From the NCBI GenBank assembly GCA_958295845.1, contig OY282376.1:5221022-5285021 (forward strand): a stretch of 64,000 nucleotides of DNA, given 5' to 3'. A model generated the notes under the pieces. It made no database searches and was not told the origin of the DNA. It worked only from the letters and a program-made list of their open reading frames with translations. The translations under genes were made by a program, and so were the position numbers. Origin of the DNA: Caldilineaceae bacterium (lineage in GTDB: Bacteria; Chloroflexota; Anaerolineae; Caldilineales; Caldilineaceae). Below are positions 1 through 64,000 of this stretch, in pieces. Each line of letters begins with the position of its first letter. Position 1 is the first letter of the stretch.

Positions 1-203
1 AGTCCACGCAGGCCCACAGTCGCGTGGTGGAAGCGGGTAGAAATGCTGAAGCCGGCGATAGCAGCAAGCCAGGGGCCTGTACAGCCCCGGTCTGTTGTGA
101 AGTAAGTAGGGATGGCACATTAAGAACTGAATAGGATAGAGAAGAACTGCTGTAGGAATAAGAAGGGAGCGGCGGCTTTCGGGTCGTTGCTCGATACACA
201 GCA
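1..203 (+). other. rRNA operon spacer upstream of 23S
   Basis: This lies before the mature 23S 5' end. I see no 16S 3' end and no tRNA. Its right part (113-152) is the 5' arm of the 23S processing stem. The rest is probably 16S-23S spacer, which cannot be confirmed because the window starts here. Confidence 0.6.
113..152 (+). other. 5' arm of 23S rRNA processing stem
   Basis: Positions 113-152 are almost perfectly complementary to 3169-3208 (a few mismatches in 40 bases), bracketing the 23S gene. This is the classic long helix that RNase III-type enzymes cut to release pre-23S rRNA. The pairing is read directly; the processing role is established for bacterial rRNA operons. Confidence 0.8.
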
Positions 204-3145
<2,942 letters not shown>

Positions 3146-3168
3146 TATCATGTATAATCTTGCGCCGA

Positions 3169-3208
3169 CAGCAGTACTTCTTTATCCTGTTCAGTTCTTA
3201 GTGTGCCA
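3169..3208 (+). other. 3' arm of 23S rRNA processing stem
   Basis: Reverse complement of 113-152 with few mismatches. Together they close a loop containing the whole 23S gene, as expected for a pre-23S processing stem. Confidence 0.8.
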
Positions 3209-3340
3209 CGCGAGTGGCATCATCATACGCACACCGGCATTGCCGCAGCGCAGCTTCATAACAGCAGCGCAGCAGCACAACGGCAATGCCGCTTAACCCG
3301 CATGCGCATCACAGCATGCTCAATATGACCACTCGCAACC
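3209..3340 (+). repeat. 23S-5S spacer with nested inverted repeats
   Basis: The outer pair is GCGAGTGG at 3210-3217 with CCACTCGC at 3329-3336. The inner pair is CGGCATTGCCG near 3235-3245 with CGGCAATGCCG near 3283-3293. The spacer RNA should fold into a closed branched structure between the two rRNAs. No gene is seen. Confidence 0.55.
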
Positions 3341-3364
3341 TTATACCTGCGTAAGTAAAGAGGA

Positions 3365-3480
3365 GTTGGTGGCAAGAGCGGTGGGGAGACACCCGGTCCC
3401 ATCTCGAACCCGGCAGTAAAGTCCACCAGCGTCGATGGTAGTGCGGGGGCGACCCCGTGTGAGAGTAGACCGCTGCCAAC
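3365..3480 (+). rRNA. rrf: 5S ribosomal RNA
   Basis: About 116 nt with the standard 5S plan: 5' GTTGGTGGC pairs with 3' GCTGCCAAC, the conserved CCATCTCGAACCCGG block starts near 3399, and GATGGTAGTG and GAGAGTAG follow in order. Flanking AGGAG (3361) and CTCCT (3481) extend the terminal helix in the precursor. Confidence 0.95.
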
Positions 3481-3510
3481 CTCCTCTTTTCTTATATATC
3501 AGTAGTTCGG

Positions 3511-3540
3511 AAACTCCCTTAGCGGGAGTTTTTTGTTTTT
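3511..3540 (+). terminator. Rho-independent terminator of the rRNA operon
   Basis: Stem AAACTCCC (3511-3518) with GGGAGTTT (3524-3531), a five-base loop and a T-rich tail to 3540. It sits 30 bases past 5S and separates the operon from the convergent oppD-like gene. Confidence 0.85.
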
Positions 3541-3575
3541 ATGGGGCGCGTTGCCGGGGATATCGCTTCGGGCCT

Positions 3576-4553
3576 TCAGCGCTCCTCTTGCCCATCCTCA
3601 AACAACCAGCATCTAGCCATTTGCCCATCGGCCAGTTCGAAGGCCGGCGGGTTTTCCTGCGCGCACGGTTCAAAAGCCAGAGGGCAGCGCGGGTGGAAAC
3701 GGCAACCGGCGGGCGGCTCGCGCAGGTCGGGCGGGGCGCCAGGGATGAACTGCGGGGTTGTGTCGGCGTGGAGCCGGGGGATGCTGGCCAGAAGCCGTTG
3801 TGTATAGGGGTGGCTGGGGTGCAGAAGGACCTGCTCGGCGCTGCCGATCTCGACGATCTCTCCGGCATAGACGACGGCCAGGTCGTCGCAGACGTCGCTT
3901 GCGAGGGCGATGTCGTGGGTGATGAAGATGATGGCCAGGTTCAGCTCCTTTTTCAGCCGTTTGAGCAGGTTGGTGATCTGGGTCTGAACGCTGGCGTCGA
4001 GGGCCGAAGTGGGCTCGTCCATGATGACCAGGGGCGGCTCGAGGATGAGGGCGGCGGCGATCATGGCGCGCTGCTTCATGCCGCCGCTCAGCTCGTGGGG
4101 ATAACGAAGATAGACGTCGGTAGGCAGCCCGACGTAGGCCAGCAGCTCCTGAGCGCGGGCGCGGGCCTCCTTTTTGCCGGCGGTCCCGCTCACCACAAGC
4201 GGTTCGATGATCTGCTCCCCCACGCGCAGGACAGGGTTAAAGCCATTCTGGGCGCCCTGCGGGACGAGGGCCAGCTTGCGCCAGCGAATCTCCTGCCGGA
4301 AACGGTCGTCGGCCAAGCCGAGAAGCTCCTGTCCATCCAGCCAGATTTGGCCGTCATAACGGGCCACGTTTGAGGGCAGCATGCGCATGATGGCGAGGGC
4401 GAGCGAGGATTTGCCGCTGCCCGATTCGCCGACGAGGCCGAGGGCGGAGCCGCCGCTGGCGAGGGAAAAGGAGACGTTGTCCACGGCGCGCACAGCGCCG
4501 GCGCGGTCGGCATAGTGGAAGGTGAGATCGCGAACGTCGAGAAGCGATGTCAT
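3576..4553 (-). CDS. Oligopeptide ABC transporter ATP-binding protein (OppD/DppD-like)
   Basis: 325-residue cytoplasmic ATPase that would power the OppB/OppC-like permease pair encoded just upstream. Visible motifs: Walker A GESGSGKSS (42-50), Q-loop VPQG (97-100), signature LSGGMKQR (155-162), Walker B VIMDEP (176-181) with the D-loop SALD, and switch ITHD (211-214). The C-terminal part has the Cys-containing GCRFHPRC segment (283-290) typical of the peptide-transporter oligo_HPY extension. The ATG at 4553 overlaps the stop of the upstream permease (ATGA), indicating translational coupling. It is the last gene of the operon; a longer upstream reading frame lies inside the permease gene and is not used. 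Substrate class (di- versus oligopeptide) cannot be told. Confidence 0.93.
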   Translation of the reverse strand: MTSLLDVRDLTFHYADRAGAVRAVDNVSFSLASGGSALGLVGESGSGKSSLALAIMRMLPSNVARYDGQIWLDGQELLGLADDRFRQEIRWRKLALVPQGAQNGFNPVLRVGEQIIEPLVVSGTAGKKEARARAQELLAYVGLPTDVYLRYPHELSGGMKQRAMIAAALILEPPLVIMDEPTSALDASVQTQITNLLKRLKKELNLAIIFITHDIALASDVCDDLAVVYAGEIVEIGSAEQVLLHPSHPYTQRLLASIPRLHADTTPQFIPGAPPDLREPPAGCRFHPRCPLAFEPCAQENPPAFELADGQMARCWLFEDGQEER

Positions 4554-5986
4554 GACGCCGGTTGCCTCAGGCGCGGATTGACGATCGGCTCGATGCCTAA
4601 CGCAAGAAGCATGAAGGTGAGGGCGGTGAGGACGATGCAGAGACCGGGGGGCACAATCCACCACCAGTAGCCGACATAGATGCCTCCGGTGCGGAATCCG
4701 GTCTCCAGTATCTGGCCCCAGGTTGGGATGGAGGGATCGCCGAGGCCGAGAAAACTGAGGCCTGCCTCGGCCAGGATCGCGGAGGGGGCGGCGAAGATGA
4801 GCTGGGCGAGGACATAGGGTGTGATCTGGGGCAGGATATGGCGGAACATGACCCGCCGCCGCGACGCGCCCAGGCTCTGGATGGCCTCGATCAGCTGGTT
4901 GGTGCGCATGTGGAGGACCATGCTGCGGATCTGGATGGTCAGGCCGGGCCAGCCGAAGGCGACGAGGATGAAGATAATTATCCAGAGGCTGGGGCCGATG
5001 ATGAAGAGCATGAAGATGAGCAGGGGCAGCACGGGCACGTTGGCGACGATGTCGGAGATGCGCTGGATGGTGATGTCGGCGCGGCCGCCGAGGTAACCGC
5101 TGGCGATGCCCAGGGTTGTGCCGATGGCGGTGGACATGAAGGCGGCGATGACGCCGATGAAGAGCGCGACGGGCAGGCCGAACAGAAGGCCGCGGGCCAG
5201 GTCTCTGCCCAGACTATCGGTGCCCATCAGGCCAAAAACGGCGCCGCCTACGACGAAGCGCACTTTGCCCACGCTGTCGCCCTCCGCCCGCAGTGCGGCC
5301 TGGACGATGATCTCATAGTCGCCGGTCAGGGGGGCGAAGGCTTCGTCGGAATCGCCGGCAGGCACGCCGAAAAGGATACGGTCTACGCGTCCGCCGATCT
5401 GGGCGCCGTTCAGGCGCAGGTCGAACTCGTCGGCAAGGAAGTTCTGGGCCGCGGTCACGGTTGCTTCGTCGGTGCTCAGTTGCACGCGCAGCGGTGTTTG
5501 GGCGTAGCGCTGGAACGGTCCGCTCTCGTCTTCGCGGGGTCCGCGCACGGCGTGGCGGTAGATGCGCAGCTGTTTGCCGTCCGGCCGTTTGAGCGAGATC
5601 AGAACCAGGGGCGGCCGCTCGGCATATTTGACGTCGGCGAGGGTGACGGCCAGGAAGGTCGGCGGGTGGGAAGAGGCGTAGGTCAGGGGGAAACGCCAGC
5701 TGTGGACCGGTCCGCTGCGGGCCATCTGCACGGTGTGCGGCTCGGTACCCTCGAAGACACGGTGGAGAGGCAGGGCTTCGCGGCGCAGTGCGTTGGTCCA
5801 GGTAGGGGGCACGGCCTTGGGGTTATCGACCCAGACGACGGGATTGCTCCACTGGCTTTCGCCGAAATCGAGTGGGAAGGCGAGCAACACATAGAGTGCC
5901 ACCAGGATCAGCAGGCACATCAGGCCGGCGCCGCCGAAGCCGGGCCCGCTGCGCAGCAGCTCGCGCAAGGCGCTGGCCATGCTCAC
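4550..5986 (-). CDS. Peptide ABC transporter permease (OppC/DppC-like) with large extracytoplasmic insertion
   Basis: 478-residue inner-membrane permease. After a first membrane segment (about 20-40), roughly 200 hydrophilic residues precede the usual five-helix permease core (about 255-470). Ordinary OppC proteins are near 300 residues with a much shorter loop here, so an extra external domain is present. The core has GTDSLGRDLARG and the EAA-type coupling segment SLGASRRRVMFRHILP, followed by SFLGLG. The start is a GTG at 5986, chosen because AGAGGA lies about 8 bases before it; an in-frame ATG at 5980 is the alternative. It overlaps oppD by four bases. The role of the inserted domain is unknown; substrate capture is inference. 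Confidence 0.9.
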   Translation of the reverse strand: MSMASALRELLRSGPGFGGAGLMCLLILVALYVLLAFPLDFGESQWSNPVVWVDNPKAVPPTWTNALRREALPLHRVFEGTEPHTVQMARSGPVHSWRFPLTYASSHPPTFLAVTLADVKYAERPPLVLISLKRPDGKQLRIYRHAVRGPREDESGPFQRYAQTPLRVQLSTDEATVTAAQNFLADEFDLRLNGAQIGGRVDRILFGVPAGDSDEAFAPLTGDYEIIVQAALRAEGDSVGKVRFVVGGAVFGLMGTDSLGRDLARGLLFGLPVALFIGVIAAFMSTAIGTTLGIASGYLGGRADITIQRISDIVANVPVLPLLIFMLFIIGPSLWIIIFILVAFGWPGLTIQIRSMVLHMRTNQLIEAIQSLGASRRRVMFRHILPQITPYVLAQLIFAAPSAILAEAGLSFLGLGDPSIPTWGQILETGFRTGGIYVGYWWWIVPPGLCIVLTALTFMLLALGIEPIVNPRLRQPAS

Positions 5987-6059
5987 GGCGTTTTCCTCTT
6001 CGCGCCGGTCTTCGGTGGGGCGCCAGAGGGCGCCCCGGCCGGAAAGGTGCCGTTCGGCA

Positions 6060-7115
6060 TCAGTCTGTGTACCTCACACGAGGGTCGAGAAAGACGTACA
6101 GGGCTTCCAACACGATGCGGATCACGACGTACATCAACGTGAAGATGAAGGTGAGGGCCACGATGACGTTTTCGTCGGGGGTGCCGGCGAGGGCATCGTA
6201 GTAAAGGCGGCCCATGCCCTGCCAGTTGAAGACGGTCTCCACCAGGATCGAGCCTGAGAGCGATCCGGCCAGGCCGAACATGAGGCCGGTGACGATCGGG
6301 GGGGCGGCTACGCGCAGAATGTGACGGAGCCGCACGCGGCTTTCGGGCAGACCTTTGGCGCGGGCGATCTTGACGTGGTCCTCCTGGGCGATATTGAGTG
6401 TGATGGTGCGAATCGAGTAGATGGACGGCCCGAAGCTGACGAGGACGAGGGTGATCACGGGCAGCAGGGCATGGGATACGAGATCGAAGAAGCGGGCCAA
6501 GGGCTGCGTGGGCGGCGGCGTGCTATACATGCCGCCGGAGGGAAGAATACGCAGCTGGATGGAGAGTATCAGGATGAGCAGGATGCCGATCCACCAGGTG
6601 GGAACGGCAAAGGAGACGGCCGCAAAGCCGGAGACAAAGCGATCGAGCCAGGAGCCCTGGCGGGTGGCAAGATAGGCGCCGCCGATGATGCCGATTGCGG
6701 CGGTGATGATCAGCGATGTGGTGAGCAGGAGCATGGAGTTGGGCACACGCTCCGTCACGATATCAAAGACGCGGTTGCTGCCGTCGAAGCTGCGCAGGGT
6801 GCGGGCTTCGCCGAGGTCGAGAGTCAACACGCGGAGCGCGGTGCGGGGGAGGCGGTAGTACCAGGGCGTACTCAGCCCATAGAAGATCTCCAACTCCTCG
6901 CGGCGCTTCTCCAGCACTTTTTCCATCTCGTCAGGGTCGCGGATGGTCTCAGCCAGCGCGGTGCGCTCTCCGCGCAGCTGCTCACCTATTGTGGCGGCAA
7001 GAATGCGGTCGGAGAAACCGGTCAAGCCCAGTGTCAGCACCAGCATGATCAGGACGACAAAGAAGACCCCGACCATGGTGAGGGAGCGGACGAGGAGAGG
7101 GCGAAGGAGTGACAT
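6060..7115 (-). CDS. Peptide ABC transporter permease (OppB/DppB-like)
   Basis: 351-residue permease partnering the OppC-like protein. The first membrane segment lies at about 12-34. A charged stretch (about 45-85, rich in Glu/Arg and likely helical) follows, then ERVPNS and five more hydrophobic segments. The EAA-type loop ARAKGLPESRVRLRHILR is present, as is the family ending that reads FLDPRVRY near the C-terminus. The length is slightly above the usual 310-340 because of the charged stretch. The ATG at 7115 has no good ribosome site directly before it. A heptamer repeat array (7122-7188) sits right upstream in the operon, which could affect translation of this gene relative to oppA. Confidence 0.92.
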   Translation of the reverse strand: MSLLRPLLVRSLTMVGVFFVVLIMLVLTLGLTGFSDRILAATIGEQLRGERTALAETIRDPDEMEKVLEKRREELEIFYGLSTPWYYRLPRTALRVLTLDLGEARTLRSFDGSNRVFDIVTERVPNSMLLLTTSLIITAAIGIIGGAYLATRQGSWLDRFVSGFAAVSFAVPTWWIGILLILILSIQLRILPSGGMYSTPPPTQPLARFFDLVSHALLPVITLVLVSFGPSIYSIRTITLNIAQEDHVKIARAKGLPESRVRLRHILRVAAPPIVTGLMFGLAGSLSGSILVETVFNWQGMGRLYYDALAGTPDENVIVALTFIFTLMYVVIRIVLEALYVFLDPRVRYTD

Positions 7116-7121
7116 GAGGGC

Positions 7122-7188
7122 AGTGGTCGGTGGTCAGTGGTCGGTGGTCAGTGGTCGGTGGTCAGTGGTCGGTGGTCAGTGGTCAGTG
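7122..7188. repeat. Heptamer tandem array (AGTGGTC/GGTGGTC)
   Basis: About nine 7-base units, almost strictly alternating AGTGGTC and GGTGGTC, begin seven bases before the oppB-like start codon. The neighbouring 7203-7240 is a looser run of CCAC-rich units. This belongs to the repeat family seen at 19394, 26845, 38378 and 48681. There are no spacers, so it is not CRISPR. Confidence 0.9.
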
Positions 7189-7243
7189 CGAGGCTGCAAT
7201 ACACTTGCACTATCCACCGTCCACTTTCCACCTTCCACTTCTG

Positions 7244-10018
7244 TTAACGTCTGCGGCGTGCGAGCAGGATGCCGCCGAGAACGATGATGATGACCACAAC
7301 GCCGACAACTGCGTTCACCGGCAGACCGCCGGCCGGTTCGGAAACGGCCTCGGCAGATTCAGATTCTGCGGACTCAGACGCGGCACTTTCTGAATCTGAT
7401 TCTGTATCGGATTCCGTATCGGATTCCGTGTCTGATTCTTCGGTTTCGGACTCCGTATCGGTTTCAGCCGCGGTTTCGGAATCGCTTTCTTCGTCATCGG
7501 CTGCGGCCTCTTCCGCCTCCTCATCGGAGTCGGAGGCGGCTTCTTCTGTTTCCGAGGCGTCCGATTCCTCGGCGGCCGGCTCCTCCTCGATGATGGCGAT
7601 ATCGGCTTCCAACTCGATGCGCCGTTCGGCCATGCGGGCCAGCTCATCGCTGTACGCAACCAGGACCAGCTCGTAGATCCCCAGCTCCAGCTCGTTGGTG
7701 GTGTCGGCGGTCAACCTGATTGCAAACCATTTGGGGTCGAGGGTGTCGGCATCGCCCTGCTGGATGATCTCACCGCTGGCGGTGTCGATCAGCAGATAAC
7801 GCAAGGAGAGGTTGCCGGGCCCATCGAGCGTCAAGGTAACTTCATAGTCGGCGCCCAACTCGATCGGCGGCGCCTCGATCTCGGTGTATTCGATCAGATC
7901 CGGCAGCCCGCGGTAGAGATCGCTGGCCGTGAAGGGATAGTTCTCGTCACGGAAGGCGACCAGCTCGGCGAATTGGGCCGGTGGATCATAACGCTCCAAC
8001 ATGAAGGGACCGTTGCTGATCACCAAGTGGCCTTTCTCTTCGAACCAGTCGAGCACAGCCGTGTAGCGTTCCACGCCCTCTTCGCTGCTGGTGAGGACCG
8101 TCTCTCCGTCGGCAGTGGGCAGGGTGAACACATCTGTGGGGATGGTCTCAGCGCGGCGCAGGTCCAGCATGGCCTTGCGCACGAGGCGGGCATCCCGATC
8201 GAGGACGAGGCTGATCCATGGCACGTTGTAGCGGGCGGCAGCGGTGTCGCTATAGGCGGCCCGCCGCTGGCTGAAGACCAGCTCATCCATCGCGTAGAGC
8301 ATCTCCCAGGGGGTACTCAGCCCGGCAGGGATGCCGTAGGAAGCGATGTAGTTCTGCTCAAAATGCCAGAAGTCCACGTAGGCTTCGATGCGATTTTCGT
8401 CCAATACGCGGTAGCCCTTGATCGTCTCCAGGAAGGGGCGCGCGGTCGTGGCGATGACGGTTTCGATCTTAGCTTTATCTGGATTGTAGGACAGGTCGAA
8501 GCCCTGGTAGATGGAATAGAGCACATCGGCCATGCTGATTTGCTGGCCATGATGCCAGGGCGCCTGGAAGTACTTGCTGTAGTCGTAGACCACTTTGCTG
8601 GTGGCGGTTACATTTTCGTCTACGTTCGTCCACCGGCCCGCCTGCGCGTCCCACATGATGGCGTCGGCCGGCACATCCAATGTGTCGGCGGGCCCGGCCG
8701 TTTCGACTTCATAGGCGATACGGAAGGGTGCGGGGATGCCGGTGAAGGGGTCGTTCCAGACGGCGGGGTCCTGCAGCTGCCGCCAGATGTCGTTGCTGTA
8801 GACATCGCCAAAGCCGCCGACCGGGTTCCAGGTAGTGCGTTCGGTCCACACCCACAGATGACCCACGGTCAGTTCGTCGCTGCCGGCCTTGTAGGCCGAA
8901 CGCAGGCTCCAGAGGCCGCGCGGCCCGGCGGCCAGATCCTGGGTTATGCCCTCGACGCCGGCCTGCACGGGGAAGGCGTTCATGACGGTGGCGATCCAGA
9001 TGCGGACCGACTCGTCGAGGCCGATGCGGGTCATTTCGCGATACATCTCGTCGCGTTCGGCCTGGTCGGCGAAATCCCCCTTGAAGAGGCGCTCGCCGAG
9101 GTCGTCCAGCTCTTCGTTTTCGTAGTGCCAGAAGCCGACCTCTTTCCAGCCGGGCATGTTGCCCAGCCAGGGGGCATAGAAGGAGTTGATACCGCCGAAG
9201 TCGTAGCGGTTGGGCGAACCGCGGCCCCAGCCTTCGGTGTAGAGATGCCATTCAAATTGGGCCGGGTCGGAGGCATAGACGGTCTGGATGGCGGGCGCGA
9301 AGGTCTGGCGATTGGAGGCGACGGCGAACCCGGCGTCCTGCAGGGCCGAGCGAATCAGATCGCCCACCTCGCGGCGTTCGTCCTCCACGCGCATGATGAA
9401 CTTGAGGCGGATGGGCTGGCCGTTGAAGTGCCAGACGTCGTCGACCAGTTCTGCGCCGGCCTCGGTCATGGCATCGGCGATCAGCTGGCGGGCGTATTCG
9501 GGATCGTAGTCCAGGTCGGCCTGCTGGATCACGTCGAAGACGGTCAGGTAGTCATAGTCGGTGGAGGCCACGTTGGTGTACATGGGCGCGGCCTGGCCCT
9601 GGTAGATCTCCCGGGTCACGAAGTCTCGGTCGATCAGGCGCTGCATGGCCTGCCGCACCTCTTTGATCGAGAAGGGGTTCAATCTTCCTTCGGGCGCGGG
9701 CGCCGGGTTGAGGATCAGCGAAATGGTGCTGGCCGGGGCCTCATAGAGTTGGATGCCCTCGTTGTCGCGCAGCTCGCGGGCCGCGGCGATCTTCAGGTTG
9801 AAGTAGTAGAGGTCCATCTCGCCGGCTTCGAGGTCGAGCGGGGCGCGGTCCACGTTGAACGCTTTGAAGTAGAGCCGCTCGACCGCGGGCCCGGGTTCCT
9901 CATGTGGGGGACTGTATTGAGCCAGGACAGAGGAGGAGAGACCGATTATGATCATCAGGCTGATCGGGACTACTTTGAGCAGCCATGCTGGGATTCTGTT
10001 TGACCTAGTCGTATTCAT
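7244..10018 (-). CDS. Extracellular peptide-binding protein, family 5 (OppA/DppA-like), C-terminally anchored
   Basis: 924-residue exported solute-binding protein, much longer than the usual 500-600. The start ATG at 10018 is preceded by AAAGGATC; an in-frame upstream extension lacks support. N-terminal hydrophobic signal about 12-33 ending near VLAQ. The body shows family-5 features such as an N-terminal lobe with IKEVRQAMQRLIDR and a second segment with ISMADVLYSIYQGF. Residues about 811-896 are an extreme Ser/Asp/Glu linker with TESD and SESA repeats, followed by a hydrophobic helix (about 901-920) and a terminal RRRR. The protein is therefore probably held to the membrane by its C-terminus rather than as a lipoprotein. 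Peptide is the likely ligand, judged from the operon. Confidence 0.9.
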   Translation of the reverse strand: MNTTRSNRIPAWLLKVVPISLMIIIGLSSSVLAQYSPPHEEPGPAVERLYFKAFNVDRAPLDLEAGEMDLYYFNLKIAAARELRDNEGIQLYEAPASTISLILNPAPAPEGRLNPFSIKEVRQAMQRLIDRDFVTREIYQGQAAPMYTNVASTDYDYLTVFDVIQQADLDYDPEYARQLIADAMTEAGAELVDDVWHFNGQPIRLKFIMRVEDERREVGDLIRSALQDAGFAVASNRQTFAPAIQTVYASDPAQFEWHLYTEGWGRGSPNRYDFGGINSFYAPWLGNMPGWKEVGFWHYENEELDDLGERLFKGDFADQAERDEMYREMTRIGLDESVRIWIATVMNAFPVQAGVEGITQDLAAGPRGLWSLRSAYKAGSDELTVGHLWVWTERTTWNPVGGFGDVYSNDIWRQLQDPAVWNDPFTGIPAPFRIAYEVETAGPADTLDVPADAIMWDAQAGRWTNVDENVTATSKVVYDYSKYFQAPWHHGQQISMADVLYSIYQGFDLSYNPDKAKIETVIATTARPFLETIKGYRVLDENRIEAYVDFWHFEQNYIASYGIPAGLSTPWEMLYAMDELVFSQRRAAYSDTAAARYNVPWISLVLDRDARLVRKAMLDLRRAETIPTDVFTLPTADGETVLTSSEEGVERYTAVLDWFEEKGHLVISNGPFMLERYDPPAQFAELVAFRDENYPFTASDLYRGLPDLIEYTEIEAPPIELGADYEVTLTLDGPGNLSLRYLLIDTASGEIIQQGDADTLDPKWFAIRLTADTTNELELGIYELVLVAYSDELARMAERRIELEADIAIIEEEPAAEESDASETEEAASDSDEEAEEAAADDEESDSETAAETDTESETEESDTESDTESDTESDSESAASESAESESAEAVSEPAGGLPVNAVVGVVVIIIVLGGILLARRRR

Positions 10019-10134
10019 ATTACAGATCCTTTCGCCAAGACCCGCGGCCAGCGGCCACCCGGCTGCCGCCCGCCACCGACCTCGTTGGGGCGATTGGCAA
10101 CCGGGGCGGCCGCGACCTATTTGCCGTTGACGGC

Positions 10135-12513
10135 TCATCCAGTTCGCCTACGGAACGAAACCCACAGCAGGCCGAGCGCGATGCCGATGCCGACGCCGCC
10201 GACCACCGGCCAGGTTGCGCTGCCCCCGGGTACGGTGGTTGCGGCGAGTGCCGTCGTTGCGGGCACACTTTCGACCGCGACCTGGTGCGAAGCAGGCGTC
10301 AGGCCGGCTTGGGATGCTGTTCCGTTCAACTGATCCAGCTTCTCATCCAAGGCATCCAGCTTCTCTTCCAGCGCCTGGACATTGTCGAAGCCGAATTCCA
10401 TATAGAATGAAGTGGAGGCGAAGTTGCCCGATTCGTCGACCAACGTCACCCTGTGGGCGCCTTCACCGGAGATGGGAACGAAGATCTGCTGTGTATAGCG
10501 CCCGAGCTTGTCGGTGCGGCCGGATGCGGCGTTGGCGCCGCCGACAAGCAGGTAGATATCCATATCCGATTGGAAGCCATGCCCCTGGACGGTGATGGTC
10601 TCGCCGGCAGCCCCGACGTCGGGGCTGATGAAGATTTCGGGGCGGGCGATGGCGCGCTGGCGGCTGAAACCGATCTTCTGGTTGGGCGGGCCAAACTCGC
10701 CGAGGCGGGTATCGGCCCATACCAGATAGGCGTCGTTCTCGCTGGCGGCGATAGAGAAGTAGTCGCCCAGGAAGAGCCCTCTGGGGAAGCCTTTATTGGG
10801 ATTGGAGGGGAAGTCGGTCACGCGCGTGTCGCCTACTTTGAGGTCAAGCTCTTCGAGTTCAAAGCCCCAGTTCTCGCCCTGATCTTCGGAACGGGTGTAG
10901 TAGATATGGTAACGGGTCTGGACGGGGTCGTCGCGCATATCACCCCACATGATGTGGATGACGCCATCGGGGCCGACGTCCATGGCCGGGAAAAACTGAA
11001 CGGCGTCGGTCTCGTCGGTGTTGATGCGTACGGGCCGCGACCAGCGGTCTCCGCCGTTGAGTGAACGGATGAAGTAAACGTCGCCTTCATCGAGCGGATT
11101 TTCGGCCGGCAGCGCGACATAGGCTACATAGAGTTCATCTTCAGGCCCCACCGATACTTTGGGGAAGGCGGACGCCCAGTAGCGGAAGTAGGCGTTACGG
11201 GGTCGGAACCCGGGCTCGAGGAAACGGGCGATACGCTTGGGGTCGCCAAAGGTTTCGCCGCCATCGTCAGACTTGGACATATAGAATTCGGCGAGGCCCT
11301 TCATGCTCTCGTCGTCGGTGCTGTCGATCCAGGTCACATAGAGAGTGCCCTTGGAATCGACGACGGGAACGGGTCCCTGCACGACACGCTTGGTGCCGAT
11401 GGCGTTCGATTGGCCTTCGGTATCGTCGATCTCGCCGTAGGTGCGCTTCACGGTCGGGCCGACCGGGGCAGGATCGGACCAGGTCAGACCCTGGTCGAGC
11501 GAGTAGCTCAGCATCGGCGTGGTCTGCACTTCCGGCGCGCCGAGGGTGGGGAGCTCGCCGATGTAGAGGATGTCGTAGATGGTGTTAAATTCGACAAATG
11601 TGACGTAGACCACGGTCTGGTCTTCGATCGTGGGGTGGGGGCCTGTGGTCAGCCAGGGCTTGTCGAGGAAGCTGAGGCTCACCGTGCCGCGTATGCGTCC
11701 GGTGGGGTCGAGCACGGCGTCGGATTCGACGTCGCTGCGGGCGCTGTCGACGGGCTCCTCCCAGACGAAGCCACCGTCTTTCGACGTTGAGACGGCGATG
11801 GAGGAGACGAGGGCAAAGCCGGTGGCATTGCCGACGGAGTACTCCTTGACGCCGATAGAGATCGAAGCCATGTAGACGTTGCCGTCTTTATCGAACTCTA
11901 CCACGGGGTCGCCGCCGGAGACGCGATCTTTGCGCAGGTATTTAATCTGCTGGGGCCCTTCCCAGTTCACGCCGCCATCGATGCTGACGTAGGCAGAGTT
12001 GTTGGGGAAGTTGTAATCGATCAGGCCCAAGACCAGGTGATCGGGATCATGCGGGTTGACGGCGATATCGGGCTCGGTCTGCAAGGGTGAGTTGCTGAAG
12101 TCCCGGGTCACGAGCAGGTCGCGGCTGAAGGCGGGCGCCGGATCGCGGTAGGGCACGAGGATACCCGGCCCCACTGACTGCAGCAGGGGCGTATTTGTTC
12201 CGCTGCCGGGCAGGCTGTCCAGATTCTGACGGTCGAGCGTGTTCCAGCCGGGGCGGTCGATGAAGGCCCGGTTGTCCACACCCTGAGCCATGAGCCATGC
12301 AGGCCCGGATAGCACATCCTGGATTGGACTCATGGCATCCTGGATATCGGCCGGATTCTTGCTGATCTTGCCGCGTGTCGGCAGTTGCGGCACCGGCATT
12401 TGGGCGGCTGCGGGCAGCGGCATCGTCAGCAGGACGATCAAGATAAGTAGGGGAACTCGAAGGCCCAGGCGGAGGCGGTTGCCGGGTCGTCGGAACTTGT
12501 GCAGTCTCTCCAT
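10135..12513 (-). CDS. Membrane-anchored sialidase-fold (BNR/Asp-box) protein inside the peptide operon
   Basis: 792 residues. The ATG at 12513 follows AAGGAGAT at good spacing. There is a signal segment at about 16-38. The body carries repeated Asp-box-like turns: SIDGGVNW, SKDGGFVW, SLDQGLTW, SDDGGETF, SLNGGDRW and SEDQGENW, typical of six-bladed sialidase-type propellers. It is followed by a small beta domain resembling IPT/TIG (about 610-700, containing GETITVQGHGF), a short coiled coil (LEEKLDALDEKLDQL) and a C-terminal membrane helix ending FRRRTG. I cannot assign sialidase catalytic residues, so it may bind rather than cut. Its place between the ATPase and the binding protein suggests an accessory surface role in nutrient capture; that is inference. 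Confidence 0.8.
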   Translation of the reverse strand: MERLHKFRRPGNRLRLGLRVPLLILIVLLTMPLPAAAQMPVPQLPTRGKISKNPADIQDAMSPIQDVLSGPAWLMAQGVDNRAFIDRPGWNTLDRQNLDSLPGSGTNTPLLQSVGPGILVPYRDPAPAFSRDLLVTRDFSNSPLQTEPDIAVNPHDPDHLVLGLIDYNFPNNSAYVSIDGGVNWEGPQQIKYLRKDRVSGGDPVVEFDKDGNVYMASISIGVKEYSVGNATGFALVSSIAVSTSKDGGFVWEEPVDSARSDVESDAVLDPTGRIRGTVSLSFLDKPWLTTGPHPTIEDQTVVYVTFVEFNTIYDILYIGELPTLGAPEVQTTPMLSYSLDQGLTWSDPAPVGPTVKRTYGEIDDTEGQSNAIGTKRVVQGPVPVVDSKGTLYVTWIDSTDDESMKGLAEFYMSKSDDGGETFGDPKRIARFLEPGFRPRNAYFRYWASAFPKVSVGPEDELYVAYVALPAENPLDEGDVYFIRSLNGGDRWSRPVRINTDETDAVQFFPAMDVGPDGVIHIMWGDMRDDPVQTRYHIYYTRSEDQGENWGFELEELDLKVGDTRVTDFPSNPNKGFPRGLFLGDYFSIAASENDAYLVWADTRLGEFGPPNQKIGFSRQRAIARPEIFISPDVGAAGETITVQGHGFQSDMDIYLLVGGANAASGRTDKLGRYTQQIFVPISGEGAHRVTLVDESGNFASTSFYMEFGFDNVQALEEKLDALDEKLDQLNGTASQAGLTPASHQVAVESVPATTALAATTVPGGSATWPVVGGVGIGIALGLLWVSFRRRTG

Positions 12514-12733
12514 GGGATACAGATCTCCTTATGTATTACGTTAAACGCCAGCGACTCAGCCGCCGGCGATCCTTTCTCCGGAGCACCTGTCCGCGGATGC
12601 CGCGGCCGTCTTCGGACACTTTGCGGCGGCGGTACAGGTGGGCGAAGGATTGACCGTTTTGGTAACGGTCAGCCTGAATTAGGATTTCAAGGGTACGGGC
12701 ACCAAATGATATTATAATAGCCGATTCGCATTC
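12514..12733 (-). promoter_or_regulatory. Structured leader between oppF-like gene and sialidase-fold gene
   Basis: 220 bases without a gene. ATCCTT (12569-12574) pairs with AAGGAT (12645-12650) and CACCTGT (12584-12590) with ACAGGTG (12634-12640), enclosing a GC-rich core. A second perfect inverted repeat is GACCGTT (12652-12658) with AACGGTC (12664-12670). On the - strand a weak promoter may exist (TTGAGA, 15-base spacer, TATAAT around 12708-12735). It may be an attenuator, an internal promoter with operator, or an mRNA stabiliser. Confidence 0.45.
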
Positions 12734-13759
12734 TCAATTTTGGTAGGCGTCACTCCCTTCATGCAAAAAACAGGCTACAAAGTGATTCGGCTCGACTTCA
12801 AGGAGTCGCGGCGTTGTCAGTTCACACCGGCCGGACATGAAGGAAGCGCAGCGGGGGTGAAAGGAACACCCGCTTGGCGCATTGACGGGACTGGGCGGTT
12901 CGCCCGGGAGGCTGGGCCGTTGGTGCAGCCGGTTGGCCGGGTCCGGCTCGGGCACGGCCGCGATGAGAGCCTGGGTATATGGGTGCATGGGATTGCGCAC
13001 CACATCGGCTGCCTCTCCCATTTCGACGACGCAGCCCAGATACATGACGACGATCCGCTGGGCAAAATGGCGGGCCGTGGCGATGTCGTGGGTGATGTAC
13101 AGGAAAGCGATGTTGAACCGCTCCTGCAGCTCGCGCAGCAGTGCCAGCAGTTCTGCCCGGCTGGACGCGTCGACCATGGAGACCGGCTCGTCGGCAACGA
13201 TGAACTGTGGCTGCAGGACGAGCGCGCGTGCAATGCTGAGCCGCTGTCGTTGACCCCCGGACAGCAGGTCGGGGTACTTGCCGGCGATCTCCTGGGGCGG
13301 GCGTAGACGCACATCGTGCAGGGCCTGAAACACTCGCTCTCGCCGCTCGCTGTCGCTGCCGATACCATGGATCACCAGTGGTTCGGCCACGCTTTCGTAA
13401 GCCGTCATAAAGGGATCGATGCTTGCGAACGGATCCTGGAAGATGGCGGCAGCCCGGCGGCGAAACGCTTTTTGTTCCTTCTGTGATAAGGCGGTTATTG
13501 CTGTATTGTCAAAGCGGACATTGCCATCGGTAACCCTGATGAGGCCCAGCGCGGCCCGTCCCAAGGTGGTCTTGCCGCTGCCGGACTCACCGACGACAGC
13601 GACGACTTCGCCTGCCCCGATGTTCAGTGTTACGCCGTCTACAGCATGGACTGACTCGCTGCCAAAGAGACCTTTGCGAACGCTGAAATGAACTTTGACA
13701 TCGTGGAGTTGAACCAGCGGCTGGGACGAATGTTTTTGGGGACGGGTTTCCATTGCCAT
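12734..13759 (-). CDS. Oligopeptide ABC transporter ATP-binding protein (OppF/DppF-like)
   Basis: 341-residue ATPase, the partner of the OppD-like protein and first gene of the operon. Motifs in order: Walker A GESGSGKTT, signature LSGGQRQR, Walker B FIVADEP followed by SMVD, switch ITHD, and the C-terminal oligo_HPY-type GCSFHPRC. I use the ATG at 13759 because a good promoter (13799-13827) places the transcript start near 13790, which excludes the TTG at 13819; an ATG at 13753 is equally possible, and neither has a clear ribosome site. Splitting the two ATPases to opposite ends of one operon is unusual, since oppD and oppF are normally adjacent. Confidence 0.92.
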   Translation of the reverse strand: MAMETRPQKHSSQPLVQLHDVKVHFSVRKGLFGSESVHAVDGVTLNIGAGEVVAVVGESGSGKTTLGRAALGLIRVTDGNVRFDNTAITALSQKEQKAFRRRAAAIFQDPFASIDPFMTAYESVAEPLVIHGIGSDSERRERVFQALHDVRLRPPQEIAGKYPDLLSGGQRQRLSIARALVLQPQFIVADEPVSMVDASSRAELLALLRELQERFNIAFLYITHDIATARHFAQRIVVMYLGCVVEMGEAADVVRNPMHPYTQALIAAVPEPDPANRLHQRPSLPGEPPSPVNAPSGCSFHPRCASFMSGRCELTTPRLLEVEPNHFVACFLHEGSDAYQN

Positions 13760-13798
13760 TTTCAACAGAAATATTCGCCATGATGCGACATGTCCTTG

Positions 13799-13827
13799 AG
13801 TATACTCATCCGCTGTCAAGTGCGCAA
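13799..13827 (-). promoter_or_regulatory. Sigma-70-type promoter of the peptide transporter operon
   Basis: Reading the - strand: TTGCGC (13827-13822), a 17-base spacer, TATACT (13804-13799). It is placed about 40 bases before the oppF-like ATG. Confidence 0.55.
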
Positions 13828-13962
13828 AGATACGGGCAGCATCCGGCCCGCAAGAGCCTTGCCCTGTCGAATGTCGATGAGTGAGTGAAGGGGAGTAGAG
13901 AGCGAGAGCAGGTGCTCATTGCTCACGTTTTCGTATCCCCTCCTTAGATGGGAGGATCCCCG

Positions 13963-16203
13963 ATGAATGACCATGATCGAATGCCGCGAAACAGTGCGGT
14001 TCTCTTGCTGCTGGCCGTGCTTGCTCTGATTCTGGCAGCTTGCCAACCGCCGGCCGGTCAACCCCGGGCAGCGACGCGAGCAGCGCCTGCGGCTTCGACG
14101 CCCACACGTACAACGACGCCCATCGTCATTCCGACGCAATCGCCGGGGCCGACGCCTACGGCGACGCCGGAGCCGCTGGCCGAGCCTGATCGAAACCTGG
14201 CGGAGTCACTGAGCGCCAAGGGGGAGTCGCTGTTTGGCACCAGCGACCTGACCGGCGCGGAAGCGGCCTATATCGATGCGATTGCGGCCGACCCCAGTTA
14301 TCTGCCCGCGCTTCTGGGCCTGACCGACGTCTACCTTTACCAGTCGCAGTACTGGCAACAGGCGCTGAGATCGGCCGAGAGCGCGACGGTGCTGGCGCCT
14401 GAGGACAGCACCGCCATCGCATACCTGGCGTGGGCAAAGCAAGGTGCGCACCATTTTGACGAGGCGAGGGAGTTGGGACTGCGAGCGGTAGAGTTGGACG
14501 GCGAAAACCCGACCGCGCACACGGCTCTGGCCGACATTCTTGTCAGCATGTATGAGGTTGACAGGGCCTATGAACACGCCCAGACCGCGGTGCGTCTGGA
14601 TCCGGATTCGGCGGCGGGATGGGCGACGCTGGGATCGATCGCGTTCCAGATGCACGATTGGGACAGGGCGGGAGAGGCGTACGAGCGGGCGCTGGAACTG
14701 GAGCCGGAATTCTTTGCGTGGCATATCATCAACGCCCGTCATGAGTTTAACGTGTATGGTGATATCTATGCGGCGCGGTCGATTGCGAAACGCGCGACTG
14801 AGCTTGTGGCGGACCATGCCTCGACTCTCTTCTTTGAGGCCGATATGGCGGCGGAAGAAGGCGACTGGGAGACGAGTGAGGCGAAGTGTATGCGGACGAT
14901 CACGCTGGACCAGCCGCATACGCCGTTCCCGGATGCGTACAGCTGCATGGCGCTGATGTTGCTGCAGCAGGAACGGAATGCCGAGACGGCGGCGTATCAG
15001 GCGCTGGCGGAGGAGCGGGCTACGGTACACCGGCGGGACGTGACGCTGATCCGGATGCGGCTGCTCAATGATCAGGATCTTTGCTCCGATTCGCGGGCGC
15101 TGGCCGAGGACTGGCTGGAAGCGCGGCCCTACAGTATTTCGGCGATGCGGATGGTGGGCGTGAGCTATCTTTGTGAGAGAGATTTCACAACGGCAGCCAC
15201 ATATTTCCGAAAAACGCTGGACGCGCTGCCGCATTCGGTGAGCGATGCGCGGCTGCTGGCAATCGCCTATGCCCGCGATGAGAAGGCGCTGGAGGCACGG
15301 GCGGCATTGAATGAGGTCCGGGCGTTCTCGATCGATGATCCACTCTATTACCAGGCGCTGTATGAGACACATCTGATGCTGGGCGAGGTGGAGGAGGCGG
15401 TGACTGCGGCCCAACGGTGGGACGTGCTGCGGCCGGAGAGCCTGGATGCGCGCGAGAGCCTGGCCTTTGTGCAGCTGTACGAGGGCAATGTAGAGGCGGC
15501 GCAGAGTATTGCCCAGGACGCGTTGGAACGGGGCGCACGCACGTCGACGGTGTTGGCGGTGCTGGGCGAGACCTATACACGCATGGGTGAATTCGATAAG
15601 GCGCAGCCGCTGTTGGAAGAGGCCTTGGAACTGAACAGCGATCACATCGTGGCGCGTCAGGCGCTGGCGCTGCTGTTTCTTGCGCAGGTGCGATGCGGGG
15701 AGGCGGAACCACACCTGAACTGGCTGATTGGTGAGGCCGATAGTGAAGAAGAGAAGGAAGATCTGGCGGGCGTTTTAGATCGCTGCCAGGAGAGGGCGGC
15801 GCAGCCTACGCCGGACCCATCGATGCAGCTTGAAAACGCTGAGGCCATTTCCACTGCGGTAGCGATTCTGCAGGAGGCGGACGTAGAGATCCGCTATCTG
15901 GACGTGGAGGAGAATGAAGAGGGGCAGCGGACGCTGGTGGTGGCCTATGCCGTTGATTTAGCGGTTGACGGGGAGGCGTACGCCGACCTGGAACGTCAAC
16001 TGATCTTTGAGCTGTCACGCATCCTGCCCCGCATGACCTCCGAACCGGACGGCCTTGTGGTCGTCGCCGGTACATTCAACAGGACAACTTCCGCGACCTT
16101 GGTGGCGACGAGGGCGGCGGAGGTGTGGCTCCAGGGTCAATTGACCGATGAGGAATTTGAGGACACCTGGCGACGCCAGGTGGTAGAAGCCACTGACGGG
16201 TAG
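13963..16203 (+). CDS. TPR-repeat lipoprotein
   Basis: 746 residues. The ATG at 13963 is chosen because GGAGG lies seven bases upstream; an earlier ATG at 13948 would place that site inside the gene. Lipoprotein signal with lipobox LAAC (Cys 27), then a Thr/Pro/Ala-rich tether (about 30-75). From about 80 to 615 there are tandem 34-residue TPR-like helices, with units such as AEAAYIDAIAADPSYLPAL and DRAGEAYERALELEPE. The last ~120 residues form a separate mixed alpha/beta region. It probably stands outside the membrane as a protein-protein scaffold. It is transcribed divergently from the peptide operon across a 200-base gap, so the two may be co-regulated. No specific partner can be named. 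Confidence 0.85.
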   Translation: MNDHDRMPRNSAVLLLLAVLALILAACQPPAGQPRAATRAAPAASTPTRTTTPIVIPTQSPGPTPTATPEPLAEPDRNLAESLSAKGESLFGTSDLTGAEAAYIDAIAADPSYLPALLGLTDVYLYQSQYWQQALRSAESATVLAPEDSTAIAYLAWAKQGAHHFDEARELGLRAVELDGENPTAHTALADILVSMYEVDRAYEHAQTAVRLDPDSAAGWATLGSIAFQMHDWDRAGEAYERALELEPEFFAWHIINARHEFNVYGDIYAARSIAKRATELVADHASTLFFEADMAAEEGDWETSEAKCMRTITLDQPHTPFPDAYSCMALMLLQQERNAETAAYQALAEERATVHRRDVTLIRMRLLNDQDLCSDSRALAEDWLEARPYSISAMRMVGVSYLCERDFTTAATYFRKTLDALPHSVSDARLLAIAYARDEKALEARAALNEVRAFSIDDPLYYQALYETHLMLGEVEEAVTAAQRWDVLRPESLDARESLAFVQLYEGNVEAAQSIAQDALERGARTSTVLAVLGETYTRMGEFDKAQPLLEEALELNSDHIVARQALALLFLAQVRCGEAEPHLNWLIGEADSEEEKEDLAGVLDRCQERAAQPTPDPSMQLENAEAISTAVAILQEADVEIRYLDVEENEEGQRTLVVAYAVDLAVDGEAYADLERQLIFELSRILPRMTSEPDGLVVVAGTFNRTTSATLVATRAAEVWLQGQLTDEEFEDTWRRQVVEATDG

Positions 16204-16210
16204 AAGTAAC

Positions 16211-16248
16211 GGCGAGTTGCCGGCAGCTGCGGCCGTCGGCAACTCGCC
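16211..16248. terminator. Hairpin between convergent genes
   Basis: Perfect 12-bp stem GGCGAGTTGCCG (16211-16222) with CGGCAACTCGCC (16237-16248). It lies between the TPR gene stop and the stop of the convergent DapA-family gene. There is no strong T-tract, so termination efficiency is uncertain. Confidence 0.65.
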
Positions 16249-16311
16249 ATCAGTCAATCTCCACAGAAGTTACTGACCACGCCAATTTTCTACCACTTCA
16301 GCCATTAATCT

Positions 16312-17211
16312 CTACAATTTTTGACCACTGCAGTCGAGGCCGAGGGCAACGACCTTGTCGGCCAGTTTGGCGCGCTCTGCGGCGGTAAGGGGTTCGCCGG
16401 GCAGGCGCGGGTCGCCGCAGTCGATACCGAGACGTTGGCCGAGTACTGCCTTGATGGTGCCGTGGAATTTGGAGGTCACACTCAGCGCTTCGGCGGCGGT
16501 GGATGCCTTCTCCTGGGCTTTGCGGGCTGCGGGGATGTCGCCGGCCTCGTAGGCGCGCCAGATGTTGACCCAGAGTTCGGGGGCCATGTTGGGCGGGCCG
16601 TCGACGCAGCCGGTGGCGCCAATCAGAAGGGCAGGCAGGAAGAGGCGACAGTTTCCGATCAGGCAGGAGAGACCCATTTCGGCGAAGGACTTGACGTAGG
16701 GGATGTAGGGCGCGGAATGTTTGAGCCCGGCCAGCTGGGGCACGCGCTCCTGAATCTTGGCCATGAGATCGGGCGTAATTTCGACCCCGGTGGCGCTGGG
16801 GAGGTTGTAGACAAAGAAGGGAAGATCGGCGGCGGCGGCGACGACGCGATAGTGTTCGACGATGCCTTTGTCGCTCTGGCCGTAGAAGAAGGGCGGGACG
16901 CAGCAGATGGCTTCGACGCCGGCCCTGGCCGCGTGTTCGGCGAGGCGGGCGGAGCGGGCGGTGGTGGGAGCGCCGACGTGCATGATGTTGGCAGTGCGCC
17001 CCTGATTCTGGTCGGAGGCGATCTCGGCGATGCGGCAGTTTTCGGCGTCGTCGAGGAGGACGCTTTCGCCCGTGCCGCCGGCCACCCAGAAACCGTGTAC
17101 GCCGGCCTGGATGTTGAACTCCATTACCTGGCGAAAGGCGTCCTCGTTGAGGCGGCCCTCAGCGGTCATCGGCGTGATGATGGCCGGGAAAATCCCATTG
17201 AAGCTTTTCAT
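16312..17211 (-). CDS. DapA/N-acetylneuraminate lyase family aldolase
   Basis: 299-residue TIM-barrel class I aldolase or dehydratase. Family marks: the GGTGES carboxylate-binding turn (45-50), the catalytic Tyr in VYNLPSATG (Tyr135) and the Schiff-base Lys in GLKHS (Lys164), with the spacing of N-acetylneuraminate lyase and dihydrodipicolinate synthase. Substrate cannot be fixed from sequence. The family includes sialic acid lyase, KDG/KDPG-type and 5-keto-4-deoxyglucarate enzymes. The neighbouring enolase-superfamily gene argues for sugar-acid breakdown rather than lysine synthesis. It lies 124 bases after that gene on the same strand, possibly in one operon. No strong ribosome site; GAGAG precedes the ATG. 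Confidence 0.88.
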   Translation of the reverse strand: MKSFNGIFPAIITPMTAEGRLNEDAFRQVMEFNIQAGVHGFWVAGGTGESVLLDDAENCRIAEIASDQNQGRTANIMHVGAPTTARSARLAEHAARAGVEAICCVPPFFYGQSDKGIVEHYRVVAAAADLPFFVYNLPSATGVEITPDLMAKIQERVPQLAGLKHSAPYIPYVKSFAEMGLSCLIGNCRLFLPALLIGATGCVDGPPNMAPELWVNIWRAYEAGDIPAARKAQEKASTAAEALSVTSKFHGTIKAVLGQRLGIDCGDPRLPGEPLTAAERAKLADKVVALGLDCSGQKL

Positions 17212-17335
17212 GTGACACTCTCTTGTGGCTGTGACGGAGTCTTGGAGCCGTCATTATCGCACGGATAGGTGTAGGTGTCGATAGCGCAGAAATGGGGCGG
17301 GGGTGATTGGGGCGGGGGGTTGGCGGCGCGTATGG

Positions 17336-18457
17336 CTAGGCCTTCAGCCGCGCGTCCCGCAGCCGATCGGCGTCGATTTCTGCGTGGGCCAGAGCGCTCA
17401 CGTCCAGATAGCCGTCGCGGAGCGCGGGCGGCCGGGTTAGCAGATCTTCCTGCAGCTTGAGGAAAAAGCTCAACTCGCACGGCAGGTCGATCCCGGGTCT
17501 GGCGGCAAAGAGCGCGGCGAGCACAGTGCCCCAGCCGGTGCTGGCCTGGGAACCGACCATGACGGCCTTGCCGCCAACCAGGGCCTGGTTGAGCATGTGC
17601 GCCGATTCGGTGAAGCCGGTGCGGGCGGTCTTGATGTTGAGGATGTGGAAGGTGTCCATGCTCAGCTCCCGGCGCAGGTCGCGGGCGCTGAAGACGCTGT
17701 CATCGGCGATGAGCCGGGGGAGGGCGGAGTTGCCTGCGCGCGCGCAGGCTTTACGCACCGCGGCGCGGGCCAGGATCAGCTCCACAGGCAGCGGTTCCTC
17801 GCAGTAGAGGACGTTGAGCTCGGCCATCTGTTGCAGGCGCTGGCGCACGTTCTGCGGCTGGAAACATTCGTTGGCGTCGACGTAGAGATCGACATGATCC
17901 CCGAACTGCTGGCGCAGGATTTGCAGACGTTGCAGGTCCGCGGCCCAGTCCTTCCCGACCTTCACCTTCAACACGCGCACGCCCTGGGCGACAATCCGTT
18001 CGGCCTCAGCGAGGCTGTCATCGATTTCGCCGAGGCCCAGTATATAGCTCACGCGTACCTGGGCGCTGCTGGCGCCCAGATGGTTGTAGAGGGTACGGTT
18101 GCGGCTGATAGCGAGGGCATGGTGGAGGGCCATATCGAGGGCGCCGCGGGCGGTCTGGTTGTTCTTGACCGTCTGCAGGCGTGCGTAGAGCTTGGAGAGA
18201 GTGGAGTCGTCGAGCATTTCGCCGACGAGGCGGGGCGCCAGCTCCTGGCGGACGACGGAGCAGATGCTGGATACGGTCTCCCCGTAGATGGTGGGCCGGG
18301 GCGGCGCTTCGCCCCAGCCTACGGCGCCGTCGTTCAGCCGCACCTGGATCAGGACGTGGCGAGCCTCTTGCATTTCGCTGGCCGCGCCCCAGCGCAGGGG
18401 TTCGCGGAGGGGAAGGCGGAAAGGGATCGGTTCGATGGATTCGATGGTTGTAGGCAT
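17336..18457 (-). CDS. Enolase-superfamily enzyme (mandelate racemase/muconate lactonizing type)
   Basis: 373 residues. An N-terminal capping domain precedes a barrel with the acid-base KVKVG motif (Lys164 and Lys166), metal ligands in DANECF (Asp194), CEEPLP (Glu220) and ADDS (Asp252), and a second catalytic lysine in NIKTARTG (Lys276). This two-lysine pattern belongs to the muconate-lactonizing subgroup, which includes dipeptide epimerases, o-succinylbenzoate synthases and cycloisomerases. Given the peptide importer upstream a dipeptide epimerase is conceivable; given the adjacent DapA-family lyase an acid-sugar or lactone role is also possible. It starts 14 bases after the P-loop gene stop, so they are co-transcribed. 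Confidence 0.88.
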   Translation of the reverse strand: MPTTIESIEPIPFRLPLREPLRWGAASEMQEARHVLIQVRLNDGAVGWGEAPPRPTIYGETVSSICSVVRQELAPRLVGEMLDDSTLSKLYARLQTVKNNQTARGALDMALHHALAISRNRTLYNHLGASSAQVRVSYILGLGEIDDSLAEAERIVAQGVRVLKVKVGKDWAADLQRLQILRQQFGDHVDLYVDANECFQPQNVRQRLQQMAELNVLYCEEPLPVELILARAAVRKACARAGNSALPRLIADDSVFSARDLRRELSMDTFHILNIKTARTGFTESAHMLNQALVGGKAVMVGSQASTGWGTVLAALFAARPGIDLPCELSFFLKLQEDLLTRPPALRDGYLDVSALAHAEIDADRLRDARLKA

Positions 18458-18471
18458 GGAAAGTCCGGCGT

Positions 18472-19281
18472 TCAGCTGGCCGCGAGCCGCTCCAGTTCTG
18501 CGGCCACTGCGTCGGGGGCGTGGGTGGTGGTATCGACGACGACGGTGCGGTCGGGGCAGGCGGCGCGCAGGATTTTGACGGCGGCGTGCGGATCGTAGTT
18601 GCGGCGCTCGGCGGCGACGATGGCGAGCTTGGCCGCGAGTTCGGCGCCGTCCACTTCGCCCCGGCTTACGAGCGCAGACAGGTGGTCCCGCTCCTGGCTT
18701 GTAAAGAGGTCGCGCCTCTCCGCCATCTCCTCCCAGCAGAAGCGGACGGCGGTGTTACCGTCCACCTGATCGAAGGAATCCTGGCGCTGCACCAGTCTTT
18801 CCACGCGCACAACATCGGGCGCGTTGAGAACGGCGAAGCGGGCCAGGGGGAGGTTCTGCGCGGCAAAGGTGACTTCGTCGGCGCCGCGCAGCCCGTCGAA
18901 AATGTGCAATGCGCCGGCGGCGGGCGTTGCAGCCTGCTCTTGCAGCACCAGGCGGCTGAAGGCGTGGGCAAGCCCACCGGGGTAGCGCTGCCGGTAGCGG
19001 CCCGTGTAGTCGAAGCGCTGCCGCCGGTCGGTCACCGCGGTGGGCGGGTCCCCGTCCCAACGCTGGACCGCCGGGATGACCAGAAGATCGGCCAGCTTGC
19101 GCCTGTTGGGCAGGAGCGAGACAGTGCCCATGCGGGTGCGCAGGGCATCGACGGTTGTGCTTTTGCCCACACCGGTCACACCGACGAGGATCAGTACCGG
19201 CATGTCGACGATGGCGACCCAGCCGGTGGGTGGGCGGCCAACGCCGAGACCGTCTGCCAGCAGTTCAAATTCAGCGCTCAT
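18472..19281 (-). CDS. P-loop NTPase/kinase-like protein of unknown substrate
   Basis: 269 residues from the ATG at 19281. A second ATG at 19203 would start the protein just before the P-loop (MPVLILVGVTGVGKSTT), which is where small kinases normally begin, so the shorter form (243 residues) is quite possible; neither start has a clear ribosome site. Beyond the Walker A there is a polar Arg-rich region (RRQRFDYTGRYRQRY), IFDGLRGADEV as a candidate Walker B, and an Arg-rich helical part. I do not recognise the exact family. It is the first gene of a likely three-gene unit with the enolase-superfamily and DapA-family genes, so a small-molecule kinase is a reasonable guess only. Confidence 0.65.
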   Translation of the reverse strand: MSAEFELLADGLGVGRPPTGWVAIVDMPVLILVGVTGVGKSTTVDALRTRMGTVSLLPNRRKLADLLVIPAVQRWDGDPPTAVTDRRQRFDYTGRYRQRYPGGLAHAFSRLVLQEQAATPAAGALHIFDGLRGADEVTFAAQNLPLARFAVLNAPDVVRVERLVQRQDSFDQVDGNTAVRFCWEEMAERRDLFTSQERDHLSALVSRGEVDGAELAAKLAIVAAERRNYDPHAAVKILRAACPDRTVVVDTTTHAPDAVAAELERLAAS

Positions 19282-19757
19282 CCGGGTCTCGCGTTCTGGA
19301 AATACCTGTGGTCAGCCACCGCGGTTCACTCAGCAGTGGCACATGAAGAAACATTATACGCCGCCTGTAAAGCCGCTGGCAACTGGGAACGGCAGTGGTC
19401 GGTGGTCAGTGGTCAGTGGTCAGTGGTCAGTGGTCGGTGGCTAGCAGTTTTTAGTAGTCAGTTTTTAGTTTTTAGTGAACTGCGAACGGCAGTGGTCAGT
19501 GGTTAGTGGTTAGTGGTTAGTGGTTAGTGAATGGGCGATTTGTCGGGGATGGATGTGAGGGCTGGAGACGGTTCAGGCGACACCAGGAGTACAGGAGAGT
19601 TCACTCCCTTTTTTGGGATGCACGCCGGCGGTGGGTAGCGGCAACAACAGGAGGCGTAATCTGGGGGCCGGAGGGCAGGCTGTATGCTATAATGTACGTT
19701 CACGATACAGGGAAAGGTTCCTCCGGCGATTCTACTTGCCCCCACACTAGAAATGGT
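19282..19757. repeat. Intergenic region with heptamer arrays and a 57-base AT-rich element
   Basis: Arrays of AGTGGTC-type heptamers at 19394-19440 and of GGTTAGT-type at 19491-19529 flank a 57-base element (19446-19502, repeats of AGTTTTT and TTAGT) found with one mismatch at 38436-38492. No gene is credible here. The extreme right holds the promoter of the nuclease gene. Confidence 0.8.
19685..19693 (+). promoter_or_regulatory. Extended -10 promoter of the secreted nuclease gene
   Basis: TGCTATAAT (TGn plus TATAAT) lies 65 bases before the ATG. No recognisable -35, as tolerated by extended -10 promoters. Confidence 0.5.
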
Positions 19758-21941
19758 ATGATTTCTCGATTGTCTGCGCGGTGGCCCCTGATCATAAAAA
19801 TGGTGCTGGTGAGCTCGTTGTGGCTGGCTGCCCGTCCGGCGGCGGCAGCGCCCGCGCCGTCTGAATTGCCGGATGATTTGACACCGATTTACCTCATTCA
19901 GGGCGACGGGGCGAGTACGCCCTTGTCGCAGGACCGCGTTTCGACGTTCGGTTTGGTGAGCGGTGTGCAGTCGAACGGGTTTTATCTGCAGGACCCGACC
20001 GGAGACGGCGAACCGCAGACCAGCGATGGCATCTTCGTCTACACTTCCTCGGCGCCGAGGGTGAAGGCGGGCGAGTGCATCCTCGTGCGCGGCGCGGAAG
20101 CGACCGAATACTACGAAAAGACGGAGTTGACCACGCCGCGTGCGCTTTCGACGCTGCCTATCGAGCTGTGCGGGAGCGGGACTCTGGCCGCGCCGCTGGC
20201 GCCCCTGCCGGCACCCAATGTCGAGCCGGAGTCGTTGCTGGAGCCGTTCGAAGGCATGCTCGTTGCTTTCGAGACGCTGCAGGGCGTCGTGCAGGGGCCG
20301 ACTAAGCGGTTCAGCAACGGCAACGTCGAGATCGCGCTCATGGCAGAGCAGGCCCTGCCCTTCGTGCAAGGCGGGCGGGTCTTCCAAACCAACGCGGCCG
20401 ATGCCGCGGGGCTGATCTTCCTGGGCAACGGGCTGGGCGCGAGCCTGCCGCCGGCGGCCTGGGGGGACCGGGTGCAGGTACGCGCGGCCGAGCCGGGGAC
20501 GCCGGTGCTGGCGGTTATCGATTACAGCTTCGGCAAGTATCTGCTGCTGCCGCTGCCGGGACAGGAGGTGGAGGTGCTCTCCCGGCACGGGCCGACCGAG
20601 CTGGCGGCCCAACCGGACGCGGGCGCGTTCCGGGTCTGCTCGTTCAACGTGTTGGGGCTGGGTCGGGGCGTGGACCAGTTGCGCGACGCGGCGGATTACG
20701 AGGCTGGGCTGCGGCAGCGCGCGGAGGCCATCGCGGGCGGCCTGCAGAACTGTGAAATCGTGGGCTTGCAGGAGACCGGCAAGCCGGAGGACGCCGAAAA
20801 CCTGGCACGGGTTCTGACCGAGATCAGCGGGCTGGCGTACAGCGCGGTTGCGTTTGCCGGCCCCGGAACCGCCAGCTCCGATTTCCCGCTGACGAACAGC
20901 CTGCTTGTACGCGACGACCGGGTGACGGTCGTCAGCGCCGGGAACGAGCAGGCATGCACCCGCTTCAGTTTCAGTGTACGGCTGGTGCCGGGGCAGTGCC
21001 CGGCGCGGCTGCTGCCGCTCTTCAGCCGGCCGCCGCTGGTCGCGGACCTGCTTGTACGCGGCCCGTGGGGAGAGGACTACCCGCTGACGGTGGTGGTCAA
21101 TCACTGGCGCAGCAAGCGCGGGGATGAATCGGTGAACGTCGTGCATCGGACGTTGCAGGCGGAGCACGCGGCCTCGATTGTGCAGGCCCGGCTGGATGCA
21201 GATCCCGACGCGCATGTCATCGTGCTGGGCGACCTGAATGATTTCCAGGCGAGCAAACCGGTGGAGACCCTGCGACTTGGCCCGCAGCCCGCTGACGGCG
21301 CGGCTCGCGAGCCGGGGCGTTTTCTCCTTTGGCATGCCTTTGACGCGCTGCCGCTGCAGGACCGCTACACCTACATCTTTAACGGGGCCAGCCAGACGCT
21401 GGACCATCTGTTGCTGAGCCCGGGGTTGATGCCCGATTTCGGCGGGATGGATATCGCGCATATCAACGCTGACTTTCCCATTGCCCAGCCAGGCGGCGCG
21501 GAGGGTGTTCCCGGCCTCGCGCCAGCATATGGCTCCAGCGACCATGATCCCCTGGTGTTGACATTGCGGCCGGGGGGCGGCGCGTGGATCGCAGGCAGTG
21601 TGCAGATTCCGAACAGGCCGGTTGAACTCACTGACAGCGCGGGCACGGTGATCGCCCGGACAGAGAGCGATGCGCTGGGCGAGTTCCGCTTCTTCGATCT
21701 GCGGCCCGGGGCGTACAGCCTGCATTTTGCGCTGCCCGAGGCGGTTACGCTGCTGGCGCCGGGGGATGATACTGATGGAAACTCGGAGGCGGTCTTTGGG
21801 GTAGAGGTCGAGCTGGGCGGGGCGACTGTCGTAGAATTTACCGCACGCGATCGTCGCGTCGATGCCGGCGCAGCGAGCGCGTTTTTGGGCATATTATATG
21901 GATTTGAATCCGCAGGACAGGCGGATAATTCAAATCCCTGA
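19758..21941 (+). CDS. Secreted ExeM/NucH-like endonuclease/exonuclease/phosphatase-family nuclease
   Basis: 727 residues. The ATG at 19758 is chosen because it begins a clean signal peptide (hydrophobic 10-28, cleavage after RPAAAA). Domains: an N-terminal beta-rich OB-type region (about 42-270, with GFYLQDPTGDG) as in NucH/ExeM extracellular nucleases; the metal-dependent phosphoesterase domain (about 290-605) with FNVLG, the Glu of GLQET (339), VNHWRSKRG (His449), GDLNDF (Asp492/Asn494) and SSDHDP (near 596); and a C-terminal SdrD/CarboxypepD-like beta domain (about 615-715). Expected to degrade extracellular DNA for nutrients, or to modify biofilm DNA. No membrane anchor or sorting signal is seen. 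Confidence 0.87.
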   Translation: MISRLSARWPLIIKMVLVSSLWLAARPAAAAPAPSELPDDLTPIYLIQGDGASTPLSQDRVSTFGLVSGVQSNGFYLQDPTGDGEPQTSDGIFVYTSSAPRVKAGECILVRGAEATEYYEKTELTTPRALSTLPIELCGSGTLAAPLAPLPAPNVEPESLLEPFEGMLVAFETLQGVVQGPTKRFSNGNVEIALMAEQALPFVQGGRVFQTNAADAAGLIFLGNGLGASLPPAAWGDRVQVRAAEPGTPVLAVIDYSFGKYLLLPLPGQEVEVLSRHGPTELAAQPDAGAFRVCSFNVLGLGRGVDQLRDAADYEAGLRQRAEAIAGGLQNCEIVGLQETGKPEDAENLARVLTEISGLAYSAVAFAGPGTASSDFPLTNSLLVRDDRVTVVSAGNEQACTRFSFSVRLVPGQCPARLLPLFSRPPLVADLLVRGPWGEDYPLTVVVNHWRSKRGDESVNVVHRTLQAEHAASIVQARLDADPDAHVIVLGDLNDFQASKPVETLRLGPQPADGAAREPGRFLLWHAFDALPLQDRYTYIFNGASQTLDHLLLSPGLMPDFGGMDIAHINADFPIAQPGGAEGVPGLAPAYGSSDHDPLVLTLRPGGGAWIAGSVQIPNRPVELTDSAGTVIARTESDALGEFRFFDLRPGAYSLHFALPEAVTLLAPGDDTDGNSEAVFGVEVELGGATVVEFTARDRRVDAGAASAFLGILYGFESAGQADNSNP

Positions 21942-22061
21942 TGGAAAACTGTTGCGGGCACCCGTGCCTGCAAGCGTTGCGGAGGCTGCCGCCGCCTCCA
22001 GCACACCAGCCCGTTGGCGGCAACCTGATCACTTGGCAGCGGGCGAACGGTGGAGGAACAG

Positions 22062-22571
22062 ATGGCAAGAGTTTACTTGAACTGGCACGACGTGGAGGAG
22101 TTGATCACCAAGGTCGTGATGCAGCTGAATACGCCCTATGATGCGCTCCTCCTGATCACCCGCGGGGGAATCGTGCCGGGCGGCATGATTGCGGAGGCGT
22201 TGAAGATGAAGGATGTGCTGACCGCGGCGGTCGTGTTTCAGAGCGGGCCCGGCGTAGGGGTGGAGATGAGCTGGCCCCGCTTCCAGCAGTTTCCTGCAGA
22301 AACGCTGCTGGAGGGCAAAAAGATTTTGATCGTGGATAATATCTGGGATCGGGGGCGCACGATCGTCACCGTGAAGAGCCGTGTGGAGGGAAGCGGCGCG
22401 ACCGCGGAGACCGCGGTGCTCCATTGGAAGCAGCGGCAGAATCTTTTTGAGAAGGAGAAGCCGGACTACTACGCGGAACTGACCGAGGACTGGATCTATT
22501 ACCCCTGGCAGCGTATGGACGATTCGGACGACCTGGTTTCGCTCCGCCGCCCTTCGCCGGAGCTTTCCTGA
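22062..22571 (+). CDS. Phosphoribosyltransferase-family protein
   Basis: 169 residues. The ATG at 22062 follows GGAGG at correct spacing; an in-frame GTG 12 bases earlier is less likely. Type I phosphoribosyltransferase fold: LLITRGGIVPGG (about 31-41) as the first diphosphate loop and ILIVDNIWDRGRT (88-100) as the PRPP loop. In the canonical loop two acidic residues follow the hydrophobic strand (VDD or VDE); here the second is Asn, so activity or specificity may differ. Closest in style to xanthine/hypoxanthine-type enzymes. It overlaps the endonuclease III start by one base (TGATG), so the two are translated together. Confidence 0.85.
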   Translation: MARVYLNWHDVEELITKVVMQLNTPYDALLLITRGGIVPGGMIAEALKMKDVLTAAVVFQSGPGVGVEMSWPRFQQFPAETLLEGKKILIVDNIWDRGRTIVTVKSRVEGSGATAETAVLHWKQRQNLFEKEKPDYYAELTEDWIYYPWQRMDDSDDLVSLRRPSPELS

Positions 22572-23185
22572 TGTCGGAGTTGATCCGCCGCCTGCGAGCG
22601 GCGCATCCGGATGCACACTGCGCGTTAGATCACCAGAACCCGTTTCAACTGCTGGTGGCGACGATCCTTTCGGCGCAGTGTACTGACGAGCGGGTCAATC
22701 AGGTAACGCCGGGGCTGTTCGAACGTTTCCCGACGCCGGAGGCGATGGCCGCCGCCGACCGCGAAGAGGTGGAGGCGTTGATTCGCTCGACCGGTTTCTT
22801 TCGCAACAAGGCCAAAAGCCTGCAGGGCGCAAGCGCTCTGATCTGCCAGGCGTTCGGTGGGGAAGTGCCGCGGGAGATGGATGAGTTGACAAGGCTGCCC
22901 GGCGTGGCCCGCAAGACCGCCAACGTTGTGCGCGGCGTCTGTTTCGGCCTGGCCGACGGCGTCGTGGTGGACACGCATGTCAAGCGGCTGTCGCAGCGGC
23001 TGGGCCTGACCGAGCAGAAGACCCCGGAGAAGATCGAAAAGGATCTGATGGCGCTCATACCGGCCGAAGACTGGATCGACATCTCGCACCTGTTGATCTT
23101 CCACGGGCGGCGGGTGTGCGACGCGCGCAAGCCGGACTGCGCCAACTGTACGCTGGCCGACCTGTGTCCGTCGGCGGAGGTTTAG
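22571..23185 (+). CDS. nth: Endonuclease III (DNA glycosylase/AP lyase)
   Basis: 204 residues, family length. The helix-hairpin-helix LPGVARKTANVV (109-120) includes catalytic Lys115; Asp134 of VVDTHVKR is the second catalytic residue. A C-terminal [4Fe-4S] ligand set Cys183-X6-Cys190-X2-Cys193-X5-Cys199 is complete. It removes oxidised pyrimidines in base excision repair. Coupled by one-base overlap to the phosphoribosyltransferase gene. Confidence 0.96.
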   Translation: MSELIRRLRAAHPDAHCALDHQNPFQLLVATILSAQCTDERVNQVTPGLFERFPTPEAMAAADREEVEALIRSTGFFRNKAKSLQGASALICQAFGGEVPREMDELTRLPGVARKTANVVRGVCFGLADGVVVDTHVKRLSQRLGLTEQKTPEKIEKDLMALIPAEDWIDISHLLIFHGRRVCDARKPDCANCTLADLCPSAEV

Positions 23186-23287
23186 CGAGCGCGCCTCTTT
23201 TTCCGCGGCGTTTTCAAGTTTTTCGTGATGCGCTCAGGGAGTTGGTTGGGCCCTGTTGAGGTGGGCCCGGGTTGGAATCGCCGCGGT

Positions 23288-24739
23288 TCAGTTCTCGCCA
23301 TTTTCCTCGCGGGGGCTGACGACCAGGATGTAGCCCTCTCTCCCCTCCACTGTGACCTGATCGCCGACTTCGGCCGGATCCGCTTCATCGGACGATGCGC
23401 GGCGCAGCTGCGCGTTCCATAGCTCGCCCGCAAGGAGGACTTTGCCGCGGCCGTTGTCTGCAAAGGGAACGCGTACGGTCGCCAAGGAGCCGATCACGCC
23501 TTCGCTGCCGGTTGCCGTGCCCAGGCGTTGGGCGGCTACCACTTTGCCGCCCACAAAGAGGGCGAAGGCGCCCATGGCGACGCCGAGGGAGATGATCGTC
23601 ACCCAAGGCACAGCCAGCCCCGGCGCGTCGAAGAGCAGCGCGCTGCCAAAGATGAACGCGACCGTGCCTCCCAATGCGAGCGCGCCAAAGGCCGGCGTAA
23701 AGGCTTCGGCCACCAGCAGAATCAGGGCCAGCCCGATCAGAGCCAGACCGGCGAAGTTCGCCTCCAACTGGCCCAGCGAGTAGAGCCCCAACAGCAGGCT
23801 AATCAGGCCGATCATGCCGGGAACGAAGGTGCCGGGGTTGTAGATTTCGGCGATGAGCCCGATGGAGCCGAGGGTCAGCAGAATCGTGGCGACGGTGGGG
23901 TTGCTGATGAAGTTGAGAAACTCCTGCAGCGGCGAAAGGTTCTGCGGCATAATGCGGGCATTGGCAGTGCTCAGCGTCCGTTCCTGGTTCTGCACCGTGA
24001 CGACGAAGCCGTCCATCTGATCCAGCAGATCGGCCACGTCGGTGGCGATGAAGTCGATGACGCCCAGCTCAAGCGCGCGCGTGTCTGTGGCCGCGGCCGC
24101 CTCCTGGACGGCTGCGACAGCCCACTCCACGGCCTCCTCGCCGCGACGCGAGGCCAGATTCTCGATATCGGCGCTGAGGATGTTTACGACCTTCGCCTCC
24201 ATGGTGTCGCCAATGTCTTCGCCCTGGCCGCCGACGGGGCTGGCCGCGCCGATGCTGCTGCCGGGCGCCATGGCGGCAACGTGCCCGGCCAGGGTGATGA
24301 AGGTGCCGGCGCTGCCGGCCTGCGCCGCGGACGGCGCGACGTATACCACGATTGGTACAGGCGAGGCCAGCATATCCTGCACGATCTGCTTGGTCACATC
24401 GACACTGCCGCCGGGGGTGTCCAGGCGCAGGATCACAGCCTCGGCCCCCTCCAGCTGTGCATCTTCGATCGCTCCGCTGAGATACTGGCGCAGAACGGGC
24501 GTCACCGCGCCGCGGAACGTCAAGACCAAAACGAGGGTGGAGTCCGTCTGTGGAGAGATCCCCTTATCGTGGGCAGACGAGTCGGCGGGGTGCGGCCCGG
24601 CAGGGACGGCCGCCTGCACACCGTCTATCACGGTCAGGAGCATCCCCAGCAGCAGACAGGAGAGATAGAAGGTGCGATAGAGCGTTGTCAGCAGTGTACC
24701 GTTTCGCTGATGCGTGTTTTTTCGGCGGCGTCTAAACAT
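23288..24739 (-). CDS. NfeD-family membrane protein with ClpP-class serine protease domain
   Basis: 483 residues. N-terminal membrane/signal segment (about 20-40), a ClpP-like extracytoplasmic protease domain (about 68-270) with the nucleophile in AQAGSAGTF (Ser143) and a general-base Lys in TMEAKVVN (Lys183), the 40-residue separation known in this family; LDTPGG (107-111) lies in the substrate groove. Four to five hydrophobic segments follow (about 285-430), then a C-terminal OB-fold NfeD domain (about 430-483). Such proteins usually pair with an SPFH/stomatin partner and cleave it in membrane quality control; no stomatin gene is present here. Convergent with nth. Confidence 0.92.
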   Translation of the reverse strand: MFRRRRKNTHQRNGTLLTTLYRTFYLSCLLLGMLLTVIDGVQAAVPAGPHPADSSAHDKGISPQTDSTLVLVLTFRGAVTPVLRQYLSGAIEDAQLEGAEAVILRLDTPGGSVDVTKQIVQDMLASPVPIVVYVAPSAAQAGSAGTFITLAGHVAAMAPGSSIGAASPVGGQGEDIGDTMEAKVVNILSADIENLASRRGEEAVEWAVAAVQEAAAATDTRALELGVIDFIATDVADLLDQMDGFVVTVQNQERTLSTANARIMPQNLSPLQEFLNFISNPTVATILLTLGSIGLIAEIYNPGTFVPGMIGLISLLLGLYSLGQLEANFAGLALIGLALILLVAEAFTPAFGALALGGTVAFIFGSALLFDAPGLAVPWVTIISLGVAMGAFALFVGGKVVAAQRLGTATGSEGVIGSLATVRVPFADNGRGKVLLAGELWNAQLRRASSDEADPAEVGDQVTVEGREGYILVVSPREENGEN

Positions 24740-24781
24740 CTGTTTGTATTCCTATCAACGGCCCGCGACCTAAGGCACCGG

Positions 24782-26740
24782 TCACGGGCTGCCGCTGTGC
24801 AATTGATCGACGGCAGCCAACATCTCCACAACGGACTGCCGTCCGGCGTCGCTAACGGCCCCCAGCATTTGCGTCAACTCCTCGATGCGCGCCGGCCCCT
24901 CGATTGGAAGCACGTCGGTGCCGGTGCGCAGCTGGCCGTCACTCTCGAAAGTCCGTTTGCGGACGGTCAGGTGGAGGTCGGCAAAGGCAGCGAGCTGGGG
25001 CAGGTGGGTGATACACAGCACCTGATGGCGCAGCGGGCCAGTGTTGGTTTCGCCCGCGTCGGCGCGGGTGGGGGCGGTGTCGGGCGGCTGCTGGCCGGTC
25101 AGGTTCCAGAGCTTCTCGCCGACGACACCACCGACACGGCCACCGATGCCCTGGTCGATCTCATCGAAGATCAGAATTGGCGTCTGATCGGCCTGGGTAA
25201 GCGCGCCCTTGAGCGCCAGCATCAGGCGCGCGGTCTCGCCGCCGGAGGCCACCCTGGCGAGCGGTTTGGCCGGCTCGCCGGGATTGGCGCTGATCAGAAA
25301 TTCGACCCTGTCGATACCGTGGCTGCCGAAGGAGACGCGGCGCCCGTCGGGAAGGTATGCGCCATCCTCCTGCTCTTCCATATCCACGGCGACGGCGAAA
25401 TGGGCACGGCCCATACTCAACTGCGCCAGTTCCGCTTCCACTTGCCGGGCCATCTTCTCGCCGGCCGCGACCCGCGCCTGGCTCAACTCTGCGCCCAGTG
25501 CTCCGATGTCGCGCAGGAGTTTCTCTTCATCCTCCTCGAGCGCGGCCGTCTGCGCCTCCCAGTTGCTGAGCTCGTCCAACTCGGTCTGCGCTGCGGCCGC
25601 GAAGGCCAGGATCTCTTCGGTCGTATCGCCGTACTTGCGCTTGAGATTCTCGATCAGCGCCAGCCTTTCTTCGACTTCGGTCAGTCGTTGCGGATTGAAC
25701 TCCAATCCGTCGGCGTAGCCCTGCAGGTCCCGCGCCAGATCGGACAGCTCCTCCAGCAGACCCTGCCCGGTCGCGGCTGCGTCGGCCATGCCATCGTCGA
25801 TGCGGGCCAGCCGCTCTACACGGCCAACGGCATCGCTGAGGCCGTCGGTGACGGCTGGCATCCCGCCTTCGCCTTCGTTCAACAGGTTTGCGGCGCCGTT
25901 CGCCAGTTGCATGAGCGTTTCGGCATTGCTGAGCCGCTTACGTTCCACTTCGAGGTCTCTCTCTTCGCCGGCTTCCAGGGCCGCTTCAGAAATCTCTTCG
26001 ACCTGAAAGCTGAGCAGGTCGAGCCGTTGCGCGATGGTGCGCGCATCGCTGCGCATCCGCTCCAATTCTCTGCGGGCGTGCTGAACCTGGTGCGCCTTTC
26101 GGGCCAGGTTGCGGCGCAGGGGCAGGAGTCCGCCGTATCGGTCCAGCAGGTCCACGTGTGTGCGGGGACGGAGCAGGTTCAGATGCTCCCCCTGTCCGTG
26201 GATATCGACCAGCAGGGCGGCCAGTTCACTCAAAAGCTTGCGGGAGACCGTGCGTCCGTTGACGCGGCAGAAATTACGTCCGCTGCGGCGCACCTCTCGA
26301 CTGAGGATAAGCGTTTCAGGCGCGTCGGGATCGTCCAGGCCTTCGGCTTCCAAGAGGCTGTGGATGTCGTTTGCTTCGGGCGAGCCGTCGGGAGGGCTCT
26401 GGGGTCTATCGGATTCGCTCGACGGCATCGTAGCTTCCAGCTGGAAGATCGCCTCGACCTCCGCCCGGTCTGTGCCGGCCCGTACCATGTCCGCGGTTGC
26501 GCGGTCGCCCAAAAGCAGTCCGATGGCGTCGATAATGATCGACTTGCCGGCGCCGGTTTCTCCGGTAAGAATGTTCAGTCCGGAGTGGAAGCGAAGGTGC
26601 AGCCGGTCGATGATCGCGAAGTCGCGGATCTGAAGTTCCGTCAGTGCGGCGGCCGGTTCGACCTGTTCGCCGTCTGCGGACAGGAGAGATGGTTGCATGC
26701 GCCCCTGTTCAAAAGAGGCGTCGCGCGTTGGCGCAGTCAT
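24782..26740 (-). CDS. recN: DNA repair protein RecN
   Basis: 652 residues from the ATG at 26740; an ATG at 26698 is closer to the conserved LTELQIRDFAIID start and has a G-rich upstream, so the true start may be there. SMC-like ATPase: Walker A GETGAGKS (60-67), long coiled-coil arms (about 190-430) rich in Glu/Arg/Leu, C-terminal signature ASGGETARLMLALK and Walker B ILIFDEIDQGIGG. Acts in double-strand-break repair. It ends 42 bases before the NfeD-type gene on the same strand. An insertion between the Walker B and the end (about 565-590) is Pro/Thr-rich and looks lineage-specific. Confidence 0.95.
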   Translation of the reverse strand: MTAPTRDASFEQGRMQPSLLSADGEQVEPAAALTELQIRDFAIIDRLHLRFHSGLNILTGETGAGKSIIIDAIGLLLGDRATADMVRAGTDRAEVEAIFQLEATMPSSESDRPQSPPDGSPEANDIHSLLEAEGLDDPDAPETLILSREVRRSGRNFCRVNGRTVSRKLLSELAALLVDIHGQGEHLNLLRPRTHVDLLDRYGGLLPLRRNLARKAHQVQHARRELERMRSDARTIAQRLDLLSFQVEEISEAALEAGEERDLEVERKRLSNAETLMQLANGAANLLNEGEGGMPAVTDGLSDAVGRVERLARIDDGMADAAATGQGLLEELSDLARDLQGYADGLEFNPQRLTEVEERLALIENLKRKYGDTTEEILAFAAAAQTELDELSNWEAQTAALEEDEEKLLRDIGALGAELSQARVAAGEKMARQVEAELAQLSMGRAHFAVAVDMEEQEDGAYLPDGRRVSFGSHGIDRVEFLISANPGEPAKPLARVASGGETARLMLALKGALTQADQTPILIFDEIDQGIGGRVGGVVGEKLWNLTGQQPPDTAPTRADAGETNTGPLRHQVLCITHLPQLAAFADLHLTVRKRTFESDGQLRTGTDVLPIEGPARIEELTQMLGAVSDAGRQSVVEMLAAVDQLHSGSP

Positions 26741-27274
26741 GGGATTGAGGCGCGTCCTAATCTTATCAGGCCTGAAGATTCAGGGCTTTCATTCTAGCAC
26801 ATTTGGACGGGCGGGTGGAAGAGGTGCATCGGGGGGCAGGAACTGCAGGGGTCGGGGGTCAGGGGTCGGGGGTCAGGGGTCGGAGGCCTGAGATAGCACG
26901 TGGGAAGGAAGACACTGTTGGCTAAACACCTTTCTCTAGACACGCTGCTGGGGAAGAATTAGCACGGTGGTCTCGTTAGGGCGGGGCGTTGCGGGGGCGC
27001 AGCCCCCGCACAAGGGAGGGCCGAAGGCCCGAACGCACAACTGCAGGGGTCAGGGGTCAGTGGTTAGTGGTCGGTGGATGGTTGCCGGAGATCGGAACGG
27101 GAACTGACCGTGGCTTGGTTGCAGAGAGAGGTATTCGAGGGGTCACCGCCATTTGGGGATGCGCCCGCCCAGGGTGATTCAGCGGGCATCTGGGGTGGGG
27201 AAGGGGGTCAGGCTGTGCGGGCGGTCAGTCTGGATGGACCCAGATCGGGACTGCGTCCTTTTCGATATCCGTAT
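26741..27274. repeat. Repeat-rich intergenic region
   Basis: No supportable gene. It contains a GGGTCAG/GGGTCGG heptamer run (26845-26883), a dispersed element (26911-27036) repeated at 38516-38626, and a mixed heptamer run (27041-27085). The element includes the palindromes GCGGGGGCGCAGCCCCCGC and GGGCCGAAGGCCC. Confidence 0.8.
26911..27036. repeat. Dispersed intergenic element, copy A
   Basis: Begins GACACTGTTGGCTA and ends with the palindromes GCGGGGGCGCAGCCCCCGC and GGGCCGAAGGCCC. Copy B at 38516-38626 matches over nearly all its length apart from a short internal indel. Both copies sit next to heptamer arrays. Confidence 0.8.
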
Positions 27275-27302
27275 TTGTCGGTTGAGGCAATCATGGTATA
27301 AT
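27275..27302 (+). promoter_or_regulatory. Promoter of tatA-like gene
   Basis: TTGTCG, 16-base spacer, TATAAT, with an extended -10 TGG before it. It lies about 70 bases upstream of the start codon. Confidence 0.6.
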
Positions 27303-27372
27303 GCAGCGATTGAAGAAGGACTGATAAGAATGCCAATGCGCTCCGCATACTGTGAGCTAAGGAGCTTAGCAA

Positions 27373-27648
27373 ATGCCTTTTCTAGGAAATATAGCGCCGT
27401 TCTTTTTGCTCGGACCGACCCTGGGTCCGACCGAGTTGATTCTGATTCTGGTGATCGTCATCATCTTCTTTGGCGTTGGGCGACTGCCGGAGGTGTTTGG
27501 TGGGCTGGGCAAAGGTATCCGCGAATTTCGCCGGGCTGCCAAGGATGGAAGTGATGAGGATGATTCAGAGCCAACGGACGCCCCACCCGCCGCGGAGAGC
27601 GCTGAGCCTGCGGTGAGTTCTGAGACGAATCCGCCTGAGAAGGTCTAA
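27373..27648 (+). CDS. tatA: Twin-arginine translocase subunit TatA/TatB-type
   Basis: 91 residues. TAAGGAGC precedes the ATG. Single N-terminal helix (about 18-34), then the hinge [15 protein letters not shown] and amphipathic helix [12 protein letters not shown], and an acidic Pro/Ser tail. This is the pore-forming Tat component. The Tat pathway is relevant here because three downstream sugar-binding proteins have twin-Arg leaders (RRQF, RRDF, RREF). Confidence 0.92.
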
Positions 27649-27713
27649 CGTTCGCTTTGATTGCCGCTTACGCCAGGGGCTGGACAGGTAGCAACGGACA
27701 GACTGGCGATCGA

Positions 27714-27743
27714 CGAGAAGGCCGAGTCGGCCTTCTCGTTTCT
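27714..27743 (+). terminator. Rho-independent terminator after tatA
   Basis: Perfect 12-bp stem CGAGAAGGCCGA (27714-27725) with TCGGCCTTCTCG (27727-27738), followed by TTTCT. Confidence 0.85.
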
Positions 27744-27900
27744 GTCGGCACCTTGCATCTGAATCTTCGTGTGTAGTCGCCCAGCACGTGTTAGATTGTC
27801 GCTGACCACAGTTGTACAGAGAGACGATCAGACAGCACAGTGTTTGGGTATTTTTGTCTACGCGTGGATAGCGCAGCATGTCACACTTCCGAGGTGAATG

Positions 27901-28119
27901 ATGGATGTTTTCTTTATGATCGCAACGGTTATCATTGCCCTGACATTGATCGGCATCGTCCTGTTGCAGGGTCAAGGTAGTGGTTTGGGCACCGCCTTTG
28001 GGGGCGATGCCGGCGTCCAGCGCACCCGTCGCGGCGTGGAGAAAACCATGTTCAATCTGACGCTCACATTGGCGTCGATATTTCTCCTGCTCAGTCTCGT
28101 GACAGTCGCCCTTGGCTAG
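27901..28119 (+). CDS. secG: Protein translocase subunit SecG
   Basis: 72 residues. Of two adjacent ATGs (27898 and 27901) the second has proper spacing from GAGG at 27891. Two membrane helices (about 3-20 and 50-70) flank the conserved loop LLQGQGSGLGTAFGGD. Auxiliary subunit of the SecYEG channel. Confidence 0.93.
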   Translation: MDVFFMIATVIIALTLIGIVLLQGQGSGLGTAFGGDAGVQRTRRGVEKTMFNLTLTLASIFLLLSLVTVALG

Positions 28120-28161
28120 AACAGCAGTGGCCGCTGATCACAGGCCGCTGTGAATTTTCCC

Positions 28162-29952
28162 ATGTCAGAACAACAGCCATTCGGGAGGTCGGCGAATCCT
28201 GGGCCCCACGGAGCGTCGCAGACGCCTCGATTGCCTACTACGCCTCCTTCCGGCTATCTGCGGGGACCGGTTGCGCCTCCGGCGACGCCGGCGCCGCTGG
28301 GCCGGTATATTCGCTGGCAGATGCTGCTGGCCGTCGTGGGAATCATACTTCTGACGCTTCTGATGGGCGTCACGGCGTACAACGTCTCCACAGTTCTGGT
28401 CCCGGAGCGGGGCGGGGTCTTTCGCGAGGGCGTTGCCGGCAATCCCCAGTACATCAATCCACTGTTGTGCCACACGCATGATATCGACCGCGATCTGTGC
28501 AGCCTCCTTTTTCGCGGCCTGACGCGCCTCGATCAACAGGGTCGGGTGGTGCCGGATCTGGCCGAGCGCTGGACGGCCCCGGATGGGCTAACTTATACCT
28601 TTACCCTGCGAGAGAATCAGTACTGGCACGACGGCAAACCGGTGACCATCGATGATGTACTGTTTACGATCGAGATGATGCAGAACCCGGATTCACCGAT
28701 CCTGCCCGACTTGGCGGAGTTGTGGCGTTCGGTCACGGTGGAGCCGGTTGACGAGTACACAGTGCGCCTTCTGCTGGACGAGCCGTTTGCCCCGTTCCTC
28801 GACTTCACGACGGTGGGACTGCTGCCAAAACATATCTGGCAGGACGTGCCCCCGTCTGAACTGCTCACCAGCCCCCTCAATGCACGTCCGGTTGGCAACG
28901 GGCCGATGCAGGCAACGTTGACATCGGCGCAGTTCATACGGCTGGAACGCAGCCCGTTTTCCAATGGCGCCATACCCATGGTCTCGGCTCTCGAGTTCCA
29001 TTTCTACCCTGACTATCCTTCGATCTACGCTGCCTATACGGAAGGCGAGTTGGATGGTGTGAGCCAGGTAATGCAGGCGGACATAGCCCTGGCGCAGGCC
29101 CGCACCGATTTGCAGCTCTTTTCCGCGCCGCTATCGACCTATGTCGGTGTTATCTTTAACCTGCAGAATGCGGATGTCCCCTTTTTGCAGGATGTTAACG
29201 TACGCCGTGCGCTCTATCACGCCCTGGACCGCGAGCGGCTTCTCGATGATGTGGTCGGCGGGCACGGTGTACTGGCCTCATCTCCCATCCCGTCGAACAA
29301 CTGGGGGCATGCGCCGGATACACCCTCATATAGTTTTGACCCGGGGGAAGCAAATCGTCTTCTGACTGAGAGCGGTTGGGTCGACTCGGACGGCGACGGT
29401 ATGCGTGACAAAGACGGGCTGCCCTTGCAGCTCACCCTGCTCACGAACGACGGGCCAACCCGCGTAGCGCTGATCGAACAGATTGCGGCGGACTGGCAGG
29501 CCGTGGGCGTCAATGTGGTGGTGGAGAGCGTCAGTTTCGCCGGCTTCGTAACCGAATTCCTGACGCCGCGGCGCTTTCAAGCCGCTCTCCTCAGCTGGGA
29601 TATCAGCGGCGACCCCGATCCCTTCCCCCTATATCACAGCAGCCAGGTCGGTACGGGCCAGAACTACGGCGGATGGTCCAATCAGGACGCGGATACGTTG
29701 ATGATCGAGGCCAGAAGCACTGTGGACCCGGAGAAACGCAAGGCGCACTATGCAGTGTTTCAGCATATCTTTGCCGACGACGTGCCGGCGATTCCTCTCT
29801 ACTACCCTGTTTATACGTACGGTGTCAGCGAGCGAGTCAAGGCGGTCCAGATTGGGCCGTTGAACACGCCGGCGGACCGATTCGCTACATTCCCCGATTG
29901 GTATATCCTCACGCGCCGCGTCCCCGCGAATCAACAGTTAAGCGGGAACTGA
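28162..29952 (+). CDS. Peptide-binding protein, ABC family 5, N-terminally anchored
   Basis: 596 residues from the ATG at 28162 (a GTG at 28150 is in frame; neither has a good ribosome site). An unusual cytoplasmic-side N-terminal stretch of ~50 residues rich in Pro/Gly/Thr precedes a single membrane helix (about 52-74) lacking a lipobox, so it is likely an anchored type II protein. Family-5 body: REGVAGNPQYINPLL, LAERWTAPDGLTYTFTLREN and IDDVLFTIEMM as in the SBP_bac_5 N-lobe, and DVNVRRALYHALDRERLL further on. No permease genes are adjacent; it starts 43 bases past secG and may share its transcript. It may serve a distant permease or act as a sensor. Confidence 0.87.
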   Translation: MSEQQPFGRSANPGPHGASQTPRLPTTPPSGYLRGPVAPPATPAPLGRYIRWQMLLAVVGIILLTLLMGVTAYNVSTVLVPERGGVFREGVAGNPQYINPLLCHTHDIDRDLCSLLFRGLTRLDQQGRVVPDLAERWTAPDGLTYTFTLRENQYWHDGKPVTIDDVLFTIEMMQNPDSPILPDLAELWRSVTVEPVDEYTVRLLLDEPFAPFLDFTTVGLLPKHIWQDVPPSELLTSPLNARPVGNGPMQATLTSAQFIRLERSPFSNGAIPMVSALEFHFYPDYPSIYAAYTEGELDGVSQVMQADIALAQARTDLQLFSAPLSTYVGVIFNLQNADVPFLQDVNVRRALYHALDRERLLDDVVGGHGVLASSPIPSNNWGHAPDTPSYSFDPGEANRLLTESGWVDSDGDGMRDKDGLPLQLTLLTNDGPTRVALIEQIAADWQAVGVNVVVESVSFAGFVTEFLTPRRFQAALLSWDISGDPDPFPLYHSSQVGTGQNYGGWSNQDADTLMIEARSTVDPEKRKAHYAVFQHIFADDVPAIPLYYPVYTYGVSERVKAVQIGPLNTPADRFATFPDWYILTRRVPANQQLSGN

Positions 29953-30051
29953 GCCTTTCTCCTGCCACCTGAACACATACATTTGCCCAACTTTCTCTCG
30001 CCGGAGAGACGCCAAAACAACAACGCAGACGGTAAATTCTCTGGAAATGAT

Positions 30052-30081
30052 TTGACAGGGAATAAACCCCCGTGATATAAA
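30052..30081 (+). promoter_or_regulatory. Promoter of tRNA-Leu
   Basis: TTGACA (30052-30057), 18-base spacer, TATAAA (30076-30081), 12 bases before the tRNA 5' end. Confidence 0.75.
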
Positions 30082-30093
30082 ATAGTTCACTGA

Positions 30094-30177
30094 GCCGCAG
30101 TGGCGGAATCGGAAGACGCGCTACGTTCAGGGCGTAGTGAGCTTTAGCTCGTGGGGGTTCAAATCCCTCCTGCGGCA
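30094..30177 (+). tRNA. tRNA-Leu (anticodon CAG)
   Basis: 84 nt, with the long variable arm typical of class II tRNAs. Acceptor GCCGCAG pairs with CTGCGGC, discriminator A. Anticodon loop TTCAGGG region gives CAG; T-arm GGGGGTTCAAATCCCTC. The CCA end is not encoded. Confidence 0.93.
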
Positions 30178-30309
30178 TCAAGGGGACCCAGATGATCCGT
30201 CCGGGTTCCTTTTGTTCTTATCCTGTCGTGTTCTGGTTTCCCTCGGGCTGCGTCCTTTCCGGCGGGGCGCAGTCAAACTTTACGCGACGCCGTCTGCCGA
30301 GAATCGTCG

Positions 30310-30750
30310 ATGGGTCTTGTCCGAGTCCCGATAAATCCAGGTTCGCATGATGTACGACGCCAGCGTCACCCGGCCTATCCGGCCCTGTTATTGCTGGGGG
30401 TTGTGGTTGGGCTGTATTTTCTGTTCCAGCATGTAGAGCAGCTGCGCGAGTTGGGCGCCGTTCAGGGGCAGGTGGCCGAGATGCGGCAGAACATTGCGCG
30501 CGGCGAGCAGAGCACGCTGGACTTGGAAGCACAGCTGCGTTATGCGACGAGCGACGAGTATGTCGTGCGGATGGCGCGCGGCGAATTGGGTTACATTCAG
30601 GAGGGAGATGAGGTCTACATTCTGTTGGACCAGCCCGCCGCGCGTGCGGGGAGCCCGCCTGCGGCGCCAACCCCGGTGGTAGAGGAGGATTCCTTCCGGC
30701 CCCTGGATTGGGCCTGGTGGCAATCCTTGTTACAGCAGATTCAGGAGTAG
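30310..30750 (+). CDS. FtsB/DivIC-family septum formation initiator-like protein
   Basis: 146 residues. Short basic N-terminus, one membrane helix (about 25-40), then a coiled coil (about 41-80, VEQLRELGAVQGQVAEMRQ) and the family's post-coil motif (YVVRMARGELGYIQEGDEVY). The C-terminal ~40 residues are Pro/Ala-rich and then Trp-rich (PLDWAWWQSLLQQ). FtsB/DivIC proteins link FtsL and FtsQ in the divisome. No ftsL or ftsQ is nearby, so the exact role stays open. Confidence 0.85.
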   Translation: MGLVRVPINPGSHDVRRQRHPAYPALLLLGVVVGLYFLFQHVEQLRELGAVQGQVAEMRQNIARGEQSTLDLEAQLRYATSDEYVVRMARGELGYIQEGDEVYILLDQPAARAGSPPAAPTPVVEEDSFRPLDWAWWQSLLQQIQE

Positions 30751-30826
30751 GTTGAGTGCGCCCCTGTTGGACGTGTTGGAAGGGGCACTCTGGCAGGAGG
30801 TTGTTGAAAGCGCGAAACGCTGAGAT

Positions 30827-30855
30827 TTGACGCCGTATGGTTGGTGTGTTAGACT
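30827..30855 (+). promoter_or_regulatory. Promoter of initiator tRNA
   Basis: TTGACG (30827-30832), 17-base spacer, TAGACT (30850-30855), 12 bases before the tRNA. Confidence 0.65.
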
Positions 30856-30867
30856 ATTCTTTACTGT

Positions 30868-30939
30868 TGCGGGGTGGAGCAGTGGCAGCTCGTCGGGCTC
30901 ATAACCCGAAGGTCGCAGGTTCGAATCCTGCCCCCGCTA
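30868..30939 (+). tRNA. Initiator tRNA-fMet (anticodon CAT)
   Basis: 72 nt. The anticodon stem has the three consecutive G-C pairs of initiators (TCGGG CTCATAA CCCGA). Acceptor TGCGGGG faces CCCCGCT, leaving 1:72 unpaired as initiators require, but as T:T rather than the usual C:A. Discriminator A; CCA not encoded. Confidence 0.92.
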
Positions 30940-30955
30940 CCTCAGTATTATAGAG

Positions 30956-30989
30956 CCGCCGAACCGCAATCGGTCGGCGGTTCATTTTT
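30956..30989 (+). terminator. Terminator after initiator tRNA
   Basis: CCGCCGA (30956-30962) pairs with TCGGCGG (30974-30980), followed by TTCATTTTT. Confidence 0.7.
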
Positions 30990-31026
30990 GACTTTGGGTT
31001 TTACGAGTCACAGTTAGTTTTGGCCC

Positions 31027-31100
<74 letters not shown>

Positions 31101-31134
31101 CTTAATGTAGTGCGTTGAAGTCAGACAAGCATTG

Positions 31135-31165
31135 GGCATGGTCGCCACCGCGGCCGTGCCTTTTT
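31135..31165 (+). terminator. Terminator after CAT-anticodon tRNA
   Basis: GGCATGG (31135-31141) pairs with CCGTGCC (31154-31160), then TTTTT. It also separates the tRNA from the convergent sugar operon. Confidence 0.65.
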
Positions 31166-31211
31166 ACATTTTTCTCCCCATTTGAACGCCAGACCGATAC
31201 CGAATCCGCGT

Positions 31212-32288
31212 TCAGTCCGGAATCCGAAAAGAACTGGCCTGGATGCAGGTAACGCCCTCGTCGTCCTGACCGTAGTAGGCGGTGCAGATCGAGCCATCGG
31301 GCCGCTGTACCGAGGTAGGATAGCCCAAATCCCCATTGGGAAAGTCGTCCCGGAGGATCAGTTCGTTGTCGATATCCCAGCTCGCGCCCTCGTCGTTGCT
31401 CAAGCAGGCGCGAATCCCGAAAGGCGCCCAACGACAGCCGTAGACGCACAGCAGGCGGCCATCCTGCAGGGGCAGCATGTGGGGCGGCAGGCCGCGCATC
31501 GGGGTCGGCTGCGCGCTGCTCCAGGTGCGCCCGCCGTCGTCCGAATGACACTGGTAGAGATGATAGTTGCCTTCTTCGTGTGTGCGCAGCAGCGCCAGAA
31601 CACGTCCGCCCGGCAGCGCAAGCAGGGCAGGTTCGAAGAAGCCGATCGTATCATCGATCGCGATCAGACGTGCGCCGCGCCATGTGCGGCCCTGATCGTA
31701 GGAGGGCACGACAAATGAAGGGCACGGGACCTGGCTCTCATCGTAACATGGGAGCAGCAGGCTCCCGTCTTCCAGCTCGGTGATGGGGCGCAGCGTGTAC
31801 CCGGAGACAAAGGGGGAGACATCGACGCGGGCGCTCCCGTTCCAGGTGCGGCCGCCATCATCGGAACGATGCACATAGGTACCCTCTGCCACCGGGAAAG
31901 AGCCGGCCCAGGCAAGCCCCTCGCTGCGTCTATAGCGCGCGTAGGCCGCGTCGGCGTCGGCTGCGTCCAGCGAGACAAAGTTGTTGCGGGCTGTATTGAC
32001 CAGCAGCAGACCGCTGGAAAGCTGCACCATGCCGGGGTCGTCCATGCCGGCGAAGTCGTAACCGGCGATCACCTGCGGCCCGTGCCAGCTCTGTCCGCCG
32101 TCCTCGGACCGCAGCAGCATGTTGAGCAGGCTCGGGTCGAGATGCGTGAGGATGGGGCGGCGCATCGCCTCGCAGAAGGCCAGTACCCACTCGCCGTCGT
32201 GCAGGATCTTGATGTCCGGCCAGGCGCAGTAGGCGTGGGGGTTCTTGTAGATGAGCTGGTGCGTCAGGTCCGGTGGGCGCATGGGCAT
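31212..32288 (-). CDS. Sialidase-fold glycoside hydrolase-like protein (cytoplasmic)
   Basis: 358 residues with no signal peptide. The ATG at 32288 follows AAGGATG. Five Asp boxes: SEDGGQSW, SDDGGRTW, SYDQGRTW, SDDGGRTW and SNDEGASW, the propeller signature of BNR/sialidase family proteins. Acidic candidates lie in DDPGMVQL and FFEPALLALPGGR. As the last gene of a sugar ABC operon, seven bases after a Gfo/Idh/MocA gene, it may act on an imported oligosaccharide. True sialidase activity is not shown; an Arg triad cannot be assigned safely. Confidence 0.85.
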   Translation of the reverse strand: MPMRPPDLTHQLIYKNPHAYCAWPDIKILHDGEWVLAFCEAMRRPILTHLDPSLLNMLLRSEDGGQSWHGPQVIAGYDFAGMDDPGMVQLSSGLLLVNTARNNFVSLDAADADAAYARYRRSEGLAWAGSFPVAEGTYVHRSDDGGRTWNGSARVDVSPFVSGYTLRPITELEDGSLLLPCYDESQVPCPSFVVPSYDQGRTWRGARLIAIDDTIGFFEPALLALPGGRVLALLRTHEEGNYHLYQCHSDDGGRTWSSAQPTPMRGLPPHMLPLQDGRLLCVYGCRWAPFGIRACLSNDEGASWDIDNELILRDDFPNGDLGYPTSVQRPDGSICTAYYGQDDEGVTCIQASSFRIPD

Positions 32289-32295
32289 CGCATCC

Positions 32296-33390
32296 TTATA
32301 TCTGACCTCTCTCGAGCATATCTCCGAACGGATTGTCCCGGATCTGCAGCGGGAAGTCGACGCGCGCCAACCCCTGCCGCTGCGATTCGTAGACGGCCAT
32401 GATCATCTCCAGCGCGGCGCGGCCCTGCCGCCCGCTCGAGACGCTCTCGCGGTCCTGGTCGATGCAGTCAACCAGGTCGGTGACCGCGTTGACCCACGCG
32501 TGTTGCCGTTGCGTGGCCACCGGCTCCCATGCGACCGGCTCGGTCTGCATGCGCCAGCGGTGCAGATAGGGTACCCAGCCGTAGCCGCCGGCCCGCTCGA
32601 GGCTGTTGCCGGCGCCGTGCTGGATCGCCAGCCGCCCTTCATCCCCTTCGATCAGGATTTCGAACGTGCCGTAGCGGCGCCGTCCGCCCGACTCAAAGAA
32701 GAAGAGGCAGTCGCTGTCCATTCGGAACAGCCCAGCGCCGAGGTCCTCGATTGTGAGCGTCTTATTGCCCCGCTCTACCGTGGCGAATACCCACTCCGGA
32801 TCACCGGCGTAGAAGCGGATCAGATCGAAGAGATGCGTGACGTCGTGCATCATATTTCCGCCGCCCGCGGTCTCGTAATGCGAATGCCAGCTGGCGGGGT
32901 CGCGCTGATCGGAGGTGAGCAGGTGACCCCGGATCGTGCGTAGATTGCCGATCTCGCCGCGCTCGATCATCTTCTTTACATCGATGTAATTCGCCTCAAA
33001 GCGCATCGAGTGGTTGACGATCAGTTTGGCGCCGGCGCGGTCGCAGGCCGCGATCATCCGGTCGGCCTCTTCGAGGTGGAAGGCCATCGGCTTTTCGCAG
33101 AGGATGCCGCGGGCGCCGGCTTCGGCTGCGGCAATCGTCACCGGCCCCTTCAGATTGTCCATTGTACAGACGCTGACGATATCGAGGTCGGCCTGCGCCA
33201 GCATCTCCTCGTAGCTGCCGTAGCGCTGCGGGATCGACCAGCGTTCGCAGAAGTGATCCAGCTTGTCGGCGTCAATGTCGGCAGCGGCCACCAGCTGCGT
33301 ACCGGGGACAAGCGTGTAGGCCTCCGCGTGCAGGGCGGCCACCCTGCCACAGCCAACGATTCCCACCGTGTAACGCTTGCCGTCGCTCAT
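32296..33390 (-). CDS. Gfo/Idh/MocA-family oxidoreductase, tandem copy 2
   Basis: 364 residues. The ATG at 33390 follows AAGGAG. N-terminal NAD(P)-binding domain with GIVGCGRVAALHAEAY, the family EKP motif (Glu99-Lys100-Pro101), and a C-terminal alpha/beta domain with the MHDVTHLFDLIRF segment holding candidate catalytic His residues. It is a close paralogue of the next upstream gene: equal length, most of the C-terminal half nearly identical. Likely oxidises or reduces a sugar, sugar phosphate or inositol. The gene was created by tandem duplication with borders visible around 33386-33466. Confidence 0.93.
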   Translation of the reverse strand: MSDGKRYTVGIVGCGRVAALHAEAYTLVPGTQLVAAADIDADKLDHFCERWSIPQRYGSYEEMLAQADLDIVSVCTMDNLKGPVTIAAAEAGARGILCEKPMAFHLEEADRMIAACDRAGAKLIVNHSMRFEANYIDVKKMIERGEIGNLRTIRGHLLTSDQRDPASWHSHYETAGGGNMMHDVTHLFDLIRFYAGDPEWVFATVERGNKTLTIEDLGAGLFRMDSDCLFFFESGGRRRYGTFEILIEGDEGRLAIQHGAGNSLERAGGYGWVPYLHRWRMQTEPVAWEPVATQRQHAWVNAVTDLVDCIDQDRESVSSGRQGRAALEMIMAVYESQRQGLARVDFPLQIRDNPFGDMLERGQI

Positions 33391-33476
33391 TTGGATGCTC
33401 CTTCCAGGGAGGGACCCGCGCAGGGGGCGTGATTGGGACGATGATGATCACCGGTGGGCGCATGGGGATTTGCGCG
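33391..33476 (-). pseudogene. Duplication scar: permease 3' end joined to sialidase 5' end
   Basis: The left part (33391-33452) aligns with the 3' end of the MalG-like permease gene (34572-34630) with about three quarters of bases matching, although the frame is decayed. The right part (about 33452-33466) has the start of the sialidase-fold gene (CCGGTGGGCGCATGGG, as at 32272-32287), then spacing matching 32288-32300. It marks where one duplicated unit joined the next. Confidence 0.75.
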
Positions 33477-34571
33477 CTATATCTGACCTCTATCCAGCAT
33501 ATCTCCGAACGGATTGTCGCGGATCTGCAGCGGGAAGTCGACGCGCGCCAAGCCCCGCCGCTGCGATTCATAGACGCCCATGATCATTTCCAGCGCGGCG
33601 CGGCCCTGCCGCCCGCTCGAGATGCTCTCGCGGTCGTTCTCGATGCAGTCGACCAGGTCGGTGACCGCGTTGATGGTGGCGTTGTCCCGTTGGGTGGGGA
33701 CAGGCTCCCACTCGACCGGCTCGGTGCGCCCGCGCCAGCGGTGCAGATAGGGTTCCCAGGCCCACCCGCCCATACTCCCCATGCTGTTGCGCGCGCCGTG
33801 CTGGATTACGAGGCGGCCTTCGTCGCCTTCGATCAGGATTTCGAACGTGCCGTAGCGGCGCCGTCCGCCCGACTCGAAGAAGAAGAGGCAGTCGCTGTCC
33901 ATGCGGAACAGGCCGGCGCCGAGGTCCTCGATTGTGATTGCCTTGTTGCCCCGCTCCACCGTGGCGAAAACCCACTCCGGATCGCCGGCGTAGAAGCGGA
34001 TAATATCGGTCAGGTGGGTGCCATTGTGCATCAGCTCGCCGCCGCCCGCGGTCACGAACTGCGAATGCCAGCTGCTGGGATCGCGTTGATCGGTCGAGAG
34101 CATATTGGCGCGGATGGTGCGCAGATTGCCGATGTCGCCGCGCTCGATCATCGCCTTCACTTCGATGAAGTTCTTCTCGAAGCGCATGGAGTGGTCGACA
34201 ACAAGCTTGGCGCCGGCGCGGTCGCAGGCCGCGATCATCCGGTCGGCCTCTGCCAGGTCGAAGGCCATGGGCTTTTCGCAGAAGATGCCGCGCGCGCCGG
34301 CCTCGGCTGCGGCAATCGTGGCGGGGCCGTGCAGATTGTCCAACGTGACGACGCTGACGATATCGACGTCGGCCTGTGTCAGCATCTCCTCATAGCTGCG
34401 ATAGCGCTGGGGGACCGACCAGCGTTCGCAGAAGAGATCGAGCTTATCGGGGTCGATGTCGGCGGCGGCCACCACCTGCGTATCGGGCACAAGCGTATAC
34501 GCCTCCGCGTGCAGATTCGCCATCCTGCCGCAGCCGACGAGCCCCACCGTATATTGCTTACCGTCGCTCAT
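33477..34571 (-). CDS. Gfo/Idh/MocA-family oxidoreductase, tandem copy 1
   Basis: 364 residues. The ATG at 34571 overlaps the permease stop (TCAT on the + strand) with AGGAG inside the permease gene, so it is translationally coupled. Motifs: GLVGCGRMANLHAEAY, EKP at 99-101 (FCEKPMAF), and the C-domain MHNGTHLTDIIRF in place of MHDVTHLFDLIRF of copy 2. Those changes sit in the substrate region, so the copies may have diverged in substrate while keeping the cofactor site. A longer reading frame extending into the permease gene is a shadow. Confidence 0.94.
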   Translation of the reverse strand: MSDGKQYTVGLVGCGRMANLHAEAYTLVPDTQVVAAADIDPDKLDLFCERWSVPQRYRSYEEMLTQADVDIVSVVTLDNLHGPATIAAAEAGARGIFCEKPMAFDLAEADRMIAACDRAGAKLVVDHSMRFEKNFIEVKAMIERGDIGNLRTIRANMLSTDQRDPSSWHSQFVTAGGGELMHNGTHLTDIIRFYAGDPEWVFATVERGNKAITIEDLGAGLFRMDSDCLFFFESGGRRRYGTFEILIEGDEGRLVIQHGARNSMGSMGGWAWEPYLHRWRGRTEPVEWEPVPTQRDNATINAVTDLVDCIENDRESISSGRQGRAALEMIMGVYESQRRGLARVDFPLQIRDNPFGDMLDRGQI

Positions 34572-35443
34572 TTGAATGCTCCTACCAGGGCGGCGCCCGC
34601 GAAGGTGCGCATCATCAGGATAATAATAATTGCGGTCGGTATCGACGCGATCACATAACCGGCCATGAGCGGCCCGAACATTACCTGGGTGTTGCCGGTG
34701 AACGTCGCCAGCCCCAACATAAGCGTAAACTTTTCTTTCGAGCGCAGCACCAGCAGCGGCCACACATAGTCCCCCCACGACGACAGAAAGGTGAGCAGGC
34801 CGACGATCGCCATGATCGGTCGCGATAGCGGCAGCGCGATCAGGCGGTACATCTGCAACTCGGTGCCGCCGTCCATCCTGGCCGCCTCGAACAGCTCCTC
34901 CGGCAGATCGGAGAAGAAACCGGTCAGCAGAAAGACGGCAAAGGCAATCCCGCCGGCGATATAGGGCAGGATCAGCCCCCACAGCGAGTTCATCAGTCCG
35001 AACTGGACGATCAGCAGGTAGCGGCCAATCAGGGTGAGGACGCTGGGGATCATCAGCAGCGACAGCACCAGGTAGTAGGCCCCGTCCCGCCAGGCGAAGT
35101 CGATGCGCGCAAACGCGTACGCGGCCAGCGACGCGCAGAGCAGCACGCCCGTAACCGCCCCGAGGCTGACGAGGCTGCTGTTAATGATGGAGCGATAGAT
35201 CTCGTTCCACGCCATCACATAGTTCTGCAGCTGCAGCGGAAAGGCCGGCAGCCAGAAATTTAACAGCAGTTGCTGAAAGCTCTTGAGCGAGGTGAGGATT
35301 GCAATGAAGAAAGGGAAAAAGGTCAGAAAGAGGAGAAATACCAGCACCGCATGATGCAGGGAGCCTGTGAACCGGGCACCAAGATCCGCTTGCGCGGCGT
35401 CGGGCGATGATGTGAAGGGCCGGTCGACTGTGTGCTCGGTCAT
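34568..35443 (-). CDS. Sugar ABC transporter permease (MalG-like)
   Basis: 291 residues, family length, with six hydrophobic segments and the EAA loop EAARMDGGTELQMYRLIALP. The N-terminus is short and cytoplasmic. Its start overlaps the MalF-like stop by one base (TGATG) and its stop overlaps the Gfo/Idh/MocA start. It forms the membrane channel with the MalF-like protein for the upstream binding protein. No ATPase gene is in the operon. Confidence 0.93.
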   Translation of the reverse strand: MTEHTVDRPFTSSPDAAQADLGARFTGSLHHAVLVFLLFLTFFPFFIAILTSLKSFQQLLLNFWLPAFPLQLQNYVMAWNEIYRSIINSSLVSLGAVTGVLLCASLAAYAFARIDFAWRDGAYYLVLSLLMIPSVLTLIGRYLLIVQFGLMNSLWGLILPYIAGGIAFAVFLLTGFFSDLPEELFEAARMDGGTELQMYRLIALPLSRPIMAIVGLLTFLSSWGDYVWPLLVLRSKEKFTLMLGLATFTGNTQVMFGPLMAGYVIASIPTAIIIILMMRTFAGAALVGAFK

Positions 35444-36402
35444 CAGGTCTCCCTGGTGCGTCGCGTGCGGGCGAAGGGCGACGTTGTGTAGCGGAAGCTC
35501 AGCAGCGTCAGAATGAAGATGGCGATGAACATCGTCACACCGATGGTTGCACCGTAGCCCATCTGGTCCCCGCGGAAGGCGGCCATAAAGAGCAGCAGAC
35601 CGGGCACCAGCGACGCCTTGGCCGGCCCGCCCGCGGTCATGATCAGCACAAAGGCGAAGTCCTGGATGATGCCGATCATCGTCTGGATCGCCACCAGCTG
35701 GATCGAAGTGACGACCAGCGGAATGTCGATCCGCACCATCCGTTGCCAGACATTACAGCCGTCCATCACCGACGCATCCAGCACTTCATTGGGGATCTGC
35801 TGCAGCCCGGCGTAGAAGATCATGAAGGGCCAGCCGGAGATCCAGGGGAAGCTGACGAGCAGAAGCGCCAGAATCACCAGGCTCGGCTCCGAGAGCCACG
35901 CGGTCTGCCACTCCTCCAGGCCGAAACTTCCCAGCATGCGATTGAGCACGCCAATTTTGGGCAGCGGGTTGTAGATGAACTTCCAGATCATGATCGTGAC
36001 GAGAAACGGCACCACCATCGGCAACACGAAGAGCGTGCGGTACCAGTATTTGGTGCGTTCCCGCTTCAGGTTGAAGACCAGCTCCGCCACGAGGAAGGGC
36101 GAGAGGCGCTGCAACATCCAGCCGAGGAAGAACCAGCCGAGATTGCGCGTGGCGACGTGCATGTTGGGGTCGTTGACCATCGTAATGTAGTTCTTGAACC
36201 CAACGAACCGCTCCACCGTAAAGCCGTCCCAGCGAAAGAGGGTATGATAGATGACATTGACTGTCGGCTGGTACATGAAGATGGCCAGAAAGAGGAAGGT
36301 GGGCAGGAGAAAGAGGAGCGCGGTCAGATTGCGGCGCAGCGCCCGGCGGCGCCCGCCCCACAGTCTACGGTCGAGATCCGCGTCGGCAGTTTGTACTGAC
36401 AT
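35443..36402 (-). CDS. Sugar ABC transporter permease (MalF-like)
   Basis: 319 residues with six hydrophobic segments; cytoplasmic Arg-rich N-terminus (RRLWGGRRRALRRN) and the EAA-type loop DASVMDGCNVWQRMVRIDIP. It lacks the large periplasmic P2 loop of enteric MalF, as is usual for this family outside Proteobacteria. It is separated from the binding-protein gene by a hairpin-bearing gap of 66 bases. Confidence 0.93.
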   Translation of the reverse strand: MSVQTADADLDRRLWGGRRRALRRNLTALLFLLPTFLFLAIFMYQPTVNVIYHTLFRWDGFTVERFVGFKNYITMVNDPNMHVATRNLGWFFLGWMLQRLSPFLVAELVFNLKRERTKYWYRTLFVLPMVVPFLVTIMIWKFIYNPLPKIGVLNRMLGSFGLEEWQTAWLSEPSLVILALLLVSFPWISGWPFMIFYAGLQQIPNEVLDASVMDGCNVWQRMVRIDIPLVVTSIQLVAIQTMIGIIQDFAFVLIMTAGGPAKASLVPGLLLFMAAFRGDQMGYGATIGVTMFIAIFILTLLSFRYTTSPFARTRRTRET

Positions 36403-36417
36403 GGGGTTTGCAAGGAT

Positions 36418-36451
36418 CAGCGGCCAGTGATCTGCTGATCACTGACCGCTG
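36418..36451 (-). repeat. Intergenic hairpin after sugar-binding protein gene (operon 1)
   Basis: 15-bp stem CAGCGGCCAGTGATC (36418-36432) with GATCACTGACCGCTG (36437-36451), one G-T pair and a four-base loop. It has no T-tract, so it is more likely an mRNA-stabilising or partial-termination element, as known for the malE-malF gap in E. coli. Related hairpins follow the other two binding-protein genes. Confidence 0.8.
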
Positions 36452-36468
36452 GCCACTATCCATTGTTG

Positions 36469-38064
36469 TCAGGCGTTGAACGGCATCACGAACGGTTCGT
36501 TGGGGACCGTGTAATCGCCCCACGGCGGCGGGGTGTAGTCGGCCTGCATCTTCTCCCACTCCGCGGCCTCTTCGTGCAGCTCTTTGTCGACGAGGAAATT
36601 CTCGATGAAGGTCGGCAGCACGTCGATCTGAATCTGGATCATCTCTTCCAGTGTCATATCGTCGGCGAAGTAGGCCTGAATGGCTGAGAACCACTCGTAC
36701 CAGAAGTGCCAGTCGCCGATGCGGTCGGAGGAGAATCCGGGCTTGGCCGTCTTTGCTTCATAGTCGCTGACCAACCCCTTGACGTCGTCGTCGACCTCGA
36801 TATCTTCGAGGCCCTTGATCGTCGGCAGCACCAGGTTCGTACCCAACCGCTCCTGGATGAGCCGATCCGTATTGGCGGGCGTCGTCATGAATTTGAGAAA
36901 ATCGATGGCCAGGTCGACGTGTCCCCGTTCGCTGGCGGTCTTGGTCACCGTCTTGCTCTCGGTCCCGCGCGCGATCAGCCAGGTCGGGTCCTCTTCGCCC
37001 CACGGCGTCATCTTATTGGTGAGGCGGGGCAGATTGAAGACGCCGAACTTGTCGGTACCTCCCAGCTCCATCAGCTGCGGCCAGATGCGAGTCGCGTTCC
37101 ATACCATCGCCGTCTGTTCGGTCATGAAGACCTCGCCATAGCCGATCGCCGAGGTGGTCTGCGCCATCTGCAGGTAACCCGGCTGGTAGTAGTTGGTCAC
37201 CTCTTTCCAAATGCGCGTCGGCTCGACCCAGTAGGGTGCGTCCAGCCGCACGATGCCGGCGATGGTGGCGCGGGTCTGCTCGACGTCGCTGCAGAAGCCG
37301 TCACCGTTGATGTCGATCAGGTCGAACAGCCCCATGGCGCGGACCAGGTAGTCGACCATGCGGTCCCATTCCCAGCTGAGCAGCGTGCTCTCGACCGGGA
37401 TCACGCCCGAATCGAGGATCTGCTGGCAGGCCTGGTAGTAGTCGTAATAGGTCCTTTCGGGAGGACCGGAGAGGCCGGCGTCGGCGAATATTTCCTTGTT
37501 ATAGGCGATCACCAGTCCCGGGCCGCCCCAACCGACGGGAATGTCGTAGTTGTTGCCGTCGGCCAGCACGATCGGATGCACATCCTCGAACCACTGGTCG
37601 AGCCAGCGACTGCTGCCCGGCTGGCCGGCGGGAATATACTGGTTCGGCTGATTCAGGTACTCGGTCGTCGGGACAATCGTGTCCTTGTCGTAGATGAAGG
37701 AGAGGCCGTAGGTGAAGGTGATGTCGGGCAGGGTTCCCGCGGCCGCGCCGGCCTTGAAGTAGGTCGGCTGGGTCATCGCCTCGGTTGCCTTGAACGGCTC
37801 CTCAAAGACGACCTCGACGCCGGGGTGCATAGTCTCGTACTCCGCCGCGATGTTCAGGATCTCGTGGAGCGCCACCGGCGTATCCGCGGTTACTTTGCCG
37901 GGAACGTACTGCATGTCGATCGTCAGTTCACCGGTCATTCCTGAGCCTTCGGCCCCTTCGTCGTCCATAGGCGCCGAAGGCATCGCACATGCCGCGATAA
38001 GCCCGGCAGCGGCGAGCCCACCCGTCCCGATCAGAAATTGGCGGCGAGACAGTACATGGTTCAT
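36469..38064 (-). CDS. Sugar-binding lipoprotein, ABC family 1 (operon 1)
   Basis: 531 residues. AGGAGG precedes the ATG at 38064. Tat-type lipoprotein leader: SRRQFLIG (twin Arg 7-8) and lipobox IAAC (Cys26), followed by an acidic tether. The mature part is a family-1 extracellular binding protein with KFMTTPANTDRLIQE near the C-lobe and several Trp residues, e.g. WYEWF, for stacking on sugar rings. It delivers a carbohydrate to the two downstream permeases. Ligand unknown; the co-encoded sialidase-fold protein suggests a glycan-derived sugar. Confidence 0.93.
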   Translation of the reverse strand: MNHVLSRRQFLIGTGGLAAAGLIAACAMPSAPMDDEGAEGSGMTGELTIDMQYVPGKVTADTPVALHEILNIAAEYETMHPGVEVVFEEPFKATEAMTQPTYFKAGAAAGTLPDITFTYGLSFIYDKDTIVPTTEYLNQPNQYIPAGQPGSSRWLDQWFEDVHPIVLADGNNYDIPVGWGGPGLVIAYNKEIFADAGLSGPPERTYYDYYQACQQILDSGVIPVESTLLSWEWDRMVDYLVRAMGLFDLIDINGDGFCSDVEQTRATIAGIVRLDAPYWVEPTRIWKEVTNYYQPGYLQMAQTTSAIGYGEVFMTEQTAMVWNATRIWPQLMELGGTDKFGVFNLPRLTNKMTPWGEEDPTWLIARGTESKTVTKTASERGHVDLAIDFLKFMTTPANTDRLIQERLGTNLVLPTIKGLEDIEVDDDVKGLVSDYEAKTAKPGFSSDRIGDWHFWYEWFSAIQAYFADDMTLEEMIQIQIDVLPTFIENFLVDKELHEEAAEWEKMQADYTPPPWGDYTVPNEPFVMPFNA

Positions 38065-38152
38065 TTTAGCCTCCTAGTGATTAGGTTTTGGCCGATCGCG
38101 ATTATCGAAATGAGGAAGAAAGGAAGGCGGTTGAAGAAAGGTGCTTAGCGGG

Positions 38153-38181
38153 AATATAGCATATCCTATGCGGGCAGTCAA
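38153..38181 (-). promoter_or_regulatory. Promoter of sugar operon 1 with operator-like palindrome in spacer
   Basis: On the - strand: TTGACT (38181-38176), 17-base spacer, TATATT (38158-38153) with an extended TGC. The spacer contains GCATA-GGA-TATGC (38171-38159), a 13-base palindrome placed exactly where a repressor would block polymerase. No regulator gene is adjacent. Confidence 0.7.
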
Positions 38182-38656
38182 ACCGCTTTTTTGGATCAGA
38201 CAGTCGGCGAGACATTCCTGAGAATATCGAGGCGCGTTCTGTTTTACAGTGTAGTCAAAGCTGGGAAGAGTGGGTCTGGCCTGGGAGGTGCCCAGGTTTT
38301 CGGGTAGTTTGGGCCGAGGTGCTCGTCTGGCAACAGGCAGATTGGGCCGTCGCGCCGCGAACTGCAGGGGAACGGCAGGGGTCGGGGGTCAGGGGTCAGG
38401 GGTCAGGGGTCAGGGGTCAGGGGTCAGGGGGGCGAAGTTTTTAGTAGTCAGTTTTTAGTTTTTAGTGAACTGCGGACGGCAGTGGTCAGTGGAGGGAGAC
38501 AACGGGTGGGGGGTAGACACTGTTGGCTAGACATGATGCTGGGGAAGAATACACACGGTGGCTAGTAAGGGCGGGGCGTTGCGGGGGCGCAGCCCCTGCA
38601 CAAGGGAGGGCCGAAGGCCCGGACGCCCAAAGGCGAGGAGAGAGTGAAGAGGAGTG
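38182..38656. repeat. Repeat-rich intergenic region
   Basis: No credible gene. It holds GGGTCAG heptamers (38378-38430), the 57-base AT-rich element (38436-38492) shared with 19446-19502, and copy B of the dispersed element (38516-38626). Confidence 0.8.
38516..38626. repeat. Dispersed intergenic element, copy B
   Basis: Matches 26911-27036 from GACACTGTTGGCTA to GGGCCGAAGGCCC, with a short deletion near the left end. One base of the GCGGGGGCGCAGCCCC(T)GC palindrome is changed. Confidence 0.8.
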
Positions 38657-38686
38657 AGGAAAACCGGCGCTGCCTTTGTGCGCCGG
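38657..38686 (-). terminator. Terminator of sugar operon 2
   Basis: On the - strand: CCGGCGC, nine-base loop, GCGCCGG, then TTTTCC. It lies 11 bases after the MalG-like stop. Confidence 0.75.
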
Positions 38687-38696
38687 CAGGGGCTTT

Positions 38697-39584
38697 CTAT
38701 CCCTTCAGGCCGGAGAGGCTGATGCCGCCGATGATGTATTCCTGCGCGATGATGAAGAGGATGACGATGGGGAAGGAGACGATGGTGGAGCCGGCGAATA
38801 CGGCGGGCCAGTTGATCTGATTGACGTCGCGGAAGAGGGCTATCCCGACGGTTACCGGGTACTTCTTCCAGTCGGAGAGGATGATGAGGGGCCAGACGAA
38901 GGAGCTCCACTCGTTGAGGAAGATGAAGACGCCCAGCGTTACCATCGCCGGTTTGGCGAGGGGCAGCATGATGCGCCAATAGGTGCCGAAGAATCCGGAG
39001 CCGTCAATGCGGGCGGCATCCTCCAACTCGCGCGGGATATTGAGGAAAAATTGGCGCAGCAGGAATATACCGAACGCGCCGGCAAAACCCGGCAGCACCA
39101 CCCCCGTGAATGTATTTGTCAGGCCCAACCCATGCGCGATCAGGAAGGTCGGGATCAGTGTAACGGAGCCGGGCAGCATCAGCGTCGCCAGCACCGCCAG
39201 GAAGAGGGTCTCGCGGCCGGGAAATTCGACGCGCGCGAACGAATAGGCCGCCAGTGAGTCGATGAAAAGCTGGACAACCAATACCGCTGCCGCATACAAA
39301 ATGCTGTTGCCCAGATATACCCCCATCCGGCCGATCGTCAGAGCATCATAATATGTGCTCAACGTAGGCGGCATCGGAATGACCGAATAGGGATTGGTGA
39401 AAAAGTCGGTCCGGCTCTTGAAGGAGTTGGCCAGCATCCACAGGTAGGGAAAGATCATGCTGAACGCGAGGGCAATCAGCAGCGCATAAACGATGATGGT
39501 AAAGCTACGCCTGGTTGCAGCCAGAAGCAGTTTTTTGTCCCGTTCTTTCACCCCGCTGCCGGGGCTAGATAGTGTACGCGCCAT
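38697..39584 (-). CDS. Sugar ABC transporter permease (MalG-like, operon 2)
   Basis: 295 residues, six hydrophobic segments, EAA-type loop DAARIDGSGFFGTYWRIMLP. It starts three bases after the MalF-like stop. The last gene of operon 2; a clear terminator follows. The three-component set again lacks an ATPase. Confidence 0.93.
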   Translation of the reverse strand: MARTLSSPGSGVKERDKKLLLAATRRSFTIIVYALLIALAFSMIFPYLWMLANSFKSRTDFFTNPYSVIPMPPTLSTYYDALTIGRMGVYLGNSILYAAAVLVVQLFIDSLAAYSFARVEFPGRETLFLAVLATLMLPGSVTLIPTFLIAHGLGLTNTFTGVVLPGFAGAFGIFLLRQFFLNIPRELEDAARIDGSGFFGTYWRIMLPLAKPAMVTLGVFIFLNEWSSFVWPLIILSDWKKYPVTVGIALFRDVNQINWPAVFAGSTIVSFPIVILFIIAQEYIIGGISLSGLKG

Positions 39585-39587
39585 GAC

Positions 39588-40520
39588 TCAGTACAACTCC
39601 CGCGACATGAACAGCTTCAGTTGCAAAGCGGAAAAGAAGAAGATTACACCGAACAGCAACCAGGAGATCGCCGATGCATAGCCCATTTGGAACCGTTGGA
39701 ATGCGTAGTGGTAGACGACCATCTGAACCGTCTGTGTCGAGTTCATCGGGCCGCCCTGCGTCATGATAAATGCCTGGGTAAAGACCTGGAACGCCGCGAT
39801 CGTCAAGGTCACGAAGGCGAAGATGAGCGAATTGCGCAACAGGGGAATGGTGATTTTCCAGAAGGTGTGCCAGCGGCCGGCGCCGTCCACCTTGGCCGCT
39901 TCATAGAAGACCTCCGGGATCTCGGCCAGACCGGCCAGGAAGATGATCATGTAGTAGCCAACCGCACCCCAAATAGTCATGATCATAATCGCCGGCAACG
40001 CGGTCGATGGATCGAAGAGCCAGTTGGGACCCTCAATGTTTATCATTTGCAGCAGTCTATTTATCCCGCCGGTGGGTTCGTACAGCCACACCCACAGCAT
40101 TGAAGTCACCACGATGGGTGTAATTGTGGGGATGAAGAAGATGGTGCGGAAGAGCGCACGGCCGCGTCGGACCTGGTTGCCAAGGACCGCCAGCAGCAAG
40201 GAGATGACTGTAATCGATGGCACAATGACAGCTACATAGACAAACGTGTTGCGGAAACTGATTCGCACCAGCTTATCGTTCAACGCGCGGGCGTAGTTCT
40301 CCAGGCCCTCGAAAGGCCGCGCTTCAGAGATGATGTCATATTGGTGAAAGCTGATGTAGAGAGAGAAGATGATCGCGACGTAGGAAAAAACCGTGATCAG
40401 CAGGCCTGCCGGGCTGATGAACAGGTAGCCCGGCCAGGTCTTCTTTAAGCGTCTCCACAGTTCTCTTTGTCGGCTTGCACGCGACTGAAGCGGCTGGGAA
40501 GGTTGTGCCAGAGTCGTCAT
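39588..40520 (-). CDS. Sugar ABC transporter permease (MalF-like, operon 2)
   Basis: 310 residues, six hydrophobic segments, EAA-type loop EAAKVDGAGRWHTFWKITIP. The cytoplasmic N-terminus is basic. It is preceded by a 67-base gap carrying a perfect hairpin that follows the binding-protein gene. Confidence 0.93.
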   Translation of the reverse strand: MTTLAQPSQPLQSRASRQRELWRRLKKTWPGYLFISPAGLLITVFSYVAIIFSLYISFHQYDIISEARPFEGLENYARALNDKLVRISFRNTFVYVAVIVPSITVISLLLAVLGNQVRRGRALFRTIFFIPTITPIVVTSMLWVWLYEPTGGINRLLQMINIEGPNWLFDPSTALPAIMIMTIWGAVGYYMIIFLAGLAEIPEVFYEAAKVDGAGRWHTFWKITIPLLRNSLIFAFVTLTIAAFQVFTQAFIMTQGGPMNSTQTVQMVVYHYAFQRFQMGYASAISWLLFGVIFFFSALQLKLFMSRELY

Positions 40521-40545
40521 TTTTCACCGTGGTCTGCACTACACC

Positions 40546-40581
40546 GGCTCGCGGCCAGTTAGCAGCAACTGGCCGCGAGCC
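40546..40581 (-). repeat. Intergenic hairpin after sugar-binding protein gene (operon 2)
   Basis: Perfect 15-bp stem GGCTCGCGGCCAGTT (40546-40560) with AACTGGCCGCGAGCC (40567-40581) and a six-base loop. It starts within ten bases of the binding-protein stop and shares the GGCCAGT core with the hairpins at 36418 and 48634. Confidence 0.85.
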
Positions 40582-40587
40582 ATAGGT

Positions 40588-41982
40588 CTATGAAGTGTAA
40601 CCGGCCTCTACCATAATCGTATTGCACTCTTCAATCATCTGTTCAACCGCTGCCTCCGGCTCCAGCTCCTGCAGAATTGCCGCCTCCAGGATTGGCTTGA
40701 TCACGGCGTCCAAGGCGCTCTGCTGGATGTACACCAGCGGCGTGCCCGACGCTGACGCATGCGGGACCATGTTCAGAACTGGAAGCTCCTGCAGCGCGGC
40801 CAGGTATTCCGCTGTCTCGTAGAAGTCCTTGCGCGGCGCCAACCAGCTGCCGATCGCGAAGCGCTCCAACATCCAGCCCAGCCCGCACCAGAACTCCAGG
40901 AAGGCCCAACCGGCATCCTTATTGGGCGACTTGGTCGGCACAACCAGCATGTTGTTCCAGTGGGCCGTGCCCTGCTTTCCGCCGTCCACCGGCGCCGACG
41001 GCCACAGCATCGTGAACCAGTTCAATTCCGGCAGATCATTGGTCAGGGGCCCATATTTCCAGGGGCCGGAACTCGCCATCGCAGTCTTTCCCTGCTGGAA
41101 CTGCGCCCAGTCCTGGCGTTCAGGCGCGATCGGCTGGGAGACCTGGTGTACGTGCAACATATCCAGGAACCATTTCAACCCGTTCACCGCCGCATTTTTC
41201 TCATTAAACCCGACGCCACTTTCAATGCCGGCATCGTTCTTGGAATAGAAGCCGACGTCGTGGGTACTGGCCCACACGCTCAGTGTTTGGGCGGTCGGTG
41301 TGCCGACGAGGAAACCCGACTGAACAACTTCATCGCCGTCACGCTTGGTCAACTCCTTGGCAGCGTCGGTGAAGTCCGCCCAGTCCCACGTAGCGATCTC
41401 GTCGGGGTCGGTTGTAACGCCGGCCTCGTCAAAGAGATCGGTGTTGAAGAAGATCTGGTTGCTGTCCGGGCCTTCGCCCAGTACGCCGTACTGCGCAGGG
41501 CCCTTTGTCGCCTGCAGCAAGGCGCCGTCCAGGAAGTTTTCGGGCGCCAGGTCCGGCGTTATTTCGATCGAGGGTGTCAGATCCAGCAGCGCACCCCTGT
41601 CATAGAAGTCACGCCCCCAGTATACCGAGCTGTGCATAACATCGGGCGTGTCGTCGGCTGCATGGGACGCGAGGAATTTGACGAAATACTCGCCGAAGGG
41701 CACGTTCTGATAGTTCAGTTCCAGTTCAGGATTCGACTCTCCCAGGGCAACCGGCAAGCGGTCGAACAGGGCTTTGCTGGTCTCATTGGCGGCCGGGCCC
41801 CACCAGTCCCAATAGGTAATCGTCTGTTGGGCCATGGAGGGTTCATCCCCTGCCATATCCCCGGATGCCGCGGGCCCCGGTCCACACGCCGCCAACGCGC
41901 TGGCACCGATTCCCGATAGGGCTGTAACCGCAGACAGCCTCAGAAAATCACGCCGACTTACTCTTTCCTTCGAGACCTTCAT
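40588..41982 (-). CDS. Sugar-binding lipoprotein, ABC family 1 (operon 2)
   Basis: 464 residues. The ATG at 41982 is chosen because AAGGAGGAAGGT precedes it directly; an upstream in-frame start would bury that site. Tat-type leader SRRDFLRLSA (Arg 10-11) with lipobox LAAC (Cys33). Family-1 binding protein with ITYWDWWGPA at the start of the mature domain and Trp-rich sugar-contact regions such as WAFLEFWCGLGWM. Probably drives uptake of a mono- or oligosaccharide. Confidence 0.93.
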   Translation of the reverse strand: MKVSKERVSRRDFLRLSAVTALSGIGASALAACGPGPAASGDMAGDEPSMAQQTITYWDWWGPAANETSKALFDRLPVALGESNPELELNYQNVPFGEYFVKFLASHAADDTPDVMHSSVYWGRDFYDRGALLDLTPSIEITPDLAPENFLDGALLQATKGPAQYGVLGEGPDSNQIFFNTDLFDEAGVTTDPDEIATWDWADFTDAAKELTKRDGDEVVQSGFLVGTPTAQTLSVWASTHDVGFYSKNDAGIESGVGFNEKNAAVNGLKWFLDMLHVHQVSQPIAPERQDWAQFQQGKTAMASSGPWKYGPLTNDLPELNWFTMLWPSAPVDGGKQGTAHWNNMLVVPTKSPNKDAGWAFLEFWCGLGWMLERFAIGSWLAPRKDFYETAEYLAALQELPVLNMVPHASASGTPLVYIQQSALDAVIKPILEAAILQELEPEAAVEQMIEECNTIMVEAGYTS

Positions 41983-42434
41983 ACCTTCCTCCTTTTGAAT
42001 GAAACCCAGGTATCTTGTTGCAGGTGAACAGATTCTCAACTGCCCAGCATTGTGTTGTAGGCGAAAGTAAAGATCAAGCTGGCAACATTTCTATCATGTA
42101 GAAACATAAGGCTAGATCTTTCATTTGGGTAAGACAGTTCATGACTTCAGAGGCAAATTTACTGGAGGTGGTCGCACTCTATCAGAAGTCAAATGTTCTG
42201 TCAAAGGGAAGAGAACAACACTATTCTGTGGAATCGGTTGGCGTCATACCGGTGAACTCTGCCACTCGCCTCGAGCGCTGCGAATGCAGCATTGCTGCTG
42301 AAAGAACCGGCAGGACATTGACACCCAATCTGTTGTATATTAATTACATACACATAGCCCTGTCTGCGGCCCTTGACCGATTACTGAACACCGCAGTCAG
42401 AGGACAGACGGCTTGGCAGCGAAAGAGAGGAATG
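41983..42434. promoter_or_regulatory. AT-rich divergent control region
   Basis: 452 bases of noticeably lower G+C between the divergent operon 2 and the epimerase operon. It contains the palindrome TTTCTA-TCATG-TAGAAA (42088-42104). On the + strand a TTGACA (42318-42323) is followed 17 bases later only by a weak TAATTA, with TATATT closer in. An open frame upstream of 42435 continues into the epimerase but has no ribosome site or family support. Confidence 0.5.
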
Positions 42435-43505
42435 ATGAGCGCAGCAACATTGGCGAGCAGTATCGAAAGGCAGGCCACAGCCAGCGGGCCCCGCAGCGAA
42501 GAGGAGCTGGACCTGCTGCTCTCTGAACCCTCCCCCGCCGCACTGGCCGCTCTCGACAAGCTGGATTCGGACGTGGTCATCCTCGGGGTCAGCGGCAAGA
42601 TGGGCCCCACGCTGGCGCGGATGGCGGTGCGCGCCCTTGAGCAGCTCAACTCGCCCCATCGCGTCTATGGCGTGGCCCGCTTCAGCCAGCCTGGGACGCG
42701 CGACCAGCTGGAGGACTGGGGCGTGCAGACGATCACCTGCGACCTGCTGGACCGAACGCAGCTGGCTTCGCTGCCCGACAGCGGCAGCGTTATCTATATG
42801 GCCGGTCAGAAGTTCGGCACGACCGGCAACCAGCACATGACCTGGGGCATCAACACCTACCTGCCGGCGCTCGTCTGCGAGCGTTATCTGAACGCCCGCA
42901 TGGTCGCCTTCTCCACCGGCAATGTCTATCCGCTGGTGCCCGTCGTCGAAGGCGGCCCGCTTGAGGACGACCCTTTGGACCCGGTGGGGGAATACGCCAT
43001 GTCCTGCCTGGGGCGCGAGCGCGTCTTTGACTACTTTTCGCGGCGGCACGGTCTGCGCTGCGCCATCGTCCGCCTCAACTATGCCGTCGAGATGCGCTAC
43101 GGCGTTCTCGTGGACATCGCTCGCAGCGTGTATGCGGGGCAGCCGGTCGGTCTCGACATGGGCGCGGCCAATGTGATCTGGCAAGGGGACGCCAACGCCC
43201 AGGCGATCGCGCTGCTCGACCACTGCGCGGCGCCGCCGTTTGTGCTCAACGTCACCGGGCCGGAGACGGTCTCGGTGCGACGCGTGGCGCAGATTCTGGG
43301 CGGCATGTTCGGCAAGGAACCATGTTTCAGCGGCGAGGAGGCGCCGACGGCGCTGCTCAACAACGCGGCCAAGTCGGCGCAGCTTTTCGGCTACCCGCGC
43401 GTCTCGCTGCACCAGATGCTGCAGTGGATCGCCGATTGGGTGCAGAACGACGGCGCATCGCTGGATAAACCGACCCATTTCGAGACGCGCGACGGGAGCT
43501 TCTGA
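42435..43505 (+). CDS. NAD-dependent epimerase/dehydratase-family protein
   Basis: 356 residues. The ATG at 42435 (with another at 42432) follows GAGAGG; the frame is open for another 98 codons upstream but that part looks non-coding. Rossmann fold with VVILGVSGKMGPT (about 46-58) as a glycine-rich loop variant, an SDR-like FSTGNVYP segment and a later EYAMSCLGRERVF stretch where extended SDRs carry the YxxxK (here Tyr without the standard Lys spacing). Likely acts on a sugar or nucleotide sugar; the altered active site makes the reaction uncertain. It is coupled by TGATG to the next gene. Confidence 0.85.
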   Translation: MSAATLASSIERQATASGPRSEEELDLLLSEPSPAALAALDKLDSDVVILGVSGKMGPTLARMAVRALEQLNSPHRVYGVARFSQPGTRDQLEDWGVQTITCDLLDRTQLASLPDSGSVIYMAGQKFGTTGNQHMTWGINTYLPALVCERYLNARMVAFSTGNVYPLVPVVEGGPLEDDPLDPVGEYAMSCLGRERVFDYFSRRHGLRCAIVRLNYAVEMRYGVLVDIARSVYAGQPVGLDMGAANVIWQGDANAQAIALLDHCAAPPFVLNVTGPETVSVRRVAQILGGMFGKEPCFSGEEAPTALLNNAAKSAQLFGYPRVSLHQMLQWIADWVQNDGASLDKPTHFETRDGSF

Positions 43506-44575
43506 TGGCCCAGACTCTGGCTGAACTGAGACAACATCTGGCCAACGGGCAGGTGATCCCGGCCCACCCGCTCGCCCTGACCGCGGACCTCAAGCTGGAT
43601 GAGCGGCGCCAGCGCGCGCTGACCCGCTACTACTGCGCGGCCGGTGCGGGCGGGGTGGCGGTGGGCGTGCATACGACCCAGTTTGAGCTGCATCAGCCTG
43701 AATACGGATTGCTGGAGCCGGTTCTGGAGCTGGCCTCGGAGACTGTGGACGAACACCTGCGTCAGACCGGCCGCCCCTTCGTCAAGGTTGCGGGTATCCT
43801 GGGCGACACACGGCAGGCGGTGCGCGAAGCCGAGACTGCCCTGGCGCACGGCTACGACGCGGGACTGCTGAGCCTGCGAGCGCTAGCAGAGGCATCGCCA
43901 TCGGAGCTTATCGAACACTGCCGACGGGTTGCCGAGGCGATCCCAGTTTTCGGCTTCTATTTGCAGACCGCTGTGGGTGGACAGGTGCTGCCCTACCGCT
44001 TCTGGCGCGAGTTTGTGGAGATTGAGAACGTCGTCGCCATCAAGGTCGCGCCGTTTGACCGGTACAAGACGCTGGATGTGGTGCGGGCGGTGGCGGAGTC
44101 ATGCCGGAGCGGAGAGATCGCGCTCTACACGGGCAATGACGACAACATCGTTGCGGACCTGCTCACCGAGTTCAGCTTTGGCGGGCAGGAGGCGGATGCG
44201 CCGCCGCTGCGCATCGTCGGCGGGCTGCTCGGACAGTGGGCTGTGTGGACGCGGGAGGCGGTCGCCATGTTGCAGGCGGTCCGCGACCAGAGCGCAGCCG
44301 GCAGGCTCGACTACGGGCACTGGCTCACCTACAACGCGCAGATGACGGACGCCAACGCGGCGGTGTTCGACAGCACTCACGACTTCCACGGTTGTATTTC
44401 GGGCGTGCATGAGGTGCTGCGGCGGCAGGGGCTGATGCAAGGGATCTGGTGCTTCAACCCGGCAGAAAGCCTCTCCCCCGGCCAGTGCGAGGAGCTGGAC
44501 CGCGCCTGCCGCGCCTATCCCCACCTGACTGACGACGAATTCGTGGCTGAGCACCTCGATGAATGGCTGCGCTAG
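43505..44575 (+). CDS. DapA-family aldolase/dehydratase-like protein
   Basis: 356 residues, longer than the usual 290-310. The putative Schiff-base Lys lies in VAIKVAPF (Lys180) and Tyr152 of FGFYLQTA takes the place of the catalytic Tyr. The typical GTTGE turn is replaced by the GVHTTQF region (54-60), and about 50 residues extend the C-terminus. It is a divergent relative of the enzyme at 16312. It is one base overlapped with the epimerase gene and followed by a Gfo/Idh/MocA gene, so a sugar-acid degradation step is the likeliest role. Confidence 0.83.
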   Translation: MAQTLAELRQHLANGQVIPAHPLALTADLKLDERRQRALTRYYCAAGAGGVAVGVHTTQFELHQPEYGLLEPVLELASETVDEHLRQTGRPFVKVAGILGDTRQAVREAETALAHGYDAGLLSLRALAEASPSELIEHCRRVAEAIPVFGFYLQTAVGGQVLPYRFWREFVEIENVVAIKVAPFDRYKTLDVVRAVAESCRSGEIALYTGNDDNIVADLLTEFSFGGQEADAPPLRIVGGLLGQWAVWTREAVAMLQAVRDQSAAGRLDYGHWLTYNAQMTDANAAVFDSTHDFHGCISGVHEVLRRQGLMQGIWCFNPAESLSPGQCEELDRACRAYPHLTDDEFVAEHLDEWLR

Positions 44576-44652
44576 CCGCGCCAACGCTCAGCCTTCAGTC
44601 ACTCCAACCCCAATCCAAAAGCGGGCCGCCACAGAATACTGGAAACTGACCC

Positions 44653-45567
44653 ATGCTTAAGATCGGAATCGCCGACCTCGATACCTCGCACCCGGGCCGC
44701 TGGGTGCCGATCCTGCAGTCGTGGGACAGTGTGGCGGTGGTGGCCTGCTGGGACGGCGGCAGCGTACGGCCGCCGGGCTATGCTCAGCAGTTCGCGGCTG
44801 AGCACAACATCCCAGAAGTCGTGCCCGTGCTGGCGGACTTGATCCCGTTGGTGGATGTGGTCTTTGTTCAGAGTTGCAACTGGGACCTGCACGCGGAGCG
44901 CGTCAGGCCTTTCGTCGAGGCCGGCAAGGGCGTGTATATCGACAAGCCGCTGGCCGGGAACGTAGCCGATCTGATGCAACTAAGAGAGTGGGGGACGCAG
45001 GGCGCGAACATCATCGGCGGCTCATCGCTGCGCTGCTGTGAGGAGGTCAAGCGGATCCATGCGCAGACCCAGGGGAGCGACCTCCATACCATCTTTGCCA
45101 GCGGGCCGAACGACTTTTTCAACTACGGCATCCACGTAATCGAGATGGTCCAGGGTGTAATCGGCCTGGACCGCAGAACGCCCGCGGTCGCGGTCACGCA
45201 TCTCGGGAGCCGCGACTCGGTGCGGCTCCTCGTCGATTACCAGGACGGCCTGCAGGCGGTGCTCGAGTTGCAAGCCGCGGCAGGTTTTTCTCTGGCCGTC
45301 AGCGCCGCCAACGGGCACTGGTCGGCTACCGTCCAGAGTGACTTCTACCGCGCGCTCCTGCAGGACGTGGTCGCCCACTTCCGCGGCGAGAGGCCATTTC
45401 CTGCCGACATCGACATGCTATGCGAAGCGGTGATGGTCCTGCTGGCGGGTCGCGAGAGCGTACGCCGCGGGCGGCTCACGCCTGTTCGCATTGACGAGCT
45501 CTCTGCGGACGCGCCCGGTTTTGACGGCCACAGCTTTACCGAGGAATATCGCGCGGCCATGGGTTGA
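44653..45567 (+). CDS. Gfo/Idh/MocA-like oxidoreductase, short divergent form
   Basis: 304 residues, shorter than the 364-residue pair at 32-34 kb. The N-terminal nucleotide fold is altered (IGIADLDTSHPGRW instead of the GxGxxG loop) and the EKP motif is IDKPLAG. The C-terminal part retains FFNYGIHVIEMVQG. The altered loop suggests a changed cofactor mode. It ends only nine bases before the convergent FAD oxidoreductase stop; part of its 3' end was copied to 47115-47181. Confidence 0.83.
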   Translation: MLKIGIADLDTSHPGRWVPILQSWDSVAVVACWDGGSVRPPGYAQQFAAEHNIPEVVPVLADLIPLVDVVFVQSCNWDLHAERVRPFVEAGKGVYIDKPLAGNVADLMQLREWGTQGANIIGGSSLRCCEEVKRIHAQTQGSDLHTIFASGPNDFFNYGIHVIEMVQGVIGLDRRTPAVAVTHLGSRDSVRLLVDYQDGLQAVLELQAAAGFSLAVSAANGHWSATVQSDFYRALLQDVVAHFRGERPFPADIDMLCEAVMVLLAGRESVRRGRLTPVRIDELSADAPGFDGHSFTEEYRAAMG

Positions 45568-45576
45568 CTTAGCGTA

Positions 45577-46983
45577 TCAACTGCGCATACCCCAGACGCT
45601 GATCGCCTTCTCAACAAAGGCTGGAATTCCAATTTGTCCCCGTATCTCGTCGACATCCACGTTGGCGTAGACCGCGCCATCCTGCAACGCCAGCGCCGAG
45701 GCCACGCCGGCAGCCTCCCCCAGCGCCATCATGGTGCGCGAGAGACGGCATGAGGAGGCGGCAATGTGGGAGAAGGAGGCACCTCGCGACGCGGCGATCA
45801 GGTTGTCATATTCTTTGGGCAGCAGGCAGCTGTAGGGGATGCCGTAGGGTTGCTCCAGGTGTTTGCGCTTGCCGCCTCTGAGATTGCGCTCACCATGTGT
45901 ATCCAGTGCATGGTCGGCGAGAGCGATGATCTCCTCACGCCGCGACTGGCACAGGAGGCCGGCGCGCACGTCCTGTTCGCGCAGTACGTAGCGGCCCACC
46001 AGCCGGTGCGATTCGCGGATGCCTACGAGGGGAAACATGCTCTCAAAGCGATAGCGATCGAAGCCGTAGTCAGTTTGCATGCGGCGCCAGTGGGCGTGCA
46101 TGCGCGCCTGGGCGATGGCTTGGGCTTCAGGATAGGGCATACTGTGGAACTCCGCGCCCTCCATAGTCGGCAGCGCATTCACGCACAGGTCTCCGTTGGG
46201 ATATTCGGTAATGTGGGCGGCGGGCGTATGGGTAGCCAGCCAGTCCTGGATTTCGGGGGCGCGGGCCGAGGCCGGCAGCTCATCCACTCCCGCTTCGGCA
46301 ACCGGCGTTACGCGAAAGACCTGCGAGATACCGTTGACAATGGGGGAGGCGCTATCAGGGGCCGATGGCTCCTGGTAGAGGTCGTGCGGCTCCTCGCCGA
46401 AGGCCATGCTGCACTCGGCGGCCCGGGCCAGGTGGCAGCCGCCGGAGCAGTCGATGAAGAGCTGGCTGCGAACGGTATAGGGAGGGCCACCGTCAAGCGG
46501 CTGGGCTGTGATGGAGACGATCCGGTTGCCCTGCACGCTGACGTCGGTAAAGCGGGTGCGGTAACGGATTTCGACGCCGGCTTCGCGCAGCATCGTGTGC
46601 ATGGCCTCGGCCATGGCGTCCGGCTCGAAGTGGACGCGGCGGACTTCGAGTTTGGTCAGACCGGCGGTGCGCAGCGTGCTCTCGTAGGCGCTATGGGGAT
46701 CGATGCGCGAGAAGCCGTAGGGTTCTTCCTTGCTGTAACGGTGCACGATCTTGCCGACGCCGATGGCATCGGAGGCCAGCCGGGCATAGAGCTCATAGTG
46801 CACGCCGGGCCCGCTGATCCCTGCCTGCCAGACGTTGACGCCGCCAACGGTGGAGGTACCGCCGAGTTGGGCCATGCTGTCCAGCAGGAGAATGCGCGCG
46901 TTGGGGTCGGCGCGCGCGGCGCGAATTGCGGCGCCAAAGCCGCCGGAGCCGCCGCCGATGATCACAATATCAGCCTCGATCAT
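45577..46983 (-). CDS. FAD-dependent oxidoreductase, tandem copy 1
   Basis: 468 residues. AGGAG precedes the ATG at 46983. N-terminal dinucleotide-binding motif IVIIGGGSGGFGAAIRAAR (6-24), then a GGTSTVGGVN flavin-contact turn and the SQLFIDCSGGCHLARAA segment of the FAD_oxidored-type family. No signal peptide. Such genes often accompany sugar ABC operons and may oxidise or dehydrogenate sugars or polyols; the precise reaction is unknown. Nearly the same as copy 2 over much of its length, with differences clustered in 48-60 and 75-120. Confidence 0.9.
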   Translation of the reverse strand: MIEADIVIIGGGSGGFGAAIRAARADPNARILLLDSMAQLGGTSTVGGVNVWQAGISGPGVHYELYARLASDAIGVGKIVHRYSKEEPYGFSRIDPHSAYESTLRTAGLTKLEVRRVHFEPDAMAEAMHTMLREAGVEIRYRTRFTDVSVQGNRIVSITAQPLDGGPPYTVRSQLFIDCSGGCHLARAAECSMAFGEEPHDLYQEPSAPDSASPIVNGISQVFRVTPVAEAGVDELPASARAPEIQDWLATHTPAAHITEYPNGDLCVNALPTMEGAEFHSMPYPEAQAIAQARMHAHWRRMQTDYGFDRYRFESMFPLVGIRESHRLVGRYVLREQDVRAGLLCQSRREEIIALADHALDTHGERNLRGGKRKHLEQPYGIPYSCLLPKEYDNLIAASRGASFSHIAASSCRLSRTMMALGEAAGVASALALQDGAVYANVDVDEIRGQIGIPAFVEKAISVWGMRS

Positions 46984-47191
46984 ACATTCGCTCCTAAGAA
47001 ACAGAACGATGGCCGGGACGATTGTCTCCGGCCATCATGTCGGCAGTTCAGGTCAGCCCATTATCCAGACTGGCGATTGCCGCGGCCCTCGATTGACGGC
47101 ATCGATATGGTTGAGAGGGTAGACGCGCCCGGCTTCTACCGCCCCAGCTTCACCGCCGACTACCGCGCCCGCGCGGGTTGAGCCGGTTGCG
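46984..47191. pseudogene. Duplication scar: binding-protein 3' end joined to Gfo/Idh/MocA 3' end
   Basis: 47051-47112 aligns with the 3' end of the sugar-binding protein gene (48727-48789) with about three quarters identity and one indel. 47115-47181 aligns with the 3' end of the Gfo/Idh/MocA gene (45505-45567) and still reads DAPGFYRPSFTADYRARAG and stop. A hairpin GATGGCCGG/CCGGCCATC (47008-47036) sits where the binding-protein hairpin (48634-48665) sits in the intact copy. This is the fused border of a tandem duplication. Confidence 0.8.
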
Positions 47192-48598
47192 TCAGTTCCG
47201 CATACCCCAGACACTGATCGCCTTCTCAACGAAGGCTGGAATTCCAATCTGTCCTCGAATCTCGTCGACATCCACGTCGGCGTAGACCGCGCCATCCCGC
47301 AACGCCAGTGCCGAGGCCACACCGGCAGCCTCACCCAGCGCCATCATTGTGCGCGACAACCGGCATGAAGAGGCGGCAATGTGTGAGAAGGATGCGCCCC
47401 GCGACGCGGCGATCAGATTGTCATACTCTGCGGGCAGCAGGCAGCTGTAGGGGATGCCGTAGGGCTGCTCCAACTCCTTGAGCTTGACGCCTCTGACATT
47501 GCGTTCGCCGTGGGTATCCAGGGGATGGTCGGCCACGGCGATGATCTCGTCCTGCCGCGACTGGCGCAGAAGGCCGGCGCGCACGTCCTGTTCGCGCAGC
47601 ACGTAGCGGCCTACCAGCCGGTGCGATTCGCGGATGCCTACGAGGGGAAACATGCTCTTGAAACGGTAGCGATCGAAGCCGTAGTCGGTCTGCATGCGCC
47701 GCCAGTGTGCGTGCATGCGCGCCTGGGCGATGGCTTGCGCCTGGGGGTAGGGCATGCTGTGAAATTCGGCGCCTTCCATGGTGGGCAGCACGTTGATGCA
47801 CAGATCGCCATTGGGGTATTCGGTCACATGGGCGGCGGGCGTGTGTGTCGCCAGCCAGTCCTGGATCGAGGAGGCGCGAGAAGCGGGTGGGAGCTCATCG
47901 ACGCCGGCTTCGTCGGCCGGGGTCACGCGAAAGACCTGCGAGATGCCGTTGACAATTGGGGAGGCGCTGTCAGGGGCCGACGGCTCCTGGTAGAGGTCGT
48001 GCGGCTCCTCGCCAAAGGCCATGCTGCACTCGGCGGCCCGGGCCAGGTGGCAGCCGCCGGAGCAGTCGATGAAGAGCTGGCTGCGAACGGTATAGGGAGG
48101 GCCACCGTCAAGCGGCTGGGCTGTGATGGAGACGATCCGGTTGCCCTGCACGCTGACGTCGGTAAAGCGGGTACGGTAGCGGATATCGACGCCGGCTTCG
48201 CGCAGCATCGCGTCCATCGCTGCGGCCATGACGTCCGGCTCGAAGTGGACGCGGCGCACCTGCGGTTTGGGCAGGCCGGCGCGGCGCAGCGAGCTTTCAT
48301 AGGGGCTGTCCGGGTCGATGCGCGAGAAGCCGTAGGGCTCCTCCTTGCTCGAAAGGTGGACCGTCCTGCCCACGCCGATCGCGTTCGGGCTCAGGCGCGC
48401 GGCCAGCTCGTAATGCACGCCCGGCCCGCCGATCCCCGGCTCCCAGTTGTTGACGCCGCCAACGGTGGAGGTGCCGCCCAGTTGCGCCATGCTGTCGAGC
48501 AGGAGAATGCGCGCGTTTGGGTCGGCGCGCGCGGCGCGTATCGCTGCGCCAAAGCCGCCGGAACCGCCGCCTACTATCAGAATATCAGTCTCGATCAT
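47192..48598 (-). CDS. FAD-dependent oxidoreductase, tandem copy 2
   Basis: 468 residues from the ATG at 48598 (GGGGA upstream); an in-frame earlier start crosses the binding-protein hairpin and is rejected. Motif LIVGGGSGGFGAAIRAAR, then GGVNNWEPGIGG where copy 1 has GGVNVWQAGISG. Its C-terminal half is almost identical to copy 1. It lies downstream of the operon 3 binding-protein gene and is probably transcribed with it. Confidence 0.92.
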   Translation of the reverse strand: MIETDILIVGGGSGGFGAAIRAARADPNARILLLDSMAQLGGTSTVGGVNNWEPGIGGPGVHYELAARLSPNAIGVGRTVHLSSKEEPYGFSRIDPDSPYESSLRRAGLPKPQVRRVHFEPDVMAAAMDAMLREAGVDIRYRTRFTDVSVQGNRIVSITAQPLDGGPPYTVRSQLFIDCSGGCHLARAAECSMAFGEEPHDLYQEPSAPDSASPIVNGISQVFRVTPADEAGVDELPPASRASSIQDWLATHTPAAHVTEYPNGDLCINVLPTMEGAEFHSMPYPQAQAIAQARMHAHWRRMQTDYGFDRYRFKSMFPLVGIRESHRLVGRYVLREQDVRAGLLRQSRQDEIIAVADHPLDTHGERNVRGVKLKELEQPYGIPYSCLLPAEYDNLIAASRGASFSHIAASSCRLSRTMMALGEAAGVASALALRDGAVYADVDVDEIRGQIGIPAFVEKAISVWGMRN

Positions 48599-48633
48599 AT
48601 CAGTCCCCAGTTGCCATACCCCGGATGCCAATG

Positions 48634-48665
48634 ACCAGTGGCCTGGTATTTCGCAGGCCACTGGT
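48634..48665 (-). repeat. Intergenic hairpin after sugar-binding protein gene (operon 3)
   Basis: Perfect 12-bp stem ACCAGTGGCCTG (48634-48645) with CAGGCCACTGGT (48654-48665) and an eight-base loop. Adjacent 48681-48713 is a heptamer-like run (AGTGAAT units on the - strand). No T-tract. Confidence 0.8.
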
Positions 48666-48723
48666 TACTATCTACCACCCACTGTTCACTATTCACTATT
48701 CACTACCCACTGTCCTCTGCCGT

Positions 48724-50319
48724 CTACTCCAGCCCATCATCCGGGCTCATGATGGCCGCGGCCATCGCGTTGATCGTTTCGATATCGTTGAGGGCATTGA
48801 CAGCTTCGGTCACCCCAGCCAGGTTGTTTGCCTCCAACGCGGCCAGGAAACTTTCAAACTCCGCATCGATATCCAGATCCGGGTTCAGGACGACCCGGGC
48901 CGCGAACTCATTGGCCAGACTGTGCAGCGCCCCCAGGTCGTTCAGAATGGTTTCGTCATCGCGATCGACCAGGTAGTTGATATGCCGTTTTTCCTCCAGG
49001 GCTTCCTTCAGAACGCCCTGCACATAGCCCATCATTTCGTCGGAGACATCGATCCACTTCACATTGTCGCGCTGGTAATCGAAGTAGGCCGGCGGCTCAT
49101 TCTTGAACAGATAGTCGCGCGAGTACAGGTCGTATTGCGGATTGTCGTTCAGGATCGCATCGCGGCCGCGCGTCACGGGGACGCCGTCGACCAGGTCATA
49201 GGTGATGCCCTCGACACCCACCGTCATCAGCTCCCAGCCTTCGGTATATTGCCAGTTGACGACGCGGAAGAAGGCATCTGCCTCGGCGGCGGTGGCCGCG
49301 ATCGTCAGAGCGGTTCCGGTGCTCTGCGCGTTGGGCACGACCATCGGTCCGCTCGCGATACCGGTTGGGCCGGTCAGGCTGCAGATGTAGCCGGTGTCGG
49401 CATTGGCATCAGGATGGGCGTTGCGGATGGCCTCCAGGCGGAAATGCTGGAACCGCGGCCAGTCGGAGGTGACAGCTGTATTGCCGGCGTAGAATTTGAA
49501 CAGCCCGCGGTCGGTGGCGACCATGAAGGTGGGGTCCATCAGCCCATCGGCAAAGAGTTCTCGCACCCACTGCAGTCCATCTTTCAGGGCCGGCAGCGTA
49601 TTGGCGAAAACGAGCTGATCAGGATTATCCGGTGAAGGTACCCACGCCAGGTGATCGACGCCATGGGCGCCCAGGAAATGCTCCATCGACCAGGTAACAT
49701 TGTCCAGCCGGTTGGGCACGAAGGGGATCAACGGGTCGCCGATGTTGCCGGGGTCCTCGTCGCGAACCCGCTCGAGGAAGGTGCGGAACTCGGCCAGCGT
49801 TGTCGGCTCATCCATCCCCAACTTTTCCAGCCAGTCGGTGCGGTAGTGCAGGCAGCGCGGCAGATTGCCGGTGAGTCGGGGAATGTGGTAGATCATCCCG
49901 TCAGCCTGGCGGTTGTTCTCCCAGACTTCGGCCGGGAAGGCGTCGCGTACGGTCGGGTACTTGTCCAGATACTCATCGATCGGGATCAGCAGGCCGTCGT
50001 TGAGATACTGTTTGAACTGCCGCGTAGTCGGGTTGATGCGGATGACGTCGGGGTAGTCGCCAGCGGCCATCAGTACGTTGCGCTTCTCATCGTATTCGGG
50101 ACTGGGCACGAACTGATAGTCCATGTCCACGCCGGACCCCTCCTCGATCAACCCCACCCACTCGTTATCCGACACCCAGCTGTCGCCGATGCCCAGATAG
50201 ACGACGGTAACGTCCTCTGCCATCTCCTCCTGGGTGGTTGCGGCTGGCGCGGGCGCGCAGGCGCTCAGCAGGACCAAGGACACAATGATAAGCGGCAGAC
50301 ATAACTTAGCGCGTTTCAC
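48724..50319 (-). CDS. Sugar-binding lipoprotein, LplA-like ABC family 1 (operon 3)
   Basis: 531 residues starting at a GTG (50319), chosen because AAGGAGGAAG precedes it and a lipoprotein signal follows at once (lipobox LSAC, Cys21). Unlike the other two sugar-binding proteins it has no twin-Arg and would use Sec. The body contains MAAGDYPDVIRINPTTRQF, WLEKLGMDEPTTLAEF and MVPNAQ-like features typical of LplA/YtcQ-type binding proteins. Ligand is probably an oligosaccharide or uronate-type sugar; this is inference from the LplB/LplC-type permeases. Confidence 0.93.
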   Translation of the reverse strand: MKRAKLCLPLIIVSLVLLSACAPAPAATTQEEMAEDVTVVYLGIGDSWVSDNEWVGLIEEGSGVDMDYQFVPSPEYDEKRNVLMAAGDYPDVIRINPTTRQFKQYLNDGLLIPIDEYLDKYPTVRDAFPAEVWENNRQADGMIYHIPRLTGNLPRCLHYRTDWLEKLGMDEPTTLAEFRTFLERVRDEDPGNIGDPLIPFVPNRLDNVTWSMEHFLGAHGVDHLAWVPSPDNPDQLVFANTLPALKDGLQWVRELFADGLMDPTFMVATDRGLFKFYAGNTAVTSDWPRFQHFRLEAIRNAHPDANADTGYICSLTGPTGIASGPMVVPNAQSTGTALTIAATAAEADAFFRVVNWQYTEGWELMTVGVEGITYDLVDGVPVTRGRDAILNDNPQYDLYSRDYLFKNEPPAYFDYQRDNVKWIDVSDEMMGYVQGVLKEALEEKRHINYLVDRDDETILNDLGALHSLANEFAARVVLNPDLDIDAEFESFLAALEANNLAGVTEAVNALNDIETINAMAAAIMSPDDGLE

Positions 50320-50447
50320 AGAACTTCCTCCTTGTCTGTACTTTGGTTCGGTCACGCGAAAATCCAGACGGCGTATTCCTTCTGGAGGGACAGTCAATAA
50401 GGAAATCAGATATCGTCGCGTTATCACCTCCTTGGTTCTCGTTGCAG

Positions 50448-51371
50448 CTATCCTTTTTCGGCGCCCAGCACGATACCCTGCACGAAGAAACGTTGCACAA
50501 AGGGGTAAAGGAGGGCCATGGGCACGATAGCAGCGATCACCGTCGCTGCACGGATCGTAAGCTGGCTGACCTGGGCGTTGCCGTACATGTCCTGGTTGCT
50601 GAAGCCGATCTCGTTGAGGTTGGCCTGGATCACAACCGAGCGCAGCAGCACCTGCAAAGGCCATTTGGCCGGGTCGTAGATGTAGAAGATGCCGCGAAAG
50701 AACTCGTTCCAGTGGGAGACGGCGTAAAACAGCCCCATCGTCGCAATCGCCGGCAGTGACATCGGGATCACAATCTGAAAGAGGATGCGCATCTCGCTGG
50801 AGCCGTCCATGCGCGCCGACTCGATCACCGCGTCCGGCAGGTTCTCGAAGAAATTGCGCAACAGGATCAGAAAGAACACGTTGACCAGGGTCGGCCAGAT
50901 CATCGCCCACAGGCTGTTGATCAGGCCCAGGCTGCGTACCAGCATGAAGCCGGGTACGATGCCCGCGCTGAAGACGAAGGTAACCATGATGAAGAGCATG
51001 ATGAACTGCCGCCCCGGCAGGTCCCGCCGCGAGAGCGGGTAGGCTGCGGCTGACGTCACCAGAAGGTTGAGCGCGGTGCCCACCACGGTAATGAAGACGG
51101 TGACGCCAAAGGAACGTATCAGCGCTTCACCTTTGAAGATGAAGAGGTAGGAGTCCAGCGTAAAGCTGTGCGGCCACAGCAGCAGCACCGCCTGCGCGAC
51201 TTTTTCGGGGCTGCTCAGCGAGGCGTTGAGCGTGTGCCAGATCGGCAGCATACTGATGATGCCGAGCAGAAGCAGCACGCTGTAGATGATGGTTTCGGCC
51301 AGACGGTTGCTGTGCCATCGGGCCCGCAGCGGCTGCTCTTCGTAGTCTGTGGTTTCGATGTGCGCGCTCAT
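50448..51371 (-). CDS. Sugar ABC transporter permease (LplC/MalG-like, operon 3)
   Basis: 307 residues, six hydrophobic segments, EAA-type loop ESARMDGSSEMRILFQIVIP. The C-terminus FVQGIVLGAEKG is typical of LplC/YtcP proteins, supporting the LplA-like assignment for the binding protein that follows 128 bases downstream. Confidence 0.93.
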   Translation of the reverse strand: MSAHIETTDYEEQPLRARWHSNRLAETIIYSVLLLLGIISMLPIWHTLNASLSSPEKVAQAVLLLWPHSFTLDSYLFIFKGEALIRSFGVTVFITVVGTALNLLVTSAAAYPLSRRDLPGRQFIMLFIMVTFVFSAGIVPGFMLVRSLGLINSLWAMIWPTLVNVFFLILLRNFFENLPDAVIESARMDGSSEMRILFQIVIPMSLPAIATMGLFYAVSHWNEFFRGIFYIYDPAKWPLQVLLRSVVIQANLNEIGFSNQDMYGNAQVSQLTIRAATVIAAIVPMALLYPFVQRFFVQGIVLGAEKG

Positions 51372-51380
51372 CGGTCTGTG

Positions 51381-52370
51381 TTACCAGAGTGTCGGCTGAT
51401 CGGCGCGTTTGAGAATATAGTTGGTCATCACAATCATTATCGCCGCGATCACGGAGCGGAACAGGCCCACCGCGGTGGCGAGGCTGAAACGGCCGTCCAC
51501 CAGCCCGATGCGATAGATATAGGTATCGAGAATGTCGCCCACGGCGTAGACAGCCGGATTGTACATCACAAAGACCTGCTCAAAACCGGCCTCGAGAATG
51601 TTGCCCATGCTGAGGATAAAGACGATTCCCATGATCCCGCGCAGGCCGGGCAGCGTGATATATCTCGCCTGTTGAAGCCGGTTTGCCCCGTCGACCATGG
51701 CGGCTTCATAGATCGACGGATCGATCGAGGCGATCGCGGCCAGATAGACGATCGCGGCCCAGCCGAACTCCTTCATGATGTTGGTGATGACGAGGATGGT
51801 GCGGAAGTATTTGGGATTGACCAGCAGGGCCGGCATTTTCAACCCGATCGCTTCCAGCCCCTCCGGCACGGCGCCGCCCGGCCCGATGAAGAGCACCATG
51901 ATGCCGCCGTACACGACCCAGGACAGGAAATGCGGGAAATAGGTGACGGTCTGAATCGCGCGCTTGAAGAGCAGGTGGCGCACTTCGTTCAGGAGCAGCG
52001 CGAAGATTATAGGGACAGGGAAGCCGATGAAGAGTTTATAGAGGCTGATGATGACGGTGTTGCGGAAGACTTCGAGGAATTTGGGCAGGGCGAACAGGGT
52101 CTCGAAGTGTTGGAAGCCGACCCAGGGGCTGCCCAGAAATCCGCGCACCGGGGAATAGTTCTGGAAACCCATCACGAGCCCGCCCATGGGGATATAGCGG
52201 AATATGACAAAGAAGAGGATCGCGGGGAGGAGCAGGAGGTAGAGTTCGCGGTATTTCCAGGCGCGTCCCAACTCGCGTCGGAGGTGCCGGCGGCGGCTAT
52301 CGGGCCCCAGATGGCCCGTCGTGGAACTTTCGCTTACGCCCGGTTGTACATCCGTCCCGGCTGTTGCCAT
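51381..52370 (-). CDS. Sugar ABC transporter permease (LplB/YteP-like, operon 3)
   Basis: 329 residues from the ATG at 52370, which follows GGTGGAG; an in-frame GTG at 52379 is less likely. Features of the LplB subgroup: FRYIPMGGLVMGFQNYSP after the first helix and the EAA-type loop EAAMVDGANRLQQARYITLP. First gene of operon 3, nine bases before LplC. Confidence 0.93.
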   Translation of the reverse strand: MATAGTDVQPGVSESSTTGHLGPDSRRRHLRRELGRAWKYRELYLLLLPAILFFVIFRYIPMGGLVMGFQNYSPVRGFLGSPWVGFQHFETLFALPKFLEVFRNTVIISLYKLFIGFPVPIIFALLLNEVRHLLFKRAIQTVTYFPHFLSWVVYGGIMVLFIGPGGAVPEGLEAIGLKMPALLVNPKYFRTILVITNIMKEFGWAAIVYLAAIASIDPSIYEAAMVDGANRLQQARYITLPGLRGIMGIVFILSMGNILEAGFEQVFVMYNPAVYAVGDILDTYIYRIGLVDGRFSLATAVGLFRSVIAAIMIVMTNYILKRADQPTLW

Positions 52371-52585
52371 GTTCTCCACCCCGGTCCGACCAACGGAGGC
52401 TGCGTATCACCCTGGGAGAGAGTCTGTTGTGGGAATCTTTGCGATCGAAAAGAAACTACACTGCACAGGTACGAAAGTGCCGGAGATGGACGCATCCCCA
52501 AGTGTGGCCAACGAGCATTCGGGGCACTGTTCGGACAATCAGGAAGAAGGAAAAACCGCAGGAATGACGAAATCGGCCATGCGAA

Positions 52586-52614
52586 AGTTTAGAACAGGCC
52601 GCCAACCGTGTCAA
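52586..52614 (-). promoter_or_regulatory. Promoter of sugar operon 3
   Basis: On the - strand: TTGACA (52614-52609), 17-base spacer, TAAACT (52591-52586). The predicted transcript has a leader of about 210 bases before the LplB-like start, in which I see no known riboswitch. Confidence 0.65.
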
Positions 52615-52691
52615 GCGATCAGAAATCTGGCCCCGCCCAACCCCCTTTTTCACGCGATACATTCGACCCCCACCACCCCAATTCAGAACGA

Positions 52692-52735
52692 AAAACCGCC
52701 CAGCCCCGGCATTTCGGGGACTGGGTGGCTCCTGT
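52692..52735 (-). terminator. Terminator of the small secreted protein gene (repeat family)
   Basis: On the - strand a hairpin CCCAGTCCCCGAAATGCCGGGGCTGGG precedes a TTTTT run; core arms are CCCAGTCCCCG and CGGGGCTGGG. The same hairpin and its upstream flank recur after both FN3/LRR genes (53525-53565 and 58210-58250). Confidence 0.8.
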
Positions 52736-52917
52736 CTGACGCCAGTACGTTAGCTATTGACAGCACAACAGACCAAGATCTTCAAAGTCGTTTCATGCCA
52801 CGCACGGCAGGGCTTGAGGTTCACAGAGGGTCAGATGATATTCCGACATAGGAACCACCGTCGTCCTACGGCGGCGGCTCTTTCATTCGAGGGTTATCGA
52901 ACGGTGGTGAAATCGTA

Positions 52918-53397
52918 TCAGTTGTCGTCGCTCCATTCGGAATGGCCCAGATACTCACAGTGCGACCACTTTTCGACAACTATTCGGCCCGATATGGCGT
53001 ACTCAAGGTATACGTTGCTACTGCCTACCCCAAAAGAAATACTGATGAGTCCTGCATCAGAAGGGTCTATGGAGACGCCATATAAACTCCTGTAAGCGTC
53101 TGCCGTCTGTTGATGGATATCTGCAAGAATTACGTTGACCCATTCATGCGAGGCATGCAGAGGACTCTGGCAGATTCCATCGTCTTTGTAGATCACGTCT
53201 GGCGACCATGGGTCAGCGTACTGGTCCTCGATATTTGTTAGACGATTCTCGTAGCCAGTAAAGCGGTCTTCGAGTTCGACAAGGCGATCGCGAAGGGATT
53301 CCAAGGTAAGTTCGTCTTGCGCAAGAGCAAATCCCCCAAAACAGAAGAAAAGCGCTATTACCAGTAGAGCGAGTTTAGAGGGTCTTGGGATGTGCAT
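52918..53397 (-). CDS. Small secreted protein with coiled coil, unknown function
   Basis: 159 residues. AGGAGA precedes the ATG at 53397. Signal peptide (hydrophobic 9-24, cleavage after FALA). A short predicted coiled coil (SLRDRLVELEDRFTGYENRLTN) is followed by a compact domain with two Cys (ICQSPLHAS and WSHCEYLG) that could form a disulfide. I do not recognise the family. Its base composition is lower in G+C than the neighbouring operons. It shares its terminator and downstream sequence with the two FN3/LRR genes and lies right after them on the same strand, so it may be part of the same surface-protein cluster. Confidence 0.7.
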   Translation of the reverse strand: MHIPRPSKLALLVIALFFCFGGFALAQDELTLESLRDRLVELEDRFTGYENRLTNIEDQYADPWSPDVIYKDDGICQSPLHASHEWVNVILADIHQQTADAYRSLYGVSIDPSDAGLISISFGVGSSNVYLEYAISGRIVVEKWSHCEYLGHSEWSDDN

Positions 53398-53524
53398 TTT
53401 TTCTCCTAAGAAGTGAATTGAAGAGAGGTCTTAGTATGGAGACCTTTACCGTGTTGTGCGGGCCCCATGCTGTAGGCGGGACAGATAAAGCGGGCTGCTT
53501 AACCATATTTGCCTTCAAAGAAAA

Positions 53525-53565
53525 ACCACCCAGCCCCGGCACATCCGGGACTGGGCGGCTCCTGT
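53525..53565 (-). terminator. Terminator of FN3/LRR gene 1
   Basis: On the - strand: CCGCCCAGTCCCGG, short loop, CCGGGGCTGGGTGG and TTTTTC. Member of the terminator family at 52692 and 58210. Confidence 0.8.
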
Positions 53566-53583
53566 CTGGCGCCGGTGTTCTGG

Positions 53584-56500
53584 CTACTGGCAGTCGGACA
53601 GGCCAAGACTGTCGATGTCATTATTGGTTACGTCGTGCAGGGTTGGCGGCACACAGCCGGTCAGCTGATTTCCTGACAGTCGCAGCCAGATGAGATTGGT
53701 CAGATTGCCCAGCTGCGACGGGATGCTCCCGGTCAGATCGTTTAAGTCAAGGAAAAGGTTCGTCAGGTTTGTGAGATTGCCCAACTCCGACGGGATTGTT
53801 CCTGTCAAGTCATTTTTTGAAAGGAACAGGTGTTTCAGGTTGGAGAGGCTGCCCAGCTGTGACGGAATGCTCCCGCTCAGATCATTTGACTGAAGGAAAA
53901 GCCCTGTCAGTTTTGTGAGATTGCCCAGCTGCGACGGGATGCTCCCGGTCAGATCGTTGTGTGAAAGGTACAGGGATTCCAGGTTGGTAAGGCTCCCAAG
54001 CTGGGTCGGGATGGTGCCGTCCAGCTCGTTTCCACTCAGGGAAAGATGCTTCAGGTTTGTCAGGCCGGTCAACTGCGATGGGATGCCACCGGTCAGGTCG
54101 TTTTGCAGAAGGGACAGGTATTCCAGGTTGGACAGGCTGCCCAGCTGGGTCGGGATGGTACCGCTCAGCTTGTTATGACTAAGGGAAATCGTCTTCAGAT
54201 TTGTCAGGCCGCCCAGCTGAGACGGGATGGCTCCTGTCAGGTCGTTGTGTGAGAAGTCCAGATGTTGCAATGCAGAGAGATTCACCAGCTGTGTTGGGAT
54301 CGTCCCGCTGAGGTCATTGCCGCCGAGATTGAGGTTTTTGAGGCTGGAAAGATTCCCCAGCTGGGAAGGAATGGATCCACTCAGACTGTTAGCGCCCAGA
54401 TAGAGAGCCTCCAGGCTTGCGAGTTGACCCAGTTCGGTTGGAATTGTTCCAGTCAGATTGTTGACGTTAAGGATGAGCTTTGTGACACGGCCTTGATCGT
54501 TGGTGGTAACGCCATACCAGCTACTGAGGGGCCGTTCGCTCAGCCAGTTGAATTCTCGGGTCCAGGTGATCCCGCCCGTGGCGTTGTAGAGCGCTACCAG
54601 CGCCGCTCTGTCGGAACTGACGGAACCTGGTATAGGCGTGGCTGTCACCGTAGGTGTGGGCGTCGCGGTCGCGTTGGGATCAGACGTCGGGGTAATCGTT
54701 GGGGTCGCGGTGGAAGTCGGTGTAGCGGTTGTGGTTGGGGTCGCGGTAGGCGTATGCGTAGGATCCCCGCAGTATATGAGACCCGTTTCAGCCAGGTCAT
54801 CTATGGCAATGTCTCTGAGAACGGTAGGCAGGCATCCAGTCAGCGCGTTGCCTGCGAGCTTCAGGCCACTCAGGTCGGTCAGGTTTGCCAGTGTTGACGG
54901 CACCTCTCCACTCAGCTGATTGTTGTCAAGATGCAGCACGACGAGTGAGGAGAGGTCACCGAGCGATGAGGGGATAGAGCCGGTGAGCTGGTTGTTGGAG
55001 AGAGCCAGCCAGGTGAGTGAGGAGAGGTCGCCCAGCGATGAAGGGATGGACCCGCTGAACCGATTGTCGTCAAGGAACAGGTTCTTCAGGGTGGAGAGGC
55101 CGCTCAGATTAGAAGGAATCGTCCCGCTCAACCGGTTGTATGTGAGGACCAGATGCGTCAGAATGGGGAGTTCGGATATGGTTGAGGGGATTGACCCGCT
55201 AAGACTGTTGTAATAGAGGTACATAGACTGCAGATTGGACAGGCTGCCCAGCTCTGATGGGATTGACCCGGTCAGCCGATTCATGCCGAGATTCAGAGTC
55301 TGCAGATTGGACAGGCTGCCCAGCGCCGAGGGGATTGATCCGCTCAATCGGTTGGCCTCAAGATTCAGAAACTTCAGGTTGGAAAGGTTGCCCAGTTGTG
55401 ATGGAATCGACCCACTCAGCATGTTGCTGTTGAGATACATTGCCTCAAGGCTGGTGAGGTTGCCCAACTCGGATGGGATCGATCCAGTCAACTCGTTGCG
55501 TGAGATGTACAGCCTTTTCAGTTTTGTGAGGTTGCCCAGGGTGGAAGGTATCGAACCGTTCAGCTTGTTGTTGTTCAGGAAAAACTGTTCGAGATTGGTG
55601 AGATCTCCCAACGATGATGGTATTGATCCGGTCAGTTGGTTCCTGTCCATGTAGAGGCTTTTCAGACTGGAAAGGTTGCCCAGCGTTGACGGTATCGATC
55701 CGCTGAGGTCATTCCTCAAGAGGTGCAGTTCCTCGAGTTTGGAGAGTTGACCAAGTTCTGAAGGAATTGAACCGTTCAGCCTGTTTGCTCTGAAGTTCAG
55801 AGAGACGAGCCTGGAGAGTTGACCAATCTCGGGAGGAATTGAACCATGCAGATTGTTTCCTCTTTCCGGATCAGTGCCTCTGAGATTGAGACCAACTACG
55901 AAGCCGTCGTCGTCGGTGTCAACGCCATACCAGTGGCCAACGGGATGTTCGCTCAGCCAGTTGCCATTCGCTATCCAGTTGTCGCCGCCGGTTGCGTTAT
56001 AGAGGGCGACCAGCGCGGCCCTTTCCGCTATGATGGCAGCGTTAACGGTTGAAGCGTCCACCGTTGCAGTGGCTGTGGCGGTCGCCGTAAACGCCGGTGT
56101 AGCGGTTGGCGTGGCAGTTGGCGTCGGTGTGGCTGTTGCAGTCGGCGTCGCAGTCTCAGCAGGCGCTTGCTGCTGTTGTACCTGCTGCAGTTGTACCTGC
56201 TGTTGTACCTGTTGCTGCATCTGCTGCGTTGCTGTTGCCGTCGCCGTGGGCGTTGCTGTGTGCGGCTGTGTCGGGACATCGGCTCTGGCGAAATTTGACT
56301 GCTCGCTCAGGCCGCCTGCATTGCGCGCCTTTACTCGATAAACGTAGCGCGTTTCAGACGAAACCGTGTCGTCGACATACTGTGTAGCCGTGCTGCCGGT
56401 GTCGTCGGCTATGATCGTGAACTGCCCCTGCTCGTCCACAGCAGGATTGCGCCGCAGGATCTGGTATCCCGTAATACTGCTGTTACCAGGGTCGTCCCAG

Positions 56501-57498
56501 GTCAGCGTCACCGAACTGTGCGTTGCCGCTGTCTGCAGGTTCTGTGGCGCGGCCGGCGCGGCAACTGTCGGTGTTACCGTGGCCGTATTCTCAGGTGTAG
56601 ACGTATGTGTAACGGTTGGCGTCGAGGTCGACGTTGCAGTAGATGTTGCCGTGTGCGGCGCAGTCGGCACATTGGCTCTGACGTAGTCTGACCGCTCGCT
56701 CAGGCCCCCTGCATTCCTCGCCTTGACCCGATAAACGTAGCGCGTTTCGGACGAAACCGTGTCGTCGACATACTGTGTAGCCGTGCTGCCGGTGTCATCG
56801 GCTATGGTCGTGAACTGCCCCACAGCGTCCACAGCCGGATTGCGCCGCAGGATCTGGTAACCCGTGATGCTGCTGTCGCTGGGGTCGTTCCAGGTCAACG
56901 TCACCGAACTGTGCGTTGTCTCTGCCTGCAGGTTCTGGGGTTGCGCCGGCGCGGCAACTGTCGGCGTTGCCGTGGCCGTATTCTCAGGTATAGACGTGTG
57001 CGTAACGGTTGGCGTCGAGGTAGCAGTCGCAGCGGGGGTCGCGGTGGACGTTGCAGTCGATGTTGCCGTGGGCGCGGACGCAACCACGGCCTCAAACTGT
57101 TCGCTCCACCCTCCGGGACCGCCCTCGTCGTAGCGGGCGCGTAGCTTCACTTTGTAGCGCACTCCTTCGTCCAGACCGGTGATCGTGTACGAAGGCTCCG
57201 TCGGGAAGGCATTGCCCGACTCGTCTGTCCAGGTCTTGAAGTTCTCATCCACGCGGGCCCAGCTGATCCTGTAATCGCGGGGCGTATTTGTCGGCGCATC
57301 CCACGACACATCCAGCTCCCCCGGCTCGGTGCTTTCAACCCGCACCGTGCCGACCGCTTTCGTGTCATCCTGCGCAAATGCCGGCTGGCGCCCGGTCAGC
57401 ACAATCACAGCATATGCCAGGATCAGCGCCACAAACAGAATCAGGACTTTCCGTGTATTTCCAGGGAAGTAAGACGTACGCGTGTCCGACGGCTGCAT
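53584..57498 (-). CDS. Giant secreted FN3/LRR surface protein 1
   Basis: 1304 residues. AAGGAGC precedes the ATG at 57498. N-terminal signal or anchor helix (about 18-38, then GRQPAFAQ). Domain order: FN3 (about 48-135), Thr/Pro linker with TATSTATPT-like repeats, FN3 (about 185-278), linker, FN3 (about 300-395), Gln-rich stretch and Thr/Pro linker, a cap (AALVALYNATGGDNW), 14 plant-type 24-residue LRRs (consensus LxxNxLSGSIPSxLGNLSNL), Thr/Pro linker, a second cap and 12 LRRs, and a C-terminal CVPPTLHD cap with a final Cys. Both cap types resemble receptor-like LRR caps. Expected outside the cell as an adhesion or recognition protein. It is a tandem paralogue of the gene at 58267. Confidence 0.92.
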   Translation of the reverse strand: MQPSDTRTSYFPGNTRKVLILFVALILAYAVIVLTGRQPAFAQDDTKAVGTVRVESTEPGELDVSWDAPTNTPRDYRISWARVDENFKTWTDESGNAFPTEPSYTITGLDEGVRYKVKLRARYDEGGPGGWSEQFEAVVASAPTATSTATSTATPAATATSTPTVTHTSIPENTATATPTVAAPAQPQNLQAETTHSSVTLTWNDPSDSSITGYQILRRNPAVDAVGQFTTIADDTGSTATQYVDDTVSSETRYVYRVKARNAGGLSERSDYVRANVPTAPHTATSTATSTSTPTVTHTSTPENTATVTPTVAAPAAPQNLQTAATHSSVTLTWDDPGNSSITGYQILRRNPAVDEQGQFTIIADDTGSTATQYVDDTVSSETRYVYRVKARNAGGLSEQSNFARADVPTQPHTATPTATATATQQMQQQVQQQVQLQQVQQQQAPAETATPTATATPTPTATPTATPAFTATATATATVDASTVNAAIIAERAALVALYNATGGDNWIANGNWLSEHPVGHWYGVDTDDDGFVVGLNLRGTDPERGNNLHGSIPPEIGQLSRLVSLNFRANRLNGSIPSELGQLSKLEELHLLRNDLSGSIPSTLGNLSSLKSLYMDRNQLTGSIPSSLGDLTNLEQFFLNNNKLNGSIPSTLGNLTKLKRLYISRNELTGSIPSELGNLTSLEAMYLNSNMLSGSIPSQLGNLSNLKFLNLEANRLSGSIPSALGSLSNLQTLNLGMNRLTGSIPSELGSLSNLQSMYLYYNSLSGSIPSTISELPILTHLVLTYNRLSGTIPSNLSGLSTLKNLFLDDNRFSGSIPSSLGDLSSLTWLALSNNQLTGSIPSSLGDLSSLVVLHLDNNQLSGEVPSTLANLTDLSGLKLAGNALTGCLPTVLRDIAIDDLAETGLIYCGDPTHTPTATPTTTATPTSTATPTITPTSDPNATATPTPTVTATPIPGSVSSDRAALVALYNATGGITWTREFNWLSERPLSSWYGVTTNDQGRVTKLILNVNNLTGTIPTELGQLASLEALYLGANSLSGSIPSQLGNLSSLKNLNLGGNDLSGTIPTQLVNLSALQHLDFSHNDLTGAIPSQLGGLTNLKTISLSHNKLSGTIPTQLGSLSNLEYLSLLQNDLTGGIPSQLTGLTNLKHLSLSGNELDGTIPTQLGSLTNLESLYLSHNDLTGSIPSQLGNLTKLTGLFLQSNDLSGSIPSQLGSLSNLKHLFLSKNDLTGTIPSELGNLTNLTNLFLDLNDLTGSIPSQLGNLTNLIWLRLSGNQLTGCVPPTLHDVTNNDIDSLGLSDCQ

Positions 57499-57848
57499 CG
57501 AATCTGCTCCTTCGCGGTGCGTTCCTCGAAAAGACAGGCAGTAACAGTGCCTCCTTCTCCCATATGACCAGAACGCGGCTGGCTGACCGCTGGTACAGTT
57601 CTGTCGCTGTTTCCATGGCCATGTCCATGGCTGTGTCCATGGCTTAACCGACAGATTCTGGCGTTCAGAGTCTGTTGCAAAGAGGCCTGACTGCAGGAAA
57701 GGGCGCAGTCAGGACGACCTCGCCTCATGGGCCTTTTCCAGGGAAACTGCGGCTAAACTGGGGCACCTGCTGGAAGGGGGGCGCTTCGAAACTTCTGAAT
57801 ATCTTTGCGCCTTCAACTATGATAGCCGGAATGTACAGCATTTGTCCT
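57499..57848 (-). promoter_or_regulatory. Promoter and long conserved leader of FN3/LRR gene 1
   Basis: Leader of about 310 bases nearly identical to that of gene 2 (62242-62595). Candidate promoter: AGGACA (57848-57843), 18-base spacer, TATCAT (57824-57819). Within the leader, three 12-base units with CCATGG palindromes (57611-57645) are repeated in both copies. Confidence 0.5.
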
Positions 57849-58202
57849 GCAATTATGGACCAGATTTGGTCACTTAAGTGTTCCGATTTCGGTCCAGTCG
57901 CGTGTGGGTAGCAGTTCCACCTTCTGTCCTGCGACTCCGGGCTGACGAGCGTCCGTCTGGGCGGTCGGTTCTGCGGCCCTGCCTTGTGCGGGGGGGGGGG
58001 CCCGCAGCCTCCCCTGTTAACCCGCGCCGCAGCCGGACAGATCCCTCTAGAGTAATGTCTGGAAACACATGAAGGGATAGGTCAGCCGCCTGTTCACCGC
58101 CAGAACTGCCCCTCTGTTCGATGTGTTCCAGGCGCGCAGCTCCCGGACCCCTTATTCCGCGCGATCCAGTCGCCCTGCCACCACGCGCCCCACCCCGGAA
58201 CA
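57849..58202. other. Intergenic region without recognisable gene
   Basis: The right border of the duplicated leader (to about 57900) is followed by ~300 bases with no supported gene. A run of eleven G (57990-58000) then CCC is present. A 112-codon frame on the - strand is Arg/Gly-rich and has no ribosome site, so I do not call it. Confidence 0.6.
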
Positions 58203-58209
58203 GGAGAGC

Positions 58210-58250
58210 CACTCAGCCCCGGCACATCCGGGACTGGGCGGCTCCTGTCT
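58210..58250 (-). terminator. Hairpin after FN3/LRR gene 2 (terminator family, no T-tract)
   Basis: Same CCGCCCAGTCCCGG/CCGGGGCTGAGTGG hairpin as at 53525, but followed by CTCTCC rather than T residues, so termination here may be weak and transcription could run into gene 1. Confidence 0.65.
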
Positions 58251-58266
58251 GACGCCGGTGCCCTGG

Positions 58267-61200
58267 CTACTCGCAGTCGGACAAGCCAAGACTGTCGATG
58301 TCATTAGTCGTTACGTCACGCAGGGTTGGCGGCACACAGCCGGTCAACTGGTTTCCTGACAGGCCTATGGTGATGAGGTCGGTCAGATCGCCCAGTTGGG
58401 ACGGGATGCTGCCGGTCAGTTCGTTGTTATGAAGGAAAAGCCCCTTCAGCGTTGTGAGGTCGCCCAACTGCGGCGGAATGCTCCCACTCAAATTGTTCCT
58501 ATCTATATACAGGAATAGCACGATGGGAAGATTGCCCAGTTGGGACGGGATGCTGCCGGTCAGCTTGTTGCTACTAAGGTAAACCCCCCTCACCTTTGTG
58601 AGGCTGCCCAACTGGGACGGGATGCTCCCGGTCAGATCGTTGTGATTTAAGATCAAATATTCCAGGTTGGACAGGCTGCCCAGCTGCGAAGGGATGCTCC
58701 CGTCCAACTTGTTGCTTGCAAGGTCCAGTCTTTTCAGTTTGGAGAGGTTTCCCAGTTGGGACGGGATGCTGCCGGTCAGCCCGTTGCGACTTAAGGCCAA
58801 GCTTTCCAGGTTGGAAAAACTGCCCAGTTGCGACGGGATGGTCCCGGTCAGTTGGTTGCTGGATAGGTCCAGTTTTGTCAGTTTGGAGAGGTTTCCCAGT
58901 TGGGACGGGATGCTGCCGGTCAACCCGTTGCGATATAAGGTCAATCTTTCCAGGTTGGAAAGACTACCCAACTGCGACGGGATGGTCCCGGTCAGTTGGT
59001 TTCTGGATAGGTCAAGATAAACCAGATTCGTGAGGTTTCCCAGCTGCGACGGGATACTCCCGGTCAGGTTGTTTCGTGCAAAGTCCAGATTTCCCAGGTT
59101 GGATAGGCTGCCCAGCTGCGTTGGGATCGTCCCGCTGAGGTCATTGAAGCCAAGACCCAGACCTGTGAGGTTGGAAAGATTTCCCAGCGAGGAAGGAATG
59201 GACCCACTCAGATTGTTAAATGACAGATAGAGTTTCTCCAGGCTTGCGAGTTGACCCAGTCCGGTTGGAATTGTTCCAGTCAGATTATTGCTGCTAAGGA
59301 TGAGCTTTGTGACACGGCCTTGATCGTTGGTGGTAACGCCATACCATTCACTGAGGGGCTCGTTGCTCAGCCAGTTGGATTCTCGGGTCCAGCTGATCCC
59401 GCCCGTGGCGTTGTAGAGCGCTACAAGCGCCGCTCTGTCGGAACTGACGGAACCTGGTACAGGCGTGGCTGTCACCGTAGGTGTGGGCGTCGCGGTCGCG
59501 TTGGGAACAAGCGTCGGGGTAATCGTTGGGGTCGCGGTGGAAGTCGGTGTAGCGGTTGCCATCGGGGTCGCGGTAGGCGTATGCGTAGGATCTCCGCAGT
59601 ATATGAGACCCGTTTCAGCCAGGTCATTGATGCTAACGTCTCTAAGACCGGCCGGAAGGCATCCAGTCAGCGCGTTGCCTGCGAGCTTCAGGCCAGTCAG
59701 GTTGGTCAGGTCTTCCAGCGTTGACGGCACCTCTCCACTCAGCTGATTATTGGCAAGATGCAACAATATGATTGAGGAGAGGTCACCGAGCTCTGAAGGG
59801 ATAGACCCGCTGAGCTGGTTGTTGGAAAGAGCCAGCCAGGTGAGTGAGGAGAGGTTACCGAGTTCTGCAGGGATGGACCCGCTGAACCGATTTTCGTTAA
59901 GGAACAGGTTCTGCAGCGTGGAGAGGCCGCCCAGGTGCGAAGGAATCGTCCCGGTCAACCGGTTGTCTGTAAGGAGCAGATAACCCAGTTTGGGGAGGTC
60001 GGATATCTCTGATGGGATTGACCCGCTCAGATGATTATACGAGAGGCCCAGGGATGTCAGATTGGACAGGCTGCCCAACTCTGACGGGATTGACCCGGTC
60101 AACTGATTCATGCCGAGGTACAGAGTCTGCAGATTGGACAGGCTGCCCAACGCCGATGGGATTGATCCGCTCAGTCGGTTGGACTCAAGGTCCAGAAACT
60201 TCAGATTGGAAAGGTTGCCCAGTTCGGATGGGATCGCCCCACTCAGGCTGTTGCTGGTGAGATACATTTCCTCAAGGCTGGCGAGGTTGCCCAGTTCGGA
60301 TGGGATCGCTCCGCTCAGCTCGTTGTCTGAGAGCATCAGCCTTTTCAGATTGGTGAGGTTGCCCAGCGTGGAAGGTATGGAAAGGTTCAGACTGTTGTCC
60401 GACAGCGAAAGGTGTACGAGATTGGTGAGACTCCCCAACGATGATGGTATTGCTCCGGTCAGTTGGTTCCTTCCCAGGTAGAGGCTATCCAGACTGGAGA
60501 GGTTGCCCAGCGATGACGGTATCGACCCGCTGAGGTCATTCCTGGAGAGTTGCAGATGCTCGAGCTTGGAGAGTTGACCGAGTTCTGAAGGAACTGAACC
60601 GGTCAGCTTGTTTTCTCTGAGATTGAGGCGAACGACGAAGCCATCGTCGTCGGTGTCGACGCCATGCCAGGAATCGATGGGATTTTCGCTCAGCCAGTGT
60701 TGATTCTCTTTCCAGTTGTCGCCGTCGGTTGCGTTATAGAGAGCGACCAGCGCGGCCTTTTCCGCTATGGTTGCAGAGATAACGGTTGAAGCGTCCACCG
60801 TTGCAGTGGCTGTGGCGGTCGCCGTAAACGCCGGCGTAGCGGTATACGTGACAGTTGGCGTCGGTGTGGCTGTTGCAGTCGGCGTGGCAGTCTCAGCAGG
60901 CGCTTGCTGCTGTTGTACCTGCTGCAGTTGCACACGCAGCGTTGCTGTTGCCGTCGCCGTGGGCGTCGGTGTGTGCGGCTGTGTCGGGACATCGGCTCTG
61001 GCGTAGTTTGACTGCTCGCTCAGCCCCCCTGCATTCCTCGCTTTAACCCGATAGACGTAGCGCGTTTCAGACGAAACCGTGTCGTCGACATACTGTGTAG
61101 CCGTGCTGCCGGTGTCGTCAGCTATGATCGTGAACTGCCCCACGGCGTCCACAGCAGGATTGCGCCGCAGGATCTGGTAGCCCGTAATGCTGCTGTCGCT

Positions 61201-62241
61201 GGGGTCGTCCCAGGTTAAAGTTACCGAACTGTGCGTTGCCTCTGTCTGCAGGTTCTGTGGCGCGGCCGGCGCGGCAACTGTCGGTGTTGCCGTGGCCGTA
61301 TGCTCAGGTGTAGACGTGTGCGTAACGGTTGGCGTCGAAGTCGACGTTGACGTTCCAGTTGGCGTTTCAGTTGGCGTTGGTGTATGCGGCTGTGCCGGAA
61401 TATTGGCTCTGACGTAGTCGGACCGCTCGCTCAGGCCCCCTGCGTTCCTTGCCTTGACCCGATAAACGTAGCGCGTTTCGGACGAAATTGTTTCGTCGAC
61501 ATACTGTGTAGCCGTGCTGCCGGTGTCATCGGCGATGATCGTGAACTGCCCTACTGCATCTGCAGCACGGTCGCGCCGCAGGATCTGGTATCCCGTAATG
61601 CTGCTGTCGCTGGGGTCGTTCCAGGTCAACGTCACCGAACTGTGCGTTGTCTCTGCCTGCAGGTTCTGTGGCGCGGCCGGCGCCGCAACTGTCGGCGTTG
61701 CCGTGGCTGTATTCTCAGGTGTGGACGTGTGCGTAACGGTTGGCGTCGAGGTAGCAGTCGTAGTGGGGGTCGCGGTGGGGGTCGCGGTGGACGTTGCAGT
61801 CGATGTTGCCGTGGGCGCAGACGCAACCACGGCCTCAAACTGTTCGCTCCACCCTCCGGGTCCGCCCTCATCGTAGCGGGCGCGTAGCTTCACTTTGTAG
61901 CGCACCCCTTCGTCCAGACCGGTGATTGTGTACGAAGGCTCCGTCGGGAAGGCATTGCCCGACTCGTCTGTCCAGGTCTTGAAGTTCTCGCCCACGCGCG
62001 CCCAGCTGATCCTGTAATCGCGGGGGGTATTTGCCGGCGCATCCCACGACACATCCAGCTCCCCCGGCTCGGTGCTTTCAACCCGCACCGTGCCGACCGC
62101 TTTCGTGTCATCCTGCGCAAATGCCGGCTGGCGCCCGGTCAGCACAATCACAGCATATGCCAGGATCAGCGCCACAAACAGGACCAGGACTTTCCGTGCA
62201 TTTCCAGGGAAGTAAGACGTACGCGTGTCCGACGGCTGCAT
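58267..62241 (-). CDS. Giant secreted FN3/LRR surface protein 2
   Basis: 1324 residues from the ATG at 62241 with AAGGAGC; an earlier in-frame extension lies in the conserved leader and is rejected. Same architecture as gene 1: signal helix, three FN3 domains joined by Thr/Pro linkers (near-identical N-terminal 300 residues), a shorter Gln stretch, cap, 14 LRRs, linker, cap, then 14 LRRs (two more than gene 1) and the same Cys-containing C-cap. A 144-base tandem duplication equal to two LRRs is visible at about 58740-59030. The LRR part diverges more than the FN3 part, as expected for a ligand-contact surface. Function probably adhesion or recognition; ligand unknown. Confidence 0.92.
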   Translation of the reverse strand: MQPSDTRTSYFPGNARKVLVLFVALILAYAVIVLTGRQPAFAQDDTKAVGTVRVESTEPGELDVSWDAPANTPRDYRISWARVGENFKTWTDESGNAFPTEPSYTITGLDEGVRYKVKLRARYDEGGPGGWSEQFEAVVASAPTATSTATSTATPTATPTTTATSTPTVTHTSTPENTATATPTVAAPAAPQNLQAETTHSSVTLTWNDPSDSSITGYQILRRDRAADAVGQFTIIADDTGSTATQYVDETISSETRYVYRVKARNAGGLSERSDYVRANIPAQPHTPTPTETPTGTSTSTSTPTVTHTSTPEHTATATPTVAAPAAPQNLQTEATHSSVTLTWDDPSDSSITGYQILRRNPAVDAVGQFTIIADDTGSTATQYVDDTVSSETRYVYRVKARNAGGLSEQSNYARADVPTQPHTPTPTATATATLRVQLQQVQQQQAPAETATPTATATPTPTVTYTATPAFTATATATATVDASTVISATIAEKAALVALYNATDGDNWKENQHWLSENPIDSWHGVDTDDDGFVVRLNLRENKLTGSVPSELGQLSKLEHLQLSRNDLSGSIPSSLGNLSSLDSLYLGRNQLTGAIPSSLGSLTNLVHLSLSDNSLNLSIPSTLGNLTNLKRLMLSDNELSGAIPSELGNLASLEEMYLTSNSLSGAIPSELGNLSNLKFLDLESNRLSGSIPSALGSLSNLQTLYLGMNQLTGSIPSELGSLSNLTSLGLSYNHLSGSIPSEISDLPKLGYLLLTDNRLTGTIPSHLGGLSTLQNLFLNENRFSGSIPAELGNLSSLTWLALSNNQLSGSIPSELGDLSSIILLHLANNQLSGEVPSTLEDLTNLTGLKLAGNALTGCLPAGLRDVSINDLAETGLIYCGDPTHTPTATPMATATPTSTATPTITPTLVPNATATPTPTVTATPVPGSVSSDRAALVALYNATGGISWTRESNWLSNEPLSEWYGVTTNDQGRVTKLILSSNNLTGTIPTGLGQLASLEKLYLSFNNLSGSIPSSLGNLSNLTGLGLGFNDLSGTIPTQLGSLSNLGNLDFARNNLTGSIPSQLGNLTNLVYLDLSRNQLTGTIPSQLGSLSNLERLTLYRNGLTGSIPSQLGNLSKLTKLDLSSNQLTGTIPSQLGSFSNLESLALSRNGLTGSIPSQLGNLSKLKRLDLASNKLDGSIPSQLGSLSNLEYLILNHNDLTGSIPSQLGSLTKVRGVYLSSNKLTGSIPSQLGNLPIVLFLYIDRNNLSGSIPPQLGDLTTLKGLFLHNNELTGSIPSQLGDLTDLITIGLSGNQLTGCVPPTLRDVTTNDIDSLGLSDCE

Positions 62242-62595
62242 CGAATCTGCTCCTTCGCGGTGCGTTTCTCGAAAAGACAGGCAGTAACAGTGCCTCCTTC
62301 TCCCATATGACCAGAATGCGGCTGGCCGACCGCTGGTACAGTTCTGTCGCTGTTTCCATGGCCATGTCCATGGCTGTGTCCATGGCTTAACCGACAGATT
62401 CTGGCGTTCAGAGTCTGTCGCAAAGAGGCCTGATTGCAGGAAAGGGCGCAACCAGGACGACCTCGCCTCATGGGCCTTTTCCAGGGAAACTGTGGCCAGA
62501 CTGGGGCACCTGCTGGAAGGGGGTCGCTTCGAAACTACCGAATATCTTCGGTCCCCTAGCTATATAAAATAGCCTGAGTGTACAGCATTTGTCCT
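62242..62595 (-). promoter_or_regulatory. Promoter and long conserved leader of FN3/LRR gene 2
   Basis: Closely matches 57499-57848. Candidate promoter AGGACA (62595-62590), 18-base spacer, TATTTT (62571-62566). The CCATGG 12-mer units lie at 62353-62388. Conservation of the whole leader, not only the ribosome site, suggests a role or recent duplication. Confidence 0.5.
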
Positions 62596-63265
62596 GCTAT
62601 TTTGGACCAGATTTGGGTACTCAAGGGTTCCGATTTCGGTCCATTCGACGCGTGGGAGCGGTTTCATGAGCTGTATACGGCGCGACGCCGGTGTACGCCT
62701 TGTCCAGGGGCGCAGCTCTCGGGGCCAACTATCTGAACGTCAACCAGTACACCCGGATAACTGGCAGACGCCGCGTGAAACTTGGATTTATGGACTCGCT
62801 GCCGGGAGCGCGGACGTTGCGGCTGCACCTGACGCGAACGCGAAATGCGCACACGTGACCCCACCCGCGTCCCGCCAATCCCCCCTCCGGGCCAGGTTAC
62901 CCAGACACCGGAAGTTGGCGTATTTCCCTGAGAGATGGGGCTTTCTGACCCTGTTTGCGCGTTCGCGGGCGCAGTGCGATAATGCCCCCAATTCAGCTTT
63001 CGGCCGCTGCTGTCCGACCGCATCATCGGTTACCACGCCAAAGACCAGGGGGCAGCGCATCGTATAACCCTTCATTGCTCTGCACACGGGCCAGTTTCGC
63101 CGCAATCCCCTGCGCAGGCACACGCCCGAGCCTTTACCAACCGCACCATCCTGATCCAGGCAGCCGTTGATCCAGGCAACCGTTTGCCCGGCATAGTCTC
63201 GCTGATTTAGCGTTCTCTTCGTCATATCCCGATTCCCTTTCCATTCAACGAAGGAGACACACACC
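62596..63265. other. Intergenic region, possible small - strand frame
   Basis: About 670 bases with no confident gene. A - strand frame at 62788-63225 (ATG at 63225 preceded by AAAGGGA, 145 codons, starting MTKRTLNQRDYAGQTVAWIN) has a plausible N-terminus but becomes Arg/Ala-rich and unfamiliar; it could be a decayed gene. AAGGAG at 63251-63256 belongs to the following + strand gene. Confidence 0.4.
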
Positions 63266-64000
63266 ATGCACAAGCAACTCAGTCGACGCGAGTTTATGCG
63301 CAACGCCGGCCTGGCCGGCACGGGTTTGGCACTTGCCGCCTGCGCGCCCGTCGCCCAGGACGGCGCCATGGACGAAGGCGGCATGATGGCAGAGAAGGAG
63401 ACCGCCTACATTTTCGACTACGACCCCACCGGCACCGATGCCTGGGTCGAAGCCGACCAGCAGTTCATCGACTATTTCACCGAGAAATACCCGGACTATG
63501 AGATTATTCGTGAACAGGCGCCCTGGGCCGGCTTCACCGAAAAGCTGCTCACCTCCATCGCAGGCGGTTCCGAGTATGACGTCATCTACGGTTACTGGCA
63601 GTGGCTGCCGCTCTTCATCGAGAACAACGTCATCGGCCCGCTGGACGATCTGATCGACGCCGATACCGAGATCTCCGCCGACGACTTCTTCGACTACGCC
63701 AAAGAGACCGTCGAAGGCGAAACTTTCGGCCTCGCCTGGTTCATCAGCGGCTGGCTGCACTGGTTTAACCTGTCTGCGGTCAACGAAGCCGGCTATACCA
63801 CCCCCAAAGAGATGAACGAGAATGGCGAGTGGGACTACGACGCCTGGTTCCAGTTTGCCAAAGACTTCACCAGCGAACAGGACGGCGTTCCCATTTACGG
63901 TTACGACATGTCCTCCGCCCGCAGCGTTTCGGTCTACGTCATGCTCGCCTGGGCCTGGGGCACCCAACAGTGGGCCGACGACTTCTCCTCCAGCCTCATG
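63266..64000 (+). CDS. Sugar-binding lipoprotein, ABC family 1, partial (cut by window end)
   Basis: The first 245 codons are open to the last base of the window. AAGGAG lies nine bases before the ATG. Tat-type leader SRREFMRNAG (twin Arg 7-8) with lipobox LAAC (Cys26), closely similar in design to the operon 1 and 2 binding proteins, then an acidic/Met-rich tether. The mature domain has AGGSEYDVIYGYWQWLPLF and a Trp-rich cleft region. It is probably the first gene of a fourth sugar ABC operon continuing beyond the window. Confidence 0.92.
   Translation, partial: MHKQLSRREFMRNAGLAGTGLALAACAPVAQDGAMDEGGMMAEKETAYIFDYDPTGTDAWVEADQQFIDYFTEKYPDYEIIREQAPWAGFTEKLLTSIAGGSEYDVIYGYWQWLPLFIENNVIGPLDDLIDADTEISADDFFDYAKETVEGETFGLAWFISGWLHWFNLSAVNEAGYTTPKEMNENGEWDYDAWFQFAKDFTSEQDGVPIYGYDMSSARSVSVYVMLAWAWGTQQWADDFSSSLM

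Follow-up and report, generated by a model that had tools for sequence, protein, structure and literature searches.

The window analysed here, a stretch of 64,000 nucleotides, lies in a 5.40-Mb single contig, a Caldilineaceae chromosome whose kin are Caldilineaceae MAGs. The locus of interest is an operon on the minus strand which, read from right to left, comprises two ABC permease genes (50448-51371 and 51381-52379, with a match to PF00528 for the first; their order is conserved in relatives), the gene for the solute-binding protein of the transporter (48724-50910, PF01547) and two FAD oxidoreductase genes. The open reading frame of the solute-binding protein overlaps a permease gene and its called 5' end may be too long. 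Converging on the operon from the left are epimerase-like, DHDPS-like and Gfo/Idh/MocA-type genes, the last of which, an oxidoreductase gene (44653-45567, plus strand, Pfam PF01408), is the immediate left neighbour of the pair. The final 60 nt of this gene and the final 70 nt or so of the solute-binding protein gene both fall within the duplicated unit described below.

The two FAD oxidoreductase genes, both on the minus strand, are a diverged copy, which we call copy a (45577-46983), and a conservative copy, copy b (47192-48598). They lie collinear and head to tail with 87.2% identity. A longer reading frame of copy b opens at a GTG at 48661, and it is the ATG at 48598 that corresponds to the start of copy a. 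Both are members of the PF12831 FAD_oxidored family, which they match over nearly its full length with scores of 251 and 249 bits (gathering cut-off 27) and E-values of 4e-74 for copy a and 1e-73 for copy b. Searches for a curated NCBIfam family or a solved PDB structure matching either copy over its full length found none; nor did NCBIfam or PDB yield a close characterised relative, and a literature search for PF12831 enzymes found none. It is the operon context alone, with its ABC transporter and Gfo/Idh/MocA genes, that hints at sugar oxidation by the pair. In another Caldilineaceae genus three PF12831 genes stand in a row (G030:C130:13663-18537), which shows that the family forms arrays in other places as well.

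The 208-bp spacer between the copies (46984-47191) is a duplication scar that aligns to both neighbours. First comes a hairpin, then a decayed duplicate of the solute-binding protein gene's 3' end (47054-47118, minus strand, aligning with 48730-48795), and beyond the join lies the duplicated Gfo/Idh/MocA 3' end (47122-47181, plus strand, 75% identical to 45508-45567). In local alignment the first of these scraps, from 47054 to about 47118, scores 66 against its parent, where the best of 1000 dinucleotide shuffles scores 35, and the second scores 60, where the best of 1000 shuffles scores 38. A sequence-only reading of this DNA had proposed a tandem duplication of an FAD oxidoreductase, with a spacer holding both of these gene ends and a hairpin at the matching place, and a unit of about 1.6 kb that took in parts of both neighbours. 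All of this is borne out by the identity of the copies, by the two-sided scar, both sides of which align far above the shuffles, by the folding described below and by a unit that measures approximately 1.61 kb (offset 1614-1615); the coordinates given there for the pair were also correct to within a few bases.

The hairpin in the scar lies upstream of copy a (47000-47050, minus strand), where the segment 46990-47055 folds with -31.6 kcal/mol (z -5.3). Its counterpart in the corresponding position before copy b (48620-48665, minus strand) has a 12-bp stem, in a region that as a whole folds only weakly better than shuffles (z -0.9). The relatives whose sequences were folded also have a hairpin at this place; between copies a and b, however, its sequence is not the same. 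The hairpin in the scar may be a transcript-end or stability structure. Beside the hairpin between the solute-binding protein gene and copy b there are short repeats of CACTATT type (48680-48712), which vary among relatives.

The novel joint itself is located at 47116-47124, within the sequence GTTGAGAGGGTAGACGCGCCCGG at about 47110-47132. This sequence is identical in a separate assembly of the same genus, L011 (WTGY01000150.1). The borders of the parent sequences, as judged from relatives, have only GAC in common at the join. A search for short direct repeats at the unit borders, which the same reading had proposed, found none beyond this GAC, so the borders lack the repeats expected of a repeat-mediated (homologous) duplication. 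Some 33 nt around the join (47101-47132) differ from L011 at a single base and the rest of the scar is approximately 75-80% identical; to judge from this conservation, the stretch could be a promoter for copy a or serve it in some other way.

Sixteen congeners were compared, six of which possess the FAD gene. L011 has the same FAD pair with the identical 23-nt join. The other five (L012-L016) have a single FAD gene in the same neighbourhood, and display an unduplicated arrangement whose genes run permeases-SBP-FAD-(Gfo)-(DHDPS)-epimerase, as they do here. The Gfo gene is intact in two of these five; it is missing in L014 and a remnant in L015, so this left neighbour is dispensable. In the gene tree the a copies of this genome and of L011 form a clade (100/99), and copy b of this genome joins the single-copy orthologues of L012 and L013 (100/100). 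Between this genome and L011 the a copies are 87.4% identical and the b copies 86.1%; since the two genomes are generally 85-90% identical, the pair has been inherited vertically. A pair shared with an identical join in L011, together with a single gene in five congeners, therefore represents one old event and not recent copy-number variation.

The flanks of the pair tell a different story. The right flank is 97-99% identical between this genome and L012/L013, whereas elsewhere the identity drops, to roughly 77-86% across a sampled 20-kb region and to 84-94% across three core genes. By the AU test, a grouping of this genome with L011 is rejected for both flanks, and a grouping of this genome with L012 and L013 is rejected for concatenated rpoB, gyrB and IF-2. 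The individual core-gene trees disagree: gyrB sides with the flanks, placing this genome with L012/L013, and rpoB and IF-2 side with the duplication. Copy b is 96-100% identical to L012 over its first 480 nt and 83-94% identical over the remainder, and because the identity falls there we place an exchange breakpoint approximately 480 nt into copy b. On the strength of these identities, the pair is most likely native, with its flanks exchanged with the L012/L013 lineage. On this right side, the genes for the solute-binding protein and the permeases (48724-52379) match L012/L013 at 97-99%, far more closely than the genome does as a whole, which points to a recent exchange of the transporter operon between lineages of the genus.

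The main alternative is an older duplication, in the ancestor of the six close congeners, with subsequent loss of copy a in L012/L013, and perhaps in L014/L015, by unequal crossing-over. This would account for the flank trees that place this genome with L012/L013 and for the conflict between gene trees, among which the core-gene concatenate leaves this genome and L011 unsupported as sisters (54/18); moreover, the single copy of L012/L013 combines a copy-a-like derived 3' end with a copy-b-like body, as a collapse would leave. Set against it, rpoB, IF-2 and the 20-kb sample put this genome nearer to L011, the flanks look exchanged, given that their identity to L012/L013 exceeds the genome average, and a search of the single-copy genomes for a remnant of the scar found none. 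We regard such a loss as possible, but unlikely.

The best explanation, to which we assign a probability of roughly 87%, is one ancestral tandem duplication almost without homology, followed by divergence, gene conversion and flank exchange. The duplication step is plain from the two-sided scar, from a join that this genome and L011 share exactly, and from the single-copy relatives, whose gene order is the same. In the common ancestor of this genome and the congener CO36405bin_14, recombination with hardly any homology (only GAC) would have made a tandem duplicate of a 1.61-kb segment comprising one whole FAD oxidoreductase gene, the terminal 70 nt or so of the solute-binding protein gene and the terminal 60 nt of the Gfo/Idh/MocA gene. 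Non-homologous (short-homology) recombination is an established route of bacterial tandem gene duplication (PMC11721125; Reams and Roth 2015, as cited there). The cases described share with ours a head-to-tail unit, borders in neighbouring genes and little shared sequence at the join, but concern transient amplification, whereas the FAD pair is old and fixed (87% identity).

After the duplication both copies have been kept under purifying selection, as dN/dS is 0.11 between the a copies, 0.08 between the b copies and 0.14 between a and b. Local gene conversion between the copies followed later, as shown by a tract of 158 bp in copy b (48015-48172) that has an exact counterpart in copy a near 46400-46557; this is the longest identical run between them, and was reached by none of 5000 codon-column permutations. 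Later, too, homologous recombination would have swapped both flanks of the pair with a lineage resembling L012/L013, to judge from the identities given above. With its conservative and diverged copies, purifying selection and conversion tract, the FAD pair resembles known cases of paralogue duplication and divergence with interlocus gene conversion, from which it differs in nothing of principle.

The two copies have not changed equally. Copy a has 14 residues that are common to this genome and L011 and absent from seven other proteins, most of these positions being invariant in the rest of the subfamily, and copy b has no residues of its own; such one-sided change, with a dN/dS of 0.11 between the a copies, is the pattern of a diverging (neofunctionalising) paralogue. 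Copy a would have gained these residues after the duplication, mostly between residues 51 and 112, where nine of the 14 lie, including N51V, E53Q, P54A and G57S. Residues 50-57 read N-N-W-E-P-G-I-G and are otherwise invariant in the subfamily, and copy a has N-V-W-Q-A-G-I-S. Outside this subfamily and L009 (45% identical) the N-x-W-E-P-G motif is uninformative, distant Caldilineaceae members of PF12831 differing wholly there. An AlphaFold model based on nine close homologues had a pLDDT of 44 and was too poor to use. Because the private residues are so asymmetric (14 versus none), we infer a functional change in copy a: the pattern suggests that copy a changed function and copy b kept the old one, and copy a probably changed its substrate or partner. 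A more specific proposal, that copy a is a new enzyme with a new substrate by virtue of the changes at residues 50-57, and that the pair is retained while lineages swap the transporter operon, is tentative and, in our estimation, somewhat unlikely. If true, modules for uptake and for oxidation are mixed and matched in the evolution of these bacteria.

The sequence-only reading had further proposed that some local mechanism keeps duplicating enzymes of sugar oxidation here, on the grounds of a first duplication in the window with the same kind of scar. That duplication, of a Gfo/Idh/MocA gene (32296-33390 and 33477-34571), indeed has a two-sided scar; thus two whole-gene tandem duplications with such scars lie about 11 kb apart, and a third duplication, of leucine-rich-repeat proteins, follows at 53-62 kb, all of which could be taken as the mark of a recurrent hot spot. 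The proposed mechanism is nevertheless not supported, for several reasons. The first pair is doubled in 12 of the 16 congeners (with the second copy incomplete in two) and the FAD pair in one of 16, so the first duplication is older and separate. No repeat was found at the borders. Comparable pairs are also common elsewhere: 80 sampled stretches of 20 kb (1.6 Mb of chromosome) yielded approximately 16 tandem pairs of whole genes, 73-93% identical to each other. The families duplicated are mixed, and include M20 peptidase, Zn-dehydrogenase, DUF2207, Gfo/Idh/MocA, DUF1800, several binding-protein families, transporters, MR_MLE, desaturase-Rieske, MFS, GNAT and PhyH.

From this sample about 0.6 pairs are expected per 64 kb, and at least two in about one window in seven (approximately 13% of windows, by a Poisson estimate made by hand), which makes two pairs in one 64-kb window unremarkable. 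Scars are visible in a few of the sampled pairs, on both sides for DUF1800 and on one side for ATG22/MFS and DUF2207; units with bits of both neighbours are to be expected, since borders that fall at random can keep the two gene copies intact only in this way. We therefore consider a hot spot very unlikely. Separate transfer, by which the two FAD genes would be xenologues side by side, is less probable still; although the genus does exchange DNA at the FAD locus, the copies are closely related and collinear, the spacer between them holds pieces duplicated from both neighbours, and the join is shared with L011; the scar already refutes transfer as the origin of the pair. An assembly artefact, to which tandem repeats are prone, is the least credible reading of all and is already refuted: 180 of 1404 sites distinguish the copies, the spacer has diverged, and a second assembly shows this arrangement as well.

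The FAD pair is thus an ordinary case of tandem duplication and divergence for which no special local machinery is needed, and it offers no evidence for a new mechanism. Its value lies in showing cleanly, in uncultured Caldilineaceae, how a gene is duplicated and diverges, for the join, the unduplicated state, the conversion and the flank exchange can all be read. Sponge-associated Caldilineae are reported to have a massively expanded carbohydrate repertoire (PMC6306507); an expansion of this kind could proceed in part through tandem whole-gene duplication, of which our sample shows about ten pairs per Mb.

Two further features of the window may be recorded. A dispersed G+C-rich repeat (core GGCGTTGCGGGGGCGCAGCCCC) occurs at 7120-7188, 19392-19529, 26977-27036 and 38385-38631, its commonest 20-mer being present in about 77 copies in the 1.66 Mb sampled; considered as a driver of the duplications, it was rejected, as no copy lies at the borders. 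A repeat at L120:7360-7585 occurs dozens of times in the congeners G010 and G015. The third duplication (53526-62666) comprises two large leucine-rich-repeat/fn3 proteins, encoded at 53584-57498 and 58267-62451, which are approximately 82% identical over several kb.
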